In this document: positions 1-64,000 of the stretch, piece by piece | Layout: every line of letters starts with the position of its first letter | Numbering within the stretch: the stretch's first letter is position 1 | Assembly: GCF_036860695.1 (NCBI RefSeq) | Contig: NZ_JAYKGJ010000001.1 | Span: forward strand, 558,001 to 622,000 | DNA from: Rosettibacter firmus | GTDB lineage: Bacteria > Bacteroidota > Ignavibacteria > Ignavibacteriales > Melioribacteraceae | Length of the DNA stretch: 64,000 nucleotides | Direction of reading: 5' to 3' | Translations under genes and position numbers: made by a program | The notes under the pieces: model-generated | Database searches by the model: none | The model's input: the letters and a program-made list of their open reading frames with translations, nothing else | Told to the model about the DNA's origin: nothing

Positions 1-843
1 TGCAGGTTCAACACTCAACAAAAAAGTATGTTTAGATTTTTGATTTAATTTTGCCCCGCTAAACTTAATTGTAACAAAATAATTTGTTGTATCTAAAGTT
101 CTTTTTATAATAACATAATTCGAATCGTGATAAATTATATCCGAAGAATGTTTATCATTGCTTTCCCAATCAGATGCATTTTTGCCCCACTGTGTAGAAC
201 CATAAGGGAAACTGAATTCAATAGCCACTCTTCTTTCCTGTATTAAATCTGATTGAATGCTCACCGCAATTAAATCAAGTTCTGGATGTACAGCAGTTTT
301 GACAAATACTTTTTTATTATTTATATCAAAAGAACTTTTAATTATCCCTTCCCATATATCTTCTTTCTGTAAAATATTTTTTATATGATTAATACTGATT
401 TCTGTAGAGTCATCATTAAAAATCTTCAAGCCGATTCTTGCTAAATTAAGTCTGTGTGGATTTGCTCTCAACCATTCAGCAGCTTTTGAATTTTGATTTG
501 ATGCAAAAGGAATTTTTCTACCATAATAATCATAATATTCAAATGTATCTTCGAGTTTATAATTAAACTCATCAGGAAGAGAGTGCCATCCCCATTCAGA
601 TTGTGTGCACAAAGGAATTCCTTTTTCATAATATTCAGGAAAAGATTGTAGACCAGTGAAGTCAACAGTAAAAGCGAATTTACCATTCCCAACTGTAAAA
701 GGTGAAAGCGAATCTAATTTTGTATTGATAGGGATATGGCGATGAACTAATTCATATCTATTAATCTTTTCTTTACCTGAACAAACAGAATGAATTAATG
801 TAAATGATAAAACAAACAAAAATATTTTCTTGTAGATACTCAT
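1..843 (-). CDS. Exported GH65-like protein, N-terminal part (3' end outside window)
   Basis: An open frame of 281 codons runs from ATG at 843 to the window edge without a stop, so only the N-terminal part is present. The first ~22 residues form a hydrophobic signal peptide. The following sequence contains SPFTVGNGKFAFTVDFTGLQ and SEWGWHSLP, which I recognise from exported proteins of Bacteroidota related to GH65-like (alpha/alpha)6-barrel glycosidases; the part seen would be the N-terminal beta-sandwich domain. The activity cannot be deduced because the catalytic region is missing. It starts 2 bp after the stop of the upstream SMP-30-like gene, so the two are almost certainly co-transcribed at the end of the glycan operon. 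Family assignment is from memory of motifs and is moderate. Confidence 0.62.
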   Translation of the reverse strand, partial: MSIYKKIFLFVLSFTLIHSVCSGKEKINRYELVHRHIPINTKLDSLSPFTVGNGKFAFTVDFTGLQSFPEYYEKGIPLCTQSEWGWHSLPDEFNYKLEDTFEYYDYYGRKIPFASNQNSKAAEWLRANPHRLNLARIGLKIFNDDSTEISINHIKNILQKEDIWEGIIKSSFDINNKKVFVKTAVHPELDLIAVSIQSDLIQERRVAIEFSFPYGSTQWGKNASDWESNDKHSSDIIYHDSNYVIIKRTLDTTNYFVTIKFSGAKLNQKSKHTFLLSVEPA

Positions 844-845
844 TC

Positions 846-2018
846 TTATCTCAATAAAATCATTTTTTTGGTATCAATATATTTGTTACCAGTAAGTAAT
901 TGATAAAAATATACACCGCTTGAAAGATTTTCGGCATTAAATAAAATTCTATAATTATCAGGATTTTGATATGCATCAACAAGCGTACGAACTTTACAAC
1001 CCAATTCATCAAACAAAGTAAGTTTAACGTAAGTAGGTTCATCAATAGAATATGAAATTATTGTTGTAGAATTAAAAGGATTAGGATAATTATAGTTTAG
1101 ACGAAATGACTTTTGTGGGATTTTTTCTTTATCTCTAATATCAGTATAAATATTTTTTACTCTATAAACTGAATTACCTGATGTTACAAATAGAGTTTTT
1201 CCGTCTTCACCAAAACAACAATTTGTGGTTTGACCAGGGATAGGAATTGTATCAATTACACTTCCATCTGGACTAAAAATCCATATACCAGTTGGTCCAG
1301 AAGCAAATATAAAACCATATTTATCTACTTTCATTCCATCTGCATAACCTTGAGGAGGCATATAAGCAAACTTCTTTTTGTTTGTAATCATTGAATCATC
1401 AACCACATCCCATTCATAAATAGTTCTTGCTTCTGAATCACTTACATATAATTTTTTTTCATCAGGAGAAAAAGCAATTCCATTTGGTCGAGATAAAGTT
1501 TTATCAAGCAATTGTAAATTACCCTGTGGACTAATTCGATAAATTCCATAAAAATGAAGTTCTTCCTGACTGGAATTAATTCCATAAGGAGGATCAGTAA
1601 AGAAAATTGAACCGTCTGATTTCAAAGCAATATCGTTTGGACTATTCAATCTTTTACCATCATAATGTGTTGCAAGTGAAGTTAATTTACCATCTTTTTC
1701 TAATCTTGCAACCTGTCTTAATCCATGTTGAGCTAATAATAAATTTCCATTTTTGTCCAATGCCAATCCATTAGAATTTCCTGAAGGTCTTAAAAAAATT
1801 TTAATGCCCGAATCAGGAGCCCATTTATAAACTGTATTAGCTGGTATATCGCTGAACAATAAACTTCCATCTTTCCATACAGGTCCCTCAACAAACTGAA
1901 ATCCCCCTGCTATTATTTCTACAATAATTCCTTTTGAATTAATAATCTGAGCAATTGTAACAAAATTAATGAACAACAAAAAATATATTACCAATAAAAA
2001 AATTTTTAAAATTCTCAT
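846..2018 (-). CDS. Exported SMP-30/gluconolactonase-like protein with C-terminal sorting domain
   Basis: The 390-residue protein starts with a signal peptide (about residues 1-23, ending in IAQ). Residues ~30-290 form an SMP-30/gluconolactonase/LRE-like beta-propeller; typical family segments are FVEGPVWKDGSLLFSDIPAN, SPNDIALKSDGSIFFTDPPYG and RPNGIAFSPDEKKLYVSDSE. Residues ~305-390 are a type IX-like sorting domain with NYNYPNPFNSTTIISY and the terminal KKMILLR, predicting surface attachment or release through a type IX-like system. Family members hydrolyse sugar lactones, so a role on aldonolactones or lactone-containing oligosaccharides is plausible but not proven. The gene lies 17 bp after the BNR-repeat gene and 2 bp before the GH65-like gene. 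An AAAGG ribosome-binding sequence precedes the ATG. Confidence 0.85.
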   Translation of the reverse strand: MRILKIFLLVIYFLLFINFVTIAQIINSKGIIVEIIAGGFQFVEGPVWKDGSLLFSDIPANTVYKWAPDSGIKIFLRPSGNSNGLALDKNGNLLLAQHGLRQVARLEKDGKLTSLATHYDGKRLNSPNDIALKSDGSIFFTDPPYGINSSQEELHFYGIYRISPQGNLQLLDKTLSRPNGIAFSPDEKKLYVSDSEARTIYEWDVVDDSMITNKKKFAYMPPQGYADGMKVDKYGFIFASGPTGIWIFSPDGSVIDTIPIPGQTTNCCFGEDGKTLFVTSGNSVYRVKNIYTDIRDKEKIPQKSFRLNYNYPNPFNSTTIISYSIDEPTYVKLTLFDELGCKVRTLVDAYQNPDNYRILFNAENLSSGVYFYQLLTGNKYIDTKKMILLR

Positions 2019-2035
2019 ATTTTACCTTTATGTAA

Positions 2036-4273
2036 TTAACGTAATAATATCATTTTCTTCGTTGAAGAATGTTGAGAATTTACGCTTAACTTATAAAAAT
2101 AAACACCTGAAGTTAGATTACTTCCATCAAAGTTTATATAGTAATTGCCAGCATTTTGAAATTGATTAACAAGTGTTGATATTTCTCTTCCAAGTACATC
2201 ATAAATTTTTAATATAACAAAGCCCCCTTCTGGAATTTGATAGCTTATTGTTGTAATTGGATTAAATGGATTAGGGTAATTTTGATTTAGAACAAATTCA
2301 TGTGGTACAGTATTTTCATTTGCAATATATACAGGATTTTTCAATTCAACTTTTGCATAACTAATTCCATCATACCATGTTCTTGTTATATCACCAGTTA
2401 ATGTTGAACTTGAACCTATTTTAGTTGCATCATCATCAATATATACATAAAATGATAAGCTATCTTTAACATCTAATCTTCCCAAATATGCTTGATATAA
2501 ATATAAATTATCTTGATTAACAATTATATTATTATTGTATTCATCTTTATTTACAGTGTGAGAAGCAATATGACGATAAGTCCACATATTATTCTTCGAT
2601 AATCCTGCTTTTATTCTCCAATCTGCAGAAGGATTTGCCCAGAAATTAATCCATACATCATAAATCCCTTTTTTAGAAACTGTAATTTCAGTCTTGAGCA
2701 TTTGTGCATTTTCTCCTCCCAATTCAGAAGATGTAAATATGGAATTATCATTGCCATAATCAGTTCGAAAATGCCATTTGTTATCTGCTTGTCCTGGATT
2801 AGAATCTGGTCCTGTAATAATAAATGGAGAACCATCTTCAAATGTAGTATTATTAATTGAAGCATCCACATAAAACTTTTTAGATAAAATTTCATCTTTA
2901 TTTTCAATTATTCCAACAATAACAGCATCATAATTTTGAGCTGAAGTATATGTGCCACGGCACCATATTAAGGCTAAGTTATTATTATTCCAGGCAGGAA
3001 CAATGGGTCTAATATTATCTCTTGATGAATTTTGAGTTATTGGTGTCCATTCCCAGGTTATTCCATTATCACTTGTAACACCTTTAAATATTTCTCGTAC
3101 ATTTAATTTAATTGTAGTATCACGAGGATCATAAGGAGATGAAATAAAAATTATATTGGGATCATCAGGACAAAGAGCTCCAAGTCCAACATAATCTGCT
3201 TCAGAATCATAAAATTTCAAACCAGCTTTATCTAAAAATGTGTAAGACCAATTATTACCATCATACCTGCAATAGATAAAAGCATGTTCAGGATTTACTT
3301 GATTATCTGGATATCCATAACTTACGCTTTGATTCATTCTTGCAGTAATAATTGCTGCAATTGTACCATCTTTATATCTAACCAGATCCGACTGCCAACA
3401 ACGATAAAATGTATTATTACCAATTTTAGTCCCGTTCTCAAATACTTTTGTAAAATGCCAGTATGCTGGAATAAATGTAGTATCATAAATATTTTCATCT
3501 ACAAGTGTACCATCTGATTTAAATGCTTTACCATCTTTGATGTAACCATGATATATACTTGTTAATGTATCTCTTGGATGTTGTTCTGTAAAAATAAAAT
3601 CTATTCTATCCTTTCCATTACTCCAGTATTTATAATAACCTTTATTATAAGAATTACTTGAATTAGTAGTTAATTGACCTCCCCATAACCATGTTGTTCC
3701 ATTATCATCAAAAATAATAAAATTAGGGGTACGATGATTTGCTCTTGAAAAATTGTATATTCTTTTTTCATCAGAAAGATAATATAAGTTATTATAGGCT
3801 ATTGTATAGTCTGTTCCACCAGGTCTTTTTGTCCAATCGTATGCCTGTTCTGGAGACCATATTTTACCATTAAAAATTCTATAACGATTTTTATACTTAT
3901 CATAATGGTCGGAATACATTGCAATATAATTTCCTTCAGCAGTAATTAAAAATGCCGGGGCATTATGATCATCATTACTTAACTTTGCTAAAAAATAGCG
4001 AACAGGGATTCTAAAATTATTATCAAAGATTACAGCTTCAATTGAGCTACTTCTTGAATTACCGCCAAAACCTGAGGGATTTGCAACACTTCCAAGAATT
4101 ATTTTTTTATTAATAGTATCAACTACACATCTTTCATCCTGAAACCAACACCATAAGCCATTATCATTAAATTGAATTAAGTTCCCTTGTACAATATCTC
4201 TCTGTAACTGTGCTAACAATAAATTCGAGATAATGATATTCACTAAAAATATTATCTTAATAAAAGTTTTCAT
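2036..4273 (-). CDS. Exported BNR-4 repeat protein with C-terminal sorting domain
   Basis: The 745-residue protein has a signal peptide (about 1-21, ending LLAQ). Residues ~30-460 match the BNR_4 propeller type: GLWCWFQDERCVVD at the start, the RSSSIEAVIFD segment, repeated aromatic-rich blades, and HAFIYCRYDGNNW. BNR_4 proteins occur among polysaccharide-active proteins and some propeller lyases have this fold, so it may bind or cleave a glycan; no catalytic residues can be named here. Residues ~485-670 look like a separate beta-sandwich, perhaps carbohydrate-binding. The last ~80 residues are the sorting domain (NYPNPFNPITTISYQIPEGG ... KKMILLR). It is 89 bp downstream of the URO-D methyltransferase gene on the same strand and 17 bp before the SMP-30-like gene. 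The substrate is unknown. Confidence 0.78.
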   Translation of the reverse strand: MKTFIKIIFLVNIIISNLLLAQLQRDIVQGNLIQFNDNGLWCWFQDERCVVDTINKKIILGSVANPSGFGGNSRSSSIEAVIFDNNFRIPVRYFLAKLSNDDHNAPAFLITAEGNYIAMYSDHYDKYKNRYRIFNGKIWSPEQAYDWTKRPGGTDYTIAYNNLYYLSDEKRIYNFSRANHRTPNFIIFDDNGTTWLWGGQLTTNSSNSYNKGYYKYWSNGKDRIDFIFTEQHPRDTLTSIYHGYIKDGKAFKSDGTLVDENIYDTTFIPAYWHFTKVFENGTKIGNNTFYRCWQSDLVRYKDGTIAAIITARMNQSVSYGYPDNQVNPEHAFIYCRYDGNNWSYTFLDKAGLKFYDSEADYVGLGALCPDDPNIIFISSPYDPRDTTIKLNVREIFKGVTSDNGITWEWTPITQNSSRDNIRPIVPAWNNNNLALIWCRGTYTSAQNYDAVIVGIIENKDEILSKKFYVDASINNTTFEDGSPFIITGPDSNPGQADNKWHFRTDYGNDNSIFTSSELGGENAQMLKTEITVSKKGIYDVWINFWANPSADWRIKAGLSKNNMWTYRHIASHTVNKDEYNNNIIVNQDNLYLYQAYLGRLDVKDSLSFYVYIDDDATKIGSSSTLTGDITRTWYDGISYAKVELKNPVYIANENTVPHEFVLNQNYPNPFNPITTISYQIPEGGFVILKIYDVLGREISTLVNQFQNAGNYYINFDGSNLTSGVYFYKLSVNSQHSSTKKMILLR

Positions 4274-4362
4274 TTATTGACCAGAATTTTTATTTAATAA
4301 TGCTGACCTTTTAGAATTCATTAATAATAAACTTATACCATTTATTTAGATTAAACTAAATT

Positions 4363-5400
4363 CTATCCATTAATAAAATTTTTGACTGTTTCGATAAAAG
4401 TAAGAATATTGTCTGTTGAAACACCAGGAGGCATTCCTCCACCACACGATAAAATTATTCTCGAACGATCTTTTAAAGAATTTATTAAATCCTCGGTAGC
4501 TTTTTTAATATCTTCCTGAGTACCATTTGCAAGTACATCTCTTGGGGGAATATTTCCAACAAGTGTAATTTTATTTTGAGTAAGTTCTTTTAATTCGTTT
4601 AATGTAACATCGAAACCCATATTAAAAAGATTGATTCCCATCTCGGGCAAAAAAGGAGCAGAGACTTTACATGGTGCATCATTATGTAAAAATTTTACAG
4701 AAACATTTAGACTAAATAATTCTTTAAAATAAGGAAGACCAAATTCTTTGAATTCATTTTCTCCCATAAATCCAATAATATCGTCGAGCAAAAAAATTCC
4801 ATCAATAGTTGGAAAAGTTTTCATTTGAAGTTGAAGCCAATCTTTAAGATAATCTGTGATTTTTCTTAAAAGCAGGTGAGCTTTATCCGGTTGCATCATT
4901 ATTGTTGTAAGGAATTCAGTAGTGCCCATTAAATAGCTGGCGATATTTAGTGGACCACGTGCTACAGCAAATCTAATTTTATGTCCAGCATCTTCGATTC
5001 TGGGCTGCATAATTTTTAATCGATTTAAAACTAATGGTAATAATCCATCAGTTTCGGGATTTGGTTGTTCAAGCGAATCAATATCATCTGTTGAACGAAT
5101 TATTTTGTGAGCAAATGGAAATTCATCTGGAGGGAAAGTGCATTTTACACCAAATGCCGATGGTTCTGTACACATTCCAAATTCTGACCAGAAGCCAGGC
5201 AGAAAAATTACATCCGGGAAATTATTAATTGCTTTTAAGTTTGCTTTAAACCAGAGTTCTTCACTCGAAAAGTATTCAATAATTTTAATGCCATACCAAT
5301 TTGGTAGCCATGGACTATCAATTATAAATGCCATTGGTAAAGGATCAAAGATTTCGCCATTGATAATTCTTTTTAATTTTTCCCATTGTTGATCTGTCAT
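4363..5400 (-). CDS. URO-D-family corrinoid methyltransferase
   Basis: The 345-residue cytoplasmic protein belongs to the uroporphyrinogen decarboxylase superfamily (MtaA/CmuA-like). These TIM-barrel enzymes move methyl groups between a corrinoid protein and a thiol, or demethylate a substrate. The zinc-site pattern of the methyltransferase branch is recognisable: H239 and C244 in FLHNDAPC and C319 in LSCGGGMPPG. True heme-pathway URO-D enzymes lack these cysteines. It is the last of four genes (corrinoid protein, homocysteine methyltransferase, B12 reactivase, this one), 32 bp after the reactivase gene, with GGAG eight bases before the ATG. I infer that it demethylates a methoxylated compound onto the neighbouring corrinoid protein; the substrate is not shown by the sequence. 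The GH115 context suggests a methylated sugar or its breakdown product. Confidence 0.8.
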   Translation of the reverse strand: MTDQQWEKLKRIINGEIFDPLPMAFIIDSPWLPNWYGIKIIEYFSSEELWFKANLKAINNFPDVIFLPGFWSEFGMCTEPSAFGVKCTFPPDEFPFAHKIIRSTDDIDSLEQPNPETDGLLPLVLNRLKIMQPRIEDAGHKIRFAVARGPLNIASYLMGTTEFLTTIMMQPDKAHLLLRKITDYLKDWLQLQMKTFPTIDGIFLLDDIIGFMGENEFKEFGLPYFKELFSLNVSVKFLHNDAPCKVSAPFLPEMGINLFNMGFDVTLNELKELTQNKITLVGNIPPRDVLANGTQEDIKKATEDLINSLKDRSRIILSCGGGMPPGVSTDNILTFIETVKNFING

Positions 5401-5432
5401 TTTATTTCTCCATAAATTTTTATTATTAGTGA

Positions 5433-6170
5433 TCAGTCAATATGTTTTTTAGATTTATTCCTTGATATTATCTTTCTATAAGTGCAATCACTAATTCCAC
5501 ATTTATCACATAAATAATTTTTCCACTTTGCTTTTTTTCCAATTCCAATTATTCCACTTATTGATTTAACAGGAATCATTAGTGAAGATTCAGTTAATTT
5601 TACTCCACAAAAATTCCGGGGAAGAAGTGAAAATAACTTTTGCTGCTCAGAAACATCCCAATTACAATATCCGGGACTATAGCGATTGGTTACATTTAAT
5701 CCAAAGTTTTTCATTTTACTTTTAATATAATCATGCAGAACATCTGCAATCTTTTCTGTTGCTTCTGAAGCAGTTATATCTACCAGATAACTTAATAGAG
5801 TTTCTCCTTTTTCATTTAGTTCTTTAATCCATTTATCTATTTCAAATCCTGCTGTTAAAATAAAAACAGCTACACTTTCTATTTTACCTAATTGTGTTGT
5901 AACAATTTTACCAGTTTTAAAAAAAGTTCTGGAAATAAAGAAGCCCTCTTTATTATCTAATAATTTATAATCATCAATTATTTTATAGCCTGCTCTAATG
6001 TTTAATTTTTTTTTAATGTCACTTAGAACATTATCGAGCATTAAATCAAAATGCTCTGGTAATGAATTATATCCAAGTATCTCAATAATTCGATTTTTCT
6101 CTATATGAATTAATTCTGGACTTATATTCAATTCATAAGTATTATAATCGATTTCATTTTCTTTAATCAT
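5433..6170 (-). CDS. Stand-alone B12-dependent methionine synthase activation domain protein
   Basis: The 245-residue protein matches the SAM-binding activation domain of MetH, which reductively remethylates inactive cob(II)alamin. The diagnostic segment NRYSPGYCNWDVSEQQKLF is present near residues 160-180, followed by SSLMIPVKSISGIIGIG. The C-terminus carries a cysteine cluster (CDKCGISDC near residues 220-228) of the kind seen in short stand-alone versions. It lacks the other MetH modules, which are encoded next door as separate proteins. Its ATG overlaps the TGA of the homocysteine methyltransferase gene by 4 bp (ATGA), a sign of translational coupling. It is expected to keep the corrinoid protein of this cluster active. 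Confidence 0.87.
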   Translation of the reverse strand: MIKENEIDYNTYELNISPELIHIEKNRIIEILGYNSLPEHFDLMLDNVLSDIKKKLNIRAGYKIIDDYKLLDNKEGFFISRTFFKTGKIVTTQLGKIESVAVFILTAGFEIDKWIKELNEKGETLLSYLVDITASEATEKIADVLHDYIKSKMKNFGLNVTNRYSPGYCNWDVSEQQKLFSLLPRNFCGVKLTESSLMIPVKSISGIIGIGKKAKWKNYLCDKCGISDCTYRKIISRNKSKKHID

Positions 6171-7054
6171 TTAATATTCCTGACTACATTAGCAATAGCT
6201 GAAATATGAGCAGGAGTTGTTCCACAACATCCACCAATAATATTAGCACCGCTTTCAATTAATAGTTGAACTTTAGAAGCCATGAAATCAGGAGTTTCGG
6301 GAAAAACAGTAATACCATCTTTAAAAATTGGTTTACCAGCATTAGCATGAACCAAAATCGGGATTGAATTATCTACAGTTCTTATTTCCTGAACAATCTC
6401 AATCATCTGATCGAAACCATTACCACAATTAGTTCCAATAATATCTACTCCAGCTTCTTTAAGTGCTATTGTCATTTCAGTTGGAGAGACACCCATCATT
6501 GTTCTATATTCACCAGTCAATGTTTTTTCAAATGTAAATGTACAGATTACTGTCAGGTTTGTATTTTCTTTTGCGGCTTTTACTGCTAATTTAGCTTCGT
6601 CGATATCAGACATAGTTTCGATTAATATTGCATCAGCACCTCCAGCTTTAAGAGCAGTAGCTTGAATCTTAAATCCCTCATAAATTTCATCTTCCGAAAT
6701 TTCTCCCATCATTAATAAAATACCAGTTGGACCAATAGAACCAAGCACATAATGATTATCACCTGCTGCTTCTCTTGAAATTGATGCTGCAGCAAAATTA
6801 AGTTCAGCAGTTTTTGATTCCAGACCATAATGTTTTAACTTGATTGGATTAGCACCAAAACTATTTGTTAAAATCATATCTGCACCAGCATCTACATAAC
6901 TCTTTGCTATTTCAAATACAACATCACGATGTGTTATATTCCATAACTCTGGACATTCACCTGGTTGCAATCCTTTACTCTGGAGAAAAGTTCCCCATGC
7001 CCCATCAGATATAAGTATTTTATTTTCTTTTAATAATTCAATTAGTGTTTTCAT
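6167..7054 (-). CDS. Homocysteine S-methyltransferase (MetH N-terminal module)
   Basis: The protein (295 residues from the start chosen here) is a zinc-dependent homocysteine methyltransferase of the BHMT/MetH-N type. Zinc ligands are visible as C210 in GTNCGNG and the pair C276-C277 in GGCCGTTP. The N-terminal ISDGAWGTFLQ and TNSFGAN segments are family hallmarks. An in-frame ATG exists at 7069, but GGAG lies 5 bases upstream of the ATG at 7054 and would be inside the coding part of the longer form, so I use 7054. It should transfer methyl from the adjacent corrinoid protein to homocysteine, giving methionine. No pterin-binding (methyl-THF) module is encoded in the cluster, so the donor side is probably the URO-D protein. 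The gene is 66 bp after the corrinoid gene. Confidence 0.9.
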   Translation of the reverse strand: MKTLIELLKENKILISDGAWGTFLQSKGLQPGECPELWNITHRDVVFEIAKSYVDAGADMILTNSFGANPIKLKHYGLESKTAELNFAAASISREAAGDNHYVLGSIGPTGILLMMGEISEDEIYEGFKIQATALKAGGADAILIETMSDIDEAKLAVKAAKENTNLTVICTFTFEKTLTGEYRTMMGVSPTEMTIALKEAGVDIIGTNCGNGFDQMIEIVQEIRTVDNSIPILVHANAGKPIFKDGITVFPETPDFMASKVQLLIESGANIIGGCCGTTPAHISAIANVVRNIK

Positions 7055-7120
7055 TAAATTCTCCAACAAATATGATATTTTTTCATCATCTAAATCACAA
7101 TTCTATTAATTCTACAAAAA

Positions 7121-7789
7121 TTAATTACATCTCAAACTTTCCAAAAAGTCGACTGCACTTTGTGGATTAGGTCCGTATGCATCTGCTCCCATTTTTTCTG
7201 CTGCTGCTTCTGTTAATGGTGCACCACCCACAATTATTTTAATATCAGGGAAATGTTGTTTAATTTCTTTAACTGTAAGTGCCATATTTTGCATTGTAGT
7301 TGTAAGTAATGCACTAAGACCAACAACAGAATCTGGATTTTGTTTTATCACATCAAGAAATTTTACTGGTTTAACATCAACGCCGAGATCAATCACATCA
7401 TAACCATTCCCTTCAACAACCATGCTTACAAGATTCTTACCAATATCATGTAAGTCACCAGCAACTGTTCCAATAATGAATTTCCCTTTTTTCTCTACTA
7501 TGCCTTTTTGAAAATATGGTTTTAGATGATTCATAACTGCCTGCATTGCTTTTGCAGCCATAAGTAATTCAGGTACAAAAACTTCGTTACGACTAAACTT
7601 ATCTCCTATTCTTTTCATTCCTACATTGCATGCATCGAGAATTTCAAATGGTTGAAGACCTGCTTCTAAGGCTTTCAATGTTAATTCGTCTGCACCTTCC
7701 TGTCCTTTCATATCAGGTGGATAAGGAGATGATAAATTAACTTTCCCCCTTTCAGTGCAAAGTGTTATACGATTAATTAACTCTTCCAT
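7121..7789 (-). CDS. Corrinoid (B12-binding) methyl carrier protein
   Basis: The 222-residue protein has the two-part architecture of MtaC/MtbC-type carriers: a helical B12-binding-2 cap (about residues 10-95) and a Rossmann-like B12-binding domain (about 100-222). The base-off cobalamin motif DLHDIG (D112, H114, G117) supplies the lower cobalt ligand. The later SALLTTTM and VGGAPLTEAAAEKMGADAY segments complete the fold. It heads a four-gene set whose other members can load it with a methyl group, unload it onto homocysteine and reactivate it. The 211 bp upstream of it, down from the GH43 stop, probably contain its promoter, but I could not identify a convincing one. A GAGG ribosome-binding site precedes the ATG. 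Confidence 0.92.
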   Translation of the reverse strand: MEELINRITLCTERGKVNLSSPYPPDMKGQEGADELTLKALEAGLQPFEILDACNVGMKRIGDKFSRNEVFVPELLMAAKAMQAVMNHLKPYFQKGIVEKKGKFIIGTVAGDLHDIGKNLVSMVVEGNGYDVIDLGVDVKPVKFLDVIKQNPDSVVGLSALLTTTMQNMALTVKEIKQHFPDIKIIVGGAPLTEAAAEKMGADAYGPNPQSAVDFLESLRCN

Positions 7790-8000
7790 TTTTTACCTCA
7801 ATTCACAAATTAATATCATTATTTTGTTTTAAGAAATACATCAATAAAATAAATAGTCAGCATCTTTAAAATTATCTCCACTATTCAAGCTTAGTTTATA
7901 CTTTCCAGAAATTTGAGATAAACAATTAAATATTTTTACTCACTGAATGATACTAAAATGTTATTTCCTGATTTTTTGTTGTTATCAATGTTATTTAATA
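7790..8000. other. Intergenic region upstream of the corrinoid methyltransferase genes
   Basis: This 211-bp AT-rich gap separates the GH43 gene from the corrinoid operon, both on the minus strand. I found no B12 box, SAM riboswitch core, hairpin with a U-run, or credible ORF. It could carry a separate promoter for the methyltransferase genes. Confidence 0.5.
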
Positions 8001-9677
8001 TTACTTATAAATTTCATCATTGCCTTTATATTCAAACCAATCATAAATAACTCTGGAATTACTTGGTTTCCCAAGTGAAGTTGCATATAAACCAAATACT
8101 GAACCAACAAATCCACCTGCCACCTTTGTACTTAAAAATGTTCCATCAACATTATCTTCGAGTAGATTTAATTTATCTTTGTCAAATCCATAATAAAAAG
8201 AATAATCTTTCCCTTTTGCATCAATTTTTAGAATAATATCATTATTCATATATCTTTTGTCCAGTACATTTTCTTTTATCAAATCCATATTTTTGTTGTT
8301 TGTAGATTTATAAAGTTGAATAACTTCTCTGTTATCTTTAATTGATTTACATAAATAATAAAAATGATTTTCATTTTGAAAAATTATTAAACCTGCTTTT
8401 TCATTTTCTGATTTTGCATTAAAACTCATTTTTACAATTGCAGAACAATTTTGATGTTGCTGACGATGTGCTATAAAACTTGGATTTGATTTACCAGAAC
8501 AAGTTTCAGTTCTTAGATTAATAATCAATTTACCATTCTCAATCTTATACCATTTTTCAAGTGGAGTTCTTAAGAAGATCCAGTCTTTTGCTAATTCCGA
8601 ATTATTAAAATCATCATAAATAGTAAAGTTACCTCCATATTTTCGATGTGCAAATTCTTTAAATGGTTTTAAAGGATATGGATAAGTGTATTGAACCTCT
8701 TCAAAATCAGGATTAATTACAGGCCAGCCATCAATCCATTTTACTGGTGCTAAAAATGTTTCTCTTCCTGTGTTAAAAAAATTTTCTTCATATGGTTTAT
8801 ATGGTCGACAACCTAAAAATACAGCCCACCAATCTCCATTTTGTGTTTCAACAAAATCTGCGTGTCCAGTTGATGTAACAGGATAATCTCTTTTAGGATT
8901 AAGATGACGTTGAGTTAAAATTGGATTTTTATCATAAGAAATATAAGGACCATCAACTTTCAAACTTCTAAAAACAACTTCTGAATGCTGTTCAGCTGTT
9001 CCTCCTTCTGCACAGATTAAATAATAATAACCATCTTTTTTGAAAATATGTGGACCTTCAATCCATACAGGTTTTTTAGTTATATCTGTTCCACCGTTAA
9101 CAAGTATTTTTTCTTCTCCTATAACTTTCAAATTCTCAATATCAAATTCATACATTCTAATTGTTCGATGACCATCATAAAGAGGTTTATTATCTGGAGC
9201 TACACTGTTATAAATTATATATGCTTTACCATCATCATCGAAAAATAACGAAGGATCAATTCCATTTATTTCTGGAATCCATACAGGATTTGACCAGGGT
9301 CCAGCAGGATTTTTTGCAGTAACTATAAAATTACCACCTGCATCGACAAGTGTACATGTTACATAAAATATTCCATTGTGATAACGAATAGCAGGTGCAA
9401 AAACTCCCCTTGATACGCCAAGCCCATTTAAGTTTGCCTGTTCAGGTCTATCAAGCACATGTCCAATTAATTTCCAGTTTACAAGATCTTTACTTTGAAA
9501 AACAGGAATACCAGGAAAATATGCAAATGTAGAATTAACCAGATAATAATCTTCACCAACTCTACAAATACTTGGATCTGGATAAAATCCTGCGAGAATT
9601 GGATTGAAAAATTTTTCTTGAGCTAATGTTCTATTTAATGATAATATCAACAATAAATACAAAATAATATTTCTCAT
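8001..9677 (-). CDS. Exported GH43 beta-xylosidase / alpha-L-arabinofuranosidase
   Basis: The 558-residue protein has a signal peptide (about 1-19, ending TLAQ) and no sorting domain, so it is probably periplasmic. The five-bladed GH43 propeller starts at once with the catalytic base D34 in FYPDPSI; the pKa-modulating D141 lies in GIDPSLFFDDDG and the acid E207 in WIEGPHIFK. Residues ~345-555 form the C-terminal beta-sandwich typical of GH43 xylosidases (DDFNNSELAKDW ...). GH43 enzymes of this type remove xylose or arabinose from xylo-oligosaccharides or arabinoxylan. It is 82 bp downstream of the GH115 gene and fits the xylan theme. Xylosidase and arabinofuranosidase specificity cannot be separated by eye. 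Confidence 0.93.
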   Translation of the reverse strand: MRNIILYLLLILSLNRTLAQEKFFNPILAGFYPDPSICRVGEDYYLVNSTFAYFPGIPVFQSKDLVNWKLIGHVLDRPEQANLNGLGVSRGVFAPAIRYHNGIFYVTCTLVDAGGNFIVTAKNPAGPWSNPVWIPEINGIDPSLFFDDDGKAYIIYNSVAPDNKPLYDGHRTIRMYEFDIENLKVIGEEKILVNGGTDITKKPVWIEGPHIFKKDGYYYLICAEGGTAEQHSEVVFRSLKVDGPYISYDKNPILTQRHLNPKRDYPVTSTGHADFVETQNGDWWAVFLGCRPYKPYEENFFNTGRETFLAPVKWIDGWPVINPDFEEVQYTYPYPLKPFKEFAHRKYGGNFTIYDDFNNSELAKDWIFLRTPLEKWYKIENGKLIINLRTETCSGKSNPSFIAHRQQHQNCSAIVKMSFNAKSENEKAGLIIFQNENHFYYLCKSIKDNREVIQLYKSTNNKNMDLIKENVLDKRYMNNDIILKIDAKGKDYSFYYGFDKDKLNLLEDNVDGTFLSTKVAGGFVGSVFGLYATSLGKPSNSRVIYDWFEYKGNDEIYK

Positions 9678-9759
9678 TTAAGCTTCCCTTATATTTATTT
9701 AATCAAGAGATTTTTTTCACTGTAAAACCAGGATTAACTCATTTTTAAAATCCAGAACA

Positions 9760-12639
9760 TCATTTTCTTATTTTGCTATTAAAACTTTCAGGTGGTCCGA
9801 GGTAACTTTGTTTTAAACCACCTGTATCAATAACAATTTTTTGTAAAACAATACCGGGATCTATCATCCAGATTTTTAATGTATGTTTTCCAGAGTTTTT
9901 AATTTTATGTACAGAAGTTTGTATGTTAATATTATCTGCTACCCATCTATTCCACACAGGATCACGATTCAAATCTGGTGGATTGGGATTTGATGTTAAA
10001 TTAAATACTTTTGGCTCGTCGTTATCAAAAGAAACTGCATAGTGGATTCCATCAGAATTGTGAGTAAAATTCAGTGTTGGAGAAAAATATAAATTAACTT
10101 TTACTTCACCAGTGGTAAAAAGATAAACATTATATTCTAAGTGAGGGCTATCTTCACTTAATTGCTGTCTTGGCGAAGTACCAGGTTTAATTGAAATGCC
10201 AGATGAAGTTCTACCAAGATTTGGGATTACAATCCATTCAATATTATCTTTATTAATAGCATTCGAGAAATGTTTAGATTCTATTGATACATATCCATTA
10301 CTTTCAATAAAACAATGTTCATTAGAAATTTCAGGAATAGATATATTATTAATTGATACATTAATGATTATCTTCTTTCCATTCCCTTCAACATAAATTT
10401 TTGAACTACTTTTTCCTGCAGGAGCTTTATTCCAGTCAATAGAAACCCAAATTCTTTTTTCTGTTTCAATTCTTCCTTTTAGCTCATTTACTTTAATATA
10501 AGAATCTTTTGTACTAACAGAATAATCAAACGGCAATTTGCCTTTGTTAAAAATTTCGATGTAGTATTTTTGTTTATTGAAAACATCAAATTCAGGTAAA
10601 GTAGCTTCTTCGTTTCCTTTGGGATAGCAAATTTCAGATCCTTCTACAACTAAACCCATTTCAGCTTTATCAGGTACATCTATTATTTCTACAGAAGGCA
10701 TGTAATTTTTATCAGGTTGTTGCCAGTAAGTATAACCGATATGAGTTTGAGACATCATGTGATTCCATTTTCCATTTCCGAGTTTATGATATTTTTCTGT
10801 TATTAATGAATCTTTCTCAAATAACTTTTTTGCATATTCTGCAAGTTTATTGGTTAAAACTCTTCCCTGTTTTGCATATAATCTGTTTTTTGCAACTACA
10901 TAATAAAGTTCATTTAGATTTGCAGAAGCTTCAACAGGATGAAGAACAAGTTGATAATAAGCATCTTTATATTCAGCAGGGATTTTTTCATAAATATTTT
11001 TTGCTTTTAGTAATAAATCATTGTAATCATTTACAATTGTTTCAAACTCTCTATAATTTATAAGACTATAAGTTTCTGGAGAAAGTAATTCAGGTTTTCT
11101 TCTGGAATTAAATTTTGTATACTTATTTAAAATGTAACCAATATCATTTGAGAATTTTTCACCAAATTGTTTTGCAGCCCAGTTAACAGAATAAGTAGAT
11201 AATTTTTCAAGCGGGATTGCTTCTGGATTCCATGCATAATCAAGGAAAAAGCTAATAGGAAATTCCATAGGTTTAATATCACCAACATTAACAACCCATA
11301 TTTGTCTTGCACCATATTCGTATGCAAGATGCATTTGTTCCCAGACTCTTTCAATTTGGTTTGTATTTAACCACTTATAATTTCTTGGTCCACCCACATA
11401 ATCGTAATGATAGTAAATGCCATATCCACCCTTACGAGGTTTTTCTTTTAGATCAGGCAACTTTCGAATATTGCCCCAGTTATCATCACATAAAAGCAAT
11501 GTAACATCATCTGGAACTTTCATTCCCTTTTCATAATAATCCTGAACTTCTTTATATAGAGCCCATACTTGAGGAATTTCTTCTGGATTTTTACCTGTAA
11601 CTTCTTTTAAAATTTTTCTCTGATCATTAACAATTCTTTCAAGTAAAGCAATATTAGATTCTTCACTCATTGGTTCATCGCCATCACCACGCATTCCAAT
11701 TGTAACTATACTTTCATAAGATTTATTTCTTTTAATTCCTTCTCGCCAGAATTCTCTGAGCACGCTATCATTTTTTTCATAATTCCATGGACCTTTACCA
11801 AATTTAGACCATTCAACATGAGCACGCATCATTGGCTCGTGATGCGATGTACTTATTACAATTCCATATTCATCAGCTAATTTTGGATTGAGTGTGTCAT
11901 CGACAAAAAATGATTTCCCCCACATTGCAGGCCAGAGGAAATTACCTTTAAGTCTAAGAATTAATTCAAAAACTTTTTCATAAAACTTTGAATTAAATCC
12001 GCCAAACTTTTCGTAAGCCCAATCAGTTAAAGCAGGAGCTTCATCATTAATAAAAATGCCACGATATTTGATTTTTGGTTCACCTAATGTATACTTACCC
12101 GCTTTAAAATAAATGTTTGATTTCTTTTTAATCGGTACATCTGCCCACCAGTACCATGGTGAAACACCAATTTGTTCTGCTAAATCATATAAGCCATAAA
12201 TAGTACCACGCTTATCACTTCCAGCAATAATCAGGATTTTCTTGACATCAAATAAATTTCCATCAACTGTTTGAATAATAAATTTTTCCCATTTTCCTTT
12301 TAATTCTTTTTCATCTATAATTTTTGCATCAACAAGTTTATCAATAAATGGATTTTTACCTATTGTTCCAGCAATTATAATTTCGTCTGAGTCTGGAATT
12401 TTATCTTCAAAAATTTCTGGTTTTATACCTGTTACTTTATAAATATCTTCCTGTAAATGTTTTACTACTCTAATTACACCTGGAAAATCTTGCGAACTAT
12501 AAATTATTGGAGCAGATTTTTTATTCGATGATATTGTAAAGGATGCTTCAGATTTTTTAGTGGTAATGTAATTATTTTGAGGAAGAAGTTTTATTGTGAT
12601 TAAAAAAAGTATTAAAAAAGTTTTAGTAATAGATTTCAT
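9760..12639 (-). CDS. Exported GH115 xylan alpha-1,2-glucuronidase
   Basis: The 959-residue protein carries a signal peptide (about 1-20) and has the length and layout of GH115: an N-terminal alpha/beta domain (~25-180), the catalytic barrel (~185-480) with YRGIFINDEAPALTDWAYEK, GNFLWPAMWGKSFFVDD and VTLLLCDDNWGNIRKLP, a helical region (~480-650), and a C-terminal GH115_C-like beta domain. GH115 enzymes remove alpha-1,2-linked D-glucuronic acid or 4-O-methyl-D-glucuronic acid from xylan, including from internal xyloses. This gene is the strongest indication that the locus targets glucuronoxylan. It starts 11 bp after the GH8 gene and is followed by the GH43 gene. No sorting domain is present, suggesting a periplasmic location. 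Confidence 0.94.
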   Translation of the reverse strand: MKSITKTFLILFLITIKLLPQNNYITTKKSEASFTISSNKKSAPIIYSSQDFPGVIRVVKHLQEDIYKVTGIKPEIFEDKIPDSDEIIIAGTIGKNPFIDKLVDAKIIDEKELKGKWEKFIIQTVDGNLFDVKKILIIAGSDKRGTIYGLYDLAEQIGVSPWYWWADVPIKKKSNIYFKAGKYTLGEPKIKYRGIFINDEAPALTDWAYEKFGGFNSKFYEKVFELILRLKGNFLWPAMWGKSFFVDDTLNPKLADEYGIVISTSHHEPMMRAHVEWSKFGKGPWNYEKNDSVLREFWREGIKRNKSYESIVTIGMRGDGDEPMSEESNIALLERIVNDQRKILKEVTGKNPEEIPQVWALYKEVQDYYEKGMKVPDDVTLLLCDDNWGNIRKLPDLKEKPRKGGYGIYYHYDYVGGPRNYKWLNTNQIERVWEQMHLAYEYGARQIWVVNVGDIKPMEFPISFFLDYAWNPEAIPLEKLSTYSVNWAAKQFGEKFSNDIGYILNKYTKFNSRRKPELLSPETYSLINYREFETIVNDYNDLLLKAKNIYEKIPAEYKDAYYQLVLHPVEASANLNELYYVVAKNRLYAKQGRVLTNKLAEYAKKLFEKDSLITEKYHKLGNGKWNHMMSQTHIGYTYWQQPDKNYMPSVEIIDVPDKAEMGLVVEGSEICYPKGNEEATLPEFDVFNKQKYYIEIFNKGKLPFDYSVSTKDSYIKVNELKGRIETEKRIWVSIDWNKAPAGKSSSKIYVEGNGKKIIINVSINNISIPEISNEHCFIESNGYVSIESKHFSNAINKDNIEWIVIPNLGRTSSGISIKPGTSPRQQLSEDSPHLEYNVYLFTTGEVKVNLYFSPTLNFTHNSDGIHYAVSFDNDEPKVFNLTSNPNPPDLNRDPVWNRWVADNINIQTSVHKIKNSGKHTLKIWMIDPGIVLQKIVIDTGGLKQSYLGPPESFNSKIRK

Positions 12640-12650
12640 TTTTTAATCCT

Positions 12651-13919
12651 TCATTTACAAATATTTTTTTTAAGATCATCAGGAATATAAATTTGAAAAT
12701 TTCCACTTACCTGCAATAATGCTAATAGATAAAGCATACCATCATAATATCTTCCCTGTCCTTCTGGTACAGGTAAATTCCAGAGTTCTTCTACAAATTC
12801 TTTTCTATTATCATTAGTTGAAGCAAGTGCAGCAACTGCGTTCATAGATATTAATCCAGTACTTCTATTATTCGACAATGGCTTTCCATCCAATGTATAT
12901 AAATCAGGATATTCTTTAATACCTTTGGAATAGAAAAAATTCAGTAATCTATTTGATTGTTCTACTGCCCATTTATCTTTAGCAAACCATAAATAATCAG
13001 TAGCAATATTCATTGCAACACGCCATGCATCGTATTGAAAATTATTATTACCACCACCCCATGGATTAAATGGTGTACCATCGAACTTTGAATAGTCTGG
13101 TGCTAATCCAGTTTCGGGATGAACTGCTTTTTTTAAAAAATCTCTACTAACTTTAGCAACGTCGCACCAGAAATCTCTGTTTTTATTGTCGTAGATTGCC
13201 CATAGTTCATAAAAATGAGGAACATGATAAGAGGGATCTGTAAAATCATCAGCTTCGCCTGCAGGAACAAAAACAACTTGTTTTACTTTTTTATTAAACA
13301 TGTTTGTAACAACTTTTCTACTATCTGAAGAATCAATTTTAGTGAGCATAGCATTTAATATTTTCAAAGCTTCAGATTTATAATTGAAAATTCCTTCTCC
13401 ATCACCCCATCTTGCAGAAGCCAAAAGCAAAGCTGTTACAAACCATTCTTCGCCATCCGAAGCAGAATTTGAATCAATTATTTCTCCATTTGTTTTACAG
13501 TGCCATGCAAAATAATCTTTTCGTTGTCCAGATTTATGTTGCATAAATGTTTTTGCCCATTTCCATAATCTATCAAACTCTTCTTTTTTATTCAGCTGCA
13601 CAGCTATCATCATTCCGTATGACATTCCTTCTGTTCTAACATCATTATGAAGAATATCTTCTATATATGCCATATCATTTTCAACAGGATAATACACACG
13701 TTGATTTTTATCATCACCATAGAATAATTGTTGAAATGCATTATCAATTTTTGCTTTTACTTCTAATTCACTTTTATGCAATAAATCAACAAACAGGTTC
13801 GGATATTTATTTGTAAAAAATGCTCCTTTAGAATTTTCTTGTGCAAATAGTGTGTGAAGTTTTGATGAGTAAAGAAAAAAAGTCAATAAAAGAATTGATA
13901 AATAAATTTTGAGTTTCAT
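12651..13919 (-). CDS. Exported GH8 reducing-end xylose-releasing exo-oligoxylanase
   Basis: The 422-residue protein has a signal peptide (about 1-27, ending LFAQ) and a GH8 (alpha/alpha)6 barrel. E97 in RTEGMSYGMM is the expected catalytic acid, and D297 in FQYDAWRVAMN sits at about the right distance to be the base. SNSASDGEEWF is another family signature. The overall pattern resembles Rex enzymes, which release xylose from the reducing end of xylo-oligosaccharides, more than endo-glucanases; the presence of GH43 and GH115 genes supports this. It lies 172 bp downstream of the symporter gene, with a strong terminator-like hairpin in the gap, so it may be expressed by read-through or from its own promoter. 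Confidence 0.9.
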   Translation of the reverse strand: MKLKIYLSILLLTFFLYSSKLHTLFAQENSKGAFFTNKYPNLFVDLLHKSELEVKAKIDNAFQQLFYGDDKNQRVYYPVENDMAYIEDILHNDVRTEGMSYGMMIAVQLNKKEEFDRLWKWAKTFMQHKSGQRKDYFAWHCKTNGEIIDSNSASDGEEWFVTALLLASARWGDGEGIFNYKSEALKILNAMLTKIDSSDSRKVVTNMFNKKVKQVVFVPAGEADDFTDPSYHVPHFYELWAIYDNKNRDFWCDVAKVSRDFLKKAVHPETGLAPDYSKFDGTPFNPWGGGNNNFQYDAWRVAMNIATDYLWFAKDKWAVEQSNRLLNFFYSKGIKEYPDLYTLDGKPLSNNRSTGLISMNAVAALASTNDNRKEFVEELWNLPVPEGQGRYYDGMLYLLALLQVSGNFQIYIPDDLKKNICK

Positions 13920-13950
13920 AAAATACCCCGAATTCTAATTCATAAAAAAA

Positions 13951-13999
13951 TGGGGAACTTGAAATGGAGGCACCATTTTTATTTAAACCAAGTTCCCCA
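13951..13999 (-). terminator. Nested hairpin between symporter and GH8 genes: terminator or attenuator
   Basis: Perfect 11-bp arms (13951-13961 and 13989-13999, TGGGGAACTTG/CAAGTTCCCCA) enclose a second 6-bp hairpin (AAATGG/CCATTT, 13962-13978). Read on the minus strand the outer stem is followed directly by seven T residues, the form of an intrinsic terminator. It lies after the symporter stop and before the GH8 start, so it could reduce expression of the glycosidase genes. The inner loop displays TGCCTCC, an anti-Shine-Dalgarno-like sequence. Confidence 0.8.
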
Positions 14000-14091
14000 T
14001 ATCCGGACTAAGAAAATTATCTTATTAGAATTAGCTTTTTTATACTCATAAAATTATTTGCTTTAATTTAATAACCGAATTAAAATTAAAT

Positions 14092-15483
14092 CTAACTTGT
14101 TCTTCTTGCAGCAAGTTCTGCTTCAATTTTTTCCATCATTTTATTATTAAGAGGATACATCATCATTAACAAACCACCTATCAAACCAGTAATAGCTGGA
14201 TAGAAACTCATTAACAATTTAATCCCAGTGATTGTCTCTAATGTTTGTTCCTGATTTGCGACAAATCCATAATAAGCTAAAAGCCAGCCAACTATTGCAC
14301 CACCAAGTGTTAGACCAAGTTTAAGAGAAAATAAAGATGCAGCCATCACCAATCCTGTTGCACGTCTACCATTTTTCCATTCAGAGTAATCAGCTGTATC
14401 GGTATACATAGCCCATTGTAGAACTGAAACTGGACCCAGAGCAAACGAGATGATAAGATTTAATAAGTAGATTATTAGAACATCCTGTGGTTTTAGAATA
14501 TAAAATAAAGCACAAAATACCGAGCTGATTATTAAAGCACCTGCATAAGTATTTTTCTTATCAAATCTCTTGGCAAACCATTTAGTTAGAATTGCACCTA
14601 AGATTGTGATTATAGTTCCTGAAAGCATAAATGAAGAAGCTAAAACATCAAAAGAAAGTTCTCCTTTCCAGAAGAAAATATTTAAATGTTGGTTTTTCAC
14701 ATAATATTTGAAATAATACATTATCGAAGAATTACGAATTACAACATATAATAACTGGAATACAGTTGCACCAGCAATTAATAACCAGGGCTTATTATGA
14801 ATTAAATCTTTCAAGTCCTGCTTAAAATTACTTTTTTGTTCTTTAGGAGGATAAACTCTTTCTTTGGTTGTTAAGAAAGTAATTAAAAATAATATAACAG
14901 CAAGAACAGAAAGACAACCCATAGCCCATTGCCATCCAAGTGCATCATTTCCCTTTCCAAAATATTTTACTAATGACATTGTTGAAGCCTGAACAATTAA
15001 GCCTCCAACAAAAGCAGCAACAAATCTAAAAGAAGATAATTCTGTTCTTTCAAGAGAATTAGGAGTAATAACACCCATAAGTGCTGAATAAGGAACATTA
15101 ACTGCTGTATATGCCATCATTAAAAAGTTATAAGTTACATAAGCATAAATTAATTTCCCGGTTATATCAAAGTTAGGAGTTGTAAAAGTTAGAACACCCA
15201 TAATTCCAAATGGAATAGATGCCCATATTAAGTAAGGTCTAAATTTACCCCATCTTGTATTTGTACGATCTGCAATAGTCCCCATAATCGGATCATTAAC
15301 AGTATCCCATATTCTCGTAATTAAAAACATTGTTCCAACAGCTGCTGCAGGAAGTCCAAATACATCAGTGTAAAAGTACATTAAGAAAAGCATGAATGTC
15401 TGGAAATACAAATTTGAAGCAGTATCTCCAAGACTGTAACCTATTTTTTCTTTTAAGGAAAGTTTTTCTTGAGTTGTTTGCAC
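14092..15483 (-). CDS. GPH-family (MFS) glycoside/pentoside/hexuronide cation symporter
   Basis: The 463-residue integral membrane protein has about 12 hydrophobic segments and the GPH family N-terminus (EKIGYSLGDTASNLYFQ), with the conserved loop WDTVNDPIMGTIADRTNTRWGKFRPY. The TDTADYSEWKNGRRATGLV segment in the second half is also typical. GPH symporters import xylosides, other oligosaccharides or hexuronides with H+ or Na+; here xylo-oligosaccharides or (methyl)glucuronate are the likely cargo. The start codon is GTG at 15483, supported by GAGG six bases upstream. It is the first gene of the minus-strand glycan run. A promoter overlapped by a LacI-type operator lies 170-210 bp upstream. 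Confidence 0.92.
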   Translation of the reverse strand: MQTTQEKLSLKEKIGYSLGDTASNLYFQTFMLFLMYFYTDVFGLPAAAVGTMFLITRIWDTVNDPIMGTIADRTNTRWGKFRPYLIWASIPFGIMGVLTFTTPNFDITGKLIYAYVTYNFLMMAYTAVNVPYSALMGVITPNSLERTELSSFRFVAAFVGGLIVQASTMSLVKYFGKGNDALGWQWAMGCLSVLAVILFLITFLTTKERVYPPKEQKSNFKQDLKDLIHNKPWLLIAGATVFQLLYVVIRNSSIMYYFKYYVKNQHLNIFFWKGELSFDVLASSFMLSGTIITILGAILTKWFAKRFDKKNTYAGALIISSVFCALFYILKPQDVLIIYLLNLIISFALGPVSVLQWAMYTDTADYSEWKNGRRATGLVMAASLFSLKLGLTLGGAIVGWLLAYYGFVANQEQTLETITGIKLLMSFYPAITGLIGGLLMMMYPLNNKMMEKIEAELAARRTS

Positions 15484-15651
15484 TTTTAACCTCAGAATTT
15501 ATTTAAGAGATTTTTAATTTATTGAAGAATTTGATTCTTTCTTTTAATCAGTCTATTACCGTTATAAATTTTCAATCTTATTAAATTTTATTTTTCTAAA
15601 TAAGATTTAATGTAGTAAAAAATATTTTTTATTTTATCAGTTCAATATTTA

Positions 15652-15665
15652 TTAAACCGATTAAA
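15652..15665. promoter_or_regulatory. LacI-type operator in front of the symporter gene
   Basis: TTAAACCGATTAAA is an imperfect palindrome with the central CG typical of LacI-family operators. It overlaps the end of the -10 box of the minus-strand promoter and covers its expected start point, so a bound repressor would block transcription. It resembles the site at 16856-16869 upstream of lacI. Confidence 0.6.
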
Positions 15666-15693
15666 TATAAGAAACATTTTTTCTAATTGTCAA
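15664..15693 (-). promoter_or_regulatory. Sigma-70-like promoter for the symporter operon
   Basis: Read on the minus strand, TTGACA (15688-15693) and TATATT (15664-15669) are separated by 18 bases, close to consensus. The expected start is near 15657, giving a leader of roughly 170 nt before the GTG start. Confidence 0.6.
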
Positions 15694-15740
15694 CATGAAA
15701 AATTGAAAAGCGTTGATATTTAAAGATTGGGAAATGATCT

Positions 15741-15765
15741 GGTGAGTAAAATAATTTTACTCACC
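15741..15765. repeat. Perfect 25-bp inverted repeat downstream of lacI
   Basis: GGTGAGTAAAAT and ATTTTACTCACC flank a single central base, giving 12-bp perfect arms. It lies 28 bp beyond the lacI stop codon. Neither strand shows a good U-run after it, so it may be a weak terminator of lacI or a protein-binding palindrome. The rest of the 15484-15792 gap holds the symporter promoter and operator. Confidence 0.7.
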
Positions 15766-15792
15766 TTAAAAGCAGAAGTCTGGATTATGATT

Positions 15793-16827
15793 TTAGTTTT
15801 TGTTTAAAACTTTAGTTGATTCTCTAATTATTAATTCTGTTTCGAGAACAACCTTTTCAACCGGAAGGAGTGTATTTGATTCAATATTCCGAATTAATAT
15901 TTCAGCTGCTTTTCTACCTATTTCTCTCTGTGGTGCTCTAATAGTTGTTAAAGGGACAGGATAAATTTTAGCATAAAAGATGTCATCATTTCCAATAATT
16001 GAAATATCGTCCGGTACTTTTATATTTAATTCTTTCAATGCGAGTATTACTGAAAGTGCCTGTAAATCATTAAAACATACAATTGCTGTTGGATAATCTT
16101 CTCTACTTTTATTGCTAAAATATTCAATTGTTCGTTTAAAACTTTCTTCGTAATCACTTCCTACTGGAACTATCATATCTGGATGGAAAACAAGTGTACT
16201 TTCACTAAAAGCATGTCTGAATCCTTCAATTCTTTCTTGAGTATGGGATGACTGAGGAGGACCAGCAAAGTGAACAATTTTTGTATGTCCACTATCTATA
16301 AGATACTTAACTGCATTTTTAATTGCTTTCAAATTATCGATTGCAACTACATTTGCTTGAATACCTTTTACATCTTCAAGTAAAACAAATGGGAAATTAA
16401 GCATCTTTAGATTAAACAAATGTTCAATTTCTGCTGTGCCTTCTACAATTGGAGCAATAATTGCTCCTTTAATATCTTTAGTTGAAAATAAATGAGAGAA
16501 TTTCTTTTCGCTTTCGTGATCGTTTTCTGAACTTGTTATAATAACAGAATATCCTTTACTATTAGCATATTCCTTAACACCTGATGCTATTGCAGTATAA
16601 AAAGGATAATTTAAATCTTTGATTATAATTCCAATACTTTTATCCTGTACTCCATTCTTTAAATTCCTTGCAACACCTTTCGGTCTAAAATTCATTTCTT
16701 TCATTACTTTTAAAATATGATCACGTGTCTCTGGCTTTACTGTGTTCTTACCATTGATAACGGCAGATACTGTCCCTTTCGATACACCAGCTTTTTTGGC
16801 AACATCAACTATAGTAATTCTTTTCAT
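15793..16827 (-). CDS. LacI-family transcriptional regulator
   Basis: The 344-residue protein begins with a LacI helix-turn-helix (ITIVDVAKKAGVSKGTVSAV) and hinge helix (RPKGVARNLKNG, near residues 52-63), followed by a periplasmic-binding-protein-like effector domain to the C-terminus (GIIIKDLNYPFYTAIASGV; ISIIGNDDIFYAKIYPVPLT). It is probably a local repressor that responds to a xylan-derived sugar or uronate. Palindromes with a central CG lie 29 bp upstream of its own start (16856-16869) and in the symporter promoter (15652-15665), suggesting autoregulation plus control of the glycan operon. AGGAA precedes the ATG. It is transcribed divergently from the lectin-like gene at 17489. Confidence 0.93.
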   Translation of the reverse strand: MKRITIVDVAKKAGVSKGTVSAVINGKNTVKPETRDHILKVMKEMNFRPKGVARNLKNGVQDKSIGIIIKDLNYPFYTAIASGVKEYANSKGYSVIITSSENDHESEKKFSHLFSTKDIKGAIIAPIVEGTAEIEHLFNLKMLNFPFVLLEDVKGIQANVVAIDNLKAIKNAVKYLIDSGHTKIVHFAGPPQSSHTQERIEGFRHAFSESTLVFHPDMIVPVGSDYEESFKRTIEYFSNKSREDYPTAIVCFNDLQALSVILALKELNIKVPDDISIIGNDDIFYAKIYPVPLTTIRAPQREIGRKAAEILIRNIESNTLLPVEKVVLETELIIRESTKVLNKN

Positions 16828-16855
16828 TTAAAATTCCTATTTCACAATTGTACAA

Positions 16856-16869
16856 TTAAAACGGTTTAA
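16856..16869. promoter_or_regulatory. LacI-type operator upstream of lacI
   Basis: TTAAAACGGTTTAA is palindromic around a central CG except for one base pair. It lies 29-42 bp before the lacI ATG and resembles the site at 15652-15665, so it probably mediates autoregulation. Confidence 0.55.
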
Positions 16870-17375
16870 TGCTATTTCAATTTACAAAAATATCTTATTA
16901 TTATTCTAAAATCAAACATCCTAATAAATATTTTTTTGAGACAAAAAATTCTTTAAAAATTATACTCATTATAGTTTATCAATTCATAAAAATTTTGGAA
17001 GATTAAAATTATTATCAAAAACATTTTATACTCAAATATTGATATAGATTAAAATGTTTATAACTTTCTTATAACATGATAATATCTTTATTAACCTATA
17101 AAAAAGAATTACATTATTGAATTATGTATCAATACTTAAGAGAAGCAATATAAGGACCTTCTTTTATTTTTGTTTTTTTATAAATCTATTTTGAAATAAT
17201 CTTTATAAAAAAGTGGCAATAACACAAAAACAGATTATTAATTTAATAGAAACAAAAAAATTAAATTATCAATTTGATATAATCATATAAAAAAAATATA
17301 TCAATTTTATATATAAATCATTCCATCAGGCATACATCCCTTATGCTAATGAAGAAAATCAATTAGGTATATAAA

Positions 17376-17404
17376 TTGAAATAAAATTAGTCTATTGTTA
17401 TTAT
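17376..17404 (+). promoter_or_regulatory. Sigma-70-like promoter for the lectin-like gene
   Basis: TTGAAA (17376-17381) and TATTAT (17399-17404) are spaced by 17 bases. Transcription would start near 17411, just before the nested palindrome at 17420-17448. Confidence 0.45.
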
Positions 17405-17419
17405 ATAAAAAAAATATAT

Positions 17420-17448
17420 AACATTCTGCAAAGGTTTGCGGGAATGTT
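17420..17448 (+). promoter_or_regulatory. Nested palindrome in the leader of the lectin-like gene
   Basis: AACATTC (17420-17426) pairs with GAATGTT (17442-17448), and inside it GCAAA-GG-TTTGC forms a second inverted repeat (17428-17439). The inner part looks like a LacI/PurR-type operator (GCAAACGTTTGC) with one central change. It could be an operator or an RNA hairpin in the leader. Confidence 0.45.
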
Positions 17449-17488
17449 TGTGGAATTCAAAAAAATATCAATTAAAATGGAGGCACCC

Positions 17489-18556
17489 ATGAACTTATTT
17501 AAGTACTTACAATTTTTTATTCTTATTTTAATATCCACACAATTACTTGCTCAAAACTCAGTTAGAGAATCATTTACTTATCCAGTTGGGACTTACCTTG
17601 ACAACCAAGGTAAAGCTGAAGATGGATGGGGCGGTCCATGGGTTCTTTTTGATTCTTCATGGGCTTTAAACTATAATGTTTTTCTTGTAACTGATACAGG
17701 TTTTACTTATAACGACAAAATTAATTTCCCTATTTATAATACTGGACATCATATAAAAGGTGCAAATTCAACAGCATGGGGTTATCAAAGATATGGGAGA
17801 TATCTTGCACAAAGATGGCCACAAAAAGCAGGTGTAGTATACTGGATAAGTTGTGCTTACCAACTTGAAAGATTTACTGATAATGGTTGGGCATTAGTAA
17901 GTGTTTATGATAGTACAAAAGAATTAGCTGGTATTGGTCATGAATGGGGAAATGACTGGATAGGTATTGCAACTTATAACGATGAAGGTCATTCACCCTA
18001 TATGACAAAGGATGGACCACAATGGCTTGTTGCTCGTATGCAAATGTCAGGAGACTCCACAGCAAGAGTTCATTTATGGGTTAGTCCAGATCCGAATGGT
18101 GGAGAACCAGATACTAATATTGCAGATGCAAGAGGTAACTGGAAACTGCCAAATGGTTTCAACAGAATTGTTGTTCACTTTGGAGGCGAAGGTGTAGGAA
18201 TGACAATGGCTGTTGATGAAATTCGACTTGGAACATCATGGCAGGATGTCTCTTCTCCGATTACAAATATTGAAGAAAATCCATTTTTAAAACACACGTT
18301 TTCTCTGATGCAAAATTATCCCAATCCCTTTAACCCGAGCACAAAAATTTCATATTCGATTGATAAAAAATCTCACGTAAAATTAACTATTTATGATTTG
18401 CTTGGTAATAAAATTGCAGTCCTTGTAGATGCTGAAAAAAGTCCTGGTTTATATGTTGTATCTTTTAATGGCTCGGGCTTACCAAGTGGAACATATTTTT
18501 ATAGACTGGAAACAGAAAATCAATCAATTACACGAAAGATGATTTTACTGAAATAA
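17489..18556 (+). CDS. Exported lectin-like protein with C-terminal sorting domain
   Basis: The frame is open from 17444, but the ATG at 17489 is preceded by TGGAGG at the right distance and is followed directly by a clean signal peptide (about 21 residues, ending LLAQ), so I place the start there (355 residues). Residues ~25-260 look like a concanavalin/LamG-type beta-sandwich of the kind that ends VDEIRLGTSWQDV, often found on exported proteins of polysaccharide degraders. The C-terminus is the sorting domain (NYPNPFNPSTKISYSID ... KMILLK). No catalytic motif is visible; a surface glycan-binding role is inferred. A strong terminator follows at 18611. It is divergent from lacI. Confidence 0.8.
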   Translation: MNLFKYLQFFILILISTQLLAQNSVRESFTYPVGTYLDNQGKAEDGWGGPWVLFDSSWALNYNVFLVTDTGFTYNDKINFPIYNTGHHIKGANSTAWGYQRYGRYLAQRWPQKAGVVYWISCAYQLERFTDNGWALVSVYDSTKELAGIGHEWGNDWIGIATYNDEGHSPYMTKDGPQWLVARMQMSGDSTARVHLWVSPDPNGGEPDTNIADARGNWKLPNGFNRIVVHFGGEGVGMTMAVDEIRLGTSWQDVSSPITNIEENPFLKHTFSLMQNYPNPFNPSTKISYSIDKKSHVKLTIYDLLGNKIAVLVDAEKSPGLYVVSFNGSGLPSGTYFYRLETENQSITRKMILLK

Positions 18557-18577
18557 ATAAGCACAATTTTTATACAT

Positions 18578-18596
18578 CACAGACTAATAGTCTGTG
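18578..18596. repeat. Short palindrome downstream of the lectin-like gene
   Basis: CACAGACTAATAGTCTGTG is a near-perfect inverted repeat (9-bp arms) 21 bp after the stop codon and before the terminator. It has the look of a REP-like palindrome, but I see no second copy in this window. Confidence 0.5.
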
Positions 18597-18610
18597 CTAC
18601 ATTGATAAAT

Positions 18611-18651
18611 TCGCCGGAGCTAAATTCCTTTTATAACTCCGGCGATTTTTT
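18611..18651 (+). terminator. Intrinsic terminator of the lectin-like gene
   Basis: TCGCCGGAG (18611-18619) pairs perfectly with CTCCGGCGA (18637-18645), followed by six T residues on the plus strand. It is one of the few GC-rich hairpins in the region. Confidence 0.9.
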
Positions 18652-18837
18652 ATATATCAGAATATTCAAAATATCATTCATATAAATTAAAGTTCACTTT
18701 AATATATAATTACCAATTTGAAATTCTCAAAAGAACTATTATAACATTTCTTATCAATAACTTTATACAAATAACAAATATCACTCTTAAAAAAATTATC
18801 CTTCAATGATGAATTAAAATCTAATTGAAATAAAACC

Positions 18838-20124
18838 CTAATATTCAGCAATTATTATTGTATCAACAGGATCAATTTTTTCTTCTGGAATTTTTATTGC
18901 AATACCAAAAGAATCCTGTTTATAATTTAGTTTTGTTCCATCAAACAAATAAATATTTTTTATCTTCTTCCCAAAATCTGGTAGTAACAAGTTTTGATTT
19001 TCATAGTTCAGAATATGAATATAAACTTTAGAATCTTTCTGTGTTGTAACACCCCATGATTTTTGTGGTACAGGACCACCACGTGTTCCATAAATTGATT
19101 CTCCATATCTATTCAACCAATCACCAATTTCTTTTAATCGAGAGACAAATTCTGGTTGAATTTTTCCATTAGGCATTGGTCCAACGTTTAATAAAAAGTT
19201 TGCATTATTTCCTGCAGCTTTTACTAAATATTGTATTAGTTCTTTTACAGATTTAAAATTTTTATCAAGTAAATTAAAGCCCCATGAATTATTAATTGTT
19301 TCACAGGTCTCCAGTGGAAGTCTACCAATCTCAGCTTCACCACTAAAGCCAGAAGTATTTCTACCAGGCAAATCTTTTTCGAACATTTGAAAATCTTCTC
19401 CTTCAATTGGTGCAAGATGATGATTATTACCGATTAAACAAGCTGGTTGTAATTTATGAATTAATTCATATATCTCTTTTAATTTCCAGTCCGCATTCTT
19501 TTTATCCCATAGTCCATCAAACCAGATTCCTGCAACACTTCCATAATTAGTTAATAATTCTGTAAGCTGAGCTTTCATAAAATTTATATAATTATTCCAG
19601 TTGCCAGTATCCGGTCTACCACTATATTGTCCTGTCATTCCACGTGGGAAATAATCATCGTGATACCAATCAACCAGAGAATAATAAAAGAATAATTTGA
19701 TCCCTTGTTTTTCACATTCTTCTGCAAGTAATTTTATTATATCTTTTTTATATGGAGTTTTATCCACAATATTCCAGTCAGATTGTTTTGTATAAAACAT
19801 CGAAAATCCATCGTGATGTCTTGTAGTAATAGTAATATATTTCATTCCAGCATTCTTTGCTATTGAAACCCACTCTTGTGGATTAAATTCAACTGGATTA
19901 AAAAAACCAGCAAGACGTTCATAAGTTTTTTTATCAATTTTTTTCTGCTGCATAACCCATTCTCCATCTCCAAGTACACTATAAACTCCCCAATGAATAA
20001 ACATCCCAAATTTCGCATTCTGAAACCATTCTCGATTAGCTAAATTTTCTTCTGAAGGTCTATAATTTTGAGAATAAATAATTGAAACAACAAAAAACAA
20101 TAAAAACTTTAAAACTATTTTCAT
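18838..20124 (-). CDS. Exported GH29 alpha-L-fucosidase
   Basis: The protein (428 residues from the start used here) has the GH29 catalytic barrel: WFQNAKFGMFIHWGVYSV at the N-terminus, TTRHHDGFSMF, and the nucleophile region GIWFDGLWD, with D203 as the likely nucleophile. An ATG also exists at 20139, but the ATG at 20124 gives a normal signal peptide (MKIVLKFLLFFVV...) and has GGTGGG just upstream. The enzyme removes alpha-L-fucose from glycans such as xyloglucan side chains, or acts on related residues; the exact linkage is not readable. No sorting domain is present. It lies 120 bp after the uxuA gene on the same strand and may share its transcript. Confidence 0.92.
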   Translation of the reverse strand: MKIVLKFLLFFVVSIIYSQNYRPSEENLANREWFQNAKFGMFIHWGVYSVLGDGEWVMQQKKIDKKTYERLAGFFNPVEFNPQEWVSIAKNAGMKYITITTRHHDGFSMFYTKQSDWNIVDKTPYKKDIIKLLAEECEKQGIKLFFYYSLVDWYHDDYFPRGMTGQYSGRPDTGNWNNYINFMKAQLTELLTNYGSVAGIWFDGLWDKKNADWKLKEIYELIHKLQPACLIGNNHHLAPIEGEDFQMFEKDLPGRNTSGFSGEAEIGRLPLETCETINNSWGFNLLDKNFKSVKELIQYLVKAAGNNANFLLNVGPMPNGKIQPEFVSRLKEIGDWLNRYGESIYGTRGGPVPQKSWGVTTQKDSKVYIHILNYENQNLLLPDFGKKIKNIYLFDGTKLNYKQDSFGIAIKIPEEKIDPVDTIIIAEY

Positions 20125-20259
20125 TTTATAACCCACCATTTTTAATTGGTTATATGAAAATAAAAAAATAGTTAACCTAATTCATCTATTAAAAATAAAA
20201 AGGGATGGAATATTCAAAGAAGAAATGTTCATGAAAATTATTAAAGTGAACTTATAATT

Positions 20260-21453
20260 TTACTCAATTCCTAATGAATGAATAATTCCTAATTCAAGTC
20301 CACGAAGTTCAGCAAGTGCTCTCATTCTACCAAATAAAGAATAACCTGGATAAATTCCTTTTTTATTCATATCTGGTATCATCAATCTACCATGGTCTGG
20401 ACGCATGGGCATTCGAACATCTTTTCTTCCCTGTTGAATTCTTCTCTTTTGTTCAATTAAAAGTAATTTAATAACATTATAAAGATCAATGTCACCATTA
20501 AGATGATCTGCTTCCATAAAGTTGCCTTGAGAATCTCTAATAACATTACGCAGGTGAAGAAAATTAATTCTATCAGAAAAAGCATTTGCAATTTCAACAA
20601 CATTATTTTCATATCCAGCACCGAGCGATCCTGTACACAAAGTCAAACCATTATTATAAGAATTAACTGAACTCAAAATAATTTCAATATCTTCCTTTGT
20701 GCTAACAATTCTTGGTAAACCGAGTAATGAACGTGGTGGATCATCGGGATGAATTACCATAAAAACATTCGACTCTTCTGCAACAGGAATAACTTCATTT
20801 AAAAAATAGATCAGGTTATTTCTTAAATCATTTTTATTAATATCTTTATAATCTTCAAGTGATTTTTTGAATTCTTCCAGAGTATAAGTTTCCCATGAGC
20901 CAGGAAGTCCAAATAATATTGTATTAACTAATTTTTCTTTTTGAAAATCACTCAAGCTATTAAAATATTGTTTTGCTTCTTCAATTTGTTTTTCAGTATA
21001 ATCTTTTTCTGCATCTTTTCTTTTTAAAATAAATAAGTCGAATGCTGCAAATGCTTTTGTTTCAAATTTTGTTGTGATTGAACCATCATCAAAAACTGTT
21101 TCTAAATCTGTTCTCGACCAATCAAGTACTGGCATAAAATTATAACAAACTATATCAATGCCACATTTACTTAAGTTTCTAATTGTCTCTTTATAATTTT
21201 CTATATATAACTTATAGTTACCTTTTCTCTTTTTTATATCTTCGTGAACTGGAACACTTTCTACAACTGACCATTTTAATTTTTCTTCTTCTATCATTTT
21301 CTTTCTTTTAATAATTTCATCTACAGACCATACTTCTCCTATCGGAATATGATGTAATGCAGTAACAATTCCCTTAGCTCCAGTTTGTTTTATTTCTTTT
21401 AAAGAAAATGGATCGTTTGGTCCAAACCATCGCCATGTTTCTTCGAATGCCAT
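20260..21453 (-). CDS. uxuA: Mannonate dehydratase
   Basis: The 397-residue cytoplasmic enzyme converts D-mannonate to 2-keto-3-deoxygluconate in the glucuronate branch of hexuronate breakdown. The N-terminal ETWRWFGPNDPFSLKEIKQ, the central VIHPDDPPRSLLGLPRI, the FLHLRNV segment and the C-terminal MPMRPDHG are UxuA hallmarks and include the metal ligands. Its presence with GH115 connects removal of glucuronate side chains to central metabolism. The rest of the pathway (UxaC, UxuB, KDG kinase and aldolase) is not in the window. The gene is the upstream partner of the fucosidase on the minus strand and is divergent from the uppS operon. Confidence 0.96.
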   Translation of the reverse strand: MAFEETWRWFGPNDPFSLKEIKQTGAKGIVTALHHIPIGEVWSVDEIIKRKKMIEEEKLKWSVVESVPVHEDIKKRKGNYKLYIENYKETIRNLSKCGIDIVCYNFMPVLDWSRTDLETVFDDGSITTKFETKAFAAFDLFILKRKDAEKDYTEKQIEEAKQYFNSLSDFQKEKLVNTILFGLPGSWETYTLEEFKKSLEDYKDINKNDLRNNLIYFLNEVIPVAEESNVFMVIHPDDPPRSLLGLPRIVSTKEDIEIILSSVNSYNNGLTLCTGSLGAGYENNVVEIANAFSDRINFLHLRNVIRDSQGNFMEADHLNGDIDLYNVIKLLLIEQKRRIQQGRKDVRMPMRPDHGRLMIPDMNKKGIYPGYSLFGRMRALAELRGLELGIIHSLGIE

Positions 21454-21635
21454 AATTATATTCCTTTAAGTTTTTTATGTAATAACAGATTTACAAATTT
21501 ATAAATTCATTTTTTCTATTTCATTAAATCAAAAATTTTTATATAAATCATTCTACATGAATACATATTTTTAAAATGATGTTTGACACTCGCATTAAAT
21601 TCAATAAATTAACAGTAAACTTTCTTTCCAATTTC

Positions 21636-21664
21636 TTGACATTTACTGCATGGGGAAGTATTTT
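21636..21664 (+). promoter_or_regulatory. Sigma-70-like promoter for the uppS-bamA run
   Basis: TTGACA (21636-21641) and TATTTT (21659-21664) are spaced by exactly 17 bases, giving a predicted start about 20 nt before the TTG start codon of uppS. A second, weaker pair (TTGACA at 21583, TAAATT at 21605, spacing 16) lies upstream. Confidence 0.6.
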
Positions 21665-21690
21665 TTCAAGCCTAAAAAATAAAAGCAAAA

Positions 21691-22476
21691 TTGAAAGTAT
21701 TAACAGACAAAGAAAAGAAAGCCATTGAAGAGGTTAAAGCCAAAGGAAATATTCCGAATCATATTGCAATTATAATGGATGGAAATGGTAGATGGGCTAA
21801 AAAAAGAAATTTACCTCGAGTTGCCGGTCACAAACGTGGAGTTGAGACGGTTCGCTTAATTGTAGAATCTTGTGTTGCACTTGGAGTGAAAGTTTTAACT
21901 CTATATACATTTTCAACCGAAAACTGGAAACGTCCAAAAGAAGAAGTTTCTACTTTAATGAAACTTATTGTGAGAAGTCTAAAAAAAGAAACTGATGAAC
22001 TCAATAAAAATAATATTAAGTTAACAACAATTGGCGACAAAAATTCACTACCTGAAATAGTTCAAAAAGAACTCGATAGTGCAATTGCAAAAACTGCTAA
22101 TAATTCTAAGATGATTTTAAACTTAGCTCTAAGTTATGGTGGAAGATGGGAACTTGTTGAAGCAGTCAAAAATATAAGTGCACAGGTTCTAACTGGTAAA
22201 ATTTCTATTGATGCAATTAATGAAGAATTAATTTCAAATAATCTCACTACAGCTGGTTTACCTAATCCAGATTTATTGATAAGAAGTGGAGGTGAATTTA
22301 GAATTAGTAATTTTCTTTTATGGCAAATTGCATATTCAGAAATTTATGTAACAGATACTCTATGGCCAGATTTTAGATGTAAACAATTACTCGATGCAAT
22401 TAAAGATTATCAGAAAAGAGAACGAAGATTTGGTTTAGTAAGCGAACAACTATCAAAAAACTTTAAGAAAAATTAA
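21691..22476 (+). CDS. uppS: Isoprenyl transferase (undecaprenyl diphosphate synthase)
   Basis: The 261-residue cis-prenyltransferase makes the C55 lipid carrier for peptidoglycan and O-antigen by adding isopentenyl diphosphate units to farnesyl diphosphate. The catalytic motif HIAIIMDGNGRWAKKR, with the metal-binding Asp, is present, as is the C-terminal PDLLIRSGGEFRISNFLLWQ. The start codon is TTG at 21691 and no strong ribosome-binding site is visible; a promoter sits immediately upstream. The bamA gene starts 1 bp after the uppS stop, so the two are coupled. This uppS-bamA-skp-lpx order is a common envelope operon. Confidence 0.97.
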   Translation: MKVLTDKEKKAIEEVKAKGNIPNHIAIIMDGNGRWAKKRNLPRVAGHKRGVETVRLIVESCVALGVKVLTLYTFSTENWKRPKEEVSTLMKLIVRSLKKETDELNKNNIKLTTIGDKNSLPEIVQKELDSAIAKTANNSKMILNLALSYGGRWELVEAVKNISAQVLTGKISIDAINEELISNNLTTAGLPNPDLLIRSGGEFRISNFLLWQIAYSEIYVTDTLWPDFRCKQLLDAIKDYQKRERRFGLVSEQLSKNFKKN

Positions 22477-22477
22477 A

Positions 22478-24976
22478 ATGCAAAAACCTTCTTTAAAAAT
22501 TACTTTTATTTACTTTTTACTTATTTACTTTATAGCTTTATCAACTTCTACTTTTCCACAATTTCAAAAATCTACTTATAAAATTCTTGGAATTAATGTT
22601 ACTGGTAATAAAACTGCTGATGCTCAGACAATTATTGCAAACACAGGACTAAAAGTTGGTGACGAAATTTCAATACCAAGCGATCAAACAAACAATGCAA
22701 TTCAAAGATTGTGGAAACTTGGAATTTTTGAAGATATTCAGTTAATAATCGAAAAAAAAATTGATGATGGAATTTTTCTTCAAATAAAAATTAAAGAATA
22801 TCCCCGTCTCGAACAATTTGTTATTAAAGGAAATGACGAAGTAAGCACAGATAAAATCAATAAAGAAATTACTATTGTAAGGGGACAAACTCTCAAGCCA
22901 CAAGAAGTAGCAAGAATAATCCAGAAAATTAAAGATTTATATACCGAAGAAGGTTATCTCAATGCGAAAATCACACCTAAATATTATACATTTCTTAAAG
23001 CCGATACATCTGAAGACGAAATAACAGTTACATGGAGAAACGAAAAAGATTTTTCTGATGAATATCAAACAACTTATGAATTAAAAAAAGCAATATCATT
23101 TAGTTCAATTGAGAGAATTAAAGAAAGAGTTCTTGTAATTCTCGATATTCAAGAAGGTGAAGAAGTAAAAATCAGAAAAATCGAATTTAATGGTAATATT
23201 GCTTACGATGATGACGATCTCAAAAGTGAATTTAATGATACAAAAGAAAAAAAATGGTGGAAGTTCTGGTCGTCTGCTAACTTTAAAAAAGATAAATTCG
23301 AAAAAGATAAAGAACTTCTACAAAAATTTTATTTGAAAAACGGTTATAGAGATTTTGTAATTCTACGTGATACTTTGATCTATTCAGAAGATAAAAAATT
23401 TGTCGATTTAATTATTGATGTTTACGAAGGAAATCAATATAAAGTAAGAAATATCGTATGGGAAGGAAACACTGTTTATTCCGATGAAGTTCTTTCTGAA
23501 AGACTAAACTTCAAAAAAGGAGATATATATAACTACGAAAGATTTAATCAAAATCTTCATTATAACGAAAAACAATCCGATGTTTCTTCACTTTATCAAG
23601 ATAATGGATATCTGGCTTTTTCACTCGAAGCAAAAGAACAAAAAGTTTCAGATGACTCAATTGATATTATTATAAAAATAAACGAAGGAAATAGATTTAA
23701 AATTGGTAAAGTCGATATTCAGGGAAATACAAAAACCAAAGATAAAGTAATTAGAAGAGAATTATTTACTGTGCCTGGATATTATTTCAGTCGTGGATTG
23801 ATAATAAGAAGTTTACAACAACTTGCCAATCTCCAATATTTTAACTCGGAAAGTCTTTATAAATCTGGCATTGATTATAGACCTGTAAATGATAGTACAG
23901 TTAATTTAATATATAAAGTAGAAGAAAAATCGAGTGATTATTTAAACGCTTCGGTTGGATACAGTGGAGCATTTGGATTTAGTGGTGCAATTGGTTTTAC
24001 ATTAACAAATTTTTCAATTACTGAACCATTTCAAATGGGTGGTGGACAAATTCTAAATTTCAACTGGCAATTTGGAGTAGGAAATTATTATAGAACATTT
24101 TCACTTGGTTTTACCGAACCATGGTTAATGGATACTCCCACATCTATTGGATTCGATTTATTCGATACTCGACAACGATATGTTTATGATATGAGAAAAT
24201 CCGGTATTTCATTTAGACTTGGTCGAAGATTAACCTGGCCAGATGATTACTTTTATGTTCAGGGATCATTTAGATTTCAGTATAACGATATAATTGATGG
24301 TGGAGGATTTTACATAGAAGGACTTACAAGACAATACACAATTGGCACAGCTATTACAAGAACAGACATCGATAATCCAATATTCCCTTCTCGTGGTTCT
24401 AAATTTGCTTTTAATGCAGAATTTTCTGGTGGACCATTATTGCCAGGTAATGTAGATTATTATAAATTCGATTTAACAACTGACTGGTATAAGGCTTTAT
24501 TCAATACGAATAGAATTGTACTCTATGCAAATACCAATCTTGGTTATATTCATAATCTTGGTGATTTCAAAAAAATTGATCCATTCGATTTCTACTACAT
24601 GGGTGGAAATGGGATGATTATTGCTACAGTTCCTTTACGTGGTTATGAAGATAGAAGTTTAGGAATTGTTGATGCAGGTGGTAATGTTATTGGAAGTCGT
24701 GTTATGGTTAAATACACATTTGAATTAAGAGGAGCTTTAGCATTAGAACCAATTCCCATATATTTATTAGCATTTGCAGAAGCAGGTAATGTTTATTTTG
24801 ATATTAAACAGGCAAATTTCTTTGATTTAAAAAGATCAGTTGGTGTTGGTGCAAGAGTTTTAATTAATCCAATTGGATTACTTGGATTTGATTATGGATA
24901 CGGATTCGACCGTAAAAGTGTTGACGGAAAAGATCCACAATGGATATTCCATTTCCAGTTTGGAAAAGGTTTTTAA
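22478..24976 (+). CDS. bamA: Outer membrane protein assembly factor BamA
   Basis: The 832-residue Omp85 protein has a signal peptide (about 1-28), a series of POTRA repeats through about residue 460 (successive ...V.GN....... segments such as ILGINVTGNKT, RKIEFNGNIAYDD, RNIVWEGNTVYSD and GKVDIQGNTKTKD), and a C-terminal 16-strand barrel ending in the aromatic-terminated FHFQFGKGF. The barrel holds the conserved PLRGYEDR loop. BamA folds and inserts beta-barrel proteins in the outer membrane, and in this organism would also serve the large barrel protein encoded at 39294. It follows uppS by 1 bp and is followed by two Skp-like periplasmic chaperone genes, its natural partners. Confidence 0.97.
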   Translation: MQKPSLKITFIYFLLIYFIALSTSTFPQFQKSTYKILGINVTGNKTADAQTIIANTGLKVGDEISIPSDQTNNAIQRLWKLGIFEDIQLIIEKKIDDGIFLQIKIKEYPRLEQFVIKGNDEVSTDKINKEITIVRGQTLKPQEVARIIQKIKDLYTEEGYLNAKITPKYYTFLKADTSEDEITVTWRNEKDFSDEYQTTYELKKAISFSSIERIKERVLVILDIQEGEEVKIRKIEFNGNIAYDDDDLKSEFNDTKEKKWWKFWSSANFKKDKFEKDKELLQKFYLKNGYRDFVILRDTLIYSEDKKFVDLIIDVYEGNQYKVRNIVWEGNTVYSDEVLSERLNFKKGDIYNYERFNQNLHYNEKQSDVSSLYQDNGYLAFSLEAKEQKVSDDSIDIIIKINEGNRFKIGKVDIQGNTKTKDKVIRRELFTVPGYYFSRGLIIRSLQQLANLQYFNSESLYKSGIDYRPVNDSTVNLIYKVEEKSSDYLNASVGYSGAFGFSGAIGFTLTNFSITEPFQMGGGQILNFNWQFGVGNYYRTFSLGFTEPWLMDTPTSIGFDLFDTRQRYVYDMRKSGISFRLGRRLTWPDDYFYVQGSFRFQYNDIIDGGGFYIEGLTRQYTIGTAITRTDIDNPIFPSRGSKFAFNAEFSGGPLLPGNVDYYKFDLTTDWYKALFNTNRIVLYANTNLGYIHNLGDFKKIDPFDFYYMGGNGMIIATVPLRGYEDRSLGIVDAGGNVIGSRVMVKYTFELRGALALEPIPIYLLAFAEAGNVYFDIKQANFFDLKRSVGVGARVLINPIGLLGFDYGYGFDRKSVDGKDPQWIFHFQFGKGF

Positions 24977-24999
24977 CTTAAATTAATAAAGAGGTTAAC

Positions 25000-25530
25000 G
25001 TGAAAAAAGTAATAATATTATCTGTTTTCTTGACTGCAACAGTCTTTGCTCAAACTCAACAAACAAATCCATTAAAAATAGGTTATGTTGATTCAGAAAT
25101 TATTTTAGCACAATATCCAGAAGCTATTAAAGCTAAAAGTGACCTTGAAGCAATGGTATCAAAATGGAGAAAAGAAGCCGATAGTATGGCAGCAGATTTA
25201 CAGAATGCTTATGCCGAATATCAAAAACAAGCTCAAACTATGACTCAGGAAAAACAACGTGAAGCACAACAAAAAATAATTGAGAAAGAACAAAAATTAC
25301 AGCAATATAGAGAACAAAAATTCGCTCAACCAAATGGGGAATATTTTGTAAAACAGGAACAATTAATGACTCCAGTTAAACAAAAAATATTCAAAGCAAT
25401 TGAAGATATAGCAAAAGAAGAAGGAATGAACTTTGTGCTCGACAAAGCTGGTGATGTTGTTGTACTTTATGCCGATCCATCTTTTGATATAACATTCAAA
25501 GTACTTGATCGTCTTAAAAGAGGAAAATAA
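25000..25530 (+). CDS. OmpH/Skp-family periplasmic chaperone (copy 1)
   Basis: The 176-residue protein has a signal peptide (about 1-17, ending VFAQ) and then the Skp/OmpH pattern: an initial beta strand (KIGYVDSEIILAQYPEA), a long charged helical hairpin rich in Q, E and K (about residues 45-130), and a closing beta strand (FVLDKAGDVVVLYADP). Skp trimers hold unfolded outer membrane proteins in the periplasm and deliver them to BamA. It lies 23 bp after bamA and 14 bp before a second, shorter homologue. The ribosome-binding site is AGAGG. Confidence 0.94.
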   Translation: MKKVIILSVFLTATVFAQTQQTNPLKIGYVDSEIILAQYPEAIKAKSDLEAMVSKWRKEADSMAADLQNAYAEYQKQAQTMTQEKQREAQQKIIEKEQKLQQYREQKFAQPNGEYFVKQEQLMTPVKQKIFKAIEDIAKEEGMNFVLDKAGDVVVLYADPSFDITFKVLDRLKRGK

Positions 25531-25544
25531 AACGGAATTTAAAA

Positions 25545-26045
25545 ATGAAAAAACTCATATTAATAGGCTTTCTTCTTACAACAGTTTCTTTTGCTCAATT
25601 AAAGATTGGTTATGTGGATAGCGATGCAATTATGAAACAGCTTCCTGAATATCAGGATGCACAAAAAAAATTAGATGCTATGATTAAAGAATGGCAGGAA
25701 GAATTAAGTAAATTAGAAAAAGACTGGAAAGCCAAGTATGATGATTATGAAAAAAGAAAATTAATCTTAAGTGAACAAAGACGTGTCGAAATTGAAAAGG
25801 AACTCGTTCAACTCGAAGATCAGATATCAAAATTCAGACAGGAAAAATTTGGTGTAAGAGGAGAATTATTTCAAAAACAGGAAGAATTAAATAAACCGAT
25901 TCTCAATAGAATCTTTAATGCAATTCAGGAAGTTGCAAAAGAAAATAATTATGATTTTATTTTTGATAGAAGTGGTGATATTATGTTTCTCTATGCAAAA
26001 GAAGAATATGATGTCACAAATTTAGTTTTAGAAAAATTAAAGTGA
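25545..26045 (+). CDS. OmpH/Skp-family periplasmic chaperone (copy 2)
   Basis: The 166-residue protein is a second Skp/OmpH protein with a signal peptide (about 1-17, ending SFAQ), the opening strand LKIGYVDSDAIMKQLPEYQD, a coiled-coil arm (about 40-115) and the closing strand FIFDRSGDIMFLYAKEEYD. It is clearly similar to the preceding gene product and probably arose by tandem duplication. Such pairs are common in the Bacteroidota/Chlorobi group. It is 6 bp from lpxD, which continues the operon. Confidence 0.94.
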   Translation: MKKLILIGFLLTTVSFAQLKIGYVDSDAIMKQLPEYQDAQKKLDAMIKEWQEELSKLEKDWKAKYDDYEKRKLILSEQRRVEIEKELVQLEDQISKFRQEKFGVRGELFQKQEELNKPILNRIFNAIQEVAKENNYDFIFDRSGDIMFLYAKEEYDVTNLVLEKLK

Positions 26046-26051
26046 GTTTCT

Positions 26052-27113
26052 ATGAAAATTAAATTGAAAGATGCCGCCGACTTTGTCGGCGGTGTTGTTA
26101 TTGGAAATCCTGAACTCGAAATTTCTAACATTGCAAAAATCGAAGAAGCAAAAGAAGGTGATCTTACATTTCTCTATCTCCCTGCTTACGAAAAATATCT
26201 CGAAACCACTAAAGCATCAGCTGTAATTATAAGTCCAGAATTTAAAAAGACAAGAACCGATATAAGTTATATTGAAGTTAAAAATCCTAATGTAGCTTTT
26301 CAAAAAATTATTAATACATTTTTAAAACCAAATTTAAATTTGATTGGCATCGATTCTACTGCTTCAATTCATCCAACTGCAAAAATTGGAAAAAATGTTG
26401 CAATAGGTAAAAATGTTGTAATATCAGAAAACTGTGAGATTGGAGATAACACTATAATCTTTCATAATACTGTAATAATGGACAATGTTAAAATTGGCTC
26501 AAATACTTTAATCTATCCTAACGTAACAATACGAGAAAATTGTGTGGTTGGAAATAATGTGATAATTCATTCAAACACTTGTATAGGTTCAGATGGATTT
26601 GGTTATGTTTTAAACGATAGAGGTGAATATGAAAAAGTTCCACAAATTGGAAATGTGGTTATTGAAGATGATGTTGAAATAGGTTCTAATGTTTCAATTG
26701 ATCGTGCAGCACTTGGATCAACATTAATTAAAAAAGGTGTTAAAATAGATAACCTTGTTCAGGTAGCACATAATGTCGTTATTGGTGAACACACAGCCAT
26801 TGCAGCTCAGGCTGGAATTTCTGGCAGTACAAAAATTGGAAAACATTGTATGATTGCTGGTCAATCTGGTTTTGTTGGTCACATTGAAATTGCAGATGGA
26901 ACAATTATCGGTGCTCAAGCTGGTGTTTCAAAATCAATTAAGAAACCTGGAAAATATAGAGGTTCACCTGCCGAAGAAATGTCAACTCAATTAAGATTAG
27001 AAGCCCACGTAAGAAATTTACCTTCTTACTTAGAAAGAATTAAAAAATTAGAAGAAAAAATTGCATCTTTGGAAAGTAAAATTTTAGAATTAACAGAAAA
27101 AAAGGGTAATTAA
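26052..27113 (+). CDS. lpxD: UDP-3-O-acylglucosamine N-acyltransferase
   Basis: The 353-residue enzyme adds the N-linked 3-hydroxyacyl chain in lipid A synthesis. It has the N-terminal uridine-binding domain (about 1-100), a left-handed beta-helix built of hexapeptide repeats (about 105-300, many (I/V)G.N..I steps), the catalytic histidine in [10 protein letters not shown] and a C-terminal helical extension with a coiled coil. RGSPAEEM near residue 300 is the usual end of the repeat domain. Its last base overlaps the first base of the lpxC-fabZ gene. The usual length is about 340-350, so it is complete. Confidence 0.97.
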
Positions 27114-28525
27114 TGTTAGAATTACAAAGAACAATAGCTAAACCAGTTTCATTATCAGGTACTGGTTTACATACAGGTACATCATGTACTATTACATTTA
27201 AACCTGCTCCAGAAAATTATGGTATAAAATTTATCAGAGTCGACCTGGGAGGTAGCCCAGAGATTCCTGCTAATGTCGATTATGTTGTAGATCTATCTCG
27301 TGGAACAACACTCGGCATTGGCGAAGCAAAAGTTCATACAGTCGAACATGTACTCGCTGCAATTGCAGGCTTACAAATAGATAATATTATAATTGAAATA
27401 GATGGAATTGAACCACCTGTAGGCGATGGAAGTGCAATGCCTTTTGTCGAAAAATTACTCGAAGCAGGCTTTGTTACACAAAATAGTCCTAAAGATTATC
27501 TTGTTATTGATCAGACTGTTATGTATCACGATGAAGAAAAAAAAATTGATATTGTAGCACTTCCATTAAATGACTATAGAATAACAATTATGGTGGATTA
27601 TCAAAATCCTGCTCTCGGAAGTCAACACACTGGTTTATTTAATCTCGAAAAAGAATTTGTTACCGAATTTGCACCTGCACGAACTTTTTGCTTTTTAAGC
27701 GAAGTTGAAATGCTTGCCGATCAGGGATTAATTAAAGGTGGAAATATCAATAATGCTGTAGTAATTGTTGACCATGAAATTGACGAAGAAGGATTAAAAA
27801 GATTAAAAGAAAAACTTAACCTTGCAGATGATATTTCTGTGACTCATGAAGGATTTTTAAGTAATAATGTTTTACGATTCAAAAATGAACCTGTAAGACA
27901 TAAATTACTTGATATGCTTGGCGATTTAGCTTTAATTGGAGTTCCTATTAAAGCACAAATACTTGCAGCTCGTCCAGGACACAAAGCAAATGTAGAATTT
28001 GCAAAAAAAATTAGAACTCTTTATCAACAGAAAAAACTTGTTAAAAAATATCAACATGTTAAAAAAGAAGGCGTTGTTTTTGATGCAAATGCCATACAAA
28101 GAATTTTACCACATCGTTATCCATTTCTGCTCGTCGATAAAATTATTGATCTTGAACTGGATAAAAAAGTTGTAGGTGTAAAATGTGTTACAATTAATGA
28201 ACCATTTTTCCCTGGTCATTTCCCTGGACAACCAATAATGCCCGGAGTTCTTATTATTGAAGCTATGGCTCAAGTAAGTGGAATATTAGTTTTAAATTCA
28301 TTCATTGATCCAGCAAACCATCTCGTATATTTTATGAGCATTAACAATGCAAAATTTAGAAAACCTGTTGTACCAGGTGATCAATTAATTCTTGAAGCAG
28401 AAATAATTTCTAAAAAAACAAAATACTTTTCCATCAAAGGAACTGCTTATGTTGATGGAAATGTTGTAGCCGAAGCAGAATTTATGGGTGCAATTGTAGA
28501 TAAAGAAAATAAACCTCAGAACTAA
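27113..28525 (+). CDS. lpxC-fabZ: Bifunctional UDP-3-O-acyl-GlcNAc deacetylase / 3-hydroxyacyl-ACP dehydratase
   Basis: The 470-residue protein is a fusion. Residues 1-~310 are LpxC, the zinc deacetylase that commits to lipid A synthesis, with zinc ligands in HTVEHVLAAIAG (H75, H79) and the later VRHKLLDMLGDL region. Residues ~325-470 are FabZ, with LPHRYPFLLVDKI and the catalytic FPGHFPGQPIMPGVLIIEAM. FabZ draws on the same 3-hydroxyacyl-ACP pool as the lipid A acyltransferases, so the fusion places the competing activities together. This fusion is characteristic of the Bacteroidota/Chlorobi group and supports the taxonomic placement. It overlaps lpxD by 1 bp and is followed by lpxA after 11 bp. 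Confidence 0.97.
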   Translation: MLELQRTIAKPVSLSGTGLHTGTSCTITFKPAPENYGIKFIRVDLGGSPEIPANVDYVVDLSRGTTLGIGEAKVHTVEHVLAAIAGLQIDNIIIEIDGIEPPVGDGSAMPFVEKLLEAGFVTQNSPKDYLVIDQTVMYHDEEKKIDIVALPLNDYRITIMVDYQNPALGSQHTGLFNLEKEFVTEFAPARTFCFLSEVEMLADQGLIKGGNINNAVVIVDHEIDEEGLKRLKEKLNLADDISVTHEGFLSNNVLRFKNEPVRHKLLDMLGDLALIGVPIKAQILAARPGHKANVEFAKKIRTLYQQKKLVKKYQHVKKEGVVFDANAIQRILPHRYPFLLVDKIIDLELDKKVVGVKCVTINEPFFPGHFPGQPIMPGVLIIEAMAQVSGILVLNSFIDPANHLVYFMSINNAKFRKPVVPGDQLILEAEIISKKTKYFSIKGTAYVDGNVVAEAEFMGAIVDKENKPQN

Positions 28526-28536
28526 ATACTATTGAT

Positions 28537-29313
28537 ATGAATAAAATTCATTCAACCGCAATTGTTAGTCCAAAAGCAAAATTAGGCGATAACATTGAAA
28601 TTGGTCCATACACAATCATTCATGATGATGTTGAAATTGGTAATGATTGTATTATTGGTCCACATGTAGTTGTTTATAATGGTGCCAGAATTGGGAGTCG
28701 TGTAAAAATATTTCAGGGAGCCTCTGTTTCCAACCTGCCACAGGATTTAAAATATGCAAATGAAGAAACTTACCTTTATATTGGAGATGATACAGTAATA
28801 AGAGAATTTGCAACTCTTCATAAAGGAACTGCTGCTACCGGAAAAACTGTGATAGGAAATAATTGTTTACTGATGGCTTATGTTCATGTTGCACATGATT
28901 GTGTAATTGGAAATAAGGTGATAATTTCAAATGCAACTCAAATTGCCGGTCATGTTCAAATTGAAGATGTAGTTATAATTGGTGGACAGGGGGCGGTTCA
29001 TCAATTCTGTAAAATTGGTCAACATGCTATGGTTGGTGGTGGTGGAATGGTTGGAACAGATATTCCTCCCTATTCACTCGTAAGTGGATATCCCGCAAGA
29101 TTTATGGGCTTAAATACTGTTGGACTTAAACGCAGAAATTTTTCAAGCGAAGATATTAATACATTAAAAGAAGCATATAGAATATTTTATAACTCTGGTT
29201 TAAATCATTCTGCTGCACTTCAAAAATTAAAAGAAAAATACTCCGAACATCCACTCGTCAAAAATATAATAAAATTTATTGAATCTTCTGAACGCGGTGT
29301 AGTACGAAGATGA
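28537..29313 (+). CDS. lpxA: UDP-N-acetylglucosamine O-acyltransferase
   Basis: The 258-residue acyltransferase catalyses the first step of lipid A synthesis, transfer of 3-hydroxyacyl from ACP to UDP-GlcNAc. A beta-helix of hexapeptide repeats (about 1-185) contains the catalytic histidine region MAYVHVAHDCVIGN and the HQFCKIGQHAMVGGG segment. The C-terminal helical domain (NTVGLKRRNFSSEDINTLK) is the LpxA-specific acyl-binding end. The length matches the family. It overlaps the lipoate ligase gene by 4 bp. Confidence 0.97.
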   Translation: MNKIHSTAIVSPKAKLGDNIEIGPYTIIHDDVEIGNDCIIGPHVVVYNGARIGSRVKIFQGASVSNLPQDLKYANEETYLYIGDDTVIREFATLHKGTAATGKTVIGNNCLLMAYVHVAHDCVIGNKVIISNATQIAGHVQIEDVVIIGGQGAVHQFCKIGQHAMVGGGGMVGTDIPPYSLVSGYPARFMGLNTVGLKRRNFSSEDINTLKEAYRIFYNSGLNHSAALQKLKEKYSEHPLVKNIIKFIESSERGVVRR

Positions 29314-30065
29314 AATGGTTTCTGATAGAATTCTTAGAAGCTCCAGGTCAATACAACATGCAATTTGATCTGGAGCTTGCAAAAATTTGTAAAGATAATG
29401 AAGCTTATCTTAGACTATATAAATGGAAACCATATTGTATTTCACTTGGAGCTCATCAAAAATTCGAAGATATTAATCTTCAAAAAGCTGAGAAAGATGG
29501 AATTGATGTAGTAAAAAGACCAACTGGTGGACGGGCAATTCTTCATGCAGAAGAAATTACTTATTCTGTTATTCTCCCTTTTTCCAGAATTAATAGTGCA
29601 AAAGAAGTTTATCAAAAAATTTCCTTCGCCTTGATTGAAGGATTAAAACTTTATCATCCTGTTTTTCATAACCTTGAATTAGAAAATAATCAACCAGATT
29701 TTCTCAAACTACTGAATCAACCATCTGGAATTATTTGTTTTGGAAGTTCTGCTAAAAACGAAGTTAAATTTAATGGCAGAAAATTAATTGGCAGTGCTCA
29801 GAGAAAATTAAACAACGTAATTCTTCAGCATGGTTCGTTATTATGCGGAAAATATCACAGAAATTTAGTTGATTACATTAATACTGATGAAACTACCAGA
29901 ACTCAACTAAAAAATGAAATATCTCAAAAAACAATTGAAGTAGAAACAATTACTGGAAAACAGGTTGATTATATTAAACTTTCTGAATGCTTGATAAATG
30001 GCTTTAAGAAAGTATGGGATATTGAATTTGATAAATCTGAAATAAATTTGTCAATCCTAAAATAA
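29310..30065 (+). CDS. Lipoate-protein ligase A / octanoyltransferase family protein
   Basis: The 251-residue protein has the BPL/LplA/LipB fold. The signature VVKRPTGGRAILHAEEITYS near residues 70-90 and the lysine motif KLIGSAQRKLNNVILQHGSL near 155-175 are diagnostic. Members attach lipoate, or transfer octanoate from ACP (LipM type), to the E2 and H proteins of lipoate-dependent enzymes; the sequence alone does not separate the two. Its ATG overlaps the end of lpxA (ATGA), so it is translated with the lipid A genes, which draw on the same acyl-ACP pool. The gap 30066-30139 after it holds only an AT-only inverted repeat (30101-30123). Confidence 0.9.
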   Translation: MKWFLIEFLEAPGQYNMQFDLELAKICKDNEAYLRLYKWKPYCISLGAHQKFEDINLQKAEKDGIDVVKRPTGGRAILHAEEITYSVILPFSRINSAKEVYQKISFALIEGLKLYHPVFHNLELENNQPDFLKLLNQPSGIICFGSSAKNEVKFNGRKLIGSAQRKLNNVILQHGSLLCGKYHRNLVDYINTDETTRTQLKNEISQKTIEVETITGKQVDYIKLSECLINGFKKVWDIEFDKSEINLSILK

Positions 30066-30139
30066 TTGCTTCATTGAATTTCCATCAGAACAATCTTAAT
30101 ATTATTTTTCAATTTGAAAATAATTGAATACTTATTGCT

Positions 30140-31201
30140 ATGAAAAATATTTTTGTAATCGTATTAATTTTTAGTTCATTACTCTTTTCACAATCACTTA
30201 GTGAATACGATTTTTATTTAAAAGGTTCTTCGGTAATGGATATCTGCAGTGATGGTAAGGATATCTGGATTGCTACAAATGGATCTGGTATATTTAGATA
30301 TATTCCATCACAAGATAAATGGGAACAGTACTCAACACTAAAAGGAAATTTACAACACGACTTTTTTTATTGCATAACTGCTAACGAAGATTATGTATGG
30401 GCAGGCTCAATTGATGGTCTTTTTATTTATGATAAAAATAGAAACTTCTGGACAAAAAGAAAATTTGCTCTTGGTGGTCAACTTTCAAACTGGATTCGTT
30501 CGATTGCTTATGACAAATATGAAAATGTTGTATGGATAGGAAGATTTCAGTATCTAACAAAATATGATTTGAAAACTAAAAGATTTACAGACTATAATTT
30601 AAAGATTAACAATAACGAAAAAACAAATACAATAAAAACAATTCTTGTTGATGGTGATAGTATTGTATGGTTCGGAACAGAAGCTGGTTTGCATAAGTAT
30701 GATAAATCAAAAGATTTGAACAGTCCTGATGCAATTACATTTTACGACAATCGTTATAATTACTTCAATGGAGAAGGTGAGCAAGTTTCTATTTCAACAA
30801 TATTACTGGAAAGAAATTTCATCTGGATTGGTCTCGATGAATTTATTACTGCTGAAAGACCTGAATTCAATCTCGGTGGTTTATTCAGGTATAATCGTAA
30901 AAATGAATGGATTAGATTTGACAATACTAATGGATTACCAGCTAATGGAATTTATGATCTTGAAAGAACAGGCAATTATATCTGGGTCTCTCTTTATCAA
31001 TTTGGAAAAGAAACAAAAGAATTATATGGTCGTGGACTTGTATTAATAAATAGAATTAATAATAAAATTATTCCAATAAACGATGAAAGAATTCCTAAAA
31101 CAATAAACAAAATTTTTTTTGATGGCACCTACTTGTGGCTTGGTTCAGAAAATGGTCTAATAAAAATAAATTTCTTTAATCAACTTGCACAATGGAGATA
31201 A
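30140..31201 (+). CDS. Exported two-component-regulator-propeller-like protein of unknown function
   Basis: The 353-residue protein has a signal peptide (about 1-18) and a series of repeats in which an Ile/Val-Trp-(Ile/Leu/Phe)-G/A core recurs (DIWIATNGSGIFRY, YVWAGSIDGLFIYD, VVWIGRFQYLTKYD, IVWFGTEAGLHKYD, YLWLGSENGLIKI). This is the Reg_prop beta-propeller pattern found in periplasmic sensors, but no kinase or DNA-binding domain is attached. It probably forms a free periplasmic or surface propeller; the function is unknown. It ends 4 bp before the rfaE1 ATG, and the rfaE1 ribosome-binding site lies in its last codons, so it belongs to the envelope operon. Confidence 0.75.
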   Translation: MKNIFVIVLIFSSLLFSQSLSEYDFYLKGSSVMDICSDGKDIWIATNGSGIFRYIPSQDKWEQYSTLKGNLQHDFFYCITANEDYVWAGSIDGLFIYDKNRNFWTKRKFALGGQLSNWIRSIAYDKYENVVWIGRFQYLTKYDLKTKRFTDYNLKINNNEKTNTIKTILVDGDSIVWFGTEAGLHKYDKSKDLNSPDAITFYDNRYNYFNGEGEQVSISTILLERNFIWIGLDEFITAERPEFNLGGLFRYNRKNEWIRFDNTNGLPANGIYDLERTGNYIWVSLYQFGKETKELYGRGLVLINRINNKIIPINDERIPKTINKIFFDGTYLWLGSENGLIKINFFNQLAQWR

Positions 31202-31205
31202 TAAA

Positions 31206-32213
31206 ATGTTGAACACTACATTAAAACAATTAAACAAACTCAAGAAAAAATTTTATAATAAAAAAATTGCAATTATTGGAGATATGATGCTCGATTGTTA
31301 TTACTGGGGCGAAGTAAGTAGAATTTCACCAGAAGCTCCAGTACCAATTGTAGCAGTTGATAATGAATTTTCAAGATTTGGTGGTGCAATGAATGTAGCT
31401 CATAACATTTTAAAGCTTGGTGGAATTCCTCTTCCTATTGGTGTAATAGGTAATGATCATAACGGAAAAAACTTGCTTGATTTAATGTCGCAGGCAAAAA
31501 TCAATAATCGATTTATAATAATTGATAAAACAAGACCAACAACTACAAAAACAAGAGTAATTGCAAATAATCAACATATTGTAAGAATTGATAAAGAAGA
31601 TACAACTCCTATCAATTCCAGAATTGAAAATAAAATTATAGAGATACTTAAAAAAAATATTAAACAAATTGATGCAATTATTCTGGAAGATTACAATAAA
31701 GGTGTTCTAACAGCCAGATTAATAGAGCAAATAATTTCTATTGCAAATGAATCAAAAAAAATTATTACTGTTGATCCTAAATTCAATAATTTCTTTTCCT
31801 ATAAAAATGTTACTGTCTTTAAACCTAATAGAAAAGAAACTGAAGATGTACTTGGCATAAAAATAAAAACTCCTGAAGATGTAACTAAAGCAGGAAATAT
31901 TTTAATGGAAAAATTAAAAGCAAAGTATGTTTTACTTACATTAGGAGAAGAAGGCGTTGCTTTATTTGAAAACGGACAGATTGAAAGAAAAATTCCTACA
32001 AAGGCAAGAAAAGTTGCCGATGTATCTGGAGCAGGTGATACTGTAATTTCAACATTAACTATTGCTCTGGCTGCTGGTGCAAAAATTTATGATGCAGCTT
32101 ATTTAGCTAATTTTGCTGGTGGACTCGTTTGCGAAGAAGTAGGAATCGTTCCTATTTCAATTGACAAATTATTTAATGAAGTAATCGAAGAGATTAATAA
32201 TGGAAAGAATTAA
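31206..32213 (+). CDS. rfaE1: D-glycero-beta-D-manno-heptose-7-phosphate kinase
   Basis: The protein (335 residues from the ATG at 31206) is a PfkB-type sugar kinase corresponding to the N-terminal half of HldE. It phosphorylates heptose 7-phosphate in ADP-heptose synthesis for the LPS core. GDMMLDCYYWGEVSRISPEAP near the start and the anion-hole motif ADVSGAGDTVISTLTIALA near residues 275-295 are typical. The frame is open from a TTG at 31185, but TGGAG lies 9 bases before the ATG at 31206, so I prefer the latter. The rfaE2 gene overlaps its end by 14 bp; the two together replace the fused hldE of enterobacteria. Confidence 0.95.
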   Translation: MLNTTLKQLNKLKKKFYNKKIAIIGDMMLDCYYWGEVSRISPEAPVPIVAVDNEFSRFGGAMNVAHNILKLGGIPLPIGVIGNDHNGKNLLDLMSQAKINNRFIIIDKTRPTTTKTRVIANNQHIVRIDKEDTTPINSRIENKIIEILKKNIKQIDAIILEDYNKGVLTARLIEQIISIANESKKIITVDPKFNNFFSYKNVTVFKPNRKETEDVLGIKIKTPEDVTKAGNILMEKLKAKYVLLTLGEEGVALFENGQIERKIPTKARKVADVSGAGDTVISTLTIALAAGAKIYDAAYLANFAGGLVCEEVGIVPISIDKLFNEVIEEINNGKN

Positions 32214-32682
32214 ATCCATTGATGAACTTCTAACCATAAGAAGTGAATTAAAAAAACAAAACAAAATTGTTGTTTTTACAAATGGTTGTTTTGATATTTT
32301 ACACGCTGGTCACATTGATTATTTGAATAAAGCAAAAGCTCTTGGCGATGTTCTATTTGTTGCAATTAATTCAGATTTATCGATGAAAAAAATTAAAGGA
32401 GAAAAAAGACCAATCGTACCACAAAACGAAAGAGCATTTATTATTTCAAACCTGAAAGCCGTTGATTATGTCACAATATTTGAAGAAGAAACTCCTTATG
32501 AAGTTATTAAAAAATTAGTGCCTGATGTTTTAGTTAAAGGTGCTGATTGGTCTAAAGATAAAATTGTTGGAAGTGATATTGTAATTGCTGCAGGCGGTAG
32601 AGTCGAAACAATTGAATTCGTTAACTTTCAATCAACAACAAATATAATTAATACTATTCTTGAGAGATTTAAAGATAAATGA
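32200..32682 (+). CDS. rfaE2: D-glycero-beta-D-manno-heptose 1-phosphate adenylyltransferase
   Basis: The 160-residue nucleotidyltransferase corresponds to the C-terminal half of HldE and makes ADP-heptose. The cytidylyltransferase-fold motif FTNGCFDILHAGHIDYL near residues 26-42 and the later FEEETPYEVIKKLVPDVLVKG are typical, and the length is normal for the stand-alone enzyme. It overlaps rfaE1 by 14 bp and tamB by 4 bp, indicating translational coupling on both sides. Its presence predicts a heptose-containing LPS core. Confidence 0.95.
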   Translation: MERIKSIDELLTIRSELKKQNKIVVFTNGCFDILHAGHIDYLNKAKALGDVLFVAINSDLSMKKIKGEKRPIVPQNERAFIISNLKAVDYVTIFEEETPYEVIKKLVPDVLVKGADWSKDKIVGSDIVIAAGGRVETIEFVNFQSTTNIINTILERFKDK

Positions 32683-35600
32683 TAGATGAATTAGTAAAAC
32701 CAAAAAGAAAACGCTCTCTATTCAGAAAAATTATAAATGTCTTTATTGGCATTTTTCTGGGAATTGTGTGTTTATTAATCATCTTTATTGGTTTTTCACA
32801 AACAAGAACTTTTCGTGAACTTTTTAGAAAAAAAGTAATTGAACTTGTTAATAAAGAAATTAATGGTAAAATTAATATCGAAAAAATTGAAGGAACAATT
32901 CTCACTTCCCTTTTCTTGAGAAATACATCCCTGTTAACCGAGAACGATACTCTTCTTTATGCAAAGAATATTGAGATTAAAACAAGTCCCCTTCAACTTA
33001 TTCTAAAAAAAATCTATGTAAGAAAAATCTCTCTTGAAAATCTAAAAATTAATTTTCTGCAAGATGAAAATGGATTATGGAATTACGAAAAATTACTTAA
33101 ACCTAAACCAGAAGATACCACAAAATCTAAATTCCCCTTCTTTATTCAGGTAAACGATCTACAATTAAAAAACATAAATTTTGTTAAACAGTCTTTTGAA
33201 AATATAAGATCAGAAAAATTTTATAACACTCTAAATTACAATGACATTAGAATCACGAATTTGAATTTATCAGCTCAAGCATTTATTGATATTAAAAATT
33301 CTGACTTCCTAATATTATTGAATAAATTCTCATTCAAACCAAATCTTAATCACTTTACACTAAAAAATATTTCTGGAAATTTTGCCATCACTAAAAATTT
33401 TGCAAGTGTCTCCAACTTTGTACTCGAAACCGATAGCAGCAATATTCAATTAGATGCTAAACTCGATAGTTTAAATATTCTTGAAAACACTAATTTAGAA
33501 GGTTTTAAAAATTGTCCAATACAAATTGATCTTAATATAAAACAGTTCAGTTTCACAGATTTATCTTCGTTTATTGAAAGCACTAAAATCCTAAAAGGCT
33601 CTCCTTCTTTAAAATTAAATGCCAGTGGTAAATTCGGTGATTTTAATATTCAAAAACTTGTACTCGATTATCGTGATTCTCATATTGAATTAAAAGGAAG
33701 AATGCTCAACCTTAACAATCCAGAAAATCTTTTTATAGATGCTAAGATTATTGATACAGACATAAATTACAAAGATGCTATAGCCTTACTACCAGAATTA
33801 AAACTTCCTGAATTTGCTAAACTCTCCGTCTCTTCTGTCAATATTGAATTTAATGGTGAACCAACAAATTTTAATGCTAAGTTTAGTGGAAACATAGAAA
33901 ATGGAAAATTAATTTTTGATTGTTCACTTAATTTAAAAGAGCAACCAATTTCATATAATATTAAATTCCAGACAAACGAAATAAATTTAGAACCATTAAT
34001 TGGTTATAGTACTCTTCTCAATGCTTATGGTGATGTAAATGGAATAGGTGTAAAACCTGCTGACTTAAAAACAGATTTTAAATTAACAATTGAAAATTCT
34101 ATAATTAACGAAATCCCGATCGATAAATTTACTGCAACAGCTAAAGCAGAAAATAAAAATATCAATTTAGATATTGAAGGATATTCAAAATCAACAGAAG
34201 CAATCTTTTTAGGTGACATAGATTTTAAAAATGATTCAATCCCCATTTATAGTATTGTAGGAAGCTTAAAACACCTTAACTTATCTGAATTCACAAAAGA
34301 AGATAAAGACAAAAGCAATCTTAATTTCTATTTCAGTGCTGAAGGACAGCATATCAATCCCGATAGCATAATTGGTACATTTTCATTTGGTATTGATTCA
34401 TCAAAATTTAGAAATACAGATATAAAATTCTCAAACATTGATTTAATACTAAAAAAAGAAAATAATCATAGAACAATAAATATTGTTTCAGATTTTATAG
34501 ACTTTAATATTGAAGGCGATTTTCTATTAAGTGATGCCATAAATCTTCTTTCTTACGAATCAAATACTATTTCAAAAATTATTTCTGATAAATTAAAGCA
34601 ACTGAATCCTTTAGCTATTATTTCAAAAGAAACTAAAGAAGATACTTTAGTAACAACAATTCCTGATATTGCAAAAAAAGATCTTGCGTTCGACTTCAAT
34701 TTTAAATTGAAAGACTTTAGCTTAATAGCTTCGATACTGAACAATGAACGATTAGATATTGTTGGTTCAGGAAAAGGTTTTATTAAAAATGAATCATCAA
34801 ATTTTTCAATCAATACTTCTCTCGATATCGATTATTTTGTACTAATGCAGAATGGCGAAACAATTTATATCTCAGATTTAATAACAGACATAAATTTCAC
34901 GAGAAATAATAATTCCCTATCATTCAATAAATTATTTGGAACAACTTCTCTAACTGGTAAAAGATTTTATAATGGTGGCAACATTGAAAATATAGAACTG
35001 GATTTTGTATTCAATCAAAGCAAATTATTTTTTAATATTTATGCAGCAGTAGAAAATTCTGCAAAAACATCTGCAGAAGGTTATATTTTATTATCTCCCG
35101 TAGAACAACAACTTCTATTGAGCAATTTATCTATCGACTACAAAAATATGTTATGGAAAAATCCTGATACAATTAAAATAAACTTTAATCCAAACTACTT
35201 TAAAATTAATAGCTTTGTTCTAAAATATGATACTTCTTTAATATCATTAAGTGGAATTATTGAATCCACTGGTAAACAAAATCTAAGATTAAATGCAAAT
35301 AACATTTCTGGTAAAGTTCTGAGTAATTATTTATTTGGCACAATAAATCCTTTCCTGAAAGCAGATTGTGATATAAATGTATCAGTAAATGGCGAATTTA
35401 ATAATCCAAGAATATCAGCAAATATAAAGGTGAACGATATTTCATATGCTCAAAGAAAATTAGGTTATCTTTCTGGAATATTAAATTATGAAAATAAAGT
35501 AATCGACACAGATTTAAGATTCTTAGATTCAACTTATAATTATAATCAACCATTAATAACAATAAGTGGGACAGTACCGATAAACTTAAGTTTTGGTTCA

Positions 35601-37166
35601 GTCAAAGATAGAATCATAAAAGATGAAGAAATAGATATTAAAATAAAATCAGAGAACTTCAATTTGAGCTCGCTTGGAAATCTTATTCCATTTATTAAAG
35701 AACAGAGAGGTCACTTAGTTGCTGATGTAGATATTAATGGTAAACTTGACGAACCAAGATTTGCTGGTTATTTAAATTTACTGGATGGATATCTTGTATC
35801 AATAAATAATAATCTACCTTATCGTTGTGGTTTAAAATTAACATTCAACAAAAATGAAATTACAGTGGATAGTTTATCTCTATCAAATGCTGGAGGTACA
35901 AAATACGGTGGTGATATTCTTGGCTCGGGAAAAATTTTATATGAAGGCTTTGAAATAAAAGATGTATCAATAAACTTAATAGGAAAACTTGCAATATTAA
36001 GTCAACTTTCTAAATCCAGCAGTCCACAAATTTATGGCGATCTTGTTATTGAAACGAATCCACAATGGACTGTGACCTTAAAAGACAATAGATTATTTTT
36101 GAAAGGAAACGTTTTACTTAAAAATACTAATCTTATTTATACAGTAAGCAGTGATAATTATCAGGCTACGAACAATAATTTAAACATTACTTATGTAGTC
36201 GACTCCACAAAAATTGATAAAGAACTACTTCGATTTGCCGAAATACTTGAAGCCGAAAAAAGTATTAAAAAACAAAATGATAAATTAAAAGAAAAAGAAC
36301 TTAAGTTTGATTATGATTTAACAATTAAAATAGAAGATACTGCTCAAATGTTATTTATTCTGTCACAGGCAGCAAATCAAAAGTTGTTTGTAGAAACCAC
36401 AGGTGAATTAAAGTATGAATATATTGATGGGATTACTCGTGCTCAGGGATTTTTCCAGTTAATGCAAGGTTCTAAGCTCGAATTCTTTAAAACATTTAAT
36501 GCCGAAGGGGTAATAAGATTCGAAAGCAATATTACAAATCCGTATCTCGATATAGTTGCAACTTACATAAGCGATTATCTTAATCCAAGAGACGCAAATG
36601 CCACAGCTCAAGAAGTTGCTGTAAAAATTAATATTAAAGGACCACTTTCTGAAATTGGTAAAAATTTAGCAAACAATCCTGAAAGCATTGGAGTTTATGT
36701 TGGAACAAGAAATATTCAAAACAATATAAAGGATAATCGTTACGATTATTCAGATGCATTTTCTTTTATTCTACTGGGAAAGTTTAAGGACGACTTAACA
36801 GCACAGGATAGAGCAGAAACAGCAGGTTTAATTACAGATGTTCAAAGTACTGCAACTTCGTTCTTAGGTGCAATGCTTACAAGTTTTGTGAACTCAGCTG
36901 TGGGTGATCTGGTTAATAACATACAAATAACAAGAATTGGAGAATATACAAAATTTAGTTTCTCGGGAAGAATTCAAAATCTTCGCTATAGCATTGGTGG
37001 TACAACAGAAGTATTTCAAAACATTAACAAAGCTAATATTAAAATTGAATATCCGTTTAATCCTAATTTCTTAATTCGTTTAGAAAGGAAAGATCCTGTT
37101 GTTCAAAAATATAGCCTTGAAGAAAAAATAAATGAATTAGCACTAAAATATAGGTTATTATTCTAA
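32679..37166 (+). CDS. tamB: TamB-like translocation/assembly module protein
   Basis: The 1495-residue protein has one N-terminal membrane anchor (about residues 16-42) followed by a very long beta-rich region of repeating strands, the beta-taco/bridge architecture of AsmA-TamB proteins. The C-terminal ~350 residues match the DUF490/TamB domain, with LMQGSKLEFFKTFNAEGVIRF and the final GGTTEVFQNINKANIKIEYP. Such proteins span the periplasm and help barrel insertion or carry phospholipids to the outer membrane. The position between LPS core genes and BamA-like genes fits that role. It overlaps rfaE2 by 4 bp and rnr by 1 bp. Confidence 0.9.
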   Translation: MIDELVKPKRKRSLFRKIINVFIGIFLGIVCLLIIFIGFSQTRTFRELFRKKVIELVNKEINGKINIEKIEGTILTSLFLRNTSLLTENDTLLYAKNIEIKTSPLQLILKKIYVRKISLENLKINFLQDENGLWNYEKLLKPKPEDTTKSKFPFFIQVNDLQLKNINFVKQSFENIRSEKFYNTLNYNDIRITNLNLSAQAFIDIKNSDFLILLNKFSFKPNLNHFTLKNISGNFAITKNFASVSNFVLETDSSNIQLDAKLDSLNILENTNLEGFKNCPIQIDLNIKQFSFTDLSSFIESTKILKGSPSLKLNASGKFGDFNIQKLVLDYRDSHIELKGRMLNLNNPENLFIDAKIIDTDINYKDAIALLPELKLPEFAKLSVSSVNIEFNGEPTNFNAKFSGNIENGKLIFDCSLNLKEQPISYNIKFQTNEINLEPLIGYSTLLNAYGDVNGIGVKPADLKTDFKLTIENSIINEIPIDKFTATAKAENKNINLDIEGYSKSTEAIFLGDIDFKNDSIPIYSIVGSLKHLNLSEFTKEDKDKSNLNFYFSAEGQHINPDSIIGTFSFGIDSSKFRNTDIKFSNIDLILKKENNHRTINIVSDFIDFNIEGDFLLSDAINLLSYESNTISKIISDKLKQLNPLAIISKETKEDTLVTTIPDIAKKDLAFDFNFKLKDFSLIASILNNERLDIVGSGKGFIKNESSNFSINTSLDIDYFVLMQNGETIYISDLITDINFTRNNNSLSFNKLFGTTSLTGKRFYNGGNIENIELDFVFNQSKLFFNIYAAVENSAKTSAEGYILLSPVEQQLLLSNLSIDYKNMLWKNPDTIKINFNPNYFKINSFVLKYDTSLISLSGIIESTGKQNLRLNANNISGKVLSNYLFGTINPFLKADCDINVSVNGEFNNPRISANIKVNDISYAQRKLGYLSGILNYENKVIDTDLRFLDSTYNYNQPLITISGTVPINLSFGSVKDRIIKDEEIDIKIKSENFNLSSLGNLIPFIKEQRGHLVADVDINGKLDEPRFAGYLNLLDGYLVSINNNLPYRCGLKLTFNKNEITVDSLSLSNAGGTKYGGDILGSGKILYEGFEIKDVSINLIGKLAILSQLSKSSSPQIYGDLVIETNPQWTVTLKDNRLFLKGNVLLKNTNLIYTVSSDNYQATNNNLNITYVVDSTKIDKELLRFAEILEAEKSIKKQNDKLKEKELKFDYDLTIKIEDTAQMLFILSQAANQKLFVETTGELKYEYIDGITRAQGFFQLMQGSKLEFFKTFNAEGVIRFESNITNPYLDIVATYISDYLNPRDANATAQEVAVKINIKGPLSEIGKNLANNPESIGVYVGTRNIQNNIKDNRYDYSDAFSFILLGKFKDDLTAQDRAETAGLITDVQSTATSFLGAMLTSFVNSAVGDLVNNIQITRIGEYTKFSFSGRIQNLRYSIGGTTEVFQNINKANIKIEYPFNPNFLIRLERKDPVVQKYSLEEKINELALKYRLLF

Positions 37167-39262
37167 TGAAGAAAAAAATTAAGTCATTCTTTAAAAGTAA
37201 TCCATTTCTCAAAATCAAAACAAAAGATTTAGCTGAAAGACTCGGCATTTACGATAACTTTCAATATGCCGAGCTAAAACATTATTTACATAATTTAACA
37301 GAAGAAGGATATCTCGAAAAATACGGTAAGTATTATCAGCTTAATCGATATGGTACCGAGAAATTAATTGGCGTTTTACAGATAATTTCTCGAGGAGACT
37401 ATGGCTTTGTTGTTTTAAAAAATCAAAACATCAAAGATGTCTTTATTGCAGGGAAAAATCTTAATACAGCCTTCGATGGTGATCTTGTCGAAGTAAAACT
37501 TTTCCAAAAAAGAAAAGGAAAAAACATCGAAGGTACAATTGTAAATGTAATTGAACGAAGTAGAAAAGAAATAACTGGAATACTTCAAAAAAGTAATTCA
37601 TTTTATTTTGTTATTCCTGATGATAAAAAAATTCATAGAGATATTTACATTTCATCAAAAAATTTAAATGGTGCTAAATCTGGAGACAAAGTTGTTGTTG
37701 GTAATATCAAATGGGTATCTCCCGAATTAAATCCAGAAGGAAAAATAATAGAAGTTCTTGGTAAAGCAGGTACTTTTGATGTTGAAATAGCATCCATTGC
37801 TCGCGAATTTGAACTTCCATATAAATTTCCAGAATCTGTCTTAAAAGAAGTTGAAAAAATTTCTGAGGAAATACCACAATCTGAAATTAAAAAACGAATT
37901 GATTTAAGAGATAAAATAGTTTTTACAATTGATCCCGAAGATGCTAAAGATTTTGATGATGCTGTATCGGTTGAAAAATTAGATAATGGAAATTTGTTAC
38001 TCGGAATTCATATTGCAGATGTAAGTCACTATGTTAAAGAAAATTCTGCAACATATAAAGAAGCTCTAAAACGAGGGACAAGTGTTTATCTTGTTGGAAA
38101 AGTTATTCCAATGCTTCCCGAAAAATTATCAAATCAAATTTGCTCACTTATTCCTGGAAGAGATAGACTAACTTTCTCTGTTTTTGCCGAAGTTACTCAA
38201 TCTGGCAAGGTTGTTAATTATGAAATTAAAAAATCAATTATAAATAGTAAGCGAAGATTTACCTACGATGAAGTCCAGAAAATTATTGACGAAGGTAAAG
38301 GTGAATTTTACGAACAAATTTCTCTATTAAATAAAATTGCAAAAATTTTAAGAGAAAAAAGAATAAAGAAAGGCAGTATAAACTTTTTTAGCCCTGAAGT
38401 TGTCTTTAAACTGGATAAAAATGGAAAACCTATAGAAATAAATATAAAGAAAGTCGGAGAAAGCCATAATTTAATTGAAGAGCTTATGTTATTGGCAAAT
38501 CAAATAATTGCTACACATGTTAAGCCTAAAAAAGGAGCTGAGGAATATCCTTTTGTATACCGTGTACATGATCAACCTGATAAAGAAAAAATTGATGAAT
38601 TTGCAAGATTCGTTCGTTCTCTGGGATATTCTTTTGATCCTAATAGTTCAAATAAATCTAAAGAATTTCAGAAATTACTTGATAGTGTTAAAGGTACAGA
38701 AGAAGAAGCAGTTGTAAACGAAGTAGCTATTCGTTCTATGGCAAAGGCAATTTATTCAACAAAAAATATTGGACATTATGGACTCGGTTTTAAGTATTAT
38801 ACACATTTTACTTCGCCAATTAGAAGATTCCCTGATTTAATTGTTCACAATCTTATTTACAATTTCTTAGAAAACAAAATGGAGAAAAAATATAATATTG
38901 AAGAATTGGAAAAAATTTGTCAACATGCATCCGAACGTGAAAGAACAGCAGTTGATGCAGAAAGATTATCTGTTAAACTGAAACAAATTGAATTTCTCAA
39001 AGGTAAAGTTGGTGAAAGATTTCAGGGAATTGTATCTGGAATTACTAATTTTGGAATTTTTGTTGAACTCAGTCAAACACTTGCAGAAGGTTTAATAAGA
39101 TATCGTGATATGGAAGATGATTATTATGTATTCGATGAAAAAAATTATTCAATATTTGGTAAAAGAACAGGTCGTAGAATTCGCCTTGGAGATAAAGTAA
39201 ATGTAAAATTAATTCGTGTAGACGAAGAAAAAAGAGAAATCGATTTTGCTCTGATCAATTAA
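37166..39262 (+). CDS. rnr: Ribonuclease R
   Basis: The 698-residue 3'-5' exoribonuclease has an N-terminal helix-turn-helix (about 1-70), cold-shock domains (~75-225), the catalytic RNB domain (~250-575) and a C-terminal S1 domain (~610-695). The metal-binding aspartates lie in DPEDAKDFDDAVS and the RNB end in GLGFKYYTHFTSPIRRFPD, both standard. RNase R degrades structured RNA and takes part in rRNA and tmRNA quality control. It overlaps tamB by one base and is 31 bp before the protease/barrel gene. Confidence 0.97.
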   Translation: MKKKIKSFFKSNPFLKIKTKDLAERLGIYDNFQYAELKHYLHNLTEEGYLEKYGKYYQLNRYGTEKLIGVLQIISRGDYGFVVLKNQNIKDVFIAGKNLNTAFDGDLVEVKLFQKRKGKNIEGTIVNVIERSRKEITGILQKSNSFYFVIPDDKKIHRDIYISSKNLNGAKSGDKVVVGNIKWVSPELNPEGKIIEVLGKAGTFDVEIASIAREFELPYKFPESVLKEVEKISEEIPQSEIKKRIDLRDKIVFTIDPEDAKDFDDAVSVEKLDNGNLLLGIHIADVSHYVKENSATYKEALKRGTSVYLVGKVIPMLPEKLSNQICSLIPGRDRLTFSVFAEVTQSGKVVNYEIKKSIINSKRRFTYDEVQKIIDEGKGEFYEQISLLNKIAKILREKRIKKGSINFFSPEVVFKLDKNGKPIEINIKKVGESHNLIEELMLLANQIIATHVKPKKGAEEYPFVYRVHDQPDKEKIDEFARFVRSLGYSFDPNSSNKSKEFQKLLDSVKGTEEEAVVNEVAIRSMAKAIYSTKNIGHYGLGFKYYTHFTSPIRRFPDLIVHNLIYNFLENKMEKKYNIEELEKICQHASERERTAVDAERLSVKLKQIEFLKGKVGERFQGIVSGITNFGIFVELSQTLAEGLIRYRDMEDDYYVFDEKNYSIFGKRTGRRIRLGDKVNVKLIRVDEEKREIDFALIN

Positions 39263-39293
39263 TTACTCAGCTTTTATAATAAGCGAGGTAAAT

Positions 39294-42200
39294 ATGCAAA
39301 AGTTTATTCTTTTAATTGTGACTAACTTAATTATAACCTGCTCACTTTTTGCACAATTTGGGCAGAACAGAGTTCAATATAAAAATCATGAATGGTTTTA
39401 TATTCAAACTAAACATTTTGATATATACTTTGCAAAAGGTGGCGAAAGAATTGCTGAATTTACTGCTGCTGTGGCAGAAGATGCTCTTCTTAAACTTCAA
39501 CAGGATTTTAATTACGAAATTAATAATAGAATAATTCTTGTAGTATACAACTCACATAATGATTTTCAAGAAACCAATATAACCGATGAATATCTTGGTC
39601 AGGGTGTTGGTGGATTTACCGAACCATTTAAAAATCGAGTTGTCTTCCCTTTCGAAGGTTCTTATGAAAAATTTAGACATGTTATTCATCACGAACTTGT
39701 TCATGCTGTTATGCAGGATATGTACTTTGGTGGATCAATTCAGAATGTAATTTCTAAAGGAATAACATTACAACTTCCCCACTGGTTTATGGAAGGAAGC
39801 GCAGAATATTTTTCGCAGGGCTGGGAAACTTATACTGACATGTTTATTCGAAATGCAATTATTAGCGAATCTCTTCCAGATATTAATCAATTAACTGGAT
39901 ATCTTGGCTATCGCGGAGGTCAATCTGTTTTTAAATATATCGCGGATACTTATGGACGACAAAAATTAGGTGAACTTATTAATAAAATTCAGGGACTCGG
40001 TTCACTTGAATCTGCTCTAAAATCTTCAATTGGAATAGACTTCGAAGAATTAAATGAACGATGGAAAAAAAGCCTTAAAAAGGAATACTGGCCAGATATT
40101 GCAAAGTATCAGGATCCAGATGAATTTGCAAAAAGATTAACTGACAACAAAAAATCTTATGGCTTTTATAATACAAGTCCCGCAATTTCACCACAGGGAG
40201 ATAAAATTGCATTTATTTCAGATAGAGATATTTTTCTTGATGTTTATATAATGGATGCAATAACTGGTAAAGTTATTAAAAAAATTGTTGAAAGTGGTAA
40301 AACTACAGACTTTGAAGAATTAACTGTTCTTCATCCATTAATTACATGGTCTCCAGATAATATTAGAATTGCACTTTCAACTAAAAAAGCTGGCTACGAT
40401 GTAATAACAATCATAAATACAAATAATCAAGAAAGTTACGATTTACCATTTAAATTCGATGGCATTGAATCAGTTGACTGGTCACGCGATGGCGATAAAT
40501 TAGTATTTAATGCACATAACTCAATCCAATCAGATATCTACATATACAATTTCAAAACAAATGAACTAATAAATATTACAAACGATATTTTTAGCGATAC
40601 CGATCCAGTATGGACTCCAGATTCAAAAAAAATCATATTCGCTTCAGATAGAGGAGATATCACTAATCCATCGTTGCTGAATTCAGACTTTCTTATGAGC
40701 AACCACAATTATAAACAATTAGATCTTTATGCAATTGATGTTGAAACCAGAGTAATTACAAGAATAACCGACTGGCAACTAAGCAATGAAAGATTTCCTG
40801 TAGTATCTCCAGATGGTAAAGAAATTTTATTTATTTCAGATCAAAATGGAATAAACAATATTTACAAAAAGTCAATAGAGATTTTAAATTCACCAGATAA
40901 TAAATCACTTACAGAAATAAAAGCATTCCCTATTACAAATTCGTTAAGCGAAATTAGTCAACCTTCAATTACTTATGATGGAAAGAAACTTGTTTTTACT
41001 GCTTTATACAAACTTGGCTATAACATTTTTATGTTAAATAATCCATTTGAAATGAATCCTATTGCAGATTCACTGGAGCCAACAAAATATATGACTTTGC
41101 TAAAAACAAAAAAAGATACAACACCTGCTCTGTTTACTTCTGAAAAAGATACGACAAAAATTGATTCAATAAAAATTGCTTCAAGAACAGAATCAGAAGA
41201 AAAAGCTGATTCTACCAGTATTGAAGGAAGAAAATTTTTTGTTGGACAATATATTGGTCATAAAGAAGATCAAAAAGATTCTACAAAAACAGATTATAGT
41301 CGTTATATATTTGGAGCAACAGATGAAGAAAGTGACAGTGCAAGAATAGCAAAACGGAATCAACTCTTCACCGAAAAGTTAGATGAAAAAGGAAACTTCC
41401 TTGTTAATCGATACAAAGTAAATTTTTCACCTGATTTAATTTATGCTAATGCTGGATATAGCACTCTCTATGGTTTACAGGGAACAACAATACTTGCATT
41501 TAGTGATATACTGGGTAATCATAGATTAATTGGAATTACCAGTTTACAAATTGACATTAAAAATAGTGATTACGGATTAGCTTATTATTATCTCGAAAAA
41601 AGATTAGACTTTGGAATAGAAGGATTTCATACTGCAAGATTTTTATACAGAACTTCATTCTTTGGATACGATTTATATCGTTTCAGAAATTTTGGCTTAG
41701 TAACTTCTTTTAGTTATCCATTTAATAGATTTTATCGACTCGACGGTTCTTTAAGTCTTATGAGTGTAACAGCAGAAAATCTTGATAACATTTTTGAACC
41801 TATAGATAAATCAACTTATCTTGTCCCTGCTTTAAGTTTTGTACACGATAATACTCTTGATGGATATACATCTCCAATCGAAGGAACACGATATAACTTA
41901 ACTGTGTTTGGAGATCCCGGATTATCTCGAAAGCAACAGAGCTTTTATTCAATAAATTATGACTATAGAAAATATTATCGTTTCTTCTTTGATTATTCAT
42001 TTGCTGTAAGATTATCTGGAGGATATTCTGGAGGTGCAAATCCACAGAGATTTTTTATTGGTGGAACAGAAAACTGGATTAATAGAAGTTTTGCTACACA
42101 GGACATTCCAATTCAAAATGCATCTGATTTTGCATTTTTATCTCCTGCTATGCCTTTGCGTGGTTACGATTATGCTGAACAAATTGGAACTAAATATTCA

Positions 42201-42509
42201 TTGCTTAACTTAGAACTTCGTATGCCTTTAATTAGATATTTAGTTACAGGTCCACTCCCTCTTCTATTTCAGAATATACTCGGTGTAGCATTTCTCGATG
42301 CAGGTTCTGCCTGGAATAATACACAAAAATTAAAACTTTTTGGCAGAAATCAAGAAAATAGTTTAATAACTCAAGATTTATTAATTGGAACTGGTTTTGG
42401 TTTCAGAATATATATGTTATTCTTATGGAAAATTGATATTGCCTGGAAATGGAATTTAGATAAATTTTCTACTCCAAGATATTATATCTCAATAGGTATG
42501 GACTTTTAA
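39294..42509 (+). CDS. Metalloprotease-PD40 propeller-outer membrane barrel fusion protein
   Basis: The 1071-residue protein has a signal peptide (about 1-21). Residues ~30-270 are a gluzincin-type peptidase (peptidase MA-like): HELVH at 133-137 gives two zinc-binding histidines and the catalytic Glu, and E167 in WFMEGSAEYFS is the likely third ligand. Residues ~285-600 hold TolB/PD40 propeller repeats (AISPQGDKIAFISDRD, PVWTPDSKKIIFASDRGD, PVVSPDGKEILFISDQNG). After a low-complexity Asp/Lys/Thr-rich linker (~615-690) the rest (~700-1071) is a BamA-like surface-antigen barrel, with MPLRGYDYAEQ and an aromatic C-terminus (MDF). It is probably an outer-membrane-anchored periplasmic protease or quality-control factor. 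The substrate is unknown. GAGG precedes the ATG and a strong terminator follows. Confidence 0.85.
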   Translation: MQKFILLIVTNLIITCSLFAQFGQNRVQYKNHEWFYIQTKHFDIYFAKGGERIAEFTAAVAEDALLKLQQDFNYEINNRIILVVYNSHNDFQETNITDEYLGQGVGGFTEPFKNRVVFPFEGSYEKFRHVIHHELVHAVMQDMYFGGSIQNVISKGITLQLPHWFMEGSAEYFSQGWETYTDMFIRNAIISESLPDINQLTGYLGYRGGQSVFKYIADTYGRQKLGELINKIQGLGSLESALKSSIGIDFEELNERWKKSLKKEYWPDIAKYQDPDEFAKRLTDNKKSYGFYNTSPAISPQGDKIAFISDRDIFLDVYIMDAITGKVIKKIVESGKTTDFEELTVLHPLITWSPDNIRIALSTKKAGYDVITIINTNNQESYDLPFKFDGIESVDWSRDGDKLVFNAHNSIQSDIYIYNFKTNELINITNDIFSDTDPVWTPDSKKIIFASDRGDITNPSLLNSDFLMSNHNYKQLDLYAIDVETRVITRITDWQLSNERFPVVSPDGKEILFISDQNGINNIYKKSIEILNSPDNKSLTEIKAFPITNSLSEISQPSITYDGKKLVFTALYKLGYNIFMLNNPFEMNPIADSLEPTKYMTLLKTKKDTTPALFTSEKDTTKIDSIKIASRTESEEKADSTSIEGRKFFVGQYIGHKEDQKDSTKTDYSRYIFGATDEESDSARIAKRNQLFTEKLDEKGNFLVNRYKVNFSPDLIYANAGYSTLYGLQGTTILAFSDILGNHRLIGITSLQIDIKNSDYGLAYYYLEKRLDFGIEGFHTARFLYRTSFFGYDLYRFRNFGLVTSFSYPFNRFYRLDGSLSLMSVTAENLDNIFEPIDKSTYLVPALSFVHDNTLDGYTSPIEGTRYNLTVFGDPGLSRKQQSFYSINYDYRKYYRFFFDYSFAVRLSGGYSGGANPQRFFIGGTENWINRSFATQDIPIQNASDFAFLSPAMPLRGYDYAEQIGTKYSLLNLELRMPLIRYLVTGPLPLLFQNILGVAFLDAGSAWNNTQKLKLFGRNQENSLITQDLLIGTGFGFRIYMLFLWKIDIAWKWNLDKFSTPRYYISIGMDF

Positions 42510-42558
42510 GAATATTCAAATTTAGGGAGAGAATAAATTTATTCTAATAAATAAAATT

Positions 42559-42607
42559 TGAACACAGGTGATTAACAACTTATTAATGTTTACATCACCT
42601 GTGTTCA
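42559..42607. terminator. Bidirectional terminator between the barrel-protease and FmdB-like genes
   Basis: A perfect 14-bp stem (TGAACACAGGTGAT at 42559-42572 with its complement at 42594-42607) is followed by TTTTTCTT on the plus strand and by an AT-rich stretch on the minus strand. It lies between the ends of two convergent genes. Confidence 0.9.
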
Positions 42608-42617
42608 TTTTTCTTAT

Positions 42618-42836
42618 CTACTTCTTCCCTGAATTATTAGAAGTGTTATTATTCTTCATTTTATAATCTGTATGATAAAAACCGGTGCCTTTAAAAATTG
42701 GTCCAGCACCTGCTCCTATTAACCTCTTTAATTGCCCTTTACATTTTGGACATACAGTTAACGGGGAATCTGTCATATTCTGAAATTCTTCGAAAATATA
42801 ACCACAGTCTAAACATTTATAATCATAAGTTGGCAT
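42618..42836 (-). CDS. FmdB-family zinc ribbon protein
   Basis: The 72-residue protein starts MPTYDYKCLDCGYIFEEFQ, the family signature, and has two CxxC knuckles (C8/C11 and C29/C32) to bind one zinc. The tail is low-complexity and Asn/Lys-rich. FmdB-like proteins were named from formamidase regulation, but their role in most bacteria is unknown; they are widespread and small. It is transcribed alone on the minus strand, convergent with the barrel-protease gene, and ends at the shared terminator. GGAGG lies upstream of the ATG. Confidence 0.9.
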   Translation of the reverse strand: MPTYDYKCLDCGYIFEEFQNMTDSPLTVCPKCKGQLKRLIGAGAGPIFKGTGFYHTDYKMKNNNTSNNSGKK

Positions 42837-42969
42837 TACTAACCTCCATCACATTATTTTTTCTAAAAAAAGTAAATTTAATTTACAAAAATAATTAGAG
42901 TTTTCATTAAATACATCAAGTTTATTAATTACATTTTTTGCATATTAAACAACAAAATTTAATCGATTT

Positions 42970-43626
42970 ATGAAAATAAAATTCTCATTAATATTTTTAT
43001 TGATTTTAAGTGGTTGCCTAAATTATATGCAGGTAACCACAATAAAAAAAGATGGTAGCGGTAATATGTTTATTCATTACTGGATGAAGTGGACCAATCC
43101 AAGAGATTCAATCATCGTTGAACAATTAGGGCTTTTTAATCAAGATTCAGTTTATAAAGAATTTTCTTCTCAATATAGTTCTATTAAAAATGTAGAAGTT
43201 TATAGAGATTATGAAGATAGTACAATACATGCTAAAGTTGAACTTGAATTTAATAGTCTCGATTCACTTAATTCTACTCCTGTATTTAAGGATTCAAAGT
43301 TATCTATAAAAGATGGTGAAAAGAATACAAAGATATTTTCACAATTCATCAAACCAATTGCAACAGGGTTTGGATTTGAAAGTAAAAATTTTTCTATGAC
43401 ATTTATTTACTACTTACCTGGACAAATACTCGATCATAATGCTACAGAAATTTCGCGAAATAAATTAACATGGAAATATACCTTAGATGAAATTGGTACG
43501 GGAAAATATATAACTGCAACATACAGGCCATTTAAGTTAAAAGAGACTCCTTTATGGGTTTACATAGCTGCATTATTTGTACTTGTAATAGTAATTACAT
43601 TTTTATTTACTAAAAAAGTTAAATAA
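42970..43626 (+). CDS. Lipoprotein with a C-terminal transmembrane helix, unknown function
   Basis: The 218-residue protein begins with a lipoprotein signal (lipobox LSGC, cysteine near residue 16) and ends with a single hydrophobic helix (about residues 193-213) followed by KKVK, so it should be held at both ends in the inner membrane, with the middle in the periplasm. The middle part (MQVTTIKKDGSGNMFIHYWM...) resembles bacterial lipoproteins of the LppM-like type, but this is a weak recognition. It stands alone between fmdB and prs, with its own likely promoter and no visible partner. Confidence 0.7.
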   Translation: MKIKFSLIFLLILSGCLNYMQVTTIKKDGSGNMFIHYWMKWTNPRDSIIVEQLGLFNQDSVYKEFSSQYSSIKNVEVYRDYEDSTIHAKVELEFNSLDSLNSTPVFKDSKLSIKDGEKNTKIFSQFIKPIATGFGFESKNFSMTFIYYLPGQILDHNATEISRNKLTWKYTLDEIGTGKYITATYRPFKLKETPLWVYIAALFVLVIVITFLFTKKVK

Positions 43627-43655
43627 ATTTAAATATGTAAGCTAAAATCACAGGT

Positions 43656-43684
43656 TTGACTAACCTTTTTGATTTACTTATATT
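43656..43684 (+). promoter_or_regulatory. Sigma-70-like promoter for prs
   Basis: TTGACT (43656-43661) and TATATT (43679-43684) are spaced by 17 bases. Transcription would begin about 30 nt before the TTG start of prs. Confidence 0.6.
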
Positions 43685-43720
43685 TCGCAGCAATTTTTAA
43701 AAACATATAATAAATTTAAG

Positions 43721-44665
43721 TTGGAAACAGAACCATTAATTTTCTCTGGTAGTGCAAATCCAGAATTAACAAAAAAAATTTGCAAGTACCTTAAATTACC
43801 AGAAGGAAAAGTTTATATTAAAAGATTTAATGATGGTGAAATCTGGACAAAATTTATTGATAATGTACGTGGCCAGGATGTATACATTGTTCAACCCACG
43901 CAACCGCCAGCAGAGAATTTAATGGAATTATTAATAATGCTCGATGCTGCTAAAAGAGCATCAGCAAAGCGTGTTACTGCTGTTCTTCCATATTTTGGTT
44001 ATGCACGACAGGATCGCAAAGATCAACCAAGAGTATCAATTTCTGCAAAGTTAGTTGCTAACTTAATTACTGTGGCGGGTGCAGATAGAGTAATTACTAT
44101 GGATTTACATGCAGCTCAAATACAGGGATTTTTTGATATTCCATTTGATCATCTTTATGCGTCACCAATTTTTACACCTTTATTTAAAGGTAAAATCAAA
44201 AATCTTGTAGTTGCATCACCTGATGTTGGTGGAATAAAACTGGCTCGTTCTTATGCAAATAGATTAAATGCAGGTTTAGTTGTAATAGATAAAAAGAGAG
44301 CAAAACATAACGAAGTTGCAGAAATGAATTTAATTGGTGATGTCGATGGTAAAAACGTATTGATTGTTGATGATTTAATCGATACAGGTGGTACAATAGT
44401 TAAAGCTGTTGAAAAATTAAAAGAAAATGGAGCAAAAGAAATTTATGGAGCAATTACACATCCACTATTATCAGGAGATGCAATAGAAAAAATAGATCAA
44501 TCACCAATTACAAAATTGTATGTTACAGATAGTATTCCATTAAAAGAAAAATCAAAAAAAATAGTTGTAAAATCTGCTTCTTCGCTATTAGCCGAAGCCA
44601 TAATTAGGTCTAATAGAAATCAATCAATAAGTTCGCTTTTTGATATAGATAAAGATAAAATTTAG
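43721..44665 (+). CDS. prs: Ribose-phosphate pyrophosphokinase
   Basis: The 314-residue enzyme makes PRPP from ribose 5-phosphate and ATP for nucleotide, histidine and NAD synthesis. Key segments are FNDGEIWTKF, the divalent-metal loop region VITMDLHAAQIQGFFD and the PRPP-binding loop VLIVDDLIDTGGTI. The start is TTG, with no strong ribosome-binding site; an in-frame stop just upstream limits alternatives. A promoter lies 37-65 bp upstream. It leads into rplY (26-bp gap) and pth, a very common bacterial gene order. Confidence 0.97.
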   Translation: METEPLIFSGSANPELTKKICKYLKLPEGKVYIKRFNDGEIWTKFIDNVRGQDVYIVQPTQPPAENLMELLIMLDAAKRASAKRVTAVLPYFGYARQDRKDQPRVSISAKLVANLITVAGADRVITMDLHAAQIQGFFDIPFDHLYASPIFTPLFKGKIKNLVVASPDVGGIKLARSYANRLNAGLVVIDKKRAKHNEVAEMNLIGDVDGKNVLIVDDLIDTGGTIVKAVEKLKENGAKEIYGAITHPLLSGDAIEKIDQSPITKLYVTDSIPLKEKSKKIVVKSASSLLAEAIIRSNRNQSISSLFDIDKDKI

Positions 44666-44691
44666 TTAAGTATAATTAGGAGTTAATTAAA

Positions 44692-45330
44692 ATGTTAGAA
44701 ATAAGTATTAAAGCAAAAAGAAGAACCATATCAACAAAAAGTGTGGTTAATAAATTAAGAAAAGCAGGAAATGTTCCGGGTATTTATTATTCCAAAGGAA
44801 CTGAGCCAGTTCCAATTTATGTTCCAGAATTATCATTAAGACCTCTTGTTTATACTTCAGAAACACACATTGTTAATTTAACAATTGATGATTCTGAACC
44901 AATAAAAACAATATTAAAAGATTATCAACTTGATCCTGTAACCGACAGAATAATACACTGTGATTTTATGGGAATCTCTCTAGATCAAAAAATAGAATTA
45001 GAAGTACCTGTTGTTATTCAGGGAACCGCAATTGGTATTAAAGAGGGTGGTTTATTGCAACATCAAATGCATAGACTTAAAATTGAATGTCTTCCCAATA
45101 ATATTCCAGAACATATTGTTGTTGATATATCAAATTTAAAAATTGGTGAATCTATTCATGTTAAAGATCTAAAGCTTGAAAATATAAGAATACTTCACCA
45201 TGAAGATGTTATTATAGCATCTGTTATACATCAAAGAGCTGCTGTTGAAGTTGAACAGCCTGTAGAGAGTGAAGAAACTCAAAAAGAACCCGAAGTAATT
45301 GCTAAAGGTAAAGTTGAAAAAGAGGAATAA
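44692..45330 (+). CDS. rplY: 50S ribosomal protein L25 (Ctc type)
   Basis: The 212-residue protein has the N-terminal L25 5S-rRNA-binding domain (about 1-90, with RKAGNVPGIYYSKG) and the C-terminal TL5/Ctc beta domain (about 95-185, with CDFMGISLDQKIELEVPV), plus an acidic Glu-rich tail. It binds 5S rRNA in the large subunit. The longer Ctc form is usual outside enterobacteria. AGGAG lies before the ATG, and pth follows after 7 bp. Confidence 0.95.
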   Translation: MLEISIKAKRRTISTKSVVNKLRKAGNVPGIYYSKGTEPVPIYVPELSLRPLVYTSETHIVNLTIDDSEPIKTILKDYQLDPVTDRIIHCDFMGISLDQKIELEVPVVIQGTAIGIKEGGLLQHQMHRLKIECLPNNIPEHIVVDISNLKIGESIHVKDLKLENIRILHHEDVIIASVIHQRAAVEVEQPVESEETQKEPEVIAKGKVEKEE

Positions 45331-45337
45331 TTAAGTC

Positions 45338-45913
45338 TTGTATTCGGTTGTAGGCCTGGGCAATCCCGGCAAAAAATATGAATTGACAAGACATAACATT
45401 GGGTTTATAATACTGGATAGATTCGCTGAAAAACACAATCTTCACTTTAAAAAAAAATCTAGTTATTATTATGTGGAAGGTACGACCGGATCTTCCACGT
45501 TTTTTTTGATAAAACCTACTACTTATATGAACTTGAGTGGCATTGCAGTTCAAGAATTTTTATCCGAAAACAAAGTAGAAATGGAAAATCTTTTAGTTGT
45601 AGTCGATGATGTAAATCTTGATTTAGGTAAAATTAGATTAAGAAAAACAGGTAGCGATGGTGGACACAATGGGATAAAATCAATAATTAATTATCTTCAA
45701 AGCAATCAATTCCCCCGCTTAAGATTTGGTATAGGAAAAGATTTCAAGAAAGATGAAATGGCAGACTATGTCTTAAGTGAATTTACAGAAGATGAATTTC
45801 AAGAAATTAATAACAGTATAAACTTTTCTGTAGAACTTATAGAAAAATTTACTTTGGGTGGTTATAAATTAATGTCTGATTACTATAGTGTTACAAACAA
45901 GAAGATTTTATGA
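45338..45913 (+). CDS. pth: Peptidyl-tRNA hydrolase
   Basis: The 191-residue enzyme releases peptides from stalled peptidyl-tRNA. The N-terminal GLGNPGKKYELTRHNIGF contains the conserved Asn and catalytic His; KPTTYMNLSGIAV and VVVDDVNLDLGKIRLRKTG follow as expected, with GGHNGIKSI completing the active site. The start codon is TTG at 45338, 7 bp after the rplY stop. The length is normal. It ends the prs-rplY-pth group; rpsF begins after a 173-bp gap with its own promoter. Confidence 0.96.
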   Translation: MYSVVGLGNPGKKYELTRHNIGFIILDRFAEKHNLHFKKKSSYYYVEGTTGSSTFFLIKPTTYMNLSGIAVQEFLSENKVEMENLLVVVDDVNLDLGKIRLRKTGSDGGHNGIKSIINYLQSNQFPRLRFGIGKDFKKDEMADYVLSEFTEDEFQEINNSINFSVELIEKFTLGGYKLMSDYYSVTNKKIL

Positions 45914-45977
45914 AATATTTCAAAATTTATTAATTTCTTTATATTTTAACTAAACTAAAATGCAATAATAAATTATA

Positions 45978-46006
45978 TTGCAAGGCTTGTAAAATAATTT
46001 TATTTT
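45978..46006 (+). promoter_or_regulatory. Sigma-70-like promoter for the rpsF operon
   Basis: TTGCAA (45978-45983) and TATTTT (46001-46006) are spaced by 17 bases, giving a leader of about 70 nt before rpsF. The -10 region continues as TATTTTTG, close to the TAnnTTTG form known from Bacteroidota. Confidence 0.5.
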
Positions 46007-46032
46007 TGAGACCTAATTTAATTAAAAACCCT

Positions 46033-46073
46033 GCTCCTTCTAATAAATAAGAAGGGGCCTTTAAGTCCAAAGG
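46033..46073 (+). promoter_or_regulatory. Structured leader of rpsF
   Basis: A 9-bp hairpin (46033-46041 with 46050-46058, including a G-U pair) is followed by CCTTT-AAGTCC-AAAGG (46058-46073), which can pair next to the GGGAGG ribosome-binding site. The S6:S18 complex autoregulates this operon through leader RNA in many bacteria, so this may be such a site; I could not match its consensus. Confidence 0.4.
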
Positions 46074-46086
46074 GAGGTGAAAAATA

Positions 46087-46476
46087 ATGCGTACAAAAAG
46101 TTATGAAAGTGTTGTAATATTAAATGCAGCACTTGAAGACGAACAAATTGAAGCAACCATTTCACGGTTGCAGGAATTTATCACCACACACGGTGGTGAA
46201 ATATTTGATATTGACAGATGGGGCCGTAAGCGTTTGGCTTATCCTATTCAAAAAGCAAAGAGCGGATATTATGTAATTTTCCGTTTTAATGCACCTACAA
46301 ATCTAATCAGTATACTTGAAAGAAATTACAGATTAGATGAAAATATAATACGCTATTTAACAGTAACATTAGATAAGTTTGCATTAGAAGCAATTAAAAA
46401 ACAAAAAGAAGCTTCCAAATCTGAAGAGCAATCTTCAGAAGAAGTTATAAATTCAAATAACGAAAGTATCGAATAA
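46087..46476 (+). CDS. rpsF: 30S ribosomal protein S6
   Basis: The 129-residue protein has the S6 fold: the first strand RTKSYESVVILNAALEDEQI, the IDRWGRKRLAYPIQKAKSGYY segment with the rRNA/S18-contacting region, and a C-terminal acidic, Ser/Glu-rich tail. S6 pairs with S18 on the small-subunit platform, and rpsR lies two genes downstream. A strong AAAGGGAGG ribosome-binding sequence precedes the ATG, and a structured leader lies upstream. It is first in the rpsF-ssb-rpsR-rplI operon. Confidence 0.97.
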   Translation: MRTKSYESVVILNAALEDEQIEATISRLQEFITTHGGEIFDIDRWGRKRLAYPIQKAKSGYYVIFRFNAPTNLISILERNYRLDENIIRYLTVTLDKFALEAIKKQKEASKSEEQSSEEVINSNNESIE

Positions 46477-46503
46477 CAAACTAAGTTAAGCATGGAGGTT
46501 ACG

Positions 46504-46977
46504 ATGGCTGAATTAAAGATGCCAGAACTAAACAGTGTAATAGTAGCAGGAAACTTAACAAAAGATCCTGTATTCAGACAAACATCAAATAACACACCTG
46601 TAGTTAATTTCCACATAGCAGCTAATAGAAGATACAAAGACAGCAACAACCAATGGCAAGAAGATGTTTGCTATGTAGGGGTTGTTGCATGGAACAAATT
46701 AGCTGATAGTTGTAGAGATCGCCTCAAGAAAGGCAGTGCTGTTTTAATTGATGGTGAATTACAAAGTAGAACATTTAAAACAGAAGATGGAAAAAACAGA
46801 ACAATTGTTGAAATCAAAGCAAAGAGAATTCAATTTCTGAACAAATTTAATAAATCACAGAACAATGGAGAGAATAACGACGTTGTTGCTGAGAGTGATG
46901 ATTCAGATTATGAAGATAATTCATTCGACAAATTCTTGACCGATGAAGAATCTGATCTGATGAAAGATAACAAATAA
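46504..46977 (+). CDS. ssb: Single-stranded DNA-binding protein
   Basis: The OB-fold protein (157 residues from the start used here) opens PELNSVIVAGNLTKDPVFRQ and continues to the DGELQSRTF and FLNKF segments typical of SSB. An ATG also occurs at 46492, but GGAGG of the ribosome-binding site lies within that longer reading, so the ATG at 46504 is the likely start. The C-terminal region is acidic (SDDSDYEDNS) yet ends ESDLMKDNK and lacks the canonical DDIPF-like tip used to recruit repair and replication partners. The position between rpsF and rpsR is a widespread arrangement. Confidence 0.95.
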   Translation: MAELKMPELNSVIVAGNLTKDPVFRQTSNNTPVVNFHIAANRRYKDSNNQWQEDVCYVGVVAWNKLADSCRDRLKKGSAVLIDGELQSRTFKTEDGKNRTIVEIKAKRIQFLNKFNKSQNNGENNDVVAESDDSDYEDNSFDKFLTDEESDLMKDNK

Positions 46978-46995
46978 GACAATTTAGAGTAAAAA

Positions 46996-47208
46996 ATGAA
47001 AAGTACAAAAAAAATAAAAAGAATTATTGAAGGTTATATCGACTACAAAGATGCCAAGCAACTCCAGAAATTTATTACGGATCAGGGGAAGATAATTCCC
47101 CGCCGTATTACTGGATTAAGTGCTAAACAACATCGTCAGTTAGTCAGAGCAATAAAAAGAGCTCGTCACCTTGCAATTCTACCTTTCGTTGCAGAAGCTG
47201 TTAAGTAA
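46996..47208 (+). CDS. rpsR: 30S ribosomal protein S18
   Basis: The 70-residue basic protein contains the S18 core [19 protein letters not shown] and [19 protein letters not shown], then the conserved ending [11 protein letters not shown]. It forms a complex with S6. It lies 18 bp after ssb and 12 bp before rplI. The length is normal for the protein. Confidence 0.97.
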
Positions 47209-47220
47209 AAGGAGACTATA

Positions 47221-47664
47221 ATGAAAGTAATTTTAAGAAAAAACTTTGAACAGCTTGGTAAAGTTGGTGATATAGTAACTGTTAAAGATGGTTATGCAAG
47301 GAATTATCTTATTCCTCGCCAAATAGCTTATCAGGCTACAAAAGGCAATATACGAGCATTAGAAGAAGAAAAAAGACAAATTCTTAAAAAAGAAGCTAAA
47401 GAACTACAAGCTGCCCAGGCTTTAGCAGCAGAGCTTGAAAAAGTATCGATTACCATTCCTGTAAAGGTTGGTGAAGAAGATAAAATTTTTGGTACTGTAA
47501 CTAATCAGATGATTGCTGATGCACTAAAAGAAAAAGGATTCGACTTAGATAAACGCAAAATTGAAATTACCGAACCAATTAAATCACTCGGTATTTATAG
47601 TGTATCAATAAAACTACATCAGCAAGTTACAGCTACTGTTAAAGCTTGGGTTGTAAGAGAATAA
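47221..47664 (+). CDS. rplI: 50S ribosomal protein L9
   Basis: The 147-residue protein has the N-terminal 23S-rRNA-binding domain (MKVILRKNFEQLGKVGDIV and GYARNYLIPRQIA), a long connecting helix rich in E, K and A (about 45-80) and the C-terminal domain (DKIFGTVTNQMIADALKEK ... SLGIYSVSIKLH). It is the last gene of the rpsF operon; GGAG precedes the start and an intrinsic terminator follows 6 bp after the stop. Confidence 0.97.
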   Translation: MKVILRKNFEQLGKVGDIVTVKDGYARNYLIPRQIAYQATKGNIRALEEEKRQILKKEAKELQAAQALAAELEKVSITIPVKVGEEDKIFGTVTNQMIADALKEKGFDLDKRKIEITEPIKSLGIYSVSIKLHQQVTATVKAWVVRE

Positions 47665-47669
47665 ATTTA

Positions 47670-47692
47670 AGCCGGTTCAATACCGGCTTTTT
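47670..47692 (+). terminator. Intrinsic terminator after rplI
   Basis: AGCCGGT (47670-47676) and ACCGGCT (47682-47688) form a 7-bp GC-rich stem with a 5-base loop, followed by TTTTATT. It separates the ribosomal operon from secD. Confidence 0.88.
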
Positions 47693-47737
47693 ATTGTTTC
47701 CAACTAACTAATTCACAAACTAAAATTAAGATACGGA

Positions 47738-49645
47738 ATGAAAGAGATAAGATTCAGGCTATTGCTGGTTTTAGGTTTTATTGCTCTTTCTGTCTACCTT
47801 TTAATTCCTACCTACAAAGATTATCGTAATAATCAAATTGTTACCAAACAACTTAGTACTTTAGAAGACAGTTTAAAAAAGAGCAATCCTGATTTATCAG
47901 CAATTCAAATTAAAGAATTCATTAACAATAAAAGAGATAGTATTTTATCTAATAATCCAGACTATCGTGCAGCTCGTGAGAAAAGAGTTAAGCTTGGTCT
48001 TGATCTGCAAGGTGGTATGTATCTCGTAATGGAAGTTAATACTGCCAAACTCCTTGAAAAATTAGCTAAAGACCCTGATGATCAATTCAATGAAATCTTA
48101 AAAGAAGCAGAAGCAGAATCAAAAATTTCTGATGAAAATGTTGTCTCAATTCTTGCTCGTAAAATGTCTGAAAAAGGAATTCGTTTGAGTAGATATTTTG
48201 GTTCAATACGTGAAGACGACGATAAAATAATTTCTCGATTATTAGAACAAGAAGCAGATGCTGTTACACGAGCAATTGAAATTATTCGTAATAGAGTTGA
48301 TCAATATGGAGTTTCTGAACCTAATATTCAAAAACAGGGCTCAAGAAGAATTGTAATTGAACTCCCGGGTATTGCACGCGAAGAAGAAGCCAAAAGATTA
48401 CTACAAGGAAGAGCATTACTCGAATTTAGATTGGTAAAAGATGCAGATATTGCTATACCAATTATGAAACGCATTGATGAAGTTTTGGCAGCTTCACTTA
48501 GAGGTGATACAATTTCCTTAGATACTACAAAAACTGCAAAAGCAGATACCGCTAAACAACAAAACTTAACAGAAGAACAATTTGCAAAAGAACATCCATT
48601 TTTTGCAATTGCAAGATTAATTGATCCTCAGGGAAGAATACCAGATGCATTTGTAAAAGAAACTGATCGACAAAAATTAAATGCATATCTTGAAAGACCC
48701 GAAGTTAAAAAAGTTATTCCCGATAATATTGAATTTCTTTATGATGCAAGGCCAGAAAAAGGTCCTGATGGAGCCAATTATTATAGATTATACATTTTAA
48801 ACAAAAATCCAGAATTAACAGGCGGCGTAATTGTAGATGCTCAATCTAATATAGACCCTACAACATCAGCTCCTATTGTTACCATGCAAATGAATTCTGA
48901 AGGTGCCAGAGAATGGGCAAGAATTACCGGTTCAAACATCGGAAAAAGATGCGCTATTGTACTCGATGGAGTCGTTTATTCAGCTCCTGTAATTCAAAAT
49001 AAAATACCTTCAGGAAATTCACAGATTAGTGGAATTCCAAATCTTGATGAAGCAAAACTTCTTGAAATTGTATTAAAAGCTGGTGCACTTCCTGCTCCAG
49101 TTGATATTATCGAACAAAGAAGCGTTGGTCCTTCACTGGGTCAGGATTCTATTAAACAAGGTTCTAATTCTGTTTTATTTGGATATCTCCTCGTTGCACT
49201 CTTTATGGCATTTTATTATAAAAAAGCCGGTACTATAGCAGACCTCGGTTTAATTGTTACTGTGCTACTAATACTTGGTGTTCTTGCTGGTTTCCAGGCT
49301 ACATTAACATTACCTGGTATTGCTGGAATTGTATTAACAATGGGTATGGCAGTCGATGCAAATGTTATTATATATGAAAGGATAAGAGAAGAATTAGCAA
49401 CAGGAAAAACTGATAGGGCTGCAGTTGATGCCGGATTTAAACATTCATTTTCAGCTATTTTCGACTCAAATATTACTACTTTCTTTACTGGTATCATTCT
49501 ATATCAATTTGGTAGTGGTCCAGTTCAGGGGTTCGCATTAACACTTATGATTGGTATTATTACAAGTTTATTCTCTGCGTTAGTATTAGTTCGTATGATA
49601 TTTGATTATATGCTATCAAAGGGATACAAAATTAATGTTGGTTAA
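47738..49645 (+). CDS. secD: Protein translocase subunit SecD
   Basis: The 635-residue membrane protein is the SecD half of the SecDF proton-driven motor that completes protein export. It has one N-terminal helix (about 7-25), a large periplasmic region (about 30-460) with the KLGLDLQGGMYLVMEV and NRVDQYGVSEPNIQKQG motifs, and five C-terminal helices (about 470-625) with GMAVDANVIIYERIREEL. The periplasmic P1 domain contains a Lys/Asp/Thr-rich insertion near residues 255-290, which lengthens it relative to shorter SecDs. secF follows after 19 bp. Confidence 0.97.
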   Translation: MKEIRFRLLLVLGFIALSVYLLIPTYKDYRNNQIVTKQLSTLEDSLKKSNPDLSAIQIKEFINNKRDSILSNNPDYRAAREKRVKLGLDLQGGMYLVMEVNTAKLLEKLAKDPDDQFNEILKEAEAESKISDENVVSILARKMSEKGIRLSRYFGSIREDDDKIISRLLEQEADAVTRAIEIIRNRVDQYGVSEPNIQKQGSRRIVIELPGIAREEEAKRLLQGRALLEFRLVKDADIAIPIMKRIDEVLAASLRGDTISLDTTKTAKADTAKQQNLTEEQFAKEHPFFAIARLIDPQGRIPDAFVKETDRQKLNAYLERPEVKKVIPDNIEFLYDARPEKGPDGANYYRLYILNKNPELTGGVIVDAQSNIDPTTSAPIVTMQMNSEGAREWARITGSNIGKRCAIVLDGVVYSAPVIQNKIPSGNSQISGIPNLDEAKLLEIVLKAGALPAPVDIIEQRSVGPSLGQDSIKQGSNSVLFGYLLVALFMAFYYKKAGTIADLGLIVTVLLILGVLAGFQATLTLPGIAGIVLTMGMAVDANVIIYERIREELATGKTDRAAVDAGFKHSFSAIFDSNITTFFTGIILYQFGSGPVQGFALTLMIGIITSLFSALVLVRMIFDYMLSKGYKINVG

Positions 49646-49664
49646 TAAAGGAGAACTTAAATAG

Positions 49665-50804
49665 ATGCGCCTATTCGAGAATTTAAATATTAACTTCATG
49701 AGTAAAAGAACAACATTCTATGTTGTTTCTTCTGCAATATTATTGATTGGTTTACTCAATATTCTTTTTCGTGGACTTCAATTTGGTATCGATTTTAAAG
49801 GTGGTACAGAAGTAGCAATTCAATTCGAAAAACCAATAGACATTGCAAAAATAAGAAATGAAATTGATAAAATTGGTCTTGGAAATGTTGAAGTCAAAAC
49901 ATTTGGTGGATCAACCGGTATATTATTAAGAACTGAGTTGCAGGAATTACCATCGAATGTAATACCAAAAGTAAAATCAAGAATTGAAACAATAATTGCA
50001 AATACTTTGCCCGGTGTTAATAAAAAAATCATTGATTCTACTCAAAATTCTATTACATATAACTTCCCGGATAATCAGTCTGCAGAAATTATAAATAATA
50101 AATTATTTGAAGCAGGTTTTCAAACTGTAAAAGTTTCTGAAGAACAATCTAACACAGCAATAATTGTTCGTCTTGGTATTTCTGACTGGATAAAAGAAAA
50201 TCTTGCTGAAAAATTCAAAGATAATCCATTTAATGTACTTAAAGAAGACAAAGTTGGACCAAAGGTTGGTAAGGAATTAAAGACCGATGCCGTAATCGCA
50301 GTGATGTTATCATTAATTGTTATTTTAATTTACTTGGGTTTTAGATTTAAATTTACATTCGCATTGGGTGCTGTAATTGCACTATTCCACGATATTCTTA
50401 TTACACTTGGATTATTTGCAGTGTTATATGGAGTAATACCTGGATTAAATTTAGAAATCACAGTAAGTGTTGTAGCTGCATTTCTTACATTAGTTGGTTA
50501 TTCTATTAATGACACTGTAATTGTATTCGATAGAGTACGTGAGCAAATGAAATTGCATAAATCTCTGTCTTTAGAAGAAAATATGAATCGTGCTATAAAC
50601 AAAACAATGAGCAGAACTCTCATAACTGGATTTACAACAATACTAACCATAATTATACTATTAATATTTGGTGGCGAAGTTTTACGAGGTTTTGCTTTCG
50701 CTTTGTTTATTGGTATGATAACTGGAACTTATTCTTCAATTTTTGTGGCGAGTGCTTTTGTGCTCGAAGTAGCAAATAGAACTAATCGTAAAATTGAATT
50801 TTAA
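49665..50804 (+). CDS. secF: Protein translocase subunit SecF
   Basis: The 379-residue protein is the SecF partner of SecD. It has a first helix (about 15-35), the LQFGIDFKGGTEVAIQFEKP motif, a periplasmic domain to about residue 200, and five C-terminal helices with GYSINDTVIVFDRVREQM and MSRTLITGFTTILTIIILLIFGG. The periplasmic domain is somewhat longer than in E. coli SecF. GGAG is 11 bases from the ATG, rather far. A terminator whose U-run touches the stop codon of the convergent phosphatase gene follows. Confidence 0.97.
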   Translation: MRLFENLNINFMSKRTTFYVVSSAILLIGLLNILFRGLQFGIDFKGGTEVAIQFEKPIDIAKIRNEIDKIGLGNVEVKTFGGSTGILLRTELQELPSNVIPKVKSRIETIIANTLPGVNKKIIDSTQNSITYNFPDNQSAEIINNKLFEAGFQTVKVSEEQSNTAIIVRLGISDWIKENLAEKFKDNPFNVLKEDKVGPKVGKELKTDAVIAVMLSLIVILIYLGFRFKFTFALGAVIALFHDILITLGLFAVLYGVIPGLNLEITVSVVAAFLTLVGYSINDTVIVFDRVREQMKLHKSLSLEENMNRAINKTMSRTLITGFTTILTIIILLIFGGEVLRGFAFALFIGMITGTYSSIFVASAFVLEVANRTNRKIEF

Positions 50805-50816
50805 TCCCCCCTGATT

Positions 50817-50845
50817 AGAGACGTCTTTACGGCGTCTCTTTTTTT
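50817..50845 (+). terminator. Intrinsic terminator after secF
   Basis: AGAGACG (50817-50823) pairs with CGTCTCT (50833-50839), followed by a run of T residues that overlaps the stop codon of the convergent phosphatase gene (50844-50846). Confidence 0.88.
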
Positions 50846-52523
50846 ATCTAACTTTCATTATAAGACAGGTTATATCATCATTCTGTTCTGCACCACCTAT
50901 AAATTCATTTACACTTTCTTTAATTTTTTCTAAAATACTTTCAGGTTCATCTTTGGAATTTTCTAAAACTAATTTTTCAAGTCGTTCGTCGGTATATTCT
51001 TCAAAATTTTTATTCATCGCTTCGGTTATACCATCTGTAAACATAACAATTACATCATCACTTTCAAGTTGAATGGTTTCGGAAACGTATGTAACTGTAG
51101 TGGGAAGAAAACCAAGAATCATTCCCCCTTTCTTTAATTTTGTAATTGTTGAATTTCTTATCAACAAAGGTGGATTATGACCTGCATTAACATAGGTTAA
51201 TTGTTTGGTTGAATTCTTAAAAATACACCAGAAAAATGTTATAAAATTTCCCATCATTGTATTTTCTACAACTAAGTCATTAATCAAATTAGTTGCTTCG
51301 TTCAAAGGAAGTTTTTGTTTACAAATAGATTTTAAAAATGCCTGTAAATTTGCCATTAAAAGTGATGCAGATACTCCCTTCCCAGATACATCTGCTATGG
51401 CTATAAGAACATTGTCATCATCCAGTTTAACAATGTCATAATAATCTCCACCAACAATTTTTGCAGAAATATTATAAGCCACTAAACTTAAATTTGATAG
51501 TTCAGGAATTGTTTTTGGTAAAAGATTCTTCTGAATATTTCGAGCTGTCTCAAGGTCTCTTTCCATTCTTTGTTTTTCGAGCATCTCTTTAAATAGTTTA
51601 GCATTTTCAATCGAGAGAATTGCTAAACTACCAAGTGAAGAAATAAATTCGATATCTGTTTGTGAATATGGCAGATTATTTTTTCTTTTACCAAGTAATA
51701 TTAATCCTTTAGTTTCACCTTTTATTTGCATTGGTACAATTAATTCAATACCAGCATTATAAATTGTAGAATAATTTTTCTTTAATTCATTTGAAAGAAC
51801 TGGTTTATCAAATTTATTTGCCAGACATTCATTCAAAAAAGTTTTTAAGTTATTTTCATTAAAGCTACTTTCAAGAAAAGTATAATTATCTTTTTCACAA
51901 ACTATAACAGCATAATTCGATACAAGCAGATGACCAATCAACGTATAAACTAAAAGTTTCCCAATTTTATCTGGTTGAAGTATTCCACTGAATTCTTTAC
52001 TTAAATCAAAAAGAGATTTTAGTTGATTAACTTTGGTATCTAATTCCCTATTTACACTTTTGAGTTTATTTACAATAAGAGAATTTTCAATAGCAGTAGC
52101 TCCTACATTAAGGATTGTTTTTAAAAATTCTTTATCGCTTTCATCATAAGGAAGATTAGTAAACTTTTTACCTAATATTAAAATTCCTTTTACACCTGCA
52201 GAAGAATTTATTGTTTGTAAAATTTCAAAACTATTAGAAATTAGATATTCATTAAATTCTTGTTTGTTATAAATTTCTTCGACTTTTAGAGCTGGAAAAG
52301 ATTTTATTACATTTTCCGATACACCTTTTGATGCTTTAACTTCTAAAATCAATGAATCATTAACCAGTGCTATTATTCCTTTTGTAGTATGAAATTTACC
52401 AAGGCATGTAAGCAGGATATTATTTAATGTAAAATCTAAATCAAGACTTGAGTTTATAAGATTACTAAAGTCTATAAGGGCTGAAAGATTTCTTAAGGCT
52501 GTAGTATTATCTAATTTTTGCAT
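50844..52523 (-). CDS. GAF-domain SpoIIE/RsbU-type serine phosphatase
   Basis: The 559-residue cytoplasmic protein has two GAF-like sensor regions (about 10-150 and 160-310), a short helical linker (MLEKQRMERDLETARNIQKN) and a C-terminal PP2C/SpoIIE phosphatase domain (about 335-559). Metal-binding signatures are GGDYYDIVKLDD, ADVSGKGVSASLLMANLQ, NAGHNPPLLI and the final EQNDDITCLIMK. Such enzymes dephosphorylate STAS anti-anti-sigma proteins in partner-switching systems. It is 3 bp after an RsbW-like kinase and next to a STAS gene, the obvious partners. No membrane segment is present, so the GAF domains likely sense a cytoplasmic signal. Confidence 0.9.
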   Translation of the reverse strand: MQKLDNTTALRNLSALIDFSNLINSSLDLDFTLNNILLTCLGKFHTTKGIIALVNDSLILEVKASKGVSENVIKSFPALKVEEIYNKQEFNEYLISNSFEILQTINSSAGVKGILILGKKFTNLPYDESDKEFLKTILNVGATAIENSLIVNKLKSVNRELDTKVNQLKSLFDLSKEFSGILQPDKIGKLLVYTLIGHLLVSNYAVIVCEKDNYTFLESSFNENNLKTFLNECLANKFDKPVLSNELKKNYSTIYNAGIELIVPMQIKGETKGLILLGKRKNNLPYSQTDIEFISSLGSLAILSIENAKLFKEMLEKQRMERDLETARNIQKNLLPKTIPELSNLSLVAYNISAKIVGGDYYDIVKLDDDNVLIAIADVSGKGVSASLLMANLQAFLKSICKQKLPLNEATNLINDLVVENTMMGNFITFFWCIFKNSTKQLTYVNAGHNPPLLIRNSTITKLKKGGMILGFLPTTVTYVSETIQLESDDVIVMFTDGITEAMNKNFEEYTDERLEKLVLENSKDEPESILEKIKESVNEFIGGAEQNDDITCLIMKVR

Positions 52524-52526
52524 TTC

Positions 52527-52964
52527 TTAATTTTCAAGCGATTTAACCAAAACCACCTGATTTTTATTATCCCCGAGAGTAGAATAAATTACTTCGTCCA
52601 TTAATTTTTTCATAAGATACATTCCCAAACCACCAACTTTTTTTTGTTTGTAATATTCTCTTACGTCAGGCTCTGGAATAGTATCTGGATTAAAAGTTTT
52701 TCCGTGATCTATTATTGTTACAATAAATTTCCCATTATTTACTTTTATAGAAATGTTAATAATTCCATCAGGAGAATAATTATAGGCGTGCTTAATAATA
52801 TTTGTACATGCTTCGTCTACTGCTAATACTATTTTTTCAATAGTATCTTCAGAGAATTTACATTCTACTGCTGCATTTTTTGTAAATTCCCTTACCTTCG
52901 ATAGATTCTCTGTAGTACTCTCTACAACAAGTATTTTTTCAAAATTTTTTTTCAATTGATTCAA
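52527..52964 (-). CDS. RsbW-like serine kinase / anti-sigma factor
   Basis: The 145-residue protein is a GHKL-type HATPase of the RsbW/SpoIIAB kind. The N-box AVDEACTNIIKHAYN, with N55, and the glycine-rich VGGLGMYLMKKLMDEV are clear. Such kinases phosphorylate a STAS protein and bind either it or a target regulator. It overlaps the STAS gene upstream by 4 bp and is followed after 3 bp by a SpoIIE-type phosphatase, so all three are co-expressed. Whether its target is a sigma factor or another protein is not shown. Confidence 0.9.
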   Translation of the reverse strand: MNQLKKNFEKILVVESTTENLSKVREFTKNAAVECKFSEDTIEKIVLAVDEACTNIIKHAYNYSPDGIINISIKVNNGKFIVTIIDHGKTFNPDTIPEPDVREYYKQKKVGGLGMYLMKKLMDEVIYSTLGDNKNQVVLVKSLEN

Positions 52965-53320
52965 GACTTTTCCTGATCTATAAATTTTTTTATTGCTTCT
53001 TTTTCGTCTTTATAAAATTCATACAATAGTGGAAATCCAAGTAAATCAAAGATATTATATACATTGTCTTTAAGATTAGTAAATTTTATATCACCATTAT
53101 TCTGACGCATGGTTTCAATATATGCCATAAAAACACCAAGACCTGCACTGCTTATATAATTTAGTTCATTAAAGTTAACAACAACGCGAAAATTCTTTTC
53201 TTCTAAAAGCTTATTGAAAACACTTTCCAGCATTGGTGCTGTATGTGCATCAAGATAACCTTTAACATCAATTATGCTGACGGATTCAAATCGTCTAAGA
53301 TTTACATTAAAATCTGCCAT
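52961..53320 (-). CDS. STAS-domain anti-anti-sigma factor
   Basis: The 119-residue protein is a single STAS domain (SpoIIAA/RsbV type). The phosphorylatable serine is S57 or S58 in NYISSAGLGVFMAY. The N-terminal VSIIDVKGYLDAHTAPMLE is also typical. It overlaps the kinase gene by 4 bp and lies 39 bp after the membrane-bound phosphatase gene, which with the soluble phosphatase could remove its phosphate. GGAGAAG precedes the ATG. Confidence 0.9.
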   Translation of the reverse strand: MADFNVNLRRFESVSIIDVKGYLDAHTAPMLESVFNKLLEEKNFRVVVNFNELNYISSAGLGVFMAYIETMRQNNGDIKFTNLKDNVYNIFDLLGFPLLYEFYKDEKEAIKKFIDQEKS

Positions 53321-53359
53321 TTACTTCTCCAATTTTTTTCTTGATTTTAAATCAAGATA

Positions 53360-55414
53360 TTATTTTTTATTTGAGTTCCACCTGAAAAGTACAAGAGTAA
53401 TATCATCGTGTTGTGTATTATCTTTTGAGAACAATGTTAAGTCTTTTATAATTTCGTTTGATATTTCATCAATAGATTTACAACAATTTTTTTGAATTAT
53501 ACTTTCAAATCTATCATAGCCATAATCTTTATATTCTGCATTCTTAGCTTCTGGTATACCATCCGAGTAAAATGCAACAATATCTCCATCTTTAAGCTTA
53601 ATTTGCATTTCTTTTAAAGTATTTCCAAATACATTTGCATAGTCAAGTCCAAGTCCAATACCTGATGGAAGTAATCTTTCAGTCTTATTTTGTGAACAAT
53701 AAATTGCAGGAGGATGCCCTGCTCTTACAAAATTCAGAATACCATTTTTTTTGTCTATTATTCCATAAACAGCAGTAATAAAACTTTTTTTATCAAGACT
53801 TTTTTTAAGAATATCATTTATTTTTATTAACATTTCTCTTGGTTCAAAAATTATTTTCGATAATGATTCAAAAATTCCTTTAATCTCTGCCATAATAAAT
53901 GCAGCAGTTATTCCTTTACCAGAAACATCTGCAACAGCAAAACCAAGGTTATTCTCATCAAGTTCAAAAAAGTCATAATAATCTCCACCTACTTCGAATG
54001 CTGGTATAAATAATGCAGATATTTCCAACTCACTTGATGAAGGAATTTTATGAGGAAGAATTTTTCTTTGAACATCTCTTGCTACATCAAGTTCTTTTTC
54101 TAATCTTTCTTTTTCAATTGATTGAGCAATTAACTTAGCATTCTCAAGTGCAACAGCAGCATAATATGCAAATGCTTGGATTGAACGTTTATCTTCTTCG
54201 TCAAAATTTATTTCGTGTTTTCTTGCAGCAAATAAATAACCATTTATATTTCCATGTACTTTTAGAGGTGCAATTGCAATGGATTTATATTCAATTGGAG
54301 TTTCCTGAAATAATTGATTTAAATAACTATAATCCAGTATTTGAACATCATCAATAAGTTTAATCTTTTGAAGCGTTACTTTTGTAATGTTATCTGCATC
54401 AACATAAGCAATATTTTTAACTGAATTTAATTCATAATTATTTTCTTTTATAGTAATCAGCCAGGCAGAATACGAGTTACATACTTTTGTAGTTATTGAA
54501 GTAATTGTATCTGCAAGTTCTTTAAAGTCAAAAACCTGTGTAATTAATTTCGTCAAATCCATAAGTGAAGAAACTTCTTCAGATTTTCTATCGAATGCTG
54601 CAGCTGTAGGTAAGTGAAACAAAGTGGTAAAAAATATTATTCCAAAATAAATCATACCATAAATCATAACTAAACTATAAATGGAATAAAATCCAGATGA
54701 AAAATTAAAAAGTAAAATTTTTGCTGGTGCGTTTTCTGTAAGTAAAGAAAAGTTAAGTCCAAAAAGAATTGAAAGAATAATTGATATAACTAATAAATAG
54801 ACCTTTTGCTTTTTAGTAAGAAATGCAATCCAGGAAACTTTTAAGGAATTCAAGCAAATCAAAACTATTGAAACAACATAAAAAGCATCGTGAATATAAT
54901 CATAAGATGCATTTACAGGATTTAGATCCGAAATAAAAGTTAAAGAAAAAAATGCCAGCATGGTATTGAAGTAAATTGATTGATCTTTAACCTGTCTCAA
55001 AAAAAATAATGTTCTGAATGTTGAAAAAATATAGATAGCAACAATTACAAAAACAAAATCAATGGCTATAAATATTAATGAATTGAAAAAATTTGATTGA
55101 ACACTATCCTGCACGCTTTTCCCGAGAAGTGCATTTGATACAGAAATAACAAAGAATATGAGTGCTCCTAAAATTCCAGTATTTAATACTAAAGAAAGTG
55201 GAGTTTCCTTTTTAGTTTCTACTATTGTATTCACATAATTGAAAAGAAAATAAAGAACACCAAAAACCAGCAGTTCATTTATTATAAATGGAATTAAAGA
55301 AGTGTTGATGGGTATAACAAGTTTATAAACTACAAGTAATATCGATATAATAATCGTATTCTCTAATTTATTAGCTAAATATATTTTTGAATTCAATTTA
55401 CTTATAGTATACAT
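53360..55414 (-). CDS. Membrane-bound GAF/SpoIIE-type serine phosphatase
   Basis: The 684-residue protein has about eight to nine hydrophobic segments in the first ~270 residues, a GAF domain (about 285-430), a coiled linker (IEKERLEKELDVARDVQRK) and a C-terminal PP2C/SpoIIE domain (about 455-680) with GGDYYDFFELDE, VADVSGKGITAAFIMAEIKG, RAGHPPAIY and QHDDITLVLFRW. The catalytic metal-binding residues are intact. It is probably a membrane sensor that dephosphorylates a STAS partner. It lies between the STAS gene and the ECF-associated gene on the same strand. A second, soluble phosphatase is nearby, so two inputs may feed one switch. Confidence 0.88.
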   Translation of the reverse strand: MYTISKLNSKIYLANKLENTIIISILLVVYKLVIPINTSLIPFIINELLVFGVLYFLFNYVNTIVETKKETPLSLVLNTGILGALIFFVISVSNALLGKSVQDSVQSNFFNSLIFIAIDFVFVIVAIYIFSTFRTLFFLRQVKDQSIYFNTMLAFFSLTFISDLNPVNASYDYIHDAFYVVSIVLICLNSLKVSWIAFLTKKQKVYLLVISIILSILFGLNFSLLTENAPAKILLFNFSSGFYSIYSLVMIYGMIYFGIIFFTTLFHLPTAAAFDRKSEEVSSLMDLTKLITQVFDFKELADTITSITTKVCNSYSAWLITIKENNYELNSVKNIAYVDADNITKVTLQKIKLIDDVQILDYSYLNQLFQETPIEYKSIAIAPLKVHGNINGYLFAARKHEINFDEEDKRSIQAFAYYAAVALENAKLIAQSIEKERLEKELDVARDVQRKILPHKIPSSSELEISALFIPAFEVGGDYYDFFELDENNLGFAVADVSGKGITAAFIMAEIKGIFESLSKIIFEPREMLIKINDILKKSLDKKSFITAVYGIIDKKNGILNFVRAGHPPAIYCSQNKTERLLPSGIGLGLDYANVFGNTLKEMQIKLKDGDIVAFYSDGIPEAKNAEYKDYGYDRFESIIQKNCCKSIDEISNEIIKDLTLFSKDNTQHDDITLVLFRWNSNKK

Positions 55415-55447
55415 AATTATACTGAAATTAGTTGATCACTTTTTTAA

Positions 55448-56602
55448 TTACTTTCTAAATTTTTTATTAATAGAATCTGAATAATCGTTTTCAAATTGTT
55501 TTACCATCGAATCTATTTTTTTACCGAACTCTTCCCAATCTTTTGTTTTTTCAAATGCTTTTGATTGTTTATTTATAATATCGACGGGGTTTATGAATTT
55601 AAACTCTTTTATTTTTTTTGTTTCTTCTTTCCTTTCATGACTCTTAATTTTAATATTTAATTGTTCATTAAGTTTTTTTAAGGCTATATCTAATTCTTTC
55701 ATTTGCACTTCGACATTTTCATTAAAGTCTGGAATCATGTTCTTTAGTTCAATCGGGATATTAATTATTATTTTATTTGAATCAACAATGGAAGATAATT
55801 TTTTCAATTTATGTTCATTCATATCAAAATTTAATTCAACACTTATTTCTTTACTATGTTGATTCCCGAGTTGTGGAAATCTAATATCTCCACTTAAATA
55901 AAGCTTTGATGTATCGGGTACAAAAGATTTTTTAAAGATTGAATCGGGGGTTATAAAAATATATTCTTTGTAAGGTCTTTTTCTAATTTTAGAAATAAAT
56001 TCAGTTATATTAATTTTATTCCGAATATCATGATTAAATATTTTTTCGAGATTAACTCGGTTTAGTTTCAATAAATAATTTATTAAATCGGCAGCAACAA
56101 CTTTTTGTAAATCTATTAATTTTGGATTTATAGCCAGTGTGTTTTTATCGTTTGCCAATATTGAAACAGTAATATCGTTCTTATACGAATTCAGTATTGA
56201 ATCGATATCTTCTTTTTCTTTTTTGTTAATTCCAAGGTCTTTAATAAATCGTTCATAATTTTCAGTATTTTTATTAAAAGGTAGAGTCTTTATTTCAAAT
56301 ACTGTTTTATTTTTATCGTCTTCTGTAATTAAAAGTACTTTATCTTTATTTTTATCGATAGGGATTGTATTGAATAAAGCAAAATTGAAAATATCTTCGG
56401 TAGTAATCTGCGATTTTGAAAAAATTGGATAAAGATTATCCATATAAAACGAAACTAAGTCTTTTTTCCCTTCTTCTATTAAGTTTCCAACTTTTTCTTT
56501 GTTATAACGAAATATTAGTATCAGTATTAAAGTTAGTAAAATAATTGGGGTTACTGGTAAATATTTCTTAACAATATTTTTTTCATTCAATTCAGAATTC
56601 AT
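55448..56602 (-). CDS. Membrane-anchored protein of unknown function beside the ECF sigma factor gene
   Basis: I do not recognise this 384-residue protein. It has a short basic cytoplasmic tail (about 1-14), one hydrophobic helix (about 15-32), and a long charged region expected outside the membrane, with predicted helix and coiled-coil character near the C-terminus (MKELDIALKKLNEQLNIKIK). It contains no cysteine-zinc ZAS motif. It begins 1 bp after the ECF sigma factor stop, the place where anti-sigma factors usually lie, but the cytoplasmic part seems too small for a classical one. It could be a partner, a sensor or an extracytoplasmic subunit. Confidence 0.6.
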   Translation of the reverse strand: MNSELNEKNIVKKYLPVTPIILLTLILILIFRYNKEKVGNLIEEGKKDLVSFYMDNLYPIFSKSQITTEDIFNFALFNTIPIDKNKDKVLLITEDDKNKTVFEIKTLPFNKNTENYERFIKDLGINKKEKEDIDSILNSYKNDITVSILANDKNTLAINPKLIDLQKVVAADLINYLLKLNRVNLEKIFNHDIRNKINITEFISKIRKRPYKEYIFITPDSIFKKSFVPDTSKLYLSGDIRFPQLGNQHSKEISVELNFDMNEHKLKKLSSIVDSNKIIINIPIELKNMIPDFNENVEVQMKELDIALKKLNEQLNIKIKSHERKEETKKIKEFKFINPVDIINKQSKAFEKTKDWEEFGKKIDSMVKQFENDYSDSINKKFRK

Positions 56603-56603
56603 A

Positions 56604-57194
56604 TCAAAATCTTAATTCTTTTTGAAATGGTTCTAAAATTATTCTTAAACTTTCTCGTGCTCTAAATATTCTTGATTTAATTACGCCAACATCAGTACCA
56701 AGTTGATCAGCTATTTCTTTATAACTAAGTCCATCAATATCTCTGAGAATGAGAGGTATTTTTAATTTTTCTGGTAATTTATCAATTGCCTTTCGCACTA
56801 ATTGTGGAATATCAATATTTTCTGAAAAAGTACCAGATGAATATTCCCTATCGGAATCACTTAATGGAACAAAAATACTTCTAACCTTTTTTTTACGTAA
56901 ATAATCTCTGCACTTATTAATTGTTATTCGATATAACCATGTTGTAAATTTAGATTCAAATCTAAACTCACGTAATTTATGATAGACACTTATAAAAACA
57001 TCCTGAGAAATATCATCAATCCCTTCGGTATCACCAAGTGTAATAAAAATTAAATTTCTCACTTTATCTCTATGTTTAATTACAAGAGTTCTAAAAGTTG
57101 ATTCGTCGCCATCAATAAAACTTTTTATCAGATCAAAATCTTCATTTTCAACAGCAGTATTTTCAAGTTTTTCATTATTTTGTTCTAAAGTCAT
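56604..57194 (-). CDS. ECF-type RNA polymerase sigma factor
   Basis: The 196-residue protein has sigma region 2 (about 35-105, DVFISVYHKLREFRFESKFT and TWLYRITINKCRDYLRKKK) and region 4 (about 135-185, LPEKLKIPLILRDIDGLSYK then EIADQLGTDVGVIKSRIFRA). It resembles the RpoE/SigW class. It is divergently transcribed from a STAS gene and is followed at 1 bp by the unrecognised membrane protein. It lies at the head of the minus-strand partner-switching block. Its promoter would be in 57195-57399. Confidence 0.93.
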   Translation of the reverse strand: MTLEQNNEKLENTAVENEDFDLIKSFIDGDESTFRTLVIKHRDKVRNLIFITLGDTEGIDDISQDVFISVYHKLREFRFESKFTTWLYRITINKCRDYLRKKKVRSIFVPLSDSDREYSSGTFSENIDIPQLVRKAIDKLPEKLKIPLILRDIDGLSYKEIADQLGTDVGVIKSRIFRARESLRIILEPFQKELRF

Positions 57195-57399
57195 ACTTTT
57201 AGACGATAAATAAATAATAATGTTATATTAAAAAAATTTTAATAAGCTCTATCATTGAAAGTAAAAATATTTTATTTTTACAATAGTATTCAATAACTTA
57301 ACTACCAATATATATAATTTATTTTTTATAATACCCAGCAAAGATTTTAATAATAATTTTATCAAAATATAGAATAAAAAATTAATACCAGGAGTAATT

Positions 57400-57744
57400 A
57401 TGAAAATAAAAACTTATGAAAAATATGGAGCAGTAGTAATTGAACTCAAAGGAAATGTAATGGGTGGTCCTGAAGCTCAGGAATTTAGTAACCTATTACA
57501 TAAACTATTAGATGAGGGGAAGAAAAATGTAGTTGTTGATTTAGCCGATTGTAAATTTATGAATAGTTCTGGATTGGGAATGTTAATCAGTGGTTATACA
57601 ACAATGAAAAATGGAGGAGGAACTTTAAAATTAGCTAATGCCACAGAGAAAATTGAAAGTCTCCTTGTTATTACAAAATTAATAACAATATTTGAGCATT
57701 ATACATCTGTTGAAGAAGCTGTCAAAAGTTTCAGTAATCAATAA
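57400..57744 (+). CDS. STAS-domain anti-anti-sigma factor (second copy)
   Basis: The 114-residue single STAS domain has GAVVIELKGNVMGGPEAQEF and the phosphorylation loop CKFMNSSGLGMLISG (S56/S57). It is divergent from the ECF sigma gene and separated by 205 bp, yet probably works with the phosphatases and kinase of the neighbouring block. It has its own AGGAG ribosome-binding site and is followed by purA after 67 bp. Confidence 0.9.
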   Translation: MKIKTYEKYGAVVIELKGNVMGGPEAQEFSNLLHKLLDEGKKNVVVDLADCKFMNSSGLGMLISGYTTMKNGGGTLKLANATEKIESLLVITKLITIFEHYTSVEEAVKSFSNQ

Positions 57745-57805
57745 TAGGATTTGAATTCAACTGATGTAATTTTATCCTTCCTTTGAAATATTATACTGGA
57801 GTTAA

Positions 57806-59080
<1,275 letters not shown>

Positions 59081-59130
59081 TTGCATTTTCACTATTATCT
59101 CCCAGAAAATATTCTTAATAAAATATCAAT

Positions 59131-60354
59131 ATGAAATTTTTTAAAAGCTCTTTTGCTTTTACATTAAAATTATTACTGCTAATTATTGGATCTTTAATAG
59201 CACTCGGCACCTGGTATTACACTCAAACACTTGTAAATAAACTTCAGAAAAGAGAAAAAGAAATTGTAGAACTTTATGCTAAAAGTCTCGAATACATTAC
59301 AAGCACTACAACAATGGAAACTGATCTTACTTTTATATTTCAAAATATTATTCAAAGAATTGATTTCCCCTTAATATTAACTGACCAAAACCATCAGCTT
59401 ATTTCAAGTGAAGTCGGGATAGGATATAAAAATATTGAAATAAAAAAAGGCTTATCAAAAACACAGATTAAAAAAATATTAAATGAGAAATTAGAAGAAC
59501 TTAAAAGTAAACATCCTCCTATAAGTGTCAAAACACCAGATGGAAAAGTAATTCAATATTTATATTATGGCGATTCAGAAATAATAGAGAAGTTAAAATA
59601 TTATCCATATCTTCAAATTTTGTTTGCCATCTTCTTTTTAATTATTGCATACTCAAGTTTTAATTACATAAGAAAAAATGAACAAAGCAGTATATGGGTA
59701 GGAATGGCTAAAGAAACTGCACATCAATTAGGAACACCTATTTCAAGTTTATTAGGCTGGAATGAAATATTAAGAATGAATTACGATAATCCAGATAAAG
59801 TTTTTGACATTGCAGAAGAAATTAAAAATGACCTTAATAGATTAAATAAAATTACAACCAGATTTTCAAAAATAGGTTCACAGGCAGATTTAAAAGATGA
59901 ATCACCTTACGAAATTATTTTAAAAGTTATTCATTATTTTGAAAGAAGAATTCCACAATTAGGAAAAAATATTGTTTTATCGATTCATGGCGATAAAGAA
60001 GTAAAAGCAAAAATTAATCCTGAGTTATTTGAATGGGTTATAGAAAATTTAATAAAAAATGCACTCGATGCTATTGAAAATAAAGATGGTAAAATAGACT
60101 TTAATATTTATACTACAAAAAAGTTAGTACACATTGAAATCTCAGATACCGGAAAAGGTATAGAGCAAAACAAGAAAAAGGAAATTTTTAAGCCTGGCTA
60201 TTCAACTAAAAAAAGAGGTTGGGGTTTGGGTTTAAGTCTATCAAAAAGAATTATAGAAAATTATCATAAAGGAAAAATCTTTGTTAAAGAATCAATTCCT
60301 AATAAAGGAACTACTTTTAAGATAATATTGAATCGAAGTAAAAGTGAAATATAA
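59131..60354 (+). CDS. Membrane sensor histidine kinase
   Basis: The 407-residue protein has two membrane helices (about 10-30 and 158-178) flanking a ~125-residue extracytoplasmic sensor region, then the dimerisation/phosphoacceptor segment WVGMAKETAHQLGTPISSLL with H198. The ATPase domain has N306/N310 in NLIKNALDAIE, DTGKG (339-343) and GWGLGL (363-368). The AHQLGTP form of the H-box is the variant often seen in Bacteroidota. No response regulator gene lies next to it, so it is an orphan kinase here; the signal is unknown. It is followed by a non-coding stretch with a probable small RNA. Confidence 0.92.
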   Translation: MKFFKSSFAFTLKLLLLIIGSLIALGTWYYTQTLVNKLQKREKEIVELYAKSLEYITSTTTMETDLTFIFQNIIQRIDFPLILTDQNHQLISSEVGIGYKNIEIKKGLSKTQIKKILNEKLEELKSKHPPISVKTPDGKVIQYLYYGDSEIIEKLKYYPYLQILFAIFFLIIAYSSFNYIRKNEQSSIWVGMAKETAHQLGTPISSLLGWNEILRMNYDNPDKVFDIAEEIKNDLNRLNKITTRFSKIGSQADLKDESPYEIILKVIHYFERRIPQLGKNIVLSIHGDKEVKAKINPELFEWVIENLIKNALDAIENKDGKIDFNIYTTKKLVHIEISDTGKGIEQNKKKEIFKPGYSTKKRGWGLGLSLSKRIIENYHKGKIFVKESIPNKGTTFKIILNRSKSEI

Positions 60355-60434
60355 ATCAATTGTTTTTTTAATTTTCCACTTTTAAAAAATTATTAACATT
60401 TTAAATAATTTTTTTAAAGAGATAAATTTTTCCT

Positions 60435-60462
60435 TTGCAATTTGTAAATGATTATTTATATT
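60435..60462 (+). promoter_or_regulatory. Promoter of the C-rich small RNA
   Basis: TTGCAA (60435-60440) and TATATT (60457-60462) are spaced by 16 bases. The -10 continues as TATATTTG, which also matches the Bacteroidota TAnnTTTG form. It predicts transcription from about 60469. Confidence 0.6.
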
Positions 60463-60468
60463 TGCATA

Positions 60469-60581
60469 GGAAAATCCCTCGACACAAAGGAATTGCCCTC
60501 GTTCCTGAGTGTCGGTAACCCTCCTAATAAAAGCATATCGAACTGGTATGGTGTCGCCCTCAGCCATACCAGTTTTTTTTT
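60469..60581 (+). ncRNA. Probable small RNA with four CCCTC motifs
   Basis: In the gap between the histidine kinase and the deaminase, a promoter is followed by ~113 nt ending in a strong intrinsic terminator. CGACAC (60480-60485) pairs with GTGTCG (60509-60514), and inside it GGAA pairs with TTCC around the loop TTGCCCTCG. The terminator stem ACTGGTATGG/CCATACCAGT (60542-60551/60564-60573) has the loop TGTCGCCCTCAG and is followed by eight T residues. CCCTC occurs four times (60476, 60496, 60519, 60557), in loops or single-stranded parts. This is the style of C-rich sRNAs that bind Shine-Dalgarno regions. I do not recognise a known family, and it is not SRP RNA or 6S RNA. Confidence 0.75.
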
Positions 60582-60641
60582 AAACTTATCAGCATTATTT
60601 TTTAAATCTAATTATCAAATTTTAAATTCTGGAGAACAATA

Positions 60642-61136
60642 ATGGCTAATTCAAATAAAAAAAGACCATCATGGGATGAATATTTCCTGAAAGTAGCAAT
60701 GCTTGTTTCCGAACGTGCTACCTGTCCTCGTATGCATTGTGGCTGTGTAATTGTTAAAGATAAACAAATCCTTTCAACCGGATATAATGGTTCAATTCCT
60801 GGAGATGATCACTGTGAAGATGTAGGTTGTATGATTGTTGATAATCATTGTGTGAGAACCATTCATGCAGAAATGAATGCACTACTTCAATGTGCTTTAC
60901 ATGGTGTTAGTACACAGGGGGCAACTGCCTATATAACAAATATGCCTTGTACTAATTGTGCTAAAGCCCTAATAGCTGCTGGTATTAAGGAAATTGTAAT
61001 TTTTTCGGATTACCATGATACATTAGCCGAAGAGTTTTTTGCTAAAGCAAAAGTAAACATTAAAAGATTACCTATGCCTAATAGAGAAATTAACTACGAC
61101 CTTGAGAATTATTCATCTGCTAAAAAATTAAAATAA
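60642..61136 (+). CDS. Deoxycytidylate (dCMP) deaminase
   Basis: The 164-residue zinc enzyme deaminates dCMP to dUMP for thymidylate synthesis. The catalytic zinc ligands and Glu are in HAEMNALLQ (H75, E77) and PCTNC (C103, C106). The N-terminal Cys-rich segments (CPRMHCGC and DHCEDVGC) form the extra zinc site usual in dCMP deaminases of the ComEB/T4 kind. GGAG lies 8 bases before the ATG. It stands between the small RNA and ppk1. Confidence 0.95.
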   Translation: MANSNKKRPSWDEYFLKVAMLVSERATCPRMHCGCVIVKDKQILSTGYNGSIPGDDHCEDVGCMIVDNHCVRTIHAEMNALLQCALHGVSTQGATAYITNMPCTNCAKALIAAGIKEIVIFSDYHDTLAEEFFAKAKVNIKRLPMPNREINYDLENYSSAKKLK

Positions 61137-61227
61137 TAATTATTAATTGAAACAAAGTATTTAATAAGAATTATAAGTAATTGAAAATAAAAAGCATTAT
61201 ATTCAATTAAAAATTCTATTTCTATTT

Positions 61228-63360
61228 ATGAAACTAACAAAAGATTATTTACAAAAATATTTCAAACCACAATATTATTTTAATCGCGATTTGAGCTGGC
61301 TGGAATTTAATCGAAGAGTGCTTGAAGAAGCATTAAATCCAAATTTACCACTATTAGAAAAAGTTAAATTTATCTCTATTTTCTTCTCTAATCTTGATGA
61401 ATTTTATATGATACGTGTTTCTGGTCTCAAAGAACAAATTAGAGCTAAAGTTTTTGAAACTTCTATTGATGGATTAACTCCTATAGAACAACTCCATCAA
61501 ATTGAAAATACATTAAGACCAATGCTTCAACAAATTTATCTTTACTGGAATAACTATATTATACCTGAGTTAAAAAAAAATAAAATCTACATATGTAAAC
61601 TTGATGAGCTTTCAAAAGAAGAAAGAGAGGGATTGAATAATTATTTTATAAAGGAAATTTATCCTATTTTAACTCCACTTGCTTTCGATCCAGGAAGACC
61701 TTTCCCATATATTTCTAATCTTAGCTTAAGCTTGGCCATTTTAATTAAAAAGCCTACTGGTGAAAAACATTTTGCAAGAGTGAAAGTACCAAGCATTTTA
61801 CCCAGACTATTACGGGTGGACAAACTTATCAAACATGATTCAAGAAATAATAATGGTAAAATTAAATTCGTCTGGATCGGAGAATTAATAAAATCAAATC
61901 TTAACATGTTATTTCCCGGTTTAGAAGTACTCGAAGCATATCTATTTAGAATTACAAGAAATACTGATCTTGAAATTCAAGAGGATGAAGCAGACGATTT
62001 ACTCGAGCTTATAGAAGAAAATATAAGACAAAGAAAATTTGGTTCAGTAGTCAGATTAGAAGTTGAAAAGCAAATGCCTGATTATATGATTGATACTCTC
62101 ATAGAAAATCTGGAAATAACTCGTGATGATTTGCACATCATCGATGGTCCTTTAGGACTAAGTGATGTTATGTTACTCTACGACTTAGCTCTCCCTCATC
62201 TGAAAGATAAACCGTTCTATCCTGTAACTCCTCCAATATTTGATGAAGATGAAAATATTTTTTCACTTATTAGCAATAAAGATATTTTAATTATACATCC
62301 ATACGAATCATTTACGCCTGTTGTTGATTTTATCAAAGAAGCATCTCGAGATCCAGATGTATTAGCCATAAAACAAACACTATATAGAGTTGGTCAAAAT
62401 TCTCCCATCGTAAAGTATTTAATTGAAGCAGCTGAAAGAAAAAAACAGGTTGCCGTGCTGGTTGAACTTAAAGCAAGATTCGACGAAGAAAACAATATTT
62501 ATTGGGCACGCGAACTTGAAAAAGCAGGTGTTCATGTAGTTTATGGTTTAGTAGGACTAAAAACTCATGCAAAAATGACACTTGTGGTAAGAAGAGAAGC
62601 TGAAGGTGTAAAACGCTATGTCCATTTAAGCACAGGAAATTATAATATTGATACTGCCAAAGTTTACACTGATATTGGACTTTTTACTACCGATGAAGAA
62701 ATATGTGCTGATGTTTCAGAAATTTTTAATTATTTAACTGGTTATTCAGAGCAAAAAGAATATAGAAAATTATCTGTTGCTCCTATAAATAAAAGACAAA
62801 CTTTCTTAGAGTTAATTGAACGAGAAATAAAAAATGTAAAAACTTATGGTAAAGGGCACTTGATATTCAAACTTAATTCACTTGTTGATCCTGTGCTAAT
62901 TGCTTCTCTTTATGAAGCCTCGCGACAGGGTGTAAAAATTGATTTAATTGTTAGAGGAATTTGTTGTCTTATCCCTCAAGTACCAGGATTAAGTGAAAAT
63001 ATTAGAGTAATAAGCATAGTCGGAAGATTTTTAGAGCATAGTAGAATCTATTATTTCTATAATAATGGTAATGAAGAAATTTATTTAAGTAGTGCAGACT
63101 TAATGCAGAGGAATTTAGATCGTAGAGTTGAAATTACATTCCCTATTAAAGATCCCGAGCACAAAGCATTTTTAAAAGAACATATTTTAGATACTTGCTT
63201 AAAAGATAATGTAAAAGCAAGAATATTATTACCAACAGGGAAATATGTTTTCAATCATCCAGTTTATAATGAATCTCTTGTGGATCATCAAGAATATATG
63301 ATGCAATTAGTGAATAACAATTATAAAAAATCTCTTGCATCTAAAATTAATAATAAATAA
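61228..63360 (+). CDS. ppk1: Polyphosphate kinase 1
   Basis: The 710-residue enzyme makes and uses polyphosphate from ATP. It has the N-terminal domain (about 10-115, with FNRDLSWLEFNRRVLEEA), the head domain (~125-320) and two C-terminal phospholipase-D-like domains. The autophosphorylated histidine is H447 in KTHAKMTLVVRRE, and H604 in EHSRIYYFYNNG is the second active-site histidine; SSADLMQRNLDRRVEITFP follows. The length is normal and no part is missing. It ends 29 bp from the convergent feoB end. Confidence 0.97.
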   Translation: MKLTKDYLQKYFKPQYYFNRDLSWLEFNRRVLEEALNPNLPLLEKVKFISIFFSNLDEFYMIRVSGLKEQIRAKVFETSIDGLTPIEQLHQIENTLRPMLQQIYLYWNNYIIPELKKNKIYICKLDELSKEEREGLNNYFIKEIYPILTPLAFDPGRPFPYISNLSLSLAILIKKPTGEKHFARVKVPSILPRLLRVDKLIKHDSRNNNGKIKFVWIGELIKSNLNMLFPGLEVLEAYLFRITRNTDLEIQEDEADDLLELIEENIRQRKFGSVVRLEVEKQMPDYMIDTLIENLEITRDDLHIIDGPLGLSDVMLLYDLALPHLKDKPFYPVTPPIFDEDENIFSLISNKDILIIHPYESFTPVVDFIKEASRDPDVLAIKQTLYRVGQNSPIVKYLIEAAERKKQVAVLVELKARFDEENNIYWARELEKAGVHVVYGLVGLKTHAKMTLVVRREAEGVKRYVHLSTGNYNIDTAKVYTDIGLFTTDEEICADVSEIFNYLTGYSEQKEYRKLSVAPINKRQTFLELIEREIKNVKTYGKGHLIFKLNSLVDPVLIASLYEASRQGVKIDLIVRGICCLIPQVPGLSENIRVISIVGRFLEHSRIYYFYNNGNEEIYLSSADLMQRNLDRRVEITFPIKDPEHKAFLKEHILDTCLKDNVKARILLPTGKYVFNHPVYNESLVDHQEYMMQLVNNNYKKSLASKINNK

Positions 63361-63389
63361 AAATCATATTCTCTTTTTATTACTTCCAA

Positions 63390-64000
63390 TTAAAAAATAA
63401 ACCACAATCTAGTTACAATAAAACAAACCAGAATTCCCAGCATTATTGGTAGAAATGTTGAAATCAATGTCCATTTCCAGCTATTTGTTTCTTTATAAAT
63501 TGTAAATATTGTTGTAGAACATGGATTATGAAGCAAACTAAATAACATTAAATTAATTCCTGTTAGTGTTGTCCATCCTCCTGTTTTCAAAAGCACTGCA
63601 ACATCTGAGATATTCTCCATTTCAAACATCACTCCAGTTCCCGCTCCCACTCCAGTAATTTTAGTTGTCAACACTGTTAACATTAATATTGTAGGTATTA
63701 CAATTTCATTAGCTGGTATAGCTATTACATATGCAAGAATAATGACTCCATTTAATCCAATAATCATTGCAGCAGGATCAACAAACTTAATAAAGTGTTC
63801 TGCCATACTAACATTATTTATATTAATATTTGCAACAAGCCAGATTACAGCACCAGCAGGTAAAGCAAAAACAACTGCACGCCATAAAACAAAAATTGTT
63901 CTATCAATAAGTGAAGTATATAGAATCTGCAATATCTTTGGTGGGCGATAAGGTGGTAATTCAAGACTAAATGCTGATACTTCCCCCTTTAATACTGTAT
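63390..64000 (-). CDS. feoB: Ferrous iron transporter FeoB, C-terminal part (5' end outside window)
   Basis: The frame is open from the window edge to a TAA at 63390, so only the C-terminal ~202 residues are present. The segment [15 protein letters not shown] just inside the edge is the FeoB signature that precedes the second Gate domain, and the following membrane helices include [11 protein letters not shown] and the ending [20 protein letters not shown] typical of the FeoB C-terminus. FeoB imports Fe2+ across the inner membrane; the N-terminal G domain would lie beyond the window. It converges on ppk1. Confidence 0.9.

Follow-up and report, generated by a model that had tools for sequence, protein, structure and literature searches.

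A set of four genes in Rosettibacter firmus probably encodes a corrinoid-dependent O-demethylase that works without oxygen and removes the 4-O-methyl group of the 4-O-methyl-D-glucuronate (MeGlcA) released from glucuronoxylan. The set lies at positions 4363-7789 of the window, the whole 64,000-nt stretch of DNA analyzed here (GCF_036860695.1, NZ_JAYKGJ010000001.1, positions 558,001-622,000). The preliminary description of this DNA had proposed MeGlcA demethylation by a B12 carrier, a homocysteine methyltransferase, a B12 reactivase, and a URO-D-type protein. As far as sequences can tell, comparative genomics supports that reading and points to MeGlcA as the likely substrate.

All four ORFs lie on the minus strand, and the four identities were borne out by Pfam matches. 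The URO-D-fold methyltransferase (4363..5400), here called UROD1 and proposed to be the MeGlcA:corrinoid O-demethylase (MT1), belongs to the URO-D superfamily (PF01208, 134.7 bits; gathering score 23.9). The ORF at 5433..6170 encodes a MetH-type activation (reactivase) protein, which presumably re-reduces and re-methylates the corrinoid. Its match to PF02965 (Met_synt_B12; 57.3 bits, cut-off 25) is partial, covering profile positions 116-253 of 273, and a C..C.{2,4}C cysteine motif is found in 26/26 distinct homologues among 100 loci. The start of this gene overlaps with the stop of the homocysteine S-methyltransferase (HMT) gene (6167..7069; PF02574, S-methyl_trans, 245.2 bits, cut-off 22), whose product is proposed to be the methyl-corrinoid:homocysteine transferase. 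The listed start codon of the HMT gene is TTG, while an ATG at 7054 is possible. The HMT has the NCG...GGCCG cysteines, and NC[GS] is kept in 31/31 distinct homologues that are 280 aa or longer. The corrinoid (B12) carrier (7121..7789) has the B12-binding (PF02310, 87.4 bits) and B12-binding_2 (PF02607, 57.9 bits) domains, with DxHxxG in 33/33 distinct homologues among the 100 loci. As noted previously, a pterin-binding module is missing: no PF00809 match, and thus no methyl-THF acceptor transferase of this family, was found in the four proteins. Genome-wide, PF00809 matches only a complete MetH, encoded separately, and one other gene, which is DHPS by NCBIfam (306.6 bits, cut-off 162.6). With no pterin module in the set and a complete MetH encoded elsewhere, methyl-THF is unlikely to be the donor, in line with the earlier suggestion.

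The GH43, GH115, and GH8 genes reported next to the set were confirmed with Pfam, all on the minus strand: a β-xylosidase-type GH43 (8001..9677; PF04616, 313.6 bits), a GH115 α-glucuronidase, which frees MeGlcA from xylan (9760..12639; PF15979, 529.4 bits; PF17829, 215.6 bits), and a xylanase-type GH8 enzyme (12651..13919; PF01270, 112.5 bits). Further along the same strand are a GPH-family sugar/hexuronide:cation symporter, a possible importer (14092..15483; TIGR00792, 427.7 bits, cut-off 231), and a LacI-family regulator (15793..16827; PF00356, 62.4 bits). The uxuA gene for mannonate dehydratase is present farther up, as described (20260..21453, minus strand; TIGR00695, 527.7 bits, cut-off 199.6), but it is about 12.5 kb from the set, and an α-L-fucosidase gene (18838-20139) and other genes intervene. 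UxaC is also present. Directly after UROD1, the supposed BNR-repeat gene (2036..4273, minus strand) encodes a 745-aa secreted protein in which Pfam detected only a T9SS sorting domain (PF18962) at E<=0.001. It is followed by a gene for an SMP-30/gluconolactonase-type protein with a T9SS tail (846..2018, minus strand; PF08450, 170.3 bits). An SMP-30-like protein was also seen by eye near UROD1 in loci L033 and L034, and an SGL label is present in L042 and L043. Just beyond the window edge, the same strand encodes a DUF362 protein and a second, canonical URO-D (UROD2, with an HICG...GC motif), which belongs to the locus.

MtaA binds zinc through H-x-C ... C. In an alignment of 84 rows, the MtaA zinc columns read H239/D241/G321 in 70/70 UROD1 sequences and in 6/6 sequences of a divergent form, UROD1b, while they read H/C/C in 8/8 UROD2 sequences. 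The intact H/C/C zinc pattern previously ascribed to UROD1 is thus a feature of UROD2. A profile alignment to 4ay7 likewise pairs D241 and G321 with the cysteines of Methanosarcina mazei MtaA. C244 and C319 of UROD1 are offset from the zinc columns and are found in 65/70 and 67/70 UROD1 sequences, respectively, and in 0/6 UROD1b sequences. Thirteen residues (D28, W31, W71, E73, R127, R148, D206, D207, H239, N240, D241, N257, and N260) are invariant in all 70 UROD1 and all 6 UROD1b sequences and mostly differ in UROD2; they are candidates for the substrate pocket. The predicted UROD1 model (pLDDT 95.3) matches URO-D-fold entries at Z 28.9-32.3, with M. mazei MtaA (4ay7) on top at Z 32.3 and HemE practically level with it at Z 31.6. 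Assignment to HemE was rejected (69.2 bits against the NCBIfam hemE equivalog cut-off of 302.95), as was assignment to the MtaA/CmuA type (77.6 bits against 235.4, with the H/C/C triad absent). The A3 profile, built from UROD1, UROD1b, and UROD2 rows, scored 86.2 bits to MtaA and 41.1 bits to CdmB, which is related to the aromatic enzymes and was their only representative in this comparison.

Is the set tied to the release of MeGlcA? I surveyed 245 genomes of the window's class, calling UROD1 and UROD1b at E<=1e-60. UROD1 was found in 21 genomes and UROD1b in 7, never both in one genome. GH115 is present in 24 of these 28 genomes and in 0/217 others (Fisher 2e-29), which means that all 24 GH115 genomes carry UROD1 or UROD1b, the co-occurrence proposed earlier as a check. 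By genus, 15/15 GH115 genera are UROD1 genera. GH67, an unrelated α-glucuronidase family, is found in 21/28 versus 2/217 genomes (2e-22), and either family in 25/28 versus 2/217. As a control, among the 39 genomes with a GH10 xylanase, GH115 is present in 24/26 UROD1-positive and 0/13 negative genomes (p 1e-8), while only 1/13 GH10 genomes lacking both α-glucuronidases has UROD1. Thus, UROD1 goes with the release of MeGlcA rather than with xylan in general. The genes are also close to each other: the same contig holds a GH115 or GH67 gene no more than 10 kb away in 13/28 genomes, against about 0.3 expected from the estimated density of these genes in these genomes (P 2e-17). Among eight other genomes with close orthologues, GH115 adjoins UROD1 in all seven with enough flank, and the eighth (G002) has UROD1 on a short contig. 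GH67 beside UROD1 was confirmed by Pfam in six UROD1 loci, one with a weaker match. In L037, a stretch of a single-contig genome, GH10, GH115, GH43, corrinoid, HMT, activation, and UROD1 genes are found together, with UROD2 one gene further. Some UROD1 loci have an SDR gene beside uxuA and an MFS transporter labelled exuT (Pfam MFS_1 only).

Among the UROD1b loci, L122 and L123 have the order GH67-GH10-GH115-GH43-UROD1b-corrinoid-HMT, so that the mutually exclusive UROD1 and UROD1b both occur with α-glucuronidases. Only these two of the seven UROD1b loci have GH115/GH67; L125 and L131 have GH10, and no gene received a xylanolytic label in L124, L130, or L132. Extra members of some UROD1b clusters are a PF00809 transferase (L130, L131), MTHFR (L123, L131), and RACo (L124, L131), as in known three-component O-demethylases of acetogens, and this likeness suggests that the URO-D protein acts on the donor side.

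The preliminary description held that it would be refuted if most copies of the four genes lay outside glycan loci. This is not the case in the window's class, but beyond the class the tie to glucuronidases is looser or absent in some branches. In the same phylum but in other classes, 44 genomes have GH115 and no UROD1 (E<=1e-60); therefore, other lineages either do without the step or carry it out in another way. Within the class, 3/28 genomes (G406, G529, and G541) have neither GH115 nor GH67. Fifty UROD1 genomes have no α-glucuronidase in the examined stretch; 28 of them encode one at another place, and the other 22 lack it altogether, among them a spirochaete clade (L099, L102, and L103) that keeps both the HMT and the activation gene. 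DUF6807 is found in nine loci of Bacteroidota branches of at most 67% identity, mostly with GFO/IDH oxidoreductases. Partners are locally missing in a few cases (HMT in L040, the activation gene in L038, and all partners in L039, where UROD1 stands alone).

Gene content and order, domains, co-occurrence, and the predicted fold were observed directly, whereas I infer the following route, from substrate and pocket to direction, chemistry, and end product. MeGlcA would be freed from glucuronoxylan by GH115 and GH67 α-glucuronidases, and the imported sugar, or its ketose or aldonate derivative, may be bound by UROD1 in a polar, Trp-rich predicted pocket. Helped by UROD1, cob(I)alamin on the carrier would attack the methyl group, and the unmethylated sugar acid would pass through UxaC, mannonate oxidoreductase, and UxuA. 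The HMT would then move the methyl group from methyl-cobalamin to homocysteine to form methionine, while oxidized cob(II)alamin would be rescued by the activation protein, like the MetH activation domain. The set has homocysteine, B12, and (partially matched) activation modules; it would in effect be a split MetH with a sugar-ether-cleaving URO-D enzyme in place of the folate module. The leaving group of a sugar methyl ether is an alkoxide, and such an ether is expected to be a poor substrate for cob(I)alamin. The supply of MeGlcA during growth on xylan should also be far above the need for methionine; therefore, there may be a further sink besides methionine. Of the earlier proposal on the product, methionine stands as the likely sink in this organism, but not as the only one in the family, since there are related sets with a folate branch.

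Other donors were considered. The oxygen that bears the 4-O-methyl group in glucuronate is O3 once mannonate has formed, and this O3 is the one that UxuA eliminates. The dehydratase might therefore expel methanol instead of water and leave methanol to the set. Such a route agrees with known UxaC-UxuB-UxuA chemistry, uxuA is in the window and in 9/80 and 3/20 UROD1 stretches, and the 44 GH115 genomes without UROD1 would be explained. It is nevertheless improbable: the known methanol enzyme MtaB belongs to another family than the URO-D protein UROD1, UROD1 has many conserved polar and aromatic residues, and methanol can simply diffuse away. An aromatic methyl ether, such as ferulate from feruloylated xylan or a lignin fragment, demethylated in the manner of MtvB, VdmB, and MtoB, has an equally small chance of being the donor. 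URO-D O-demethylases are known to act on aromatic ethers (PMC8630106; PMC13222342), and a CE1-like esterase gene (Pfam Esterase, L041) follows UROD1 in some loci, but UROD1 tracks α-glucuronidases and not GH10, the A3 profile is nearer to MtaA/HemE than to CdmB, and the CE1-like gene is labelled in only 7/80 and 3/20 stretches (one query, cut flanks).

A different O-methyl sugar from plant or algal glycans, with MeGlcA no more than correlated, is a similarly unlikely donor. The 22 UROD1 relatives without any GH115/GH67 and the loci with DUF6807 and GFO/IDH genes would fit this, whereas within the window's class the tie is specific to two unrelated glycosidase families. The least likely explanation is a second methionine synthase or an mlp-like methyl-S/Se salvage cluster with no tie to sugars. 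The components are MetH-like, and such salvage has been proposed as the role of URO-D-type Mlps that work with corrinoid proteins (PMC10418091), but a complete MetH is encoded elsewhere, UROD1 lacks the thiol-type triad and scores far below the MtaA/CmuA cut-off, and the GH115 co-occurrence would be left unexplained.

The proposed MeGlcA demethylase resembles the MtvABC, OdmABCD, VdmB, and MtoABCD systems for aromatic methyl ethers in that a URO-D MT1, a small DxHxxG corrinoid protein, an acceptor transferase, and a reactivator are clustered. In contrast to these three-component systems, it lies in an α-glucuronidase locus, its acceptor enzyme is a homocysteine methyltransferase, its activator is of the MetH type (PF02965) with no RACo-type ATP-dependent activator detected by Pfam in the four-gene set, and its putative donor is an alkyl (sugar) ether. 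It shares the fold of MtaA/MtbA/CmuA and of the Mlp clusters as outlined in PMC10418091, but differs from MtaA/MtbA/CmuA in the zinc columns of UROD1. As portrayed in the consulted part of PMC12478193, the MtgBCD glycine-betaine demethylation/split MetH of Ruegeria pomeroyi also passes a catabolic methyl group through a separate corrinoid protein to methionine synthesis; its donor and, by name, its MT1 are different, and R. firmus also encodes a full MetH. The carrier was rejected as MtgC (171.2 bits on MtgC_2, NCBIfam cut-off 370). Marine bacteria likewise take a methyl ether off a polysaccharide-derived sugar, 6-O-methyl-D-galactose, but with a P450 monooxygenase that is oxidative and yields formaldehyde, in the excerpted description (PMC10033563), whereas the route proposed here would run anaerobically and conserve the methyl group.

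There is about an even chance that UROD1 and UROD1b, a family spread over ten named phyla among MAGs, are the first representatives of a new enzyme class that demethylates sugar methyl ethers anaerobically. In this class, the thiol-zinc H/C/C site would have changed to H-N-D with invariant Asp/Glu/Arg/Trp residues, and the enzymes would activate an otherwise unactivated alkyl ether for attack by cob(I)alamin; the methyl group would go to homocysteine or folate, and some branches might act on other methyl sugars. The cultured species Melioribacter roseus P3M-2T appears to carry the set, so that the proposal is testable. Corrinoid O-demethylases are known for aromatic ethers, and their reach, if the proposal is true, would extend to alkyl sugar ethers. 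In wood xylan, about 1 in 10 xyloses bears a glucuronate side chain, by the figure excerpted from PMC3921138, and among the matches listed from the open-licence literature, no route is described for anaerobic removal of the 4-O-methyl ether. The set would then close the gap between α-glucuronidases and the uxu pathway in anaerobic wood breakdown, and would tie xylan breakdown to methionine or one-carbon metabolism.

As the preliminary description had it, four adjacent genes on the minus strand of the window (bases 558001-622000 of contig 1 in the 3.24-Mb Rosettibacter firmus genome) encode a corrinoid protein (7121-7789), a homocysteine methyltransferase (HMT; 6167-7069), a MetH-type activation protein (5433-6170), and the URO-D protein UROD1 (4363-5400). 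The activation protein covers the C-terminal half of the PF02965 profile only, and at its own end lies a conserved cysteine cluster (present in 26/26 homologues), perhaps an Fe-S or metal site. GH43, GH115, GH8, GPH symporter, and LacI genes lie upstream on the same strand, and an alpha-L-fucosidase gene lies between the set and uxuA (20260-21453). Downstream are a T9SS-tailed 745-aa protein, an SMP-30-type protein, and then a 706-aa protein. The first of these had been taken for a BNR-repeat protein, a repeat that Pfam does not call there. The 706-aa protein (window 1-843 and 723-2843 of the own-locus stretch L032) has a signal-peptide-like start and a sub-threshold match only to GH65 (20.7 bits, cut-off 27); a similar N-terminus is found at the same locus of L034. 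The locus continues past the window edge. Just left of window base 1, on the minus strand, there are a second URO-D gene, UROD2, with an HICG...GC motif (14236-15261 of the own-locus stretch L031) and a gene for a T9SS-tailed DUF362 protein (15313-16701, same stretch). A scan of 22.5 kb for a LacI-type palindrome common to the set and the xylan genes gave only two matches, at 5014 (inside UROD1) and 16855 (by the LacI gene), and a promoter scan gave 16 sites against 24 expected.

Does UROD1 follow the alpha-glucuronidases in the class Ignavibacteria? The set had been proposed to demethylate 4-O-methylglucuronate (MeGlcA) and to make methionine, with co-occurrence with GH115 and uxuA as a check. 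Among 245 genomes of the class, UROD1 or its divergent form UROD1b (E ≤ 1e-60) was found in 28, GH115 in 24, and GH67, an unrelated alpha-glucuronidase family, in 23. All 24 GH115 genomes fall among the 28, and GH115 is present in 0/217 of the negative genomes (Fisher 2e-29); GH67 occurs in 21/28 versus 2/217. Only G406, G529, and G541 of the 28 have neither. The genomes are not independent by kinship, and a genus count, as a partial correction, places 15/15 GH115 genera among the 16 UROD1 genera. A link to xylan in general was ruled out by a GH10 control: inside the 39 genomes with GH10 (26/28 positive and 13/217 negative for UROD1), GH115 is found in 24/26 versus 0/13. Moreover, GH115 or GH67 lies within 10 kb of UROD1 on the same contig in 13/28 genomes, as counted by hand (G000, G009, G033, G070, G366, G506, G518, G522, G527, G535, G538, G555, and G565), versus about 0.3 expected by a hand estimate (53 GH115/GH67 matches, 28 genomes, ~3.7 Mb each). 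On the other hand, UROD1 was found in 0/44 GH115 genomes outside the class in a 395-genome phylum sample, which counts against the MeGlcA reading.

Close orthologues of UROD1 (71-100% identity) were found in 9/58 genomes, including the own genome, and all remaining URO-D matches there are below 80 bits. Within the best 80 of 473 relatives, the named loci with the closest UROD1 sequences belong to Melioribacter sp. MAGs (90 and 88% identity). GH115 is present in 7/7 orthologous loci with a sufficient stretch, the own genome left out (L033, L036-L041), together with GH43, GH8, or GH10; gene names there were read by eye and backed by same-contig labels where available. The eighth orthologue genome, G002, has short contigs and lies outside this count. 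In L038, L040, and L041, uxuA adjoins an SDR gene. The partners of UROD1 vary: L039 has UROD1 alone, while in the fetched stretches HMT was not seen in L040 and the activation gene was not seen in L038. UROD2 is present in the window genome, L033, L037, and L038, as a fragment in L041, and in G002 on another contig (L035). More widely, UROD2 (at least 200 bits) is found in 9/80 and 6/20 UROD1 stretches.

The 28 genomes comprise 21 with UROD1 (540-730 bits) and seven with UROD1b (272-286 bits), and no genome of the 28 has both at E ≤ 1e-60. UROD1b loci differ in gene order from UROD1 loci. L122 and L123 read GH67, GH10, GH115, GH43, UROD1b, corrinoid protein, and HMT; these are the two of the seven UROD1b clusters that lie directly in GH67-GH115 loci. 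Several of the seven (L122-L125 and L130-L132) carry genes for a corrinoid protein and HMT. GH10 is the sole xylanolytic label in L125 and L131, and no such label was found in the fetched stretches of L124, L130, and L132. Pfam-checked members of these clusters are an MTHFR with a DUF5981 tail (L123, L131), PF00809 transferases (L130, L131), and RACo (L124, L131). The nearest model to the L131 transferase is methyl-THF:corrinoid/Fe-S protein methyltransferase, at 120 bits, below the cut-off of 259. Known O-demethylases have the same parts, to which a folate exit is added here, and this make-up assigns the URO-D protein to the donor side.

A structure model of UROD1 was built on an 84-sequence alignment (pLDDT 95.3), superseding a 9-row model that was too weak (pLDDT 69). 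Its best fold matches are a tie between Methanosarcina mazei MtaA (Z 32.3) and HemE (Z 31.6). UROD1 being HemE was ruled out by a profile score below the cut-off, and a PDB search with A1 at E ≤ 1e-12 gave no match. An intact H/C/C zinc pattern had been reported, and it does not hold. In the columns of the MtaA-type zinc ligands, UROD1 reads H239/D241/G321 (70/70), as does UROD1b (6/6), which rules out an intact triad; H/C/C is retained in 8/8 UROD2 sequences. C244 and C319 of UROD1 lie outside these columns and are absent from UROD1b. Zinc need not be present in UROD1, since the URO-D methyltransferase CdmB is reported to be active in its absence (PMC13222342). D28, W31, W71, E73, R127, R148, D206, D207, H239, N240, D241, N257, and N260 are among the residues shared by UROD1 and UROD1b (76/76). 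Judging from the alignment, they include candidate pocket residues that would fit a uronic acid, with Arg for the carboxylate and Trp, Asp, and Asn for the sugar.

The set has the parts and gene order described, a conserved B12 motif (33/33), and the homocysteine-enzyme cysteines; the CC motif of HMT reads GSCC in six UROD1b homologues and was thus missed by the pattern GGCC[GNS]. UROD1 would move the methyl group from MeGlcA to cob(I)alamin, and HMT would pass it on to homocysteine. Could UROD1 instead stand in for the folate module of a disguised methionine synthase? This was ruled out, because the genome encodes a complete MetH (1236 aa), and UROD1b and a PF00809 transferase occur in one cluster (L130, L131). 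The genome has no stand-alone methyl-THF transferase, since its second PF00809 gene is DHPS; it also encodes UxaC. Alternatively, UxuA might release methanol, because the oxygen that it eliminates from mannonate (O3) corresponds to O4 of glucuronate, which bears the methyl group. The supply of MeGlcA should exceed the need for methionine; UROD2, with its thiol-type triad kept, may thus hand surplus methyl groups to another thiol, a second sink that is a guess. Among the matches listed from open-licence PMC papers, none has a title or abstract describing a corrinoid-based route that acts on MeGlcA. The genome paper on Melioribacter roseus describes a xylan gene cluster that includes a CBM4/9 GH10 (Mros2091), and a search of it gave no match for "corrinoid" or "methionine" (PMC3534657).

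The wider family was sampled by scanning GTDB species genomes; of 473 relatives, the best 80 were kept. By their origins in a tree (FastTree only), these span ten named phyla: Ignavibacteriota, Bacteroidota, Spirochaetota, Fibrobacterota, Verrucomicrobiota, Fidelibacterota, Calditrichota, Thermodesulfobacteriota, Planctomycetota, and Caldifarciminota. Judging by their titles, all these relatives are MAGs, and any one case may therefore reflect a binning error. ORFs were called mechanically, and locus labels come from phmmer comparison with proteins of the window or of relatives, with a Pfam check of representatives only. In L068, L071, L073, L079, L134, and L135, a short-chain dehydrogenase gene lies just upstream of UROD1, in place of the corrinoid, HMT, and activation genes of other loci. 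Spirochaetes L099, L102, and L103 have a corrinoid-HMT-activation-UROD1 operon (the corrinoid gene was not seen in L103) with a leucyl-tRNA-synthetase-like gene nearby, as read from sequence. In Bacteroidota L088, L090, L093, L096, L101, L107, L109, L115, and L118, the UROD1 relative lies near DUF6807, often with a GFO/IDH oxidoreductase.

GH115 or GH67 lies inside the fetched stretch in 28/80 loci; many flanks stop at a contig end, and 34/80 loci have 5 kb or more of sequence on each side. By identity, the fraction is 16/31 at ≥70% (11/14 with 5 kb on both sides), 9/24 at 65-70% (7/12), and 3/25 below 65% (2/8). A genome-wide look-up covered 50 of the 52 loci without a local alpha-glucuronidase (50 of the 80; L042 and L120 were left out): 28 genomes have one elsewhere and 22 have none. 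No GH115 or GH67 was found in the genomes of the spirochaete clade L099, L102, and L103. UROD1 is thus linked tightly to alpha-glucuronidases among close relatives of the window set and more loosely among distant ones, and these data do not support strict MeGlcA specificity for the family as a whole. The Bacteroidota DUF6807 clade (L096, L101, L107, L115) is also without GH115 or GH67 genome-wide, which suggests a different methylated substrate. Such loosening with distance is as expected if the substrates have diverged.
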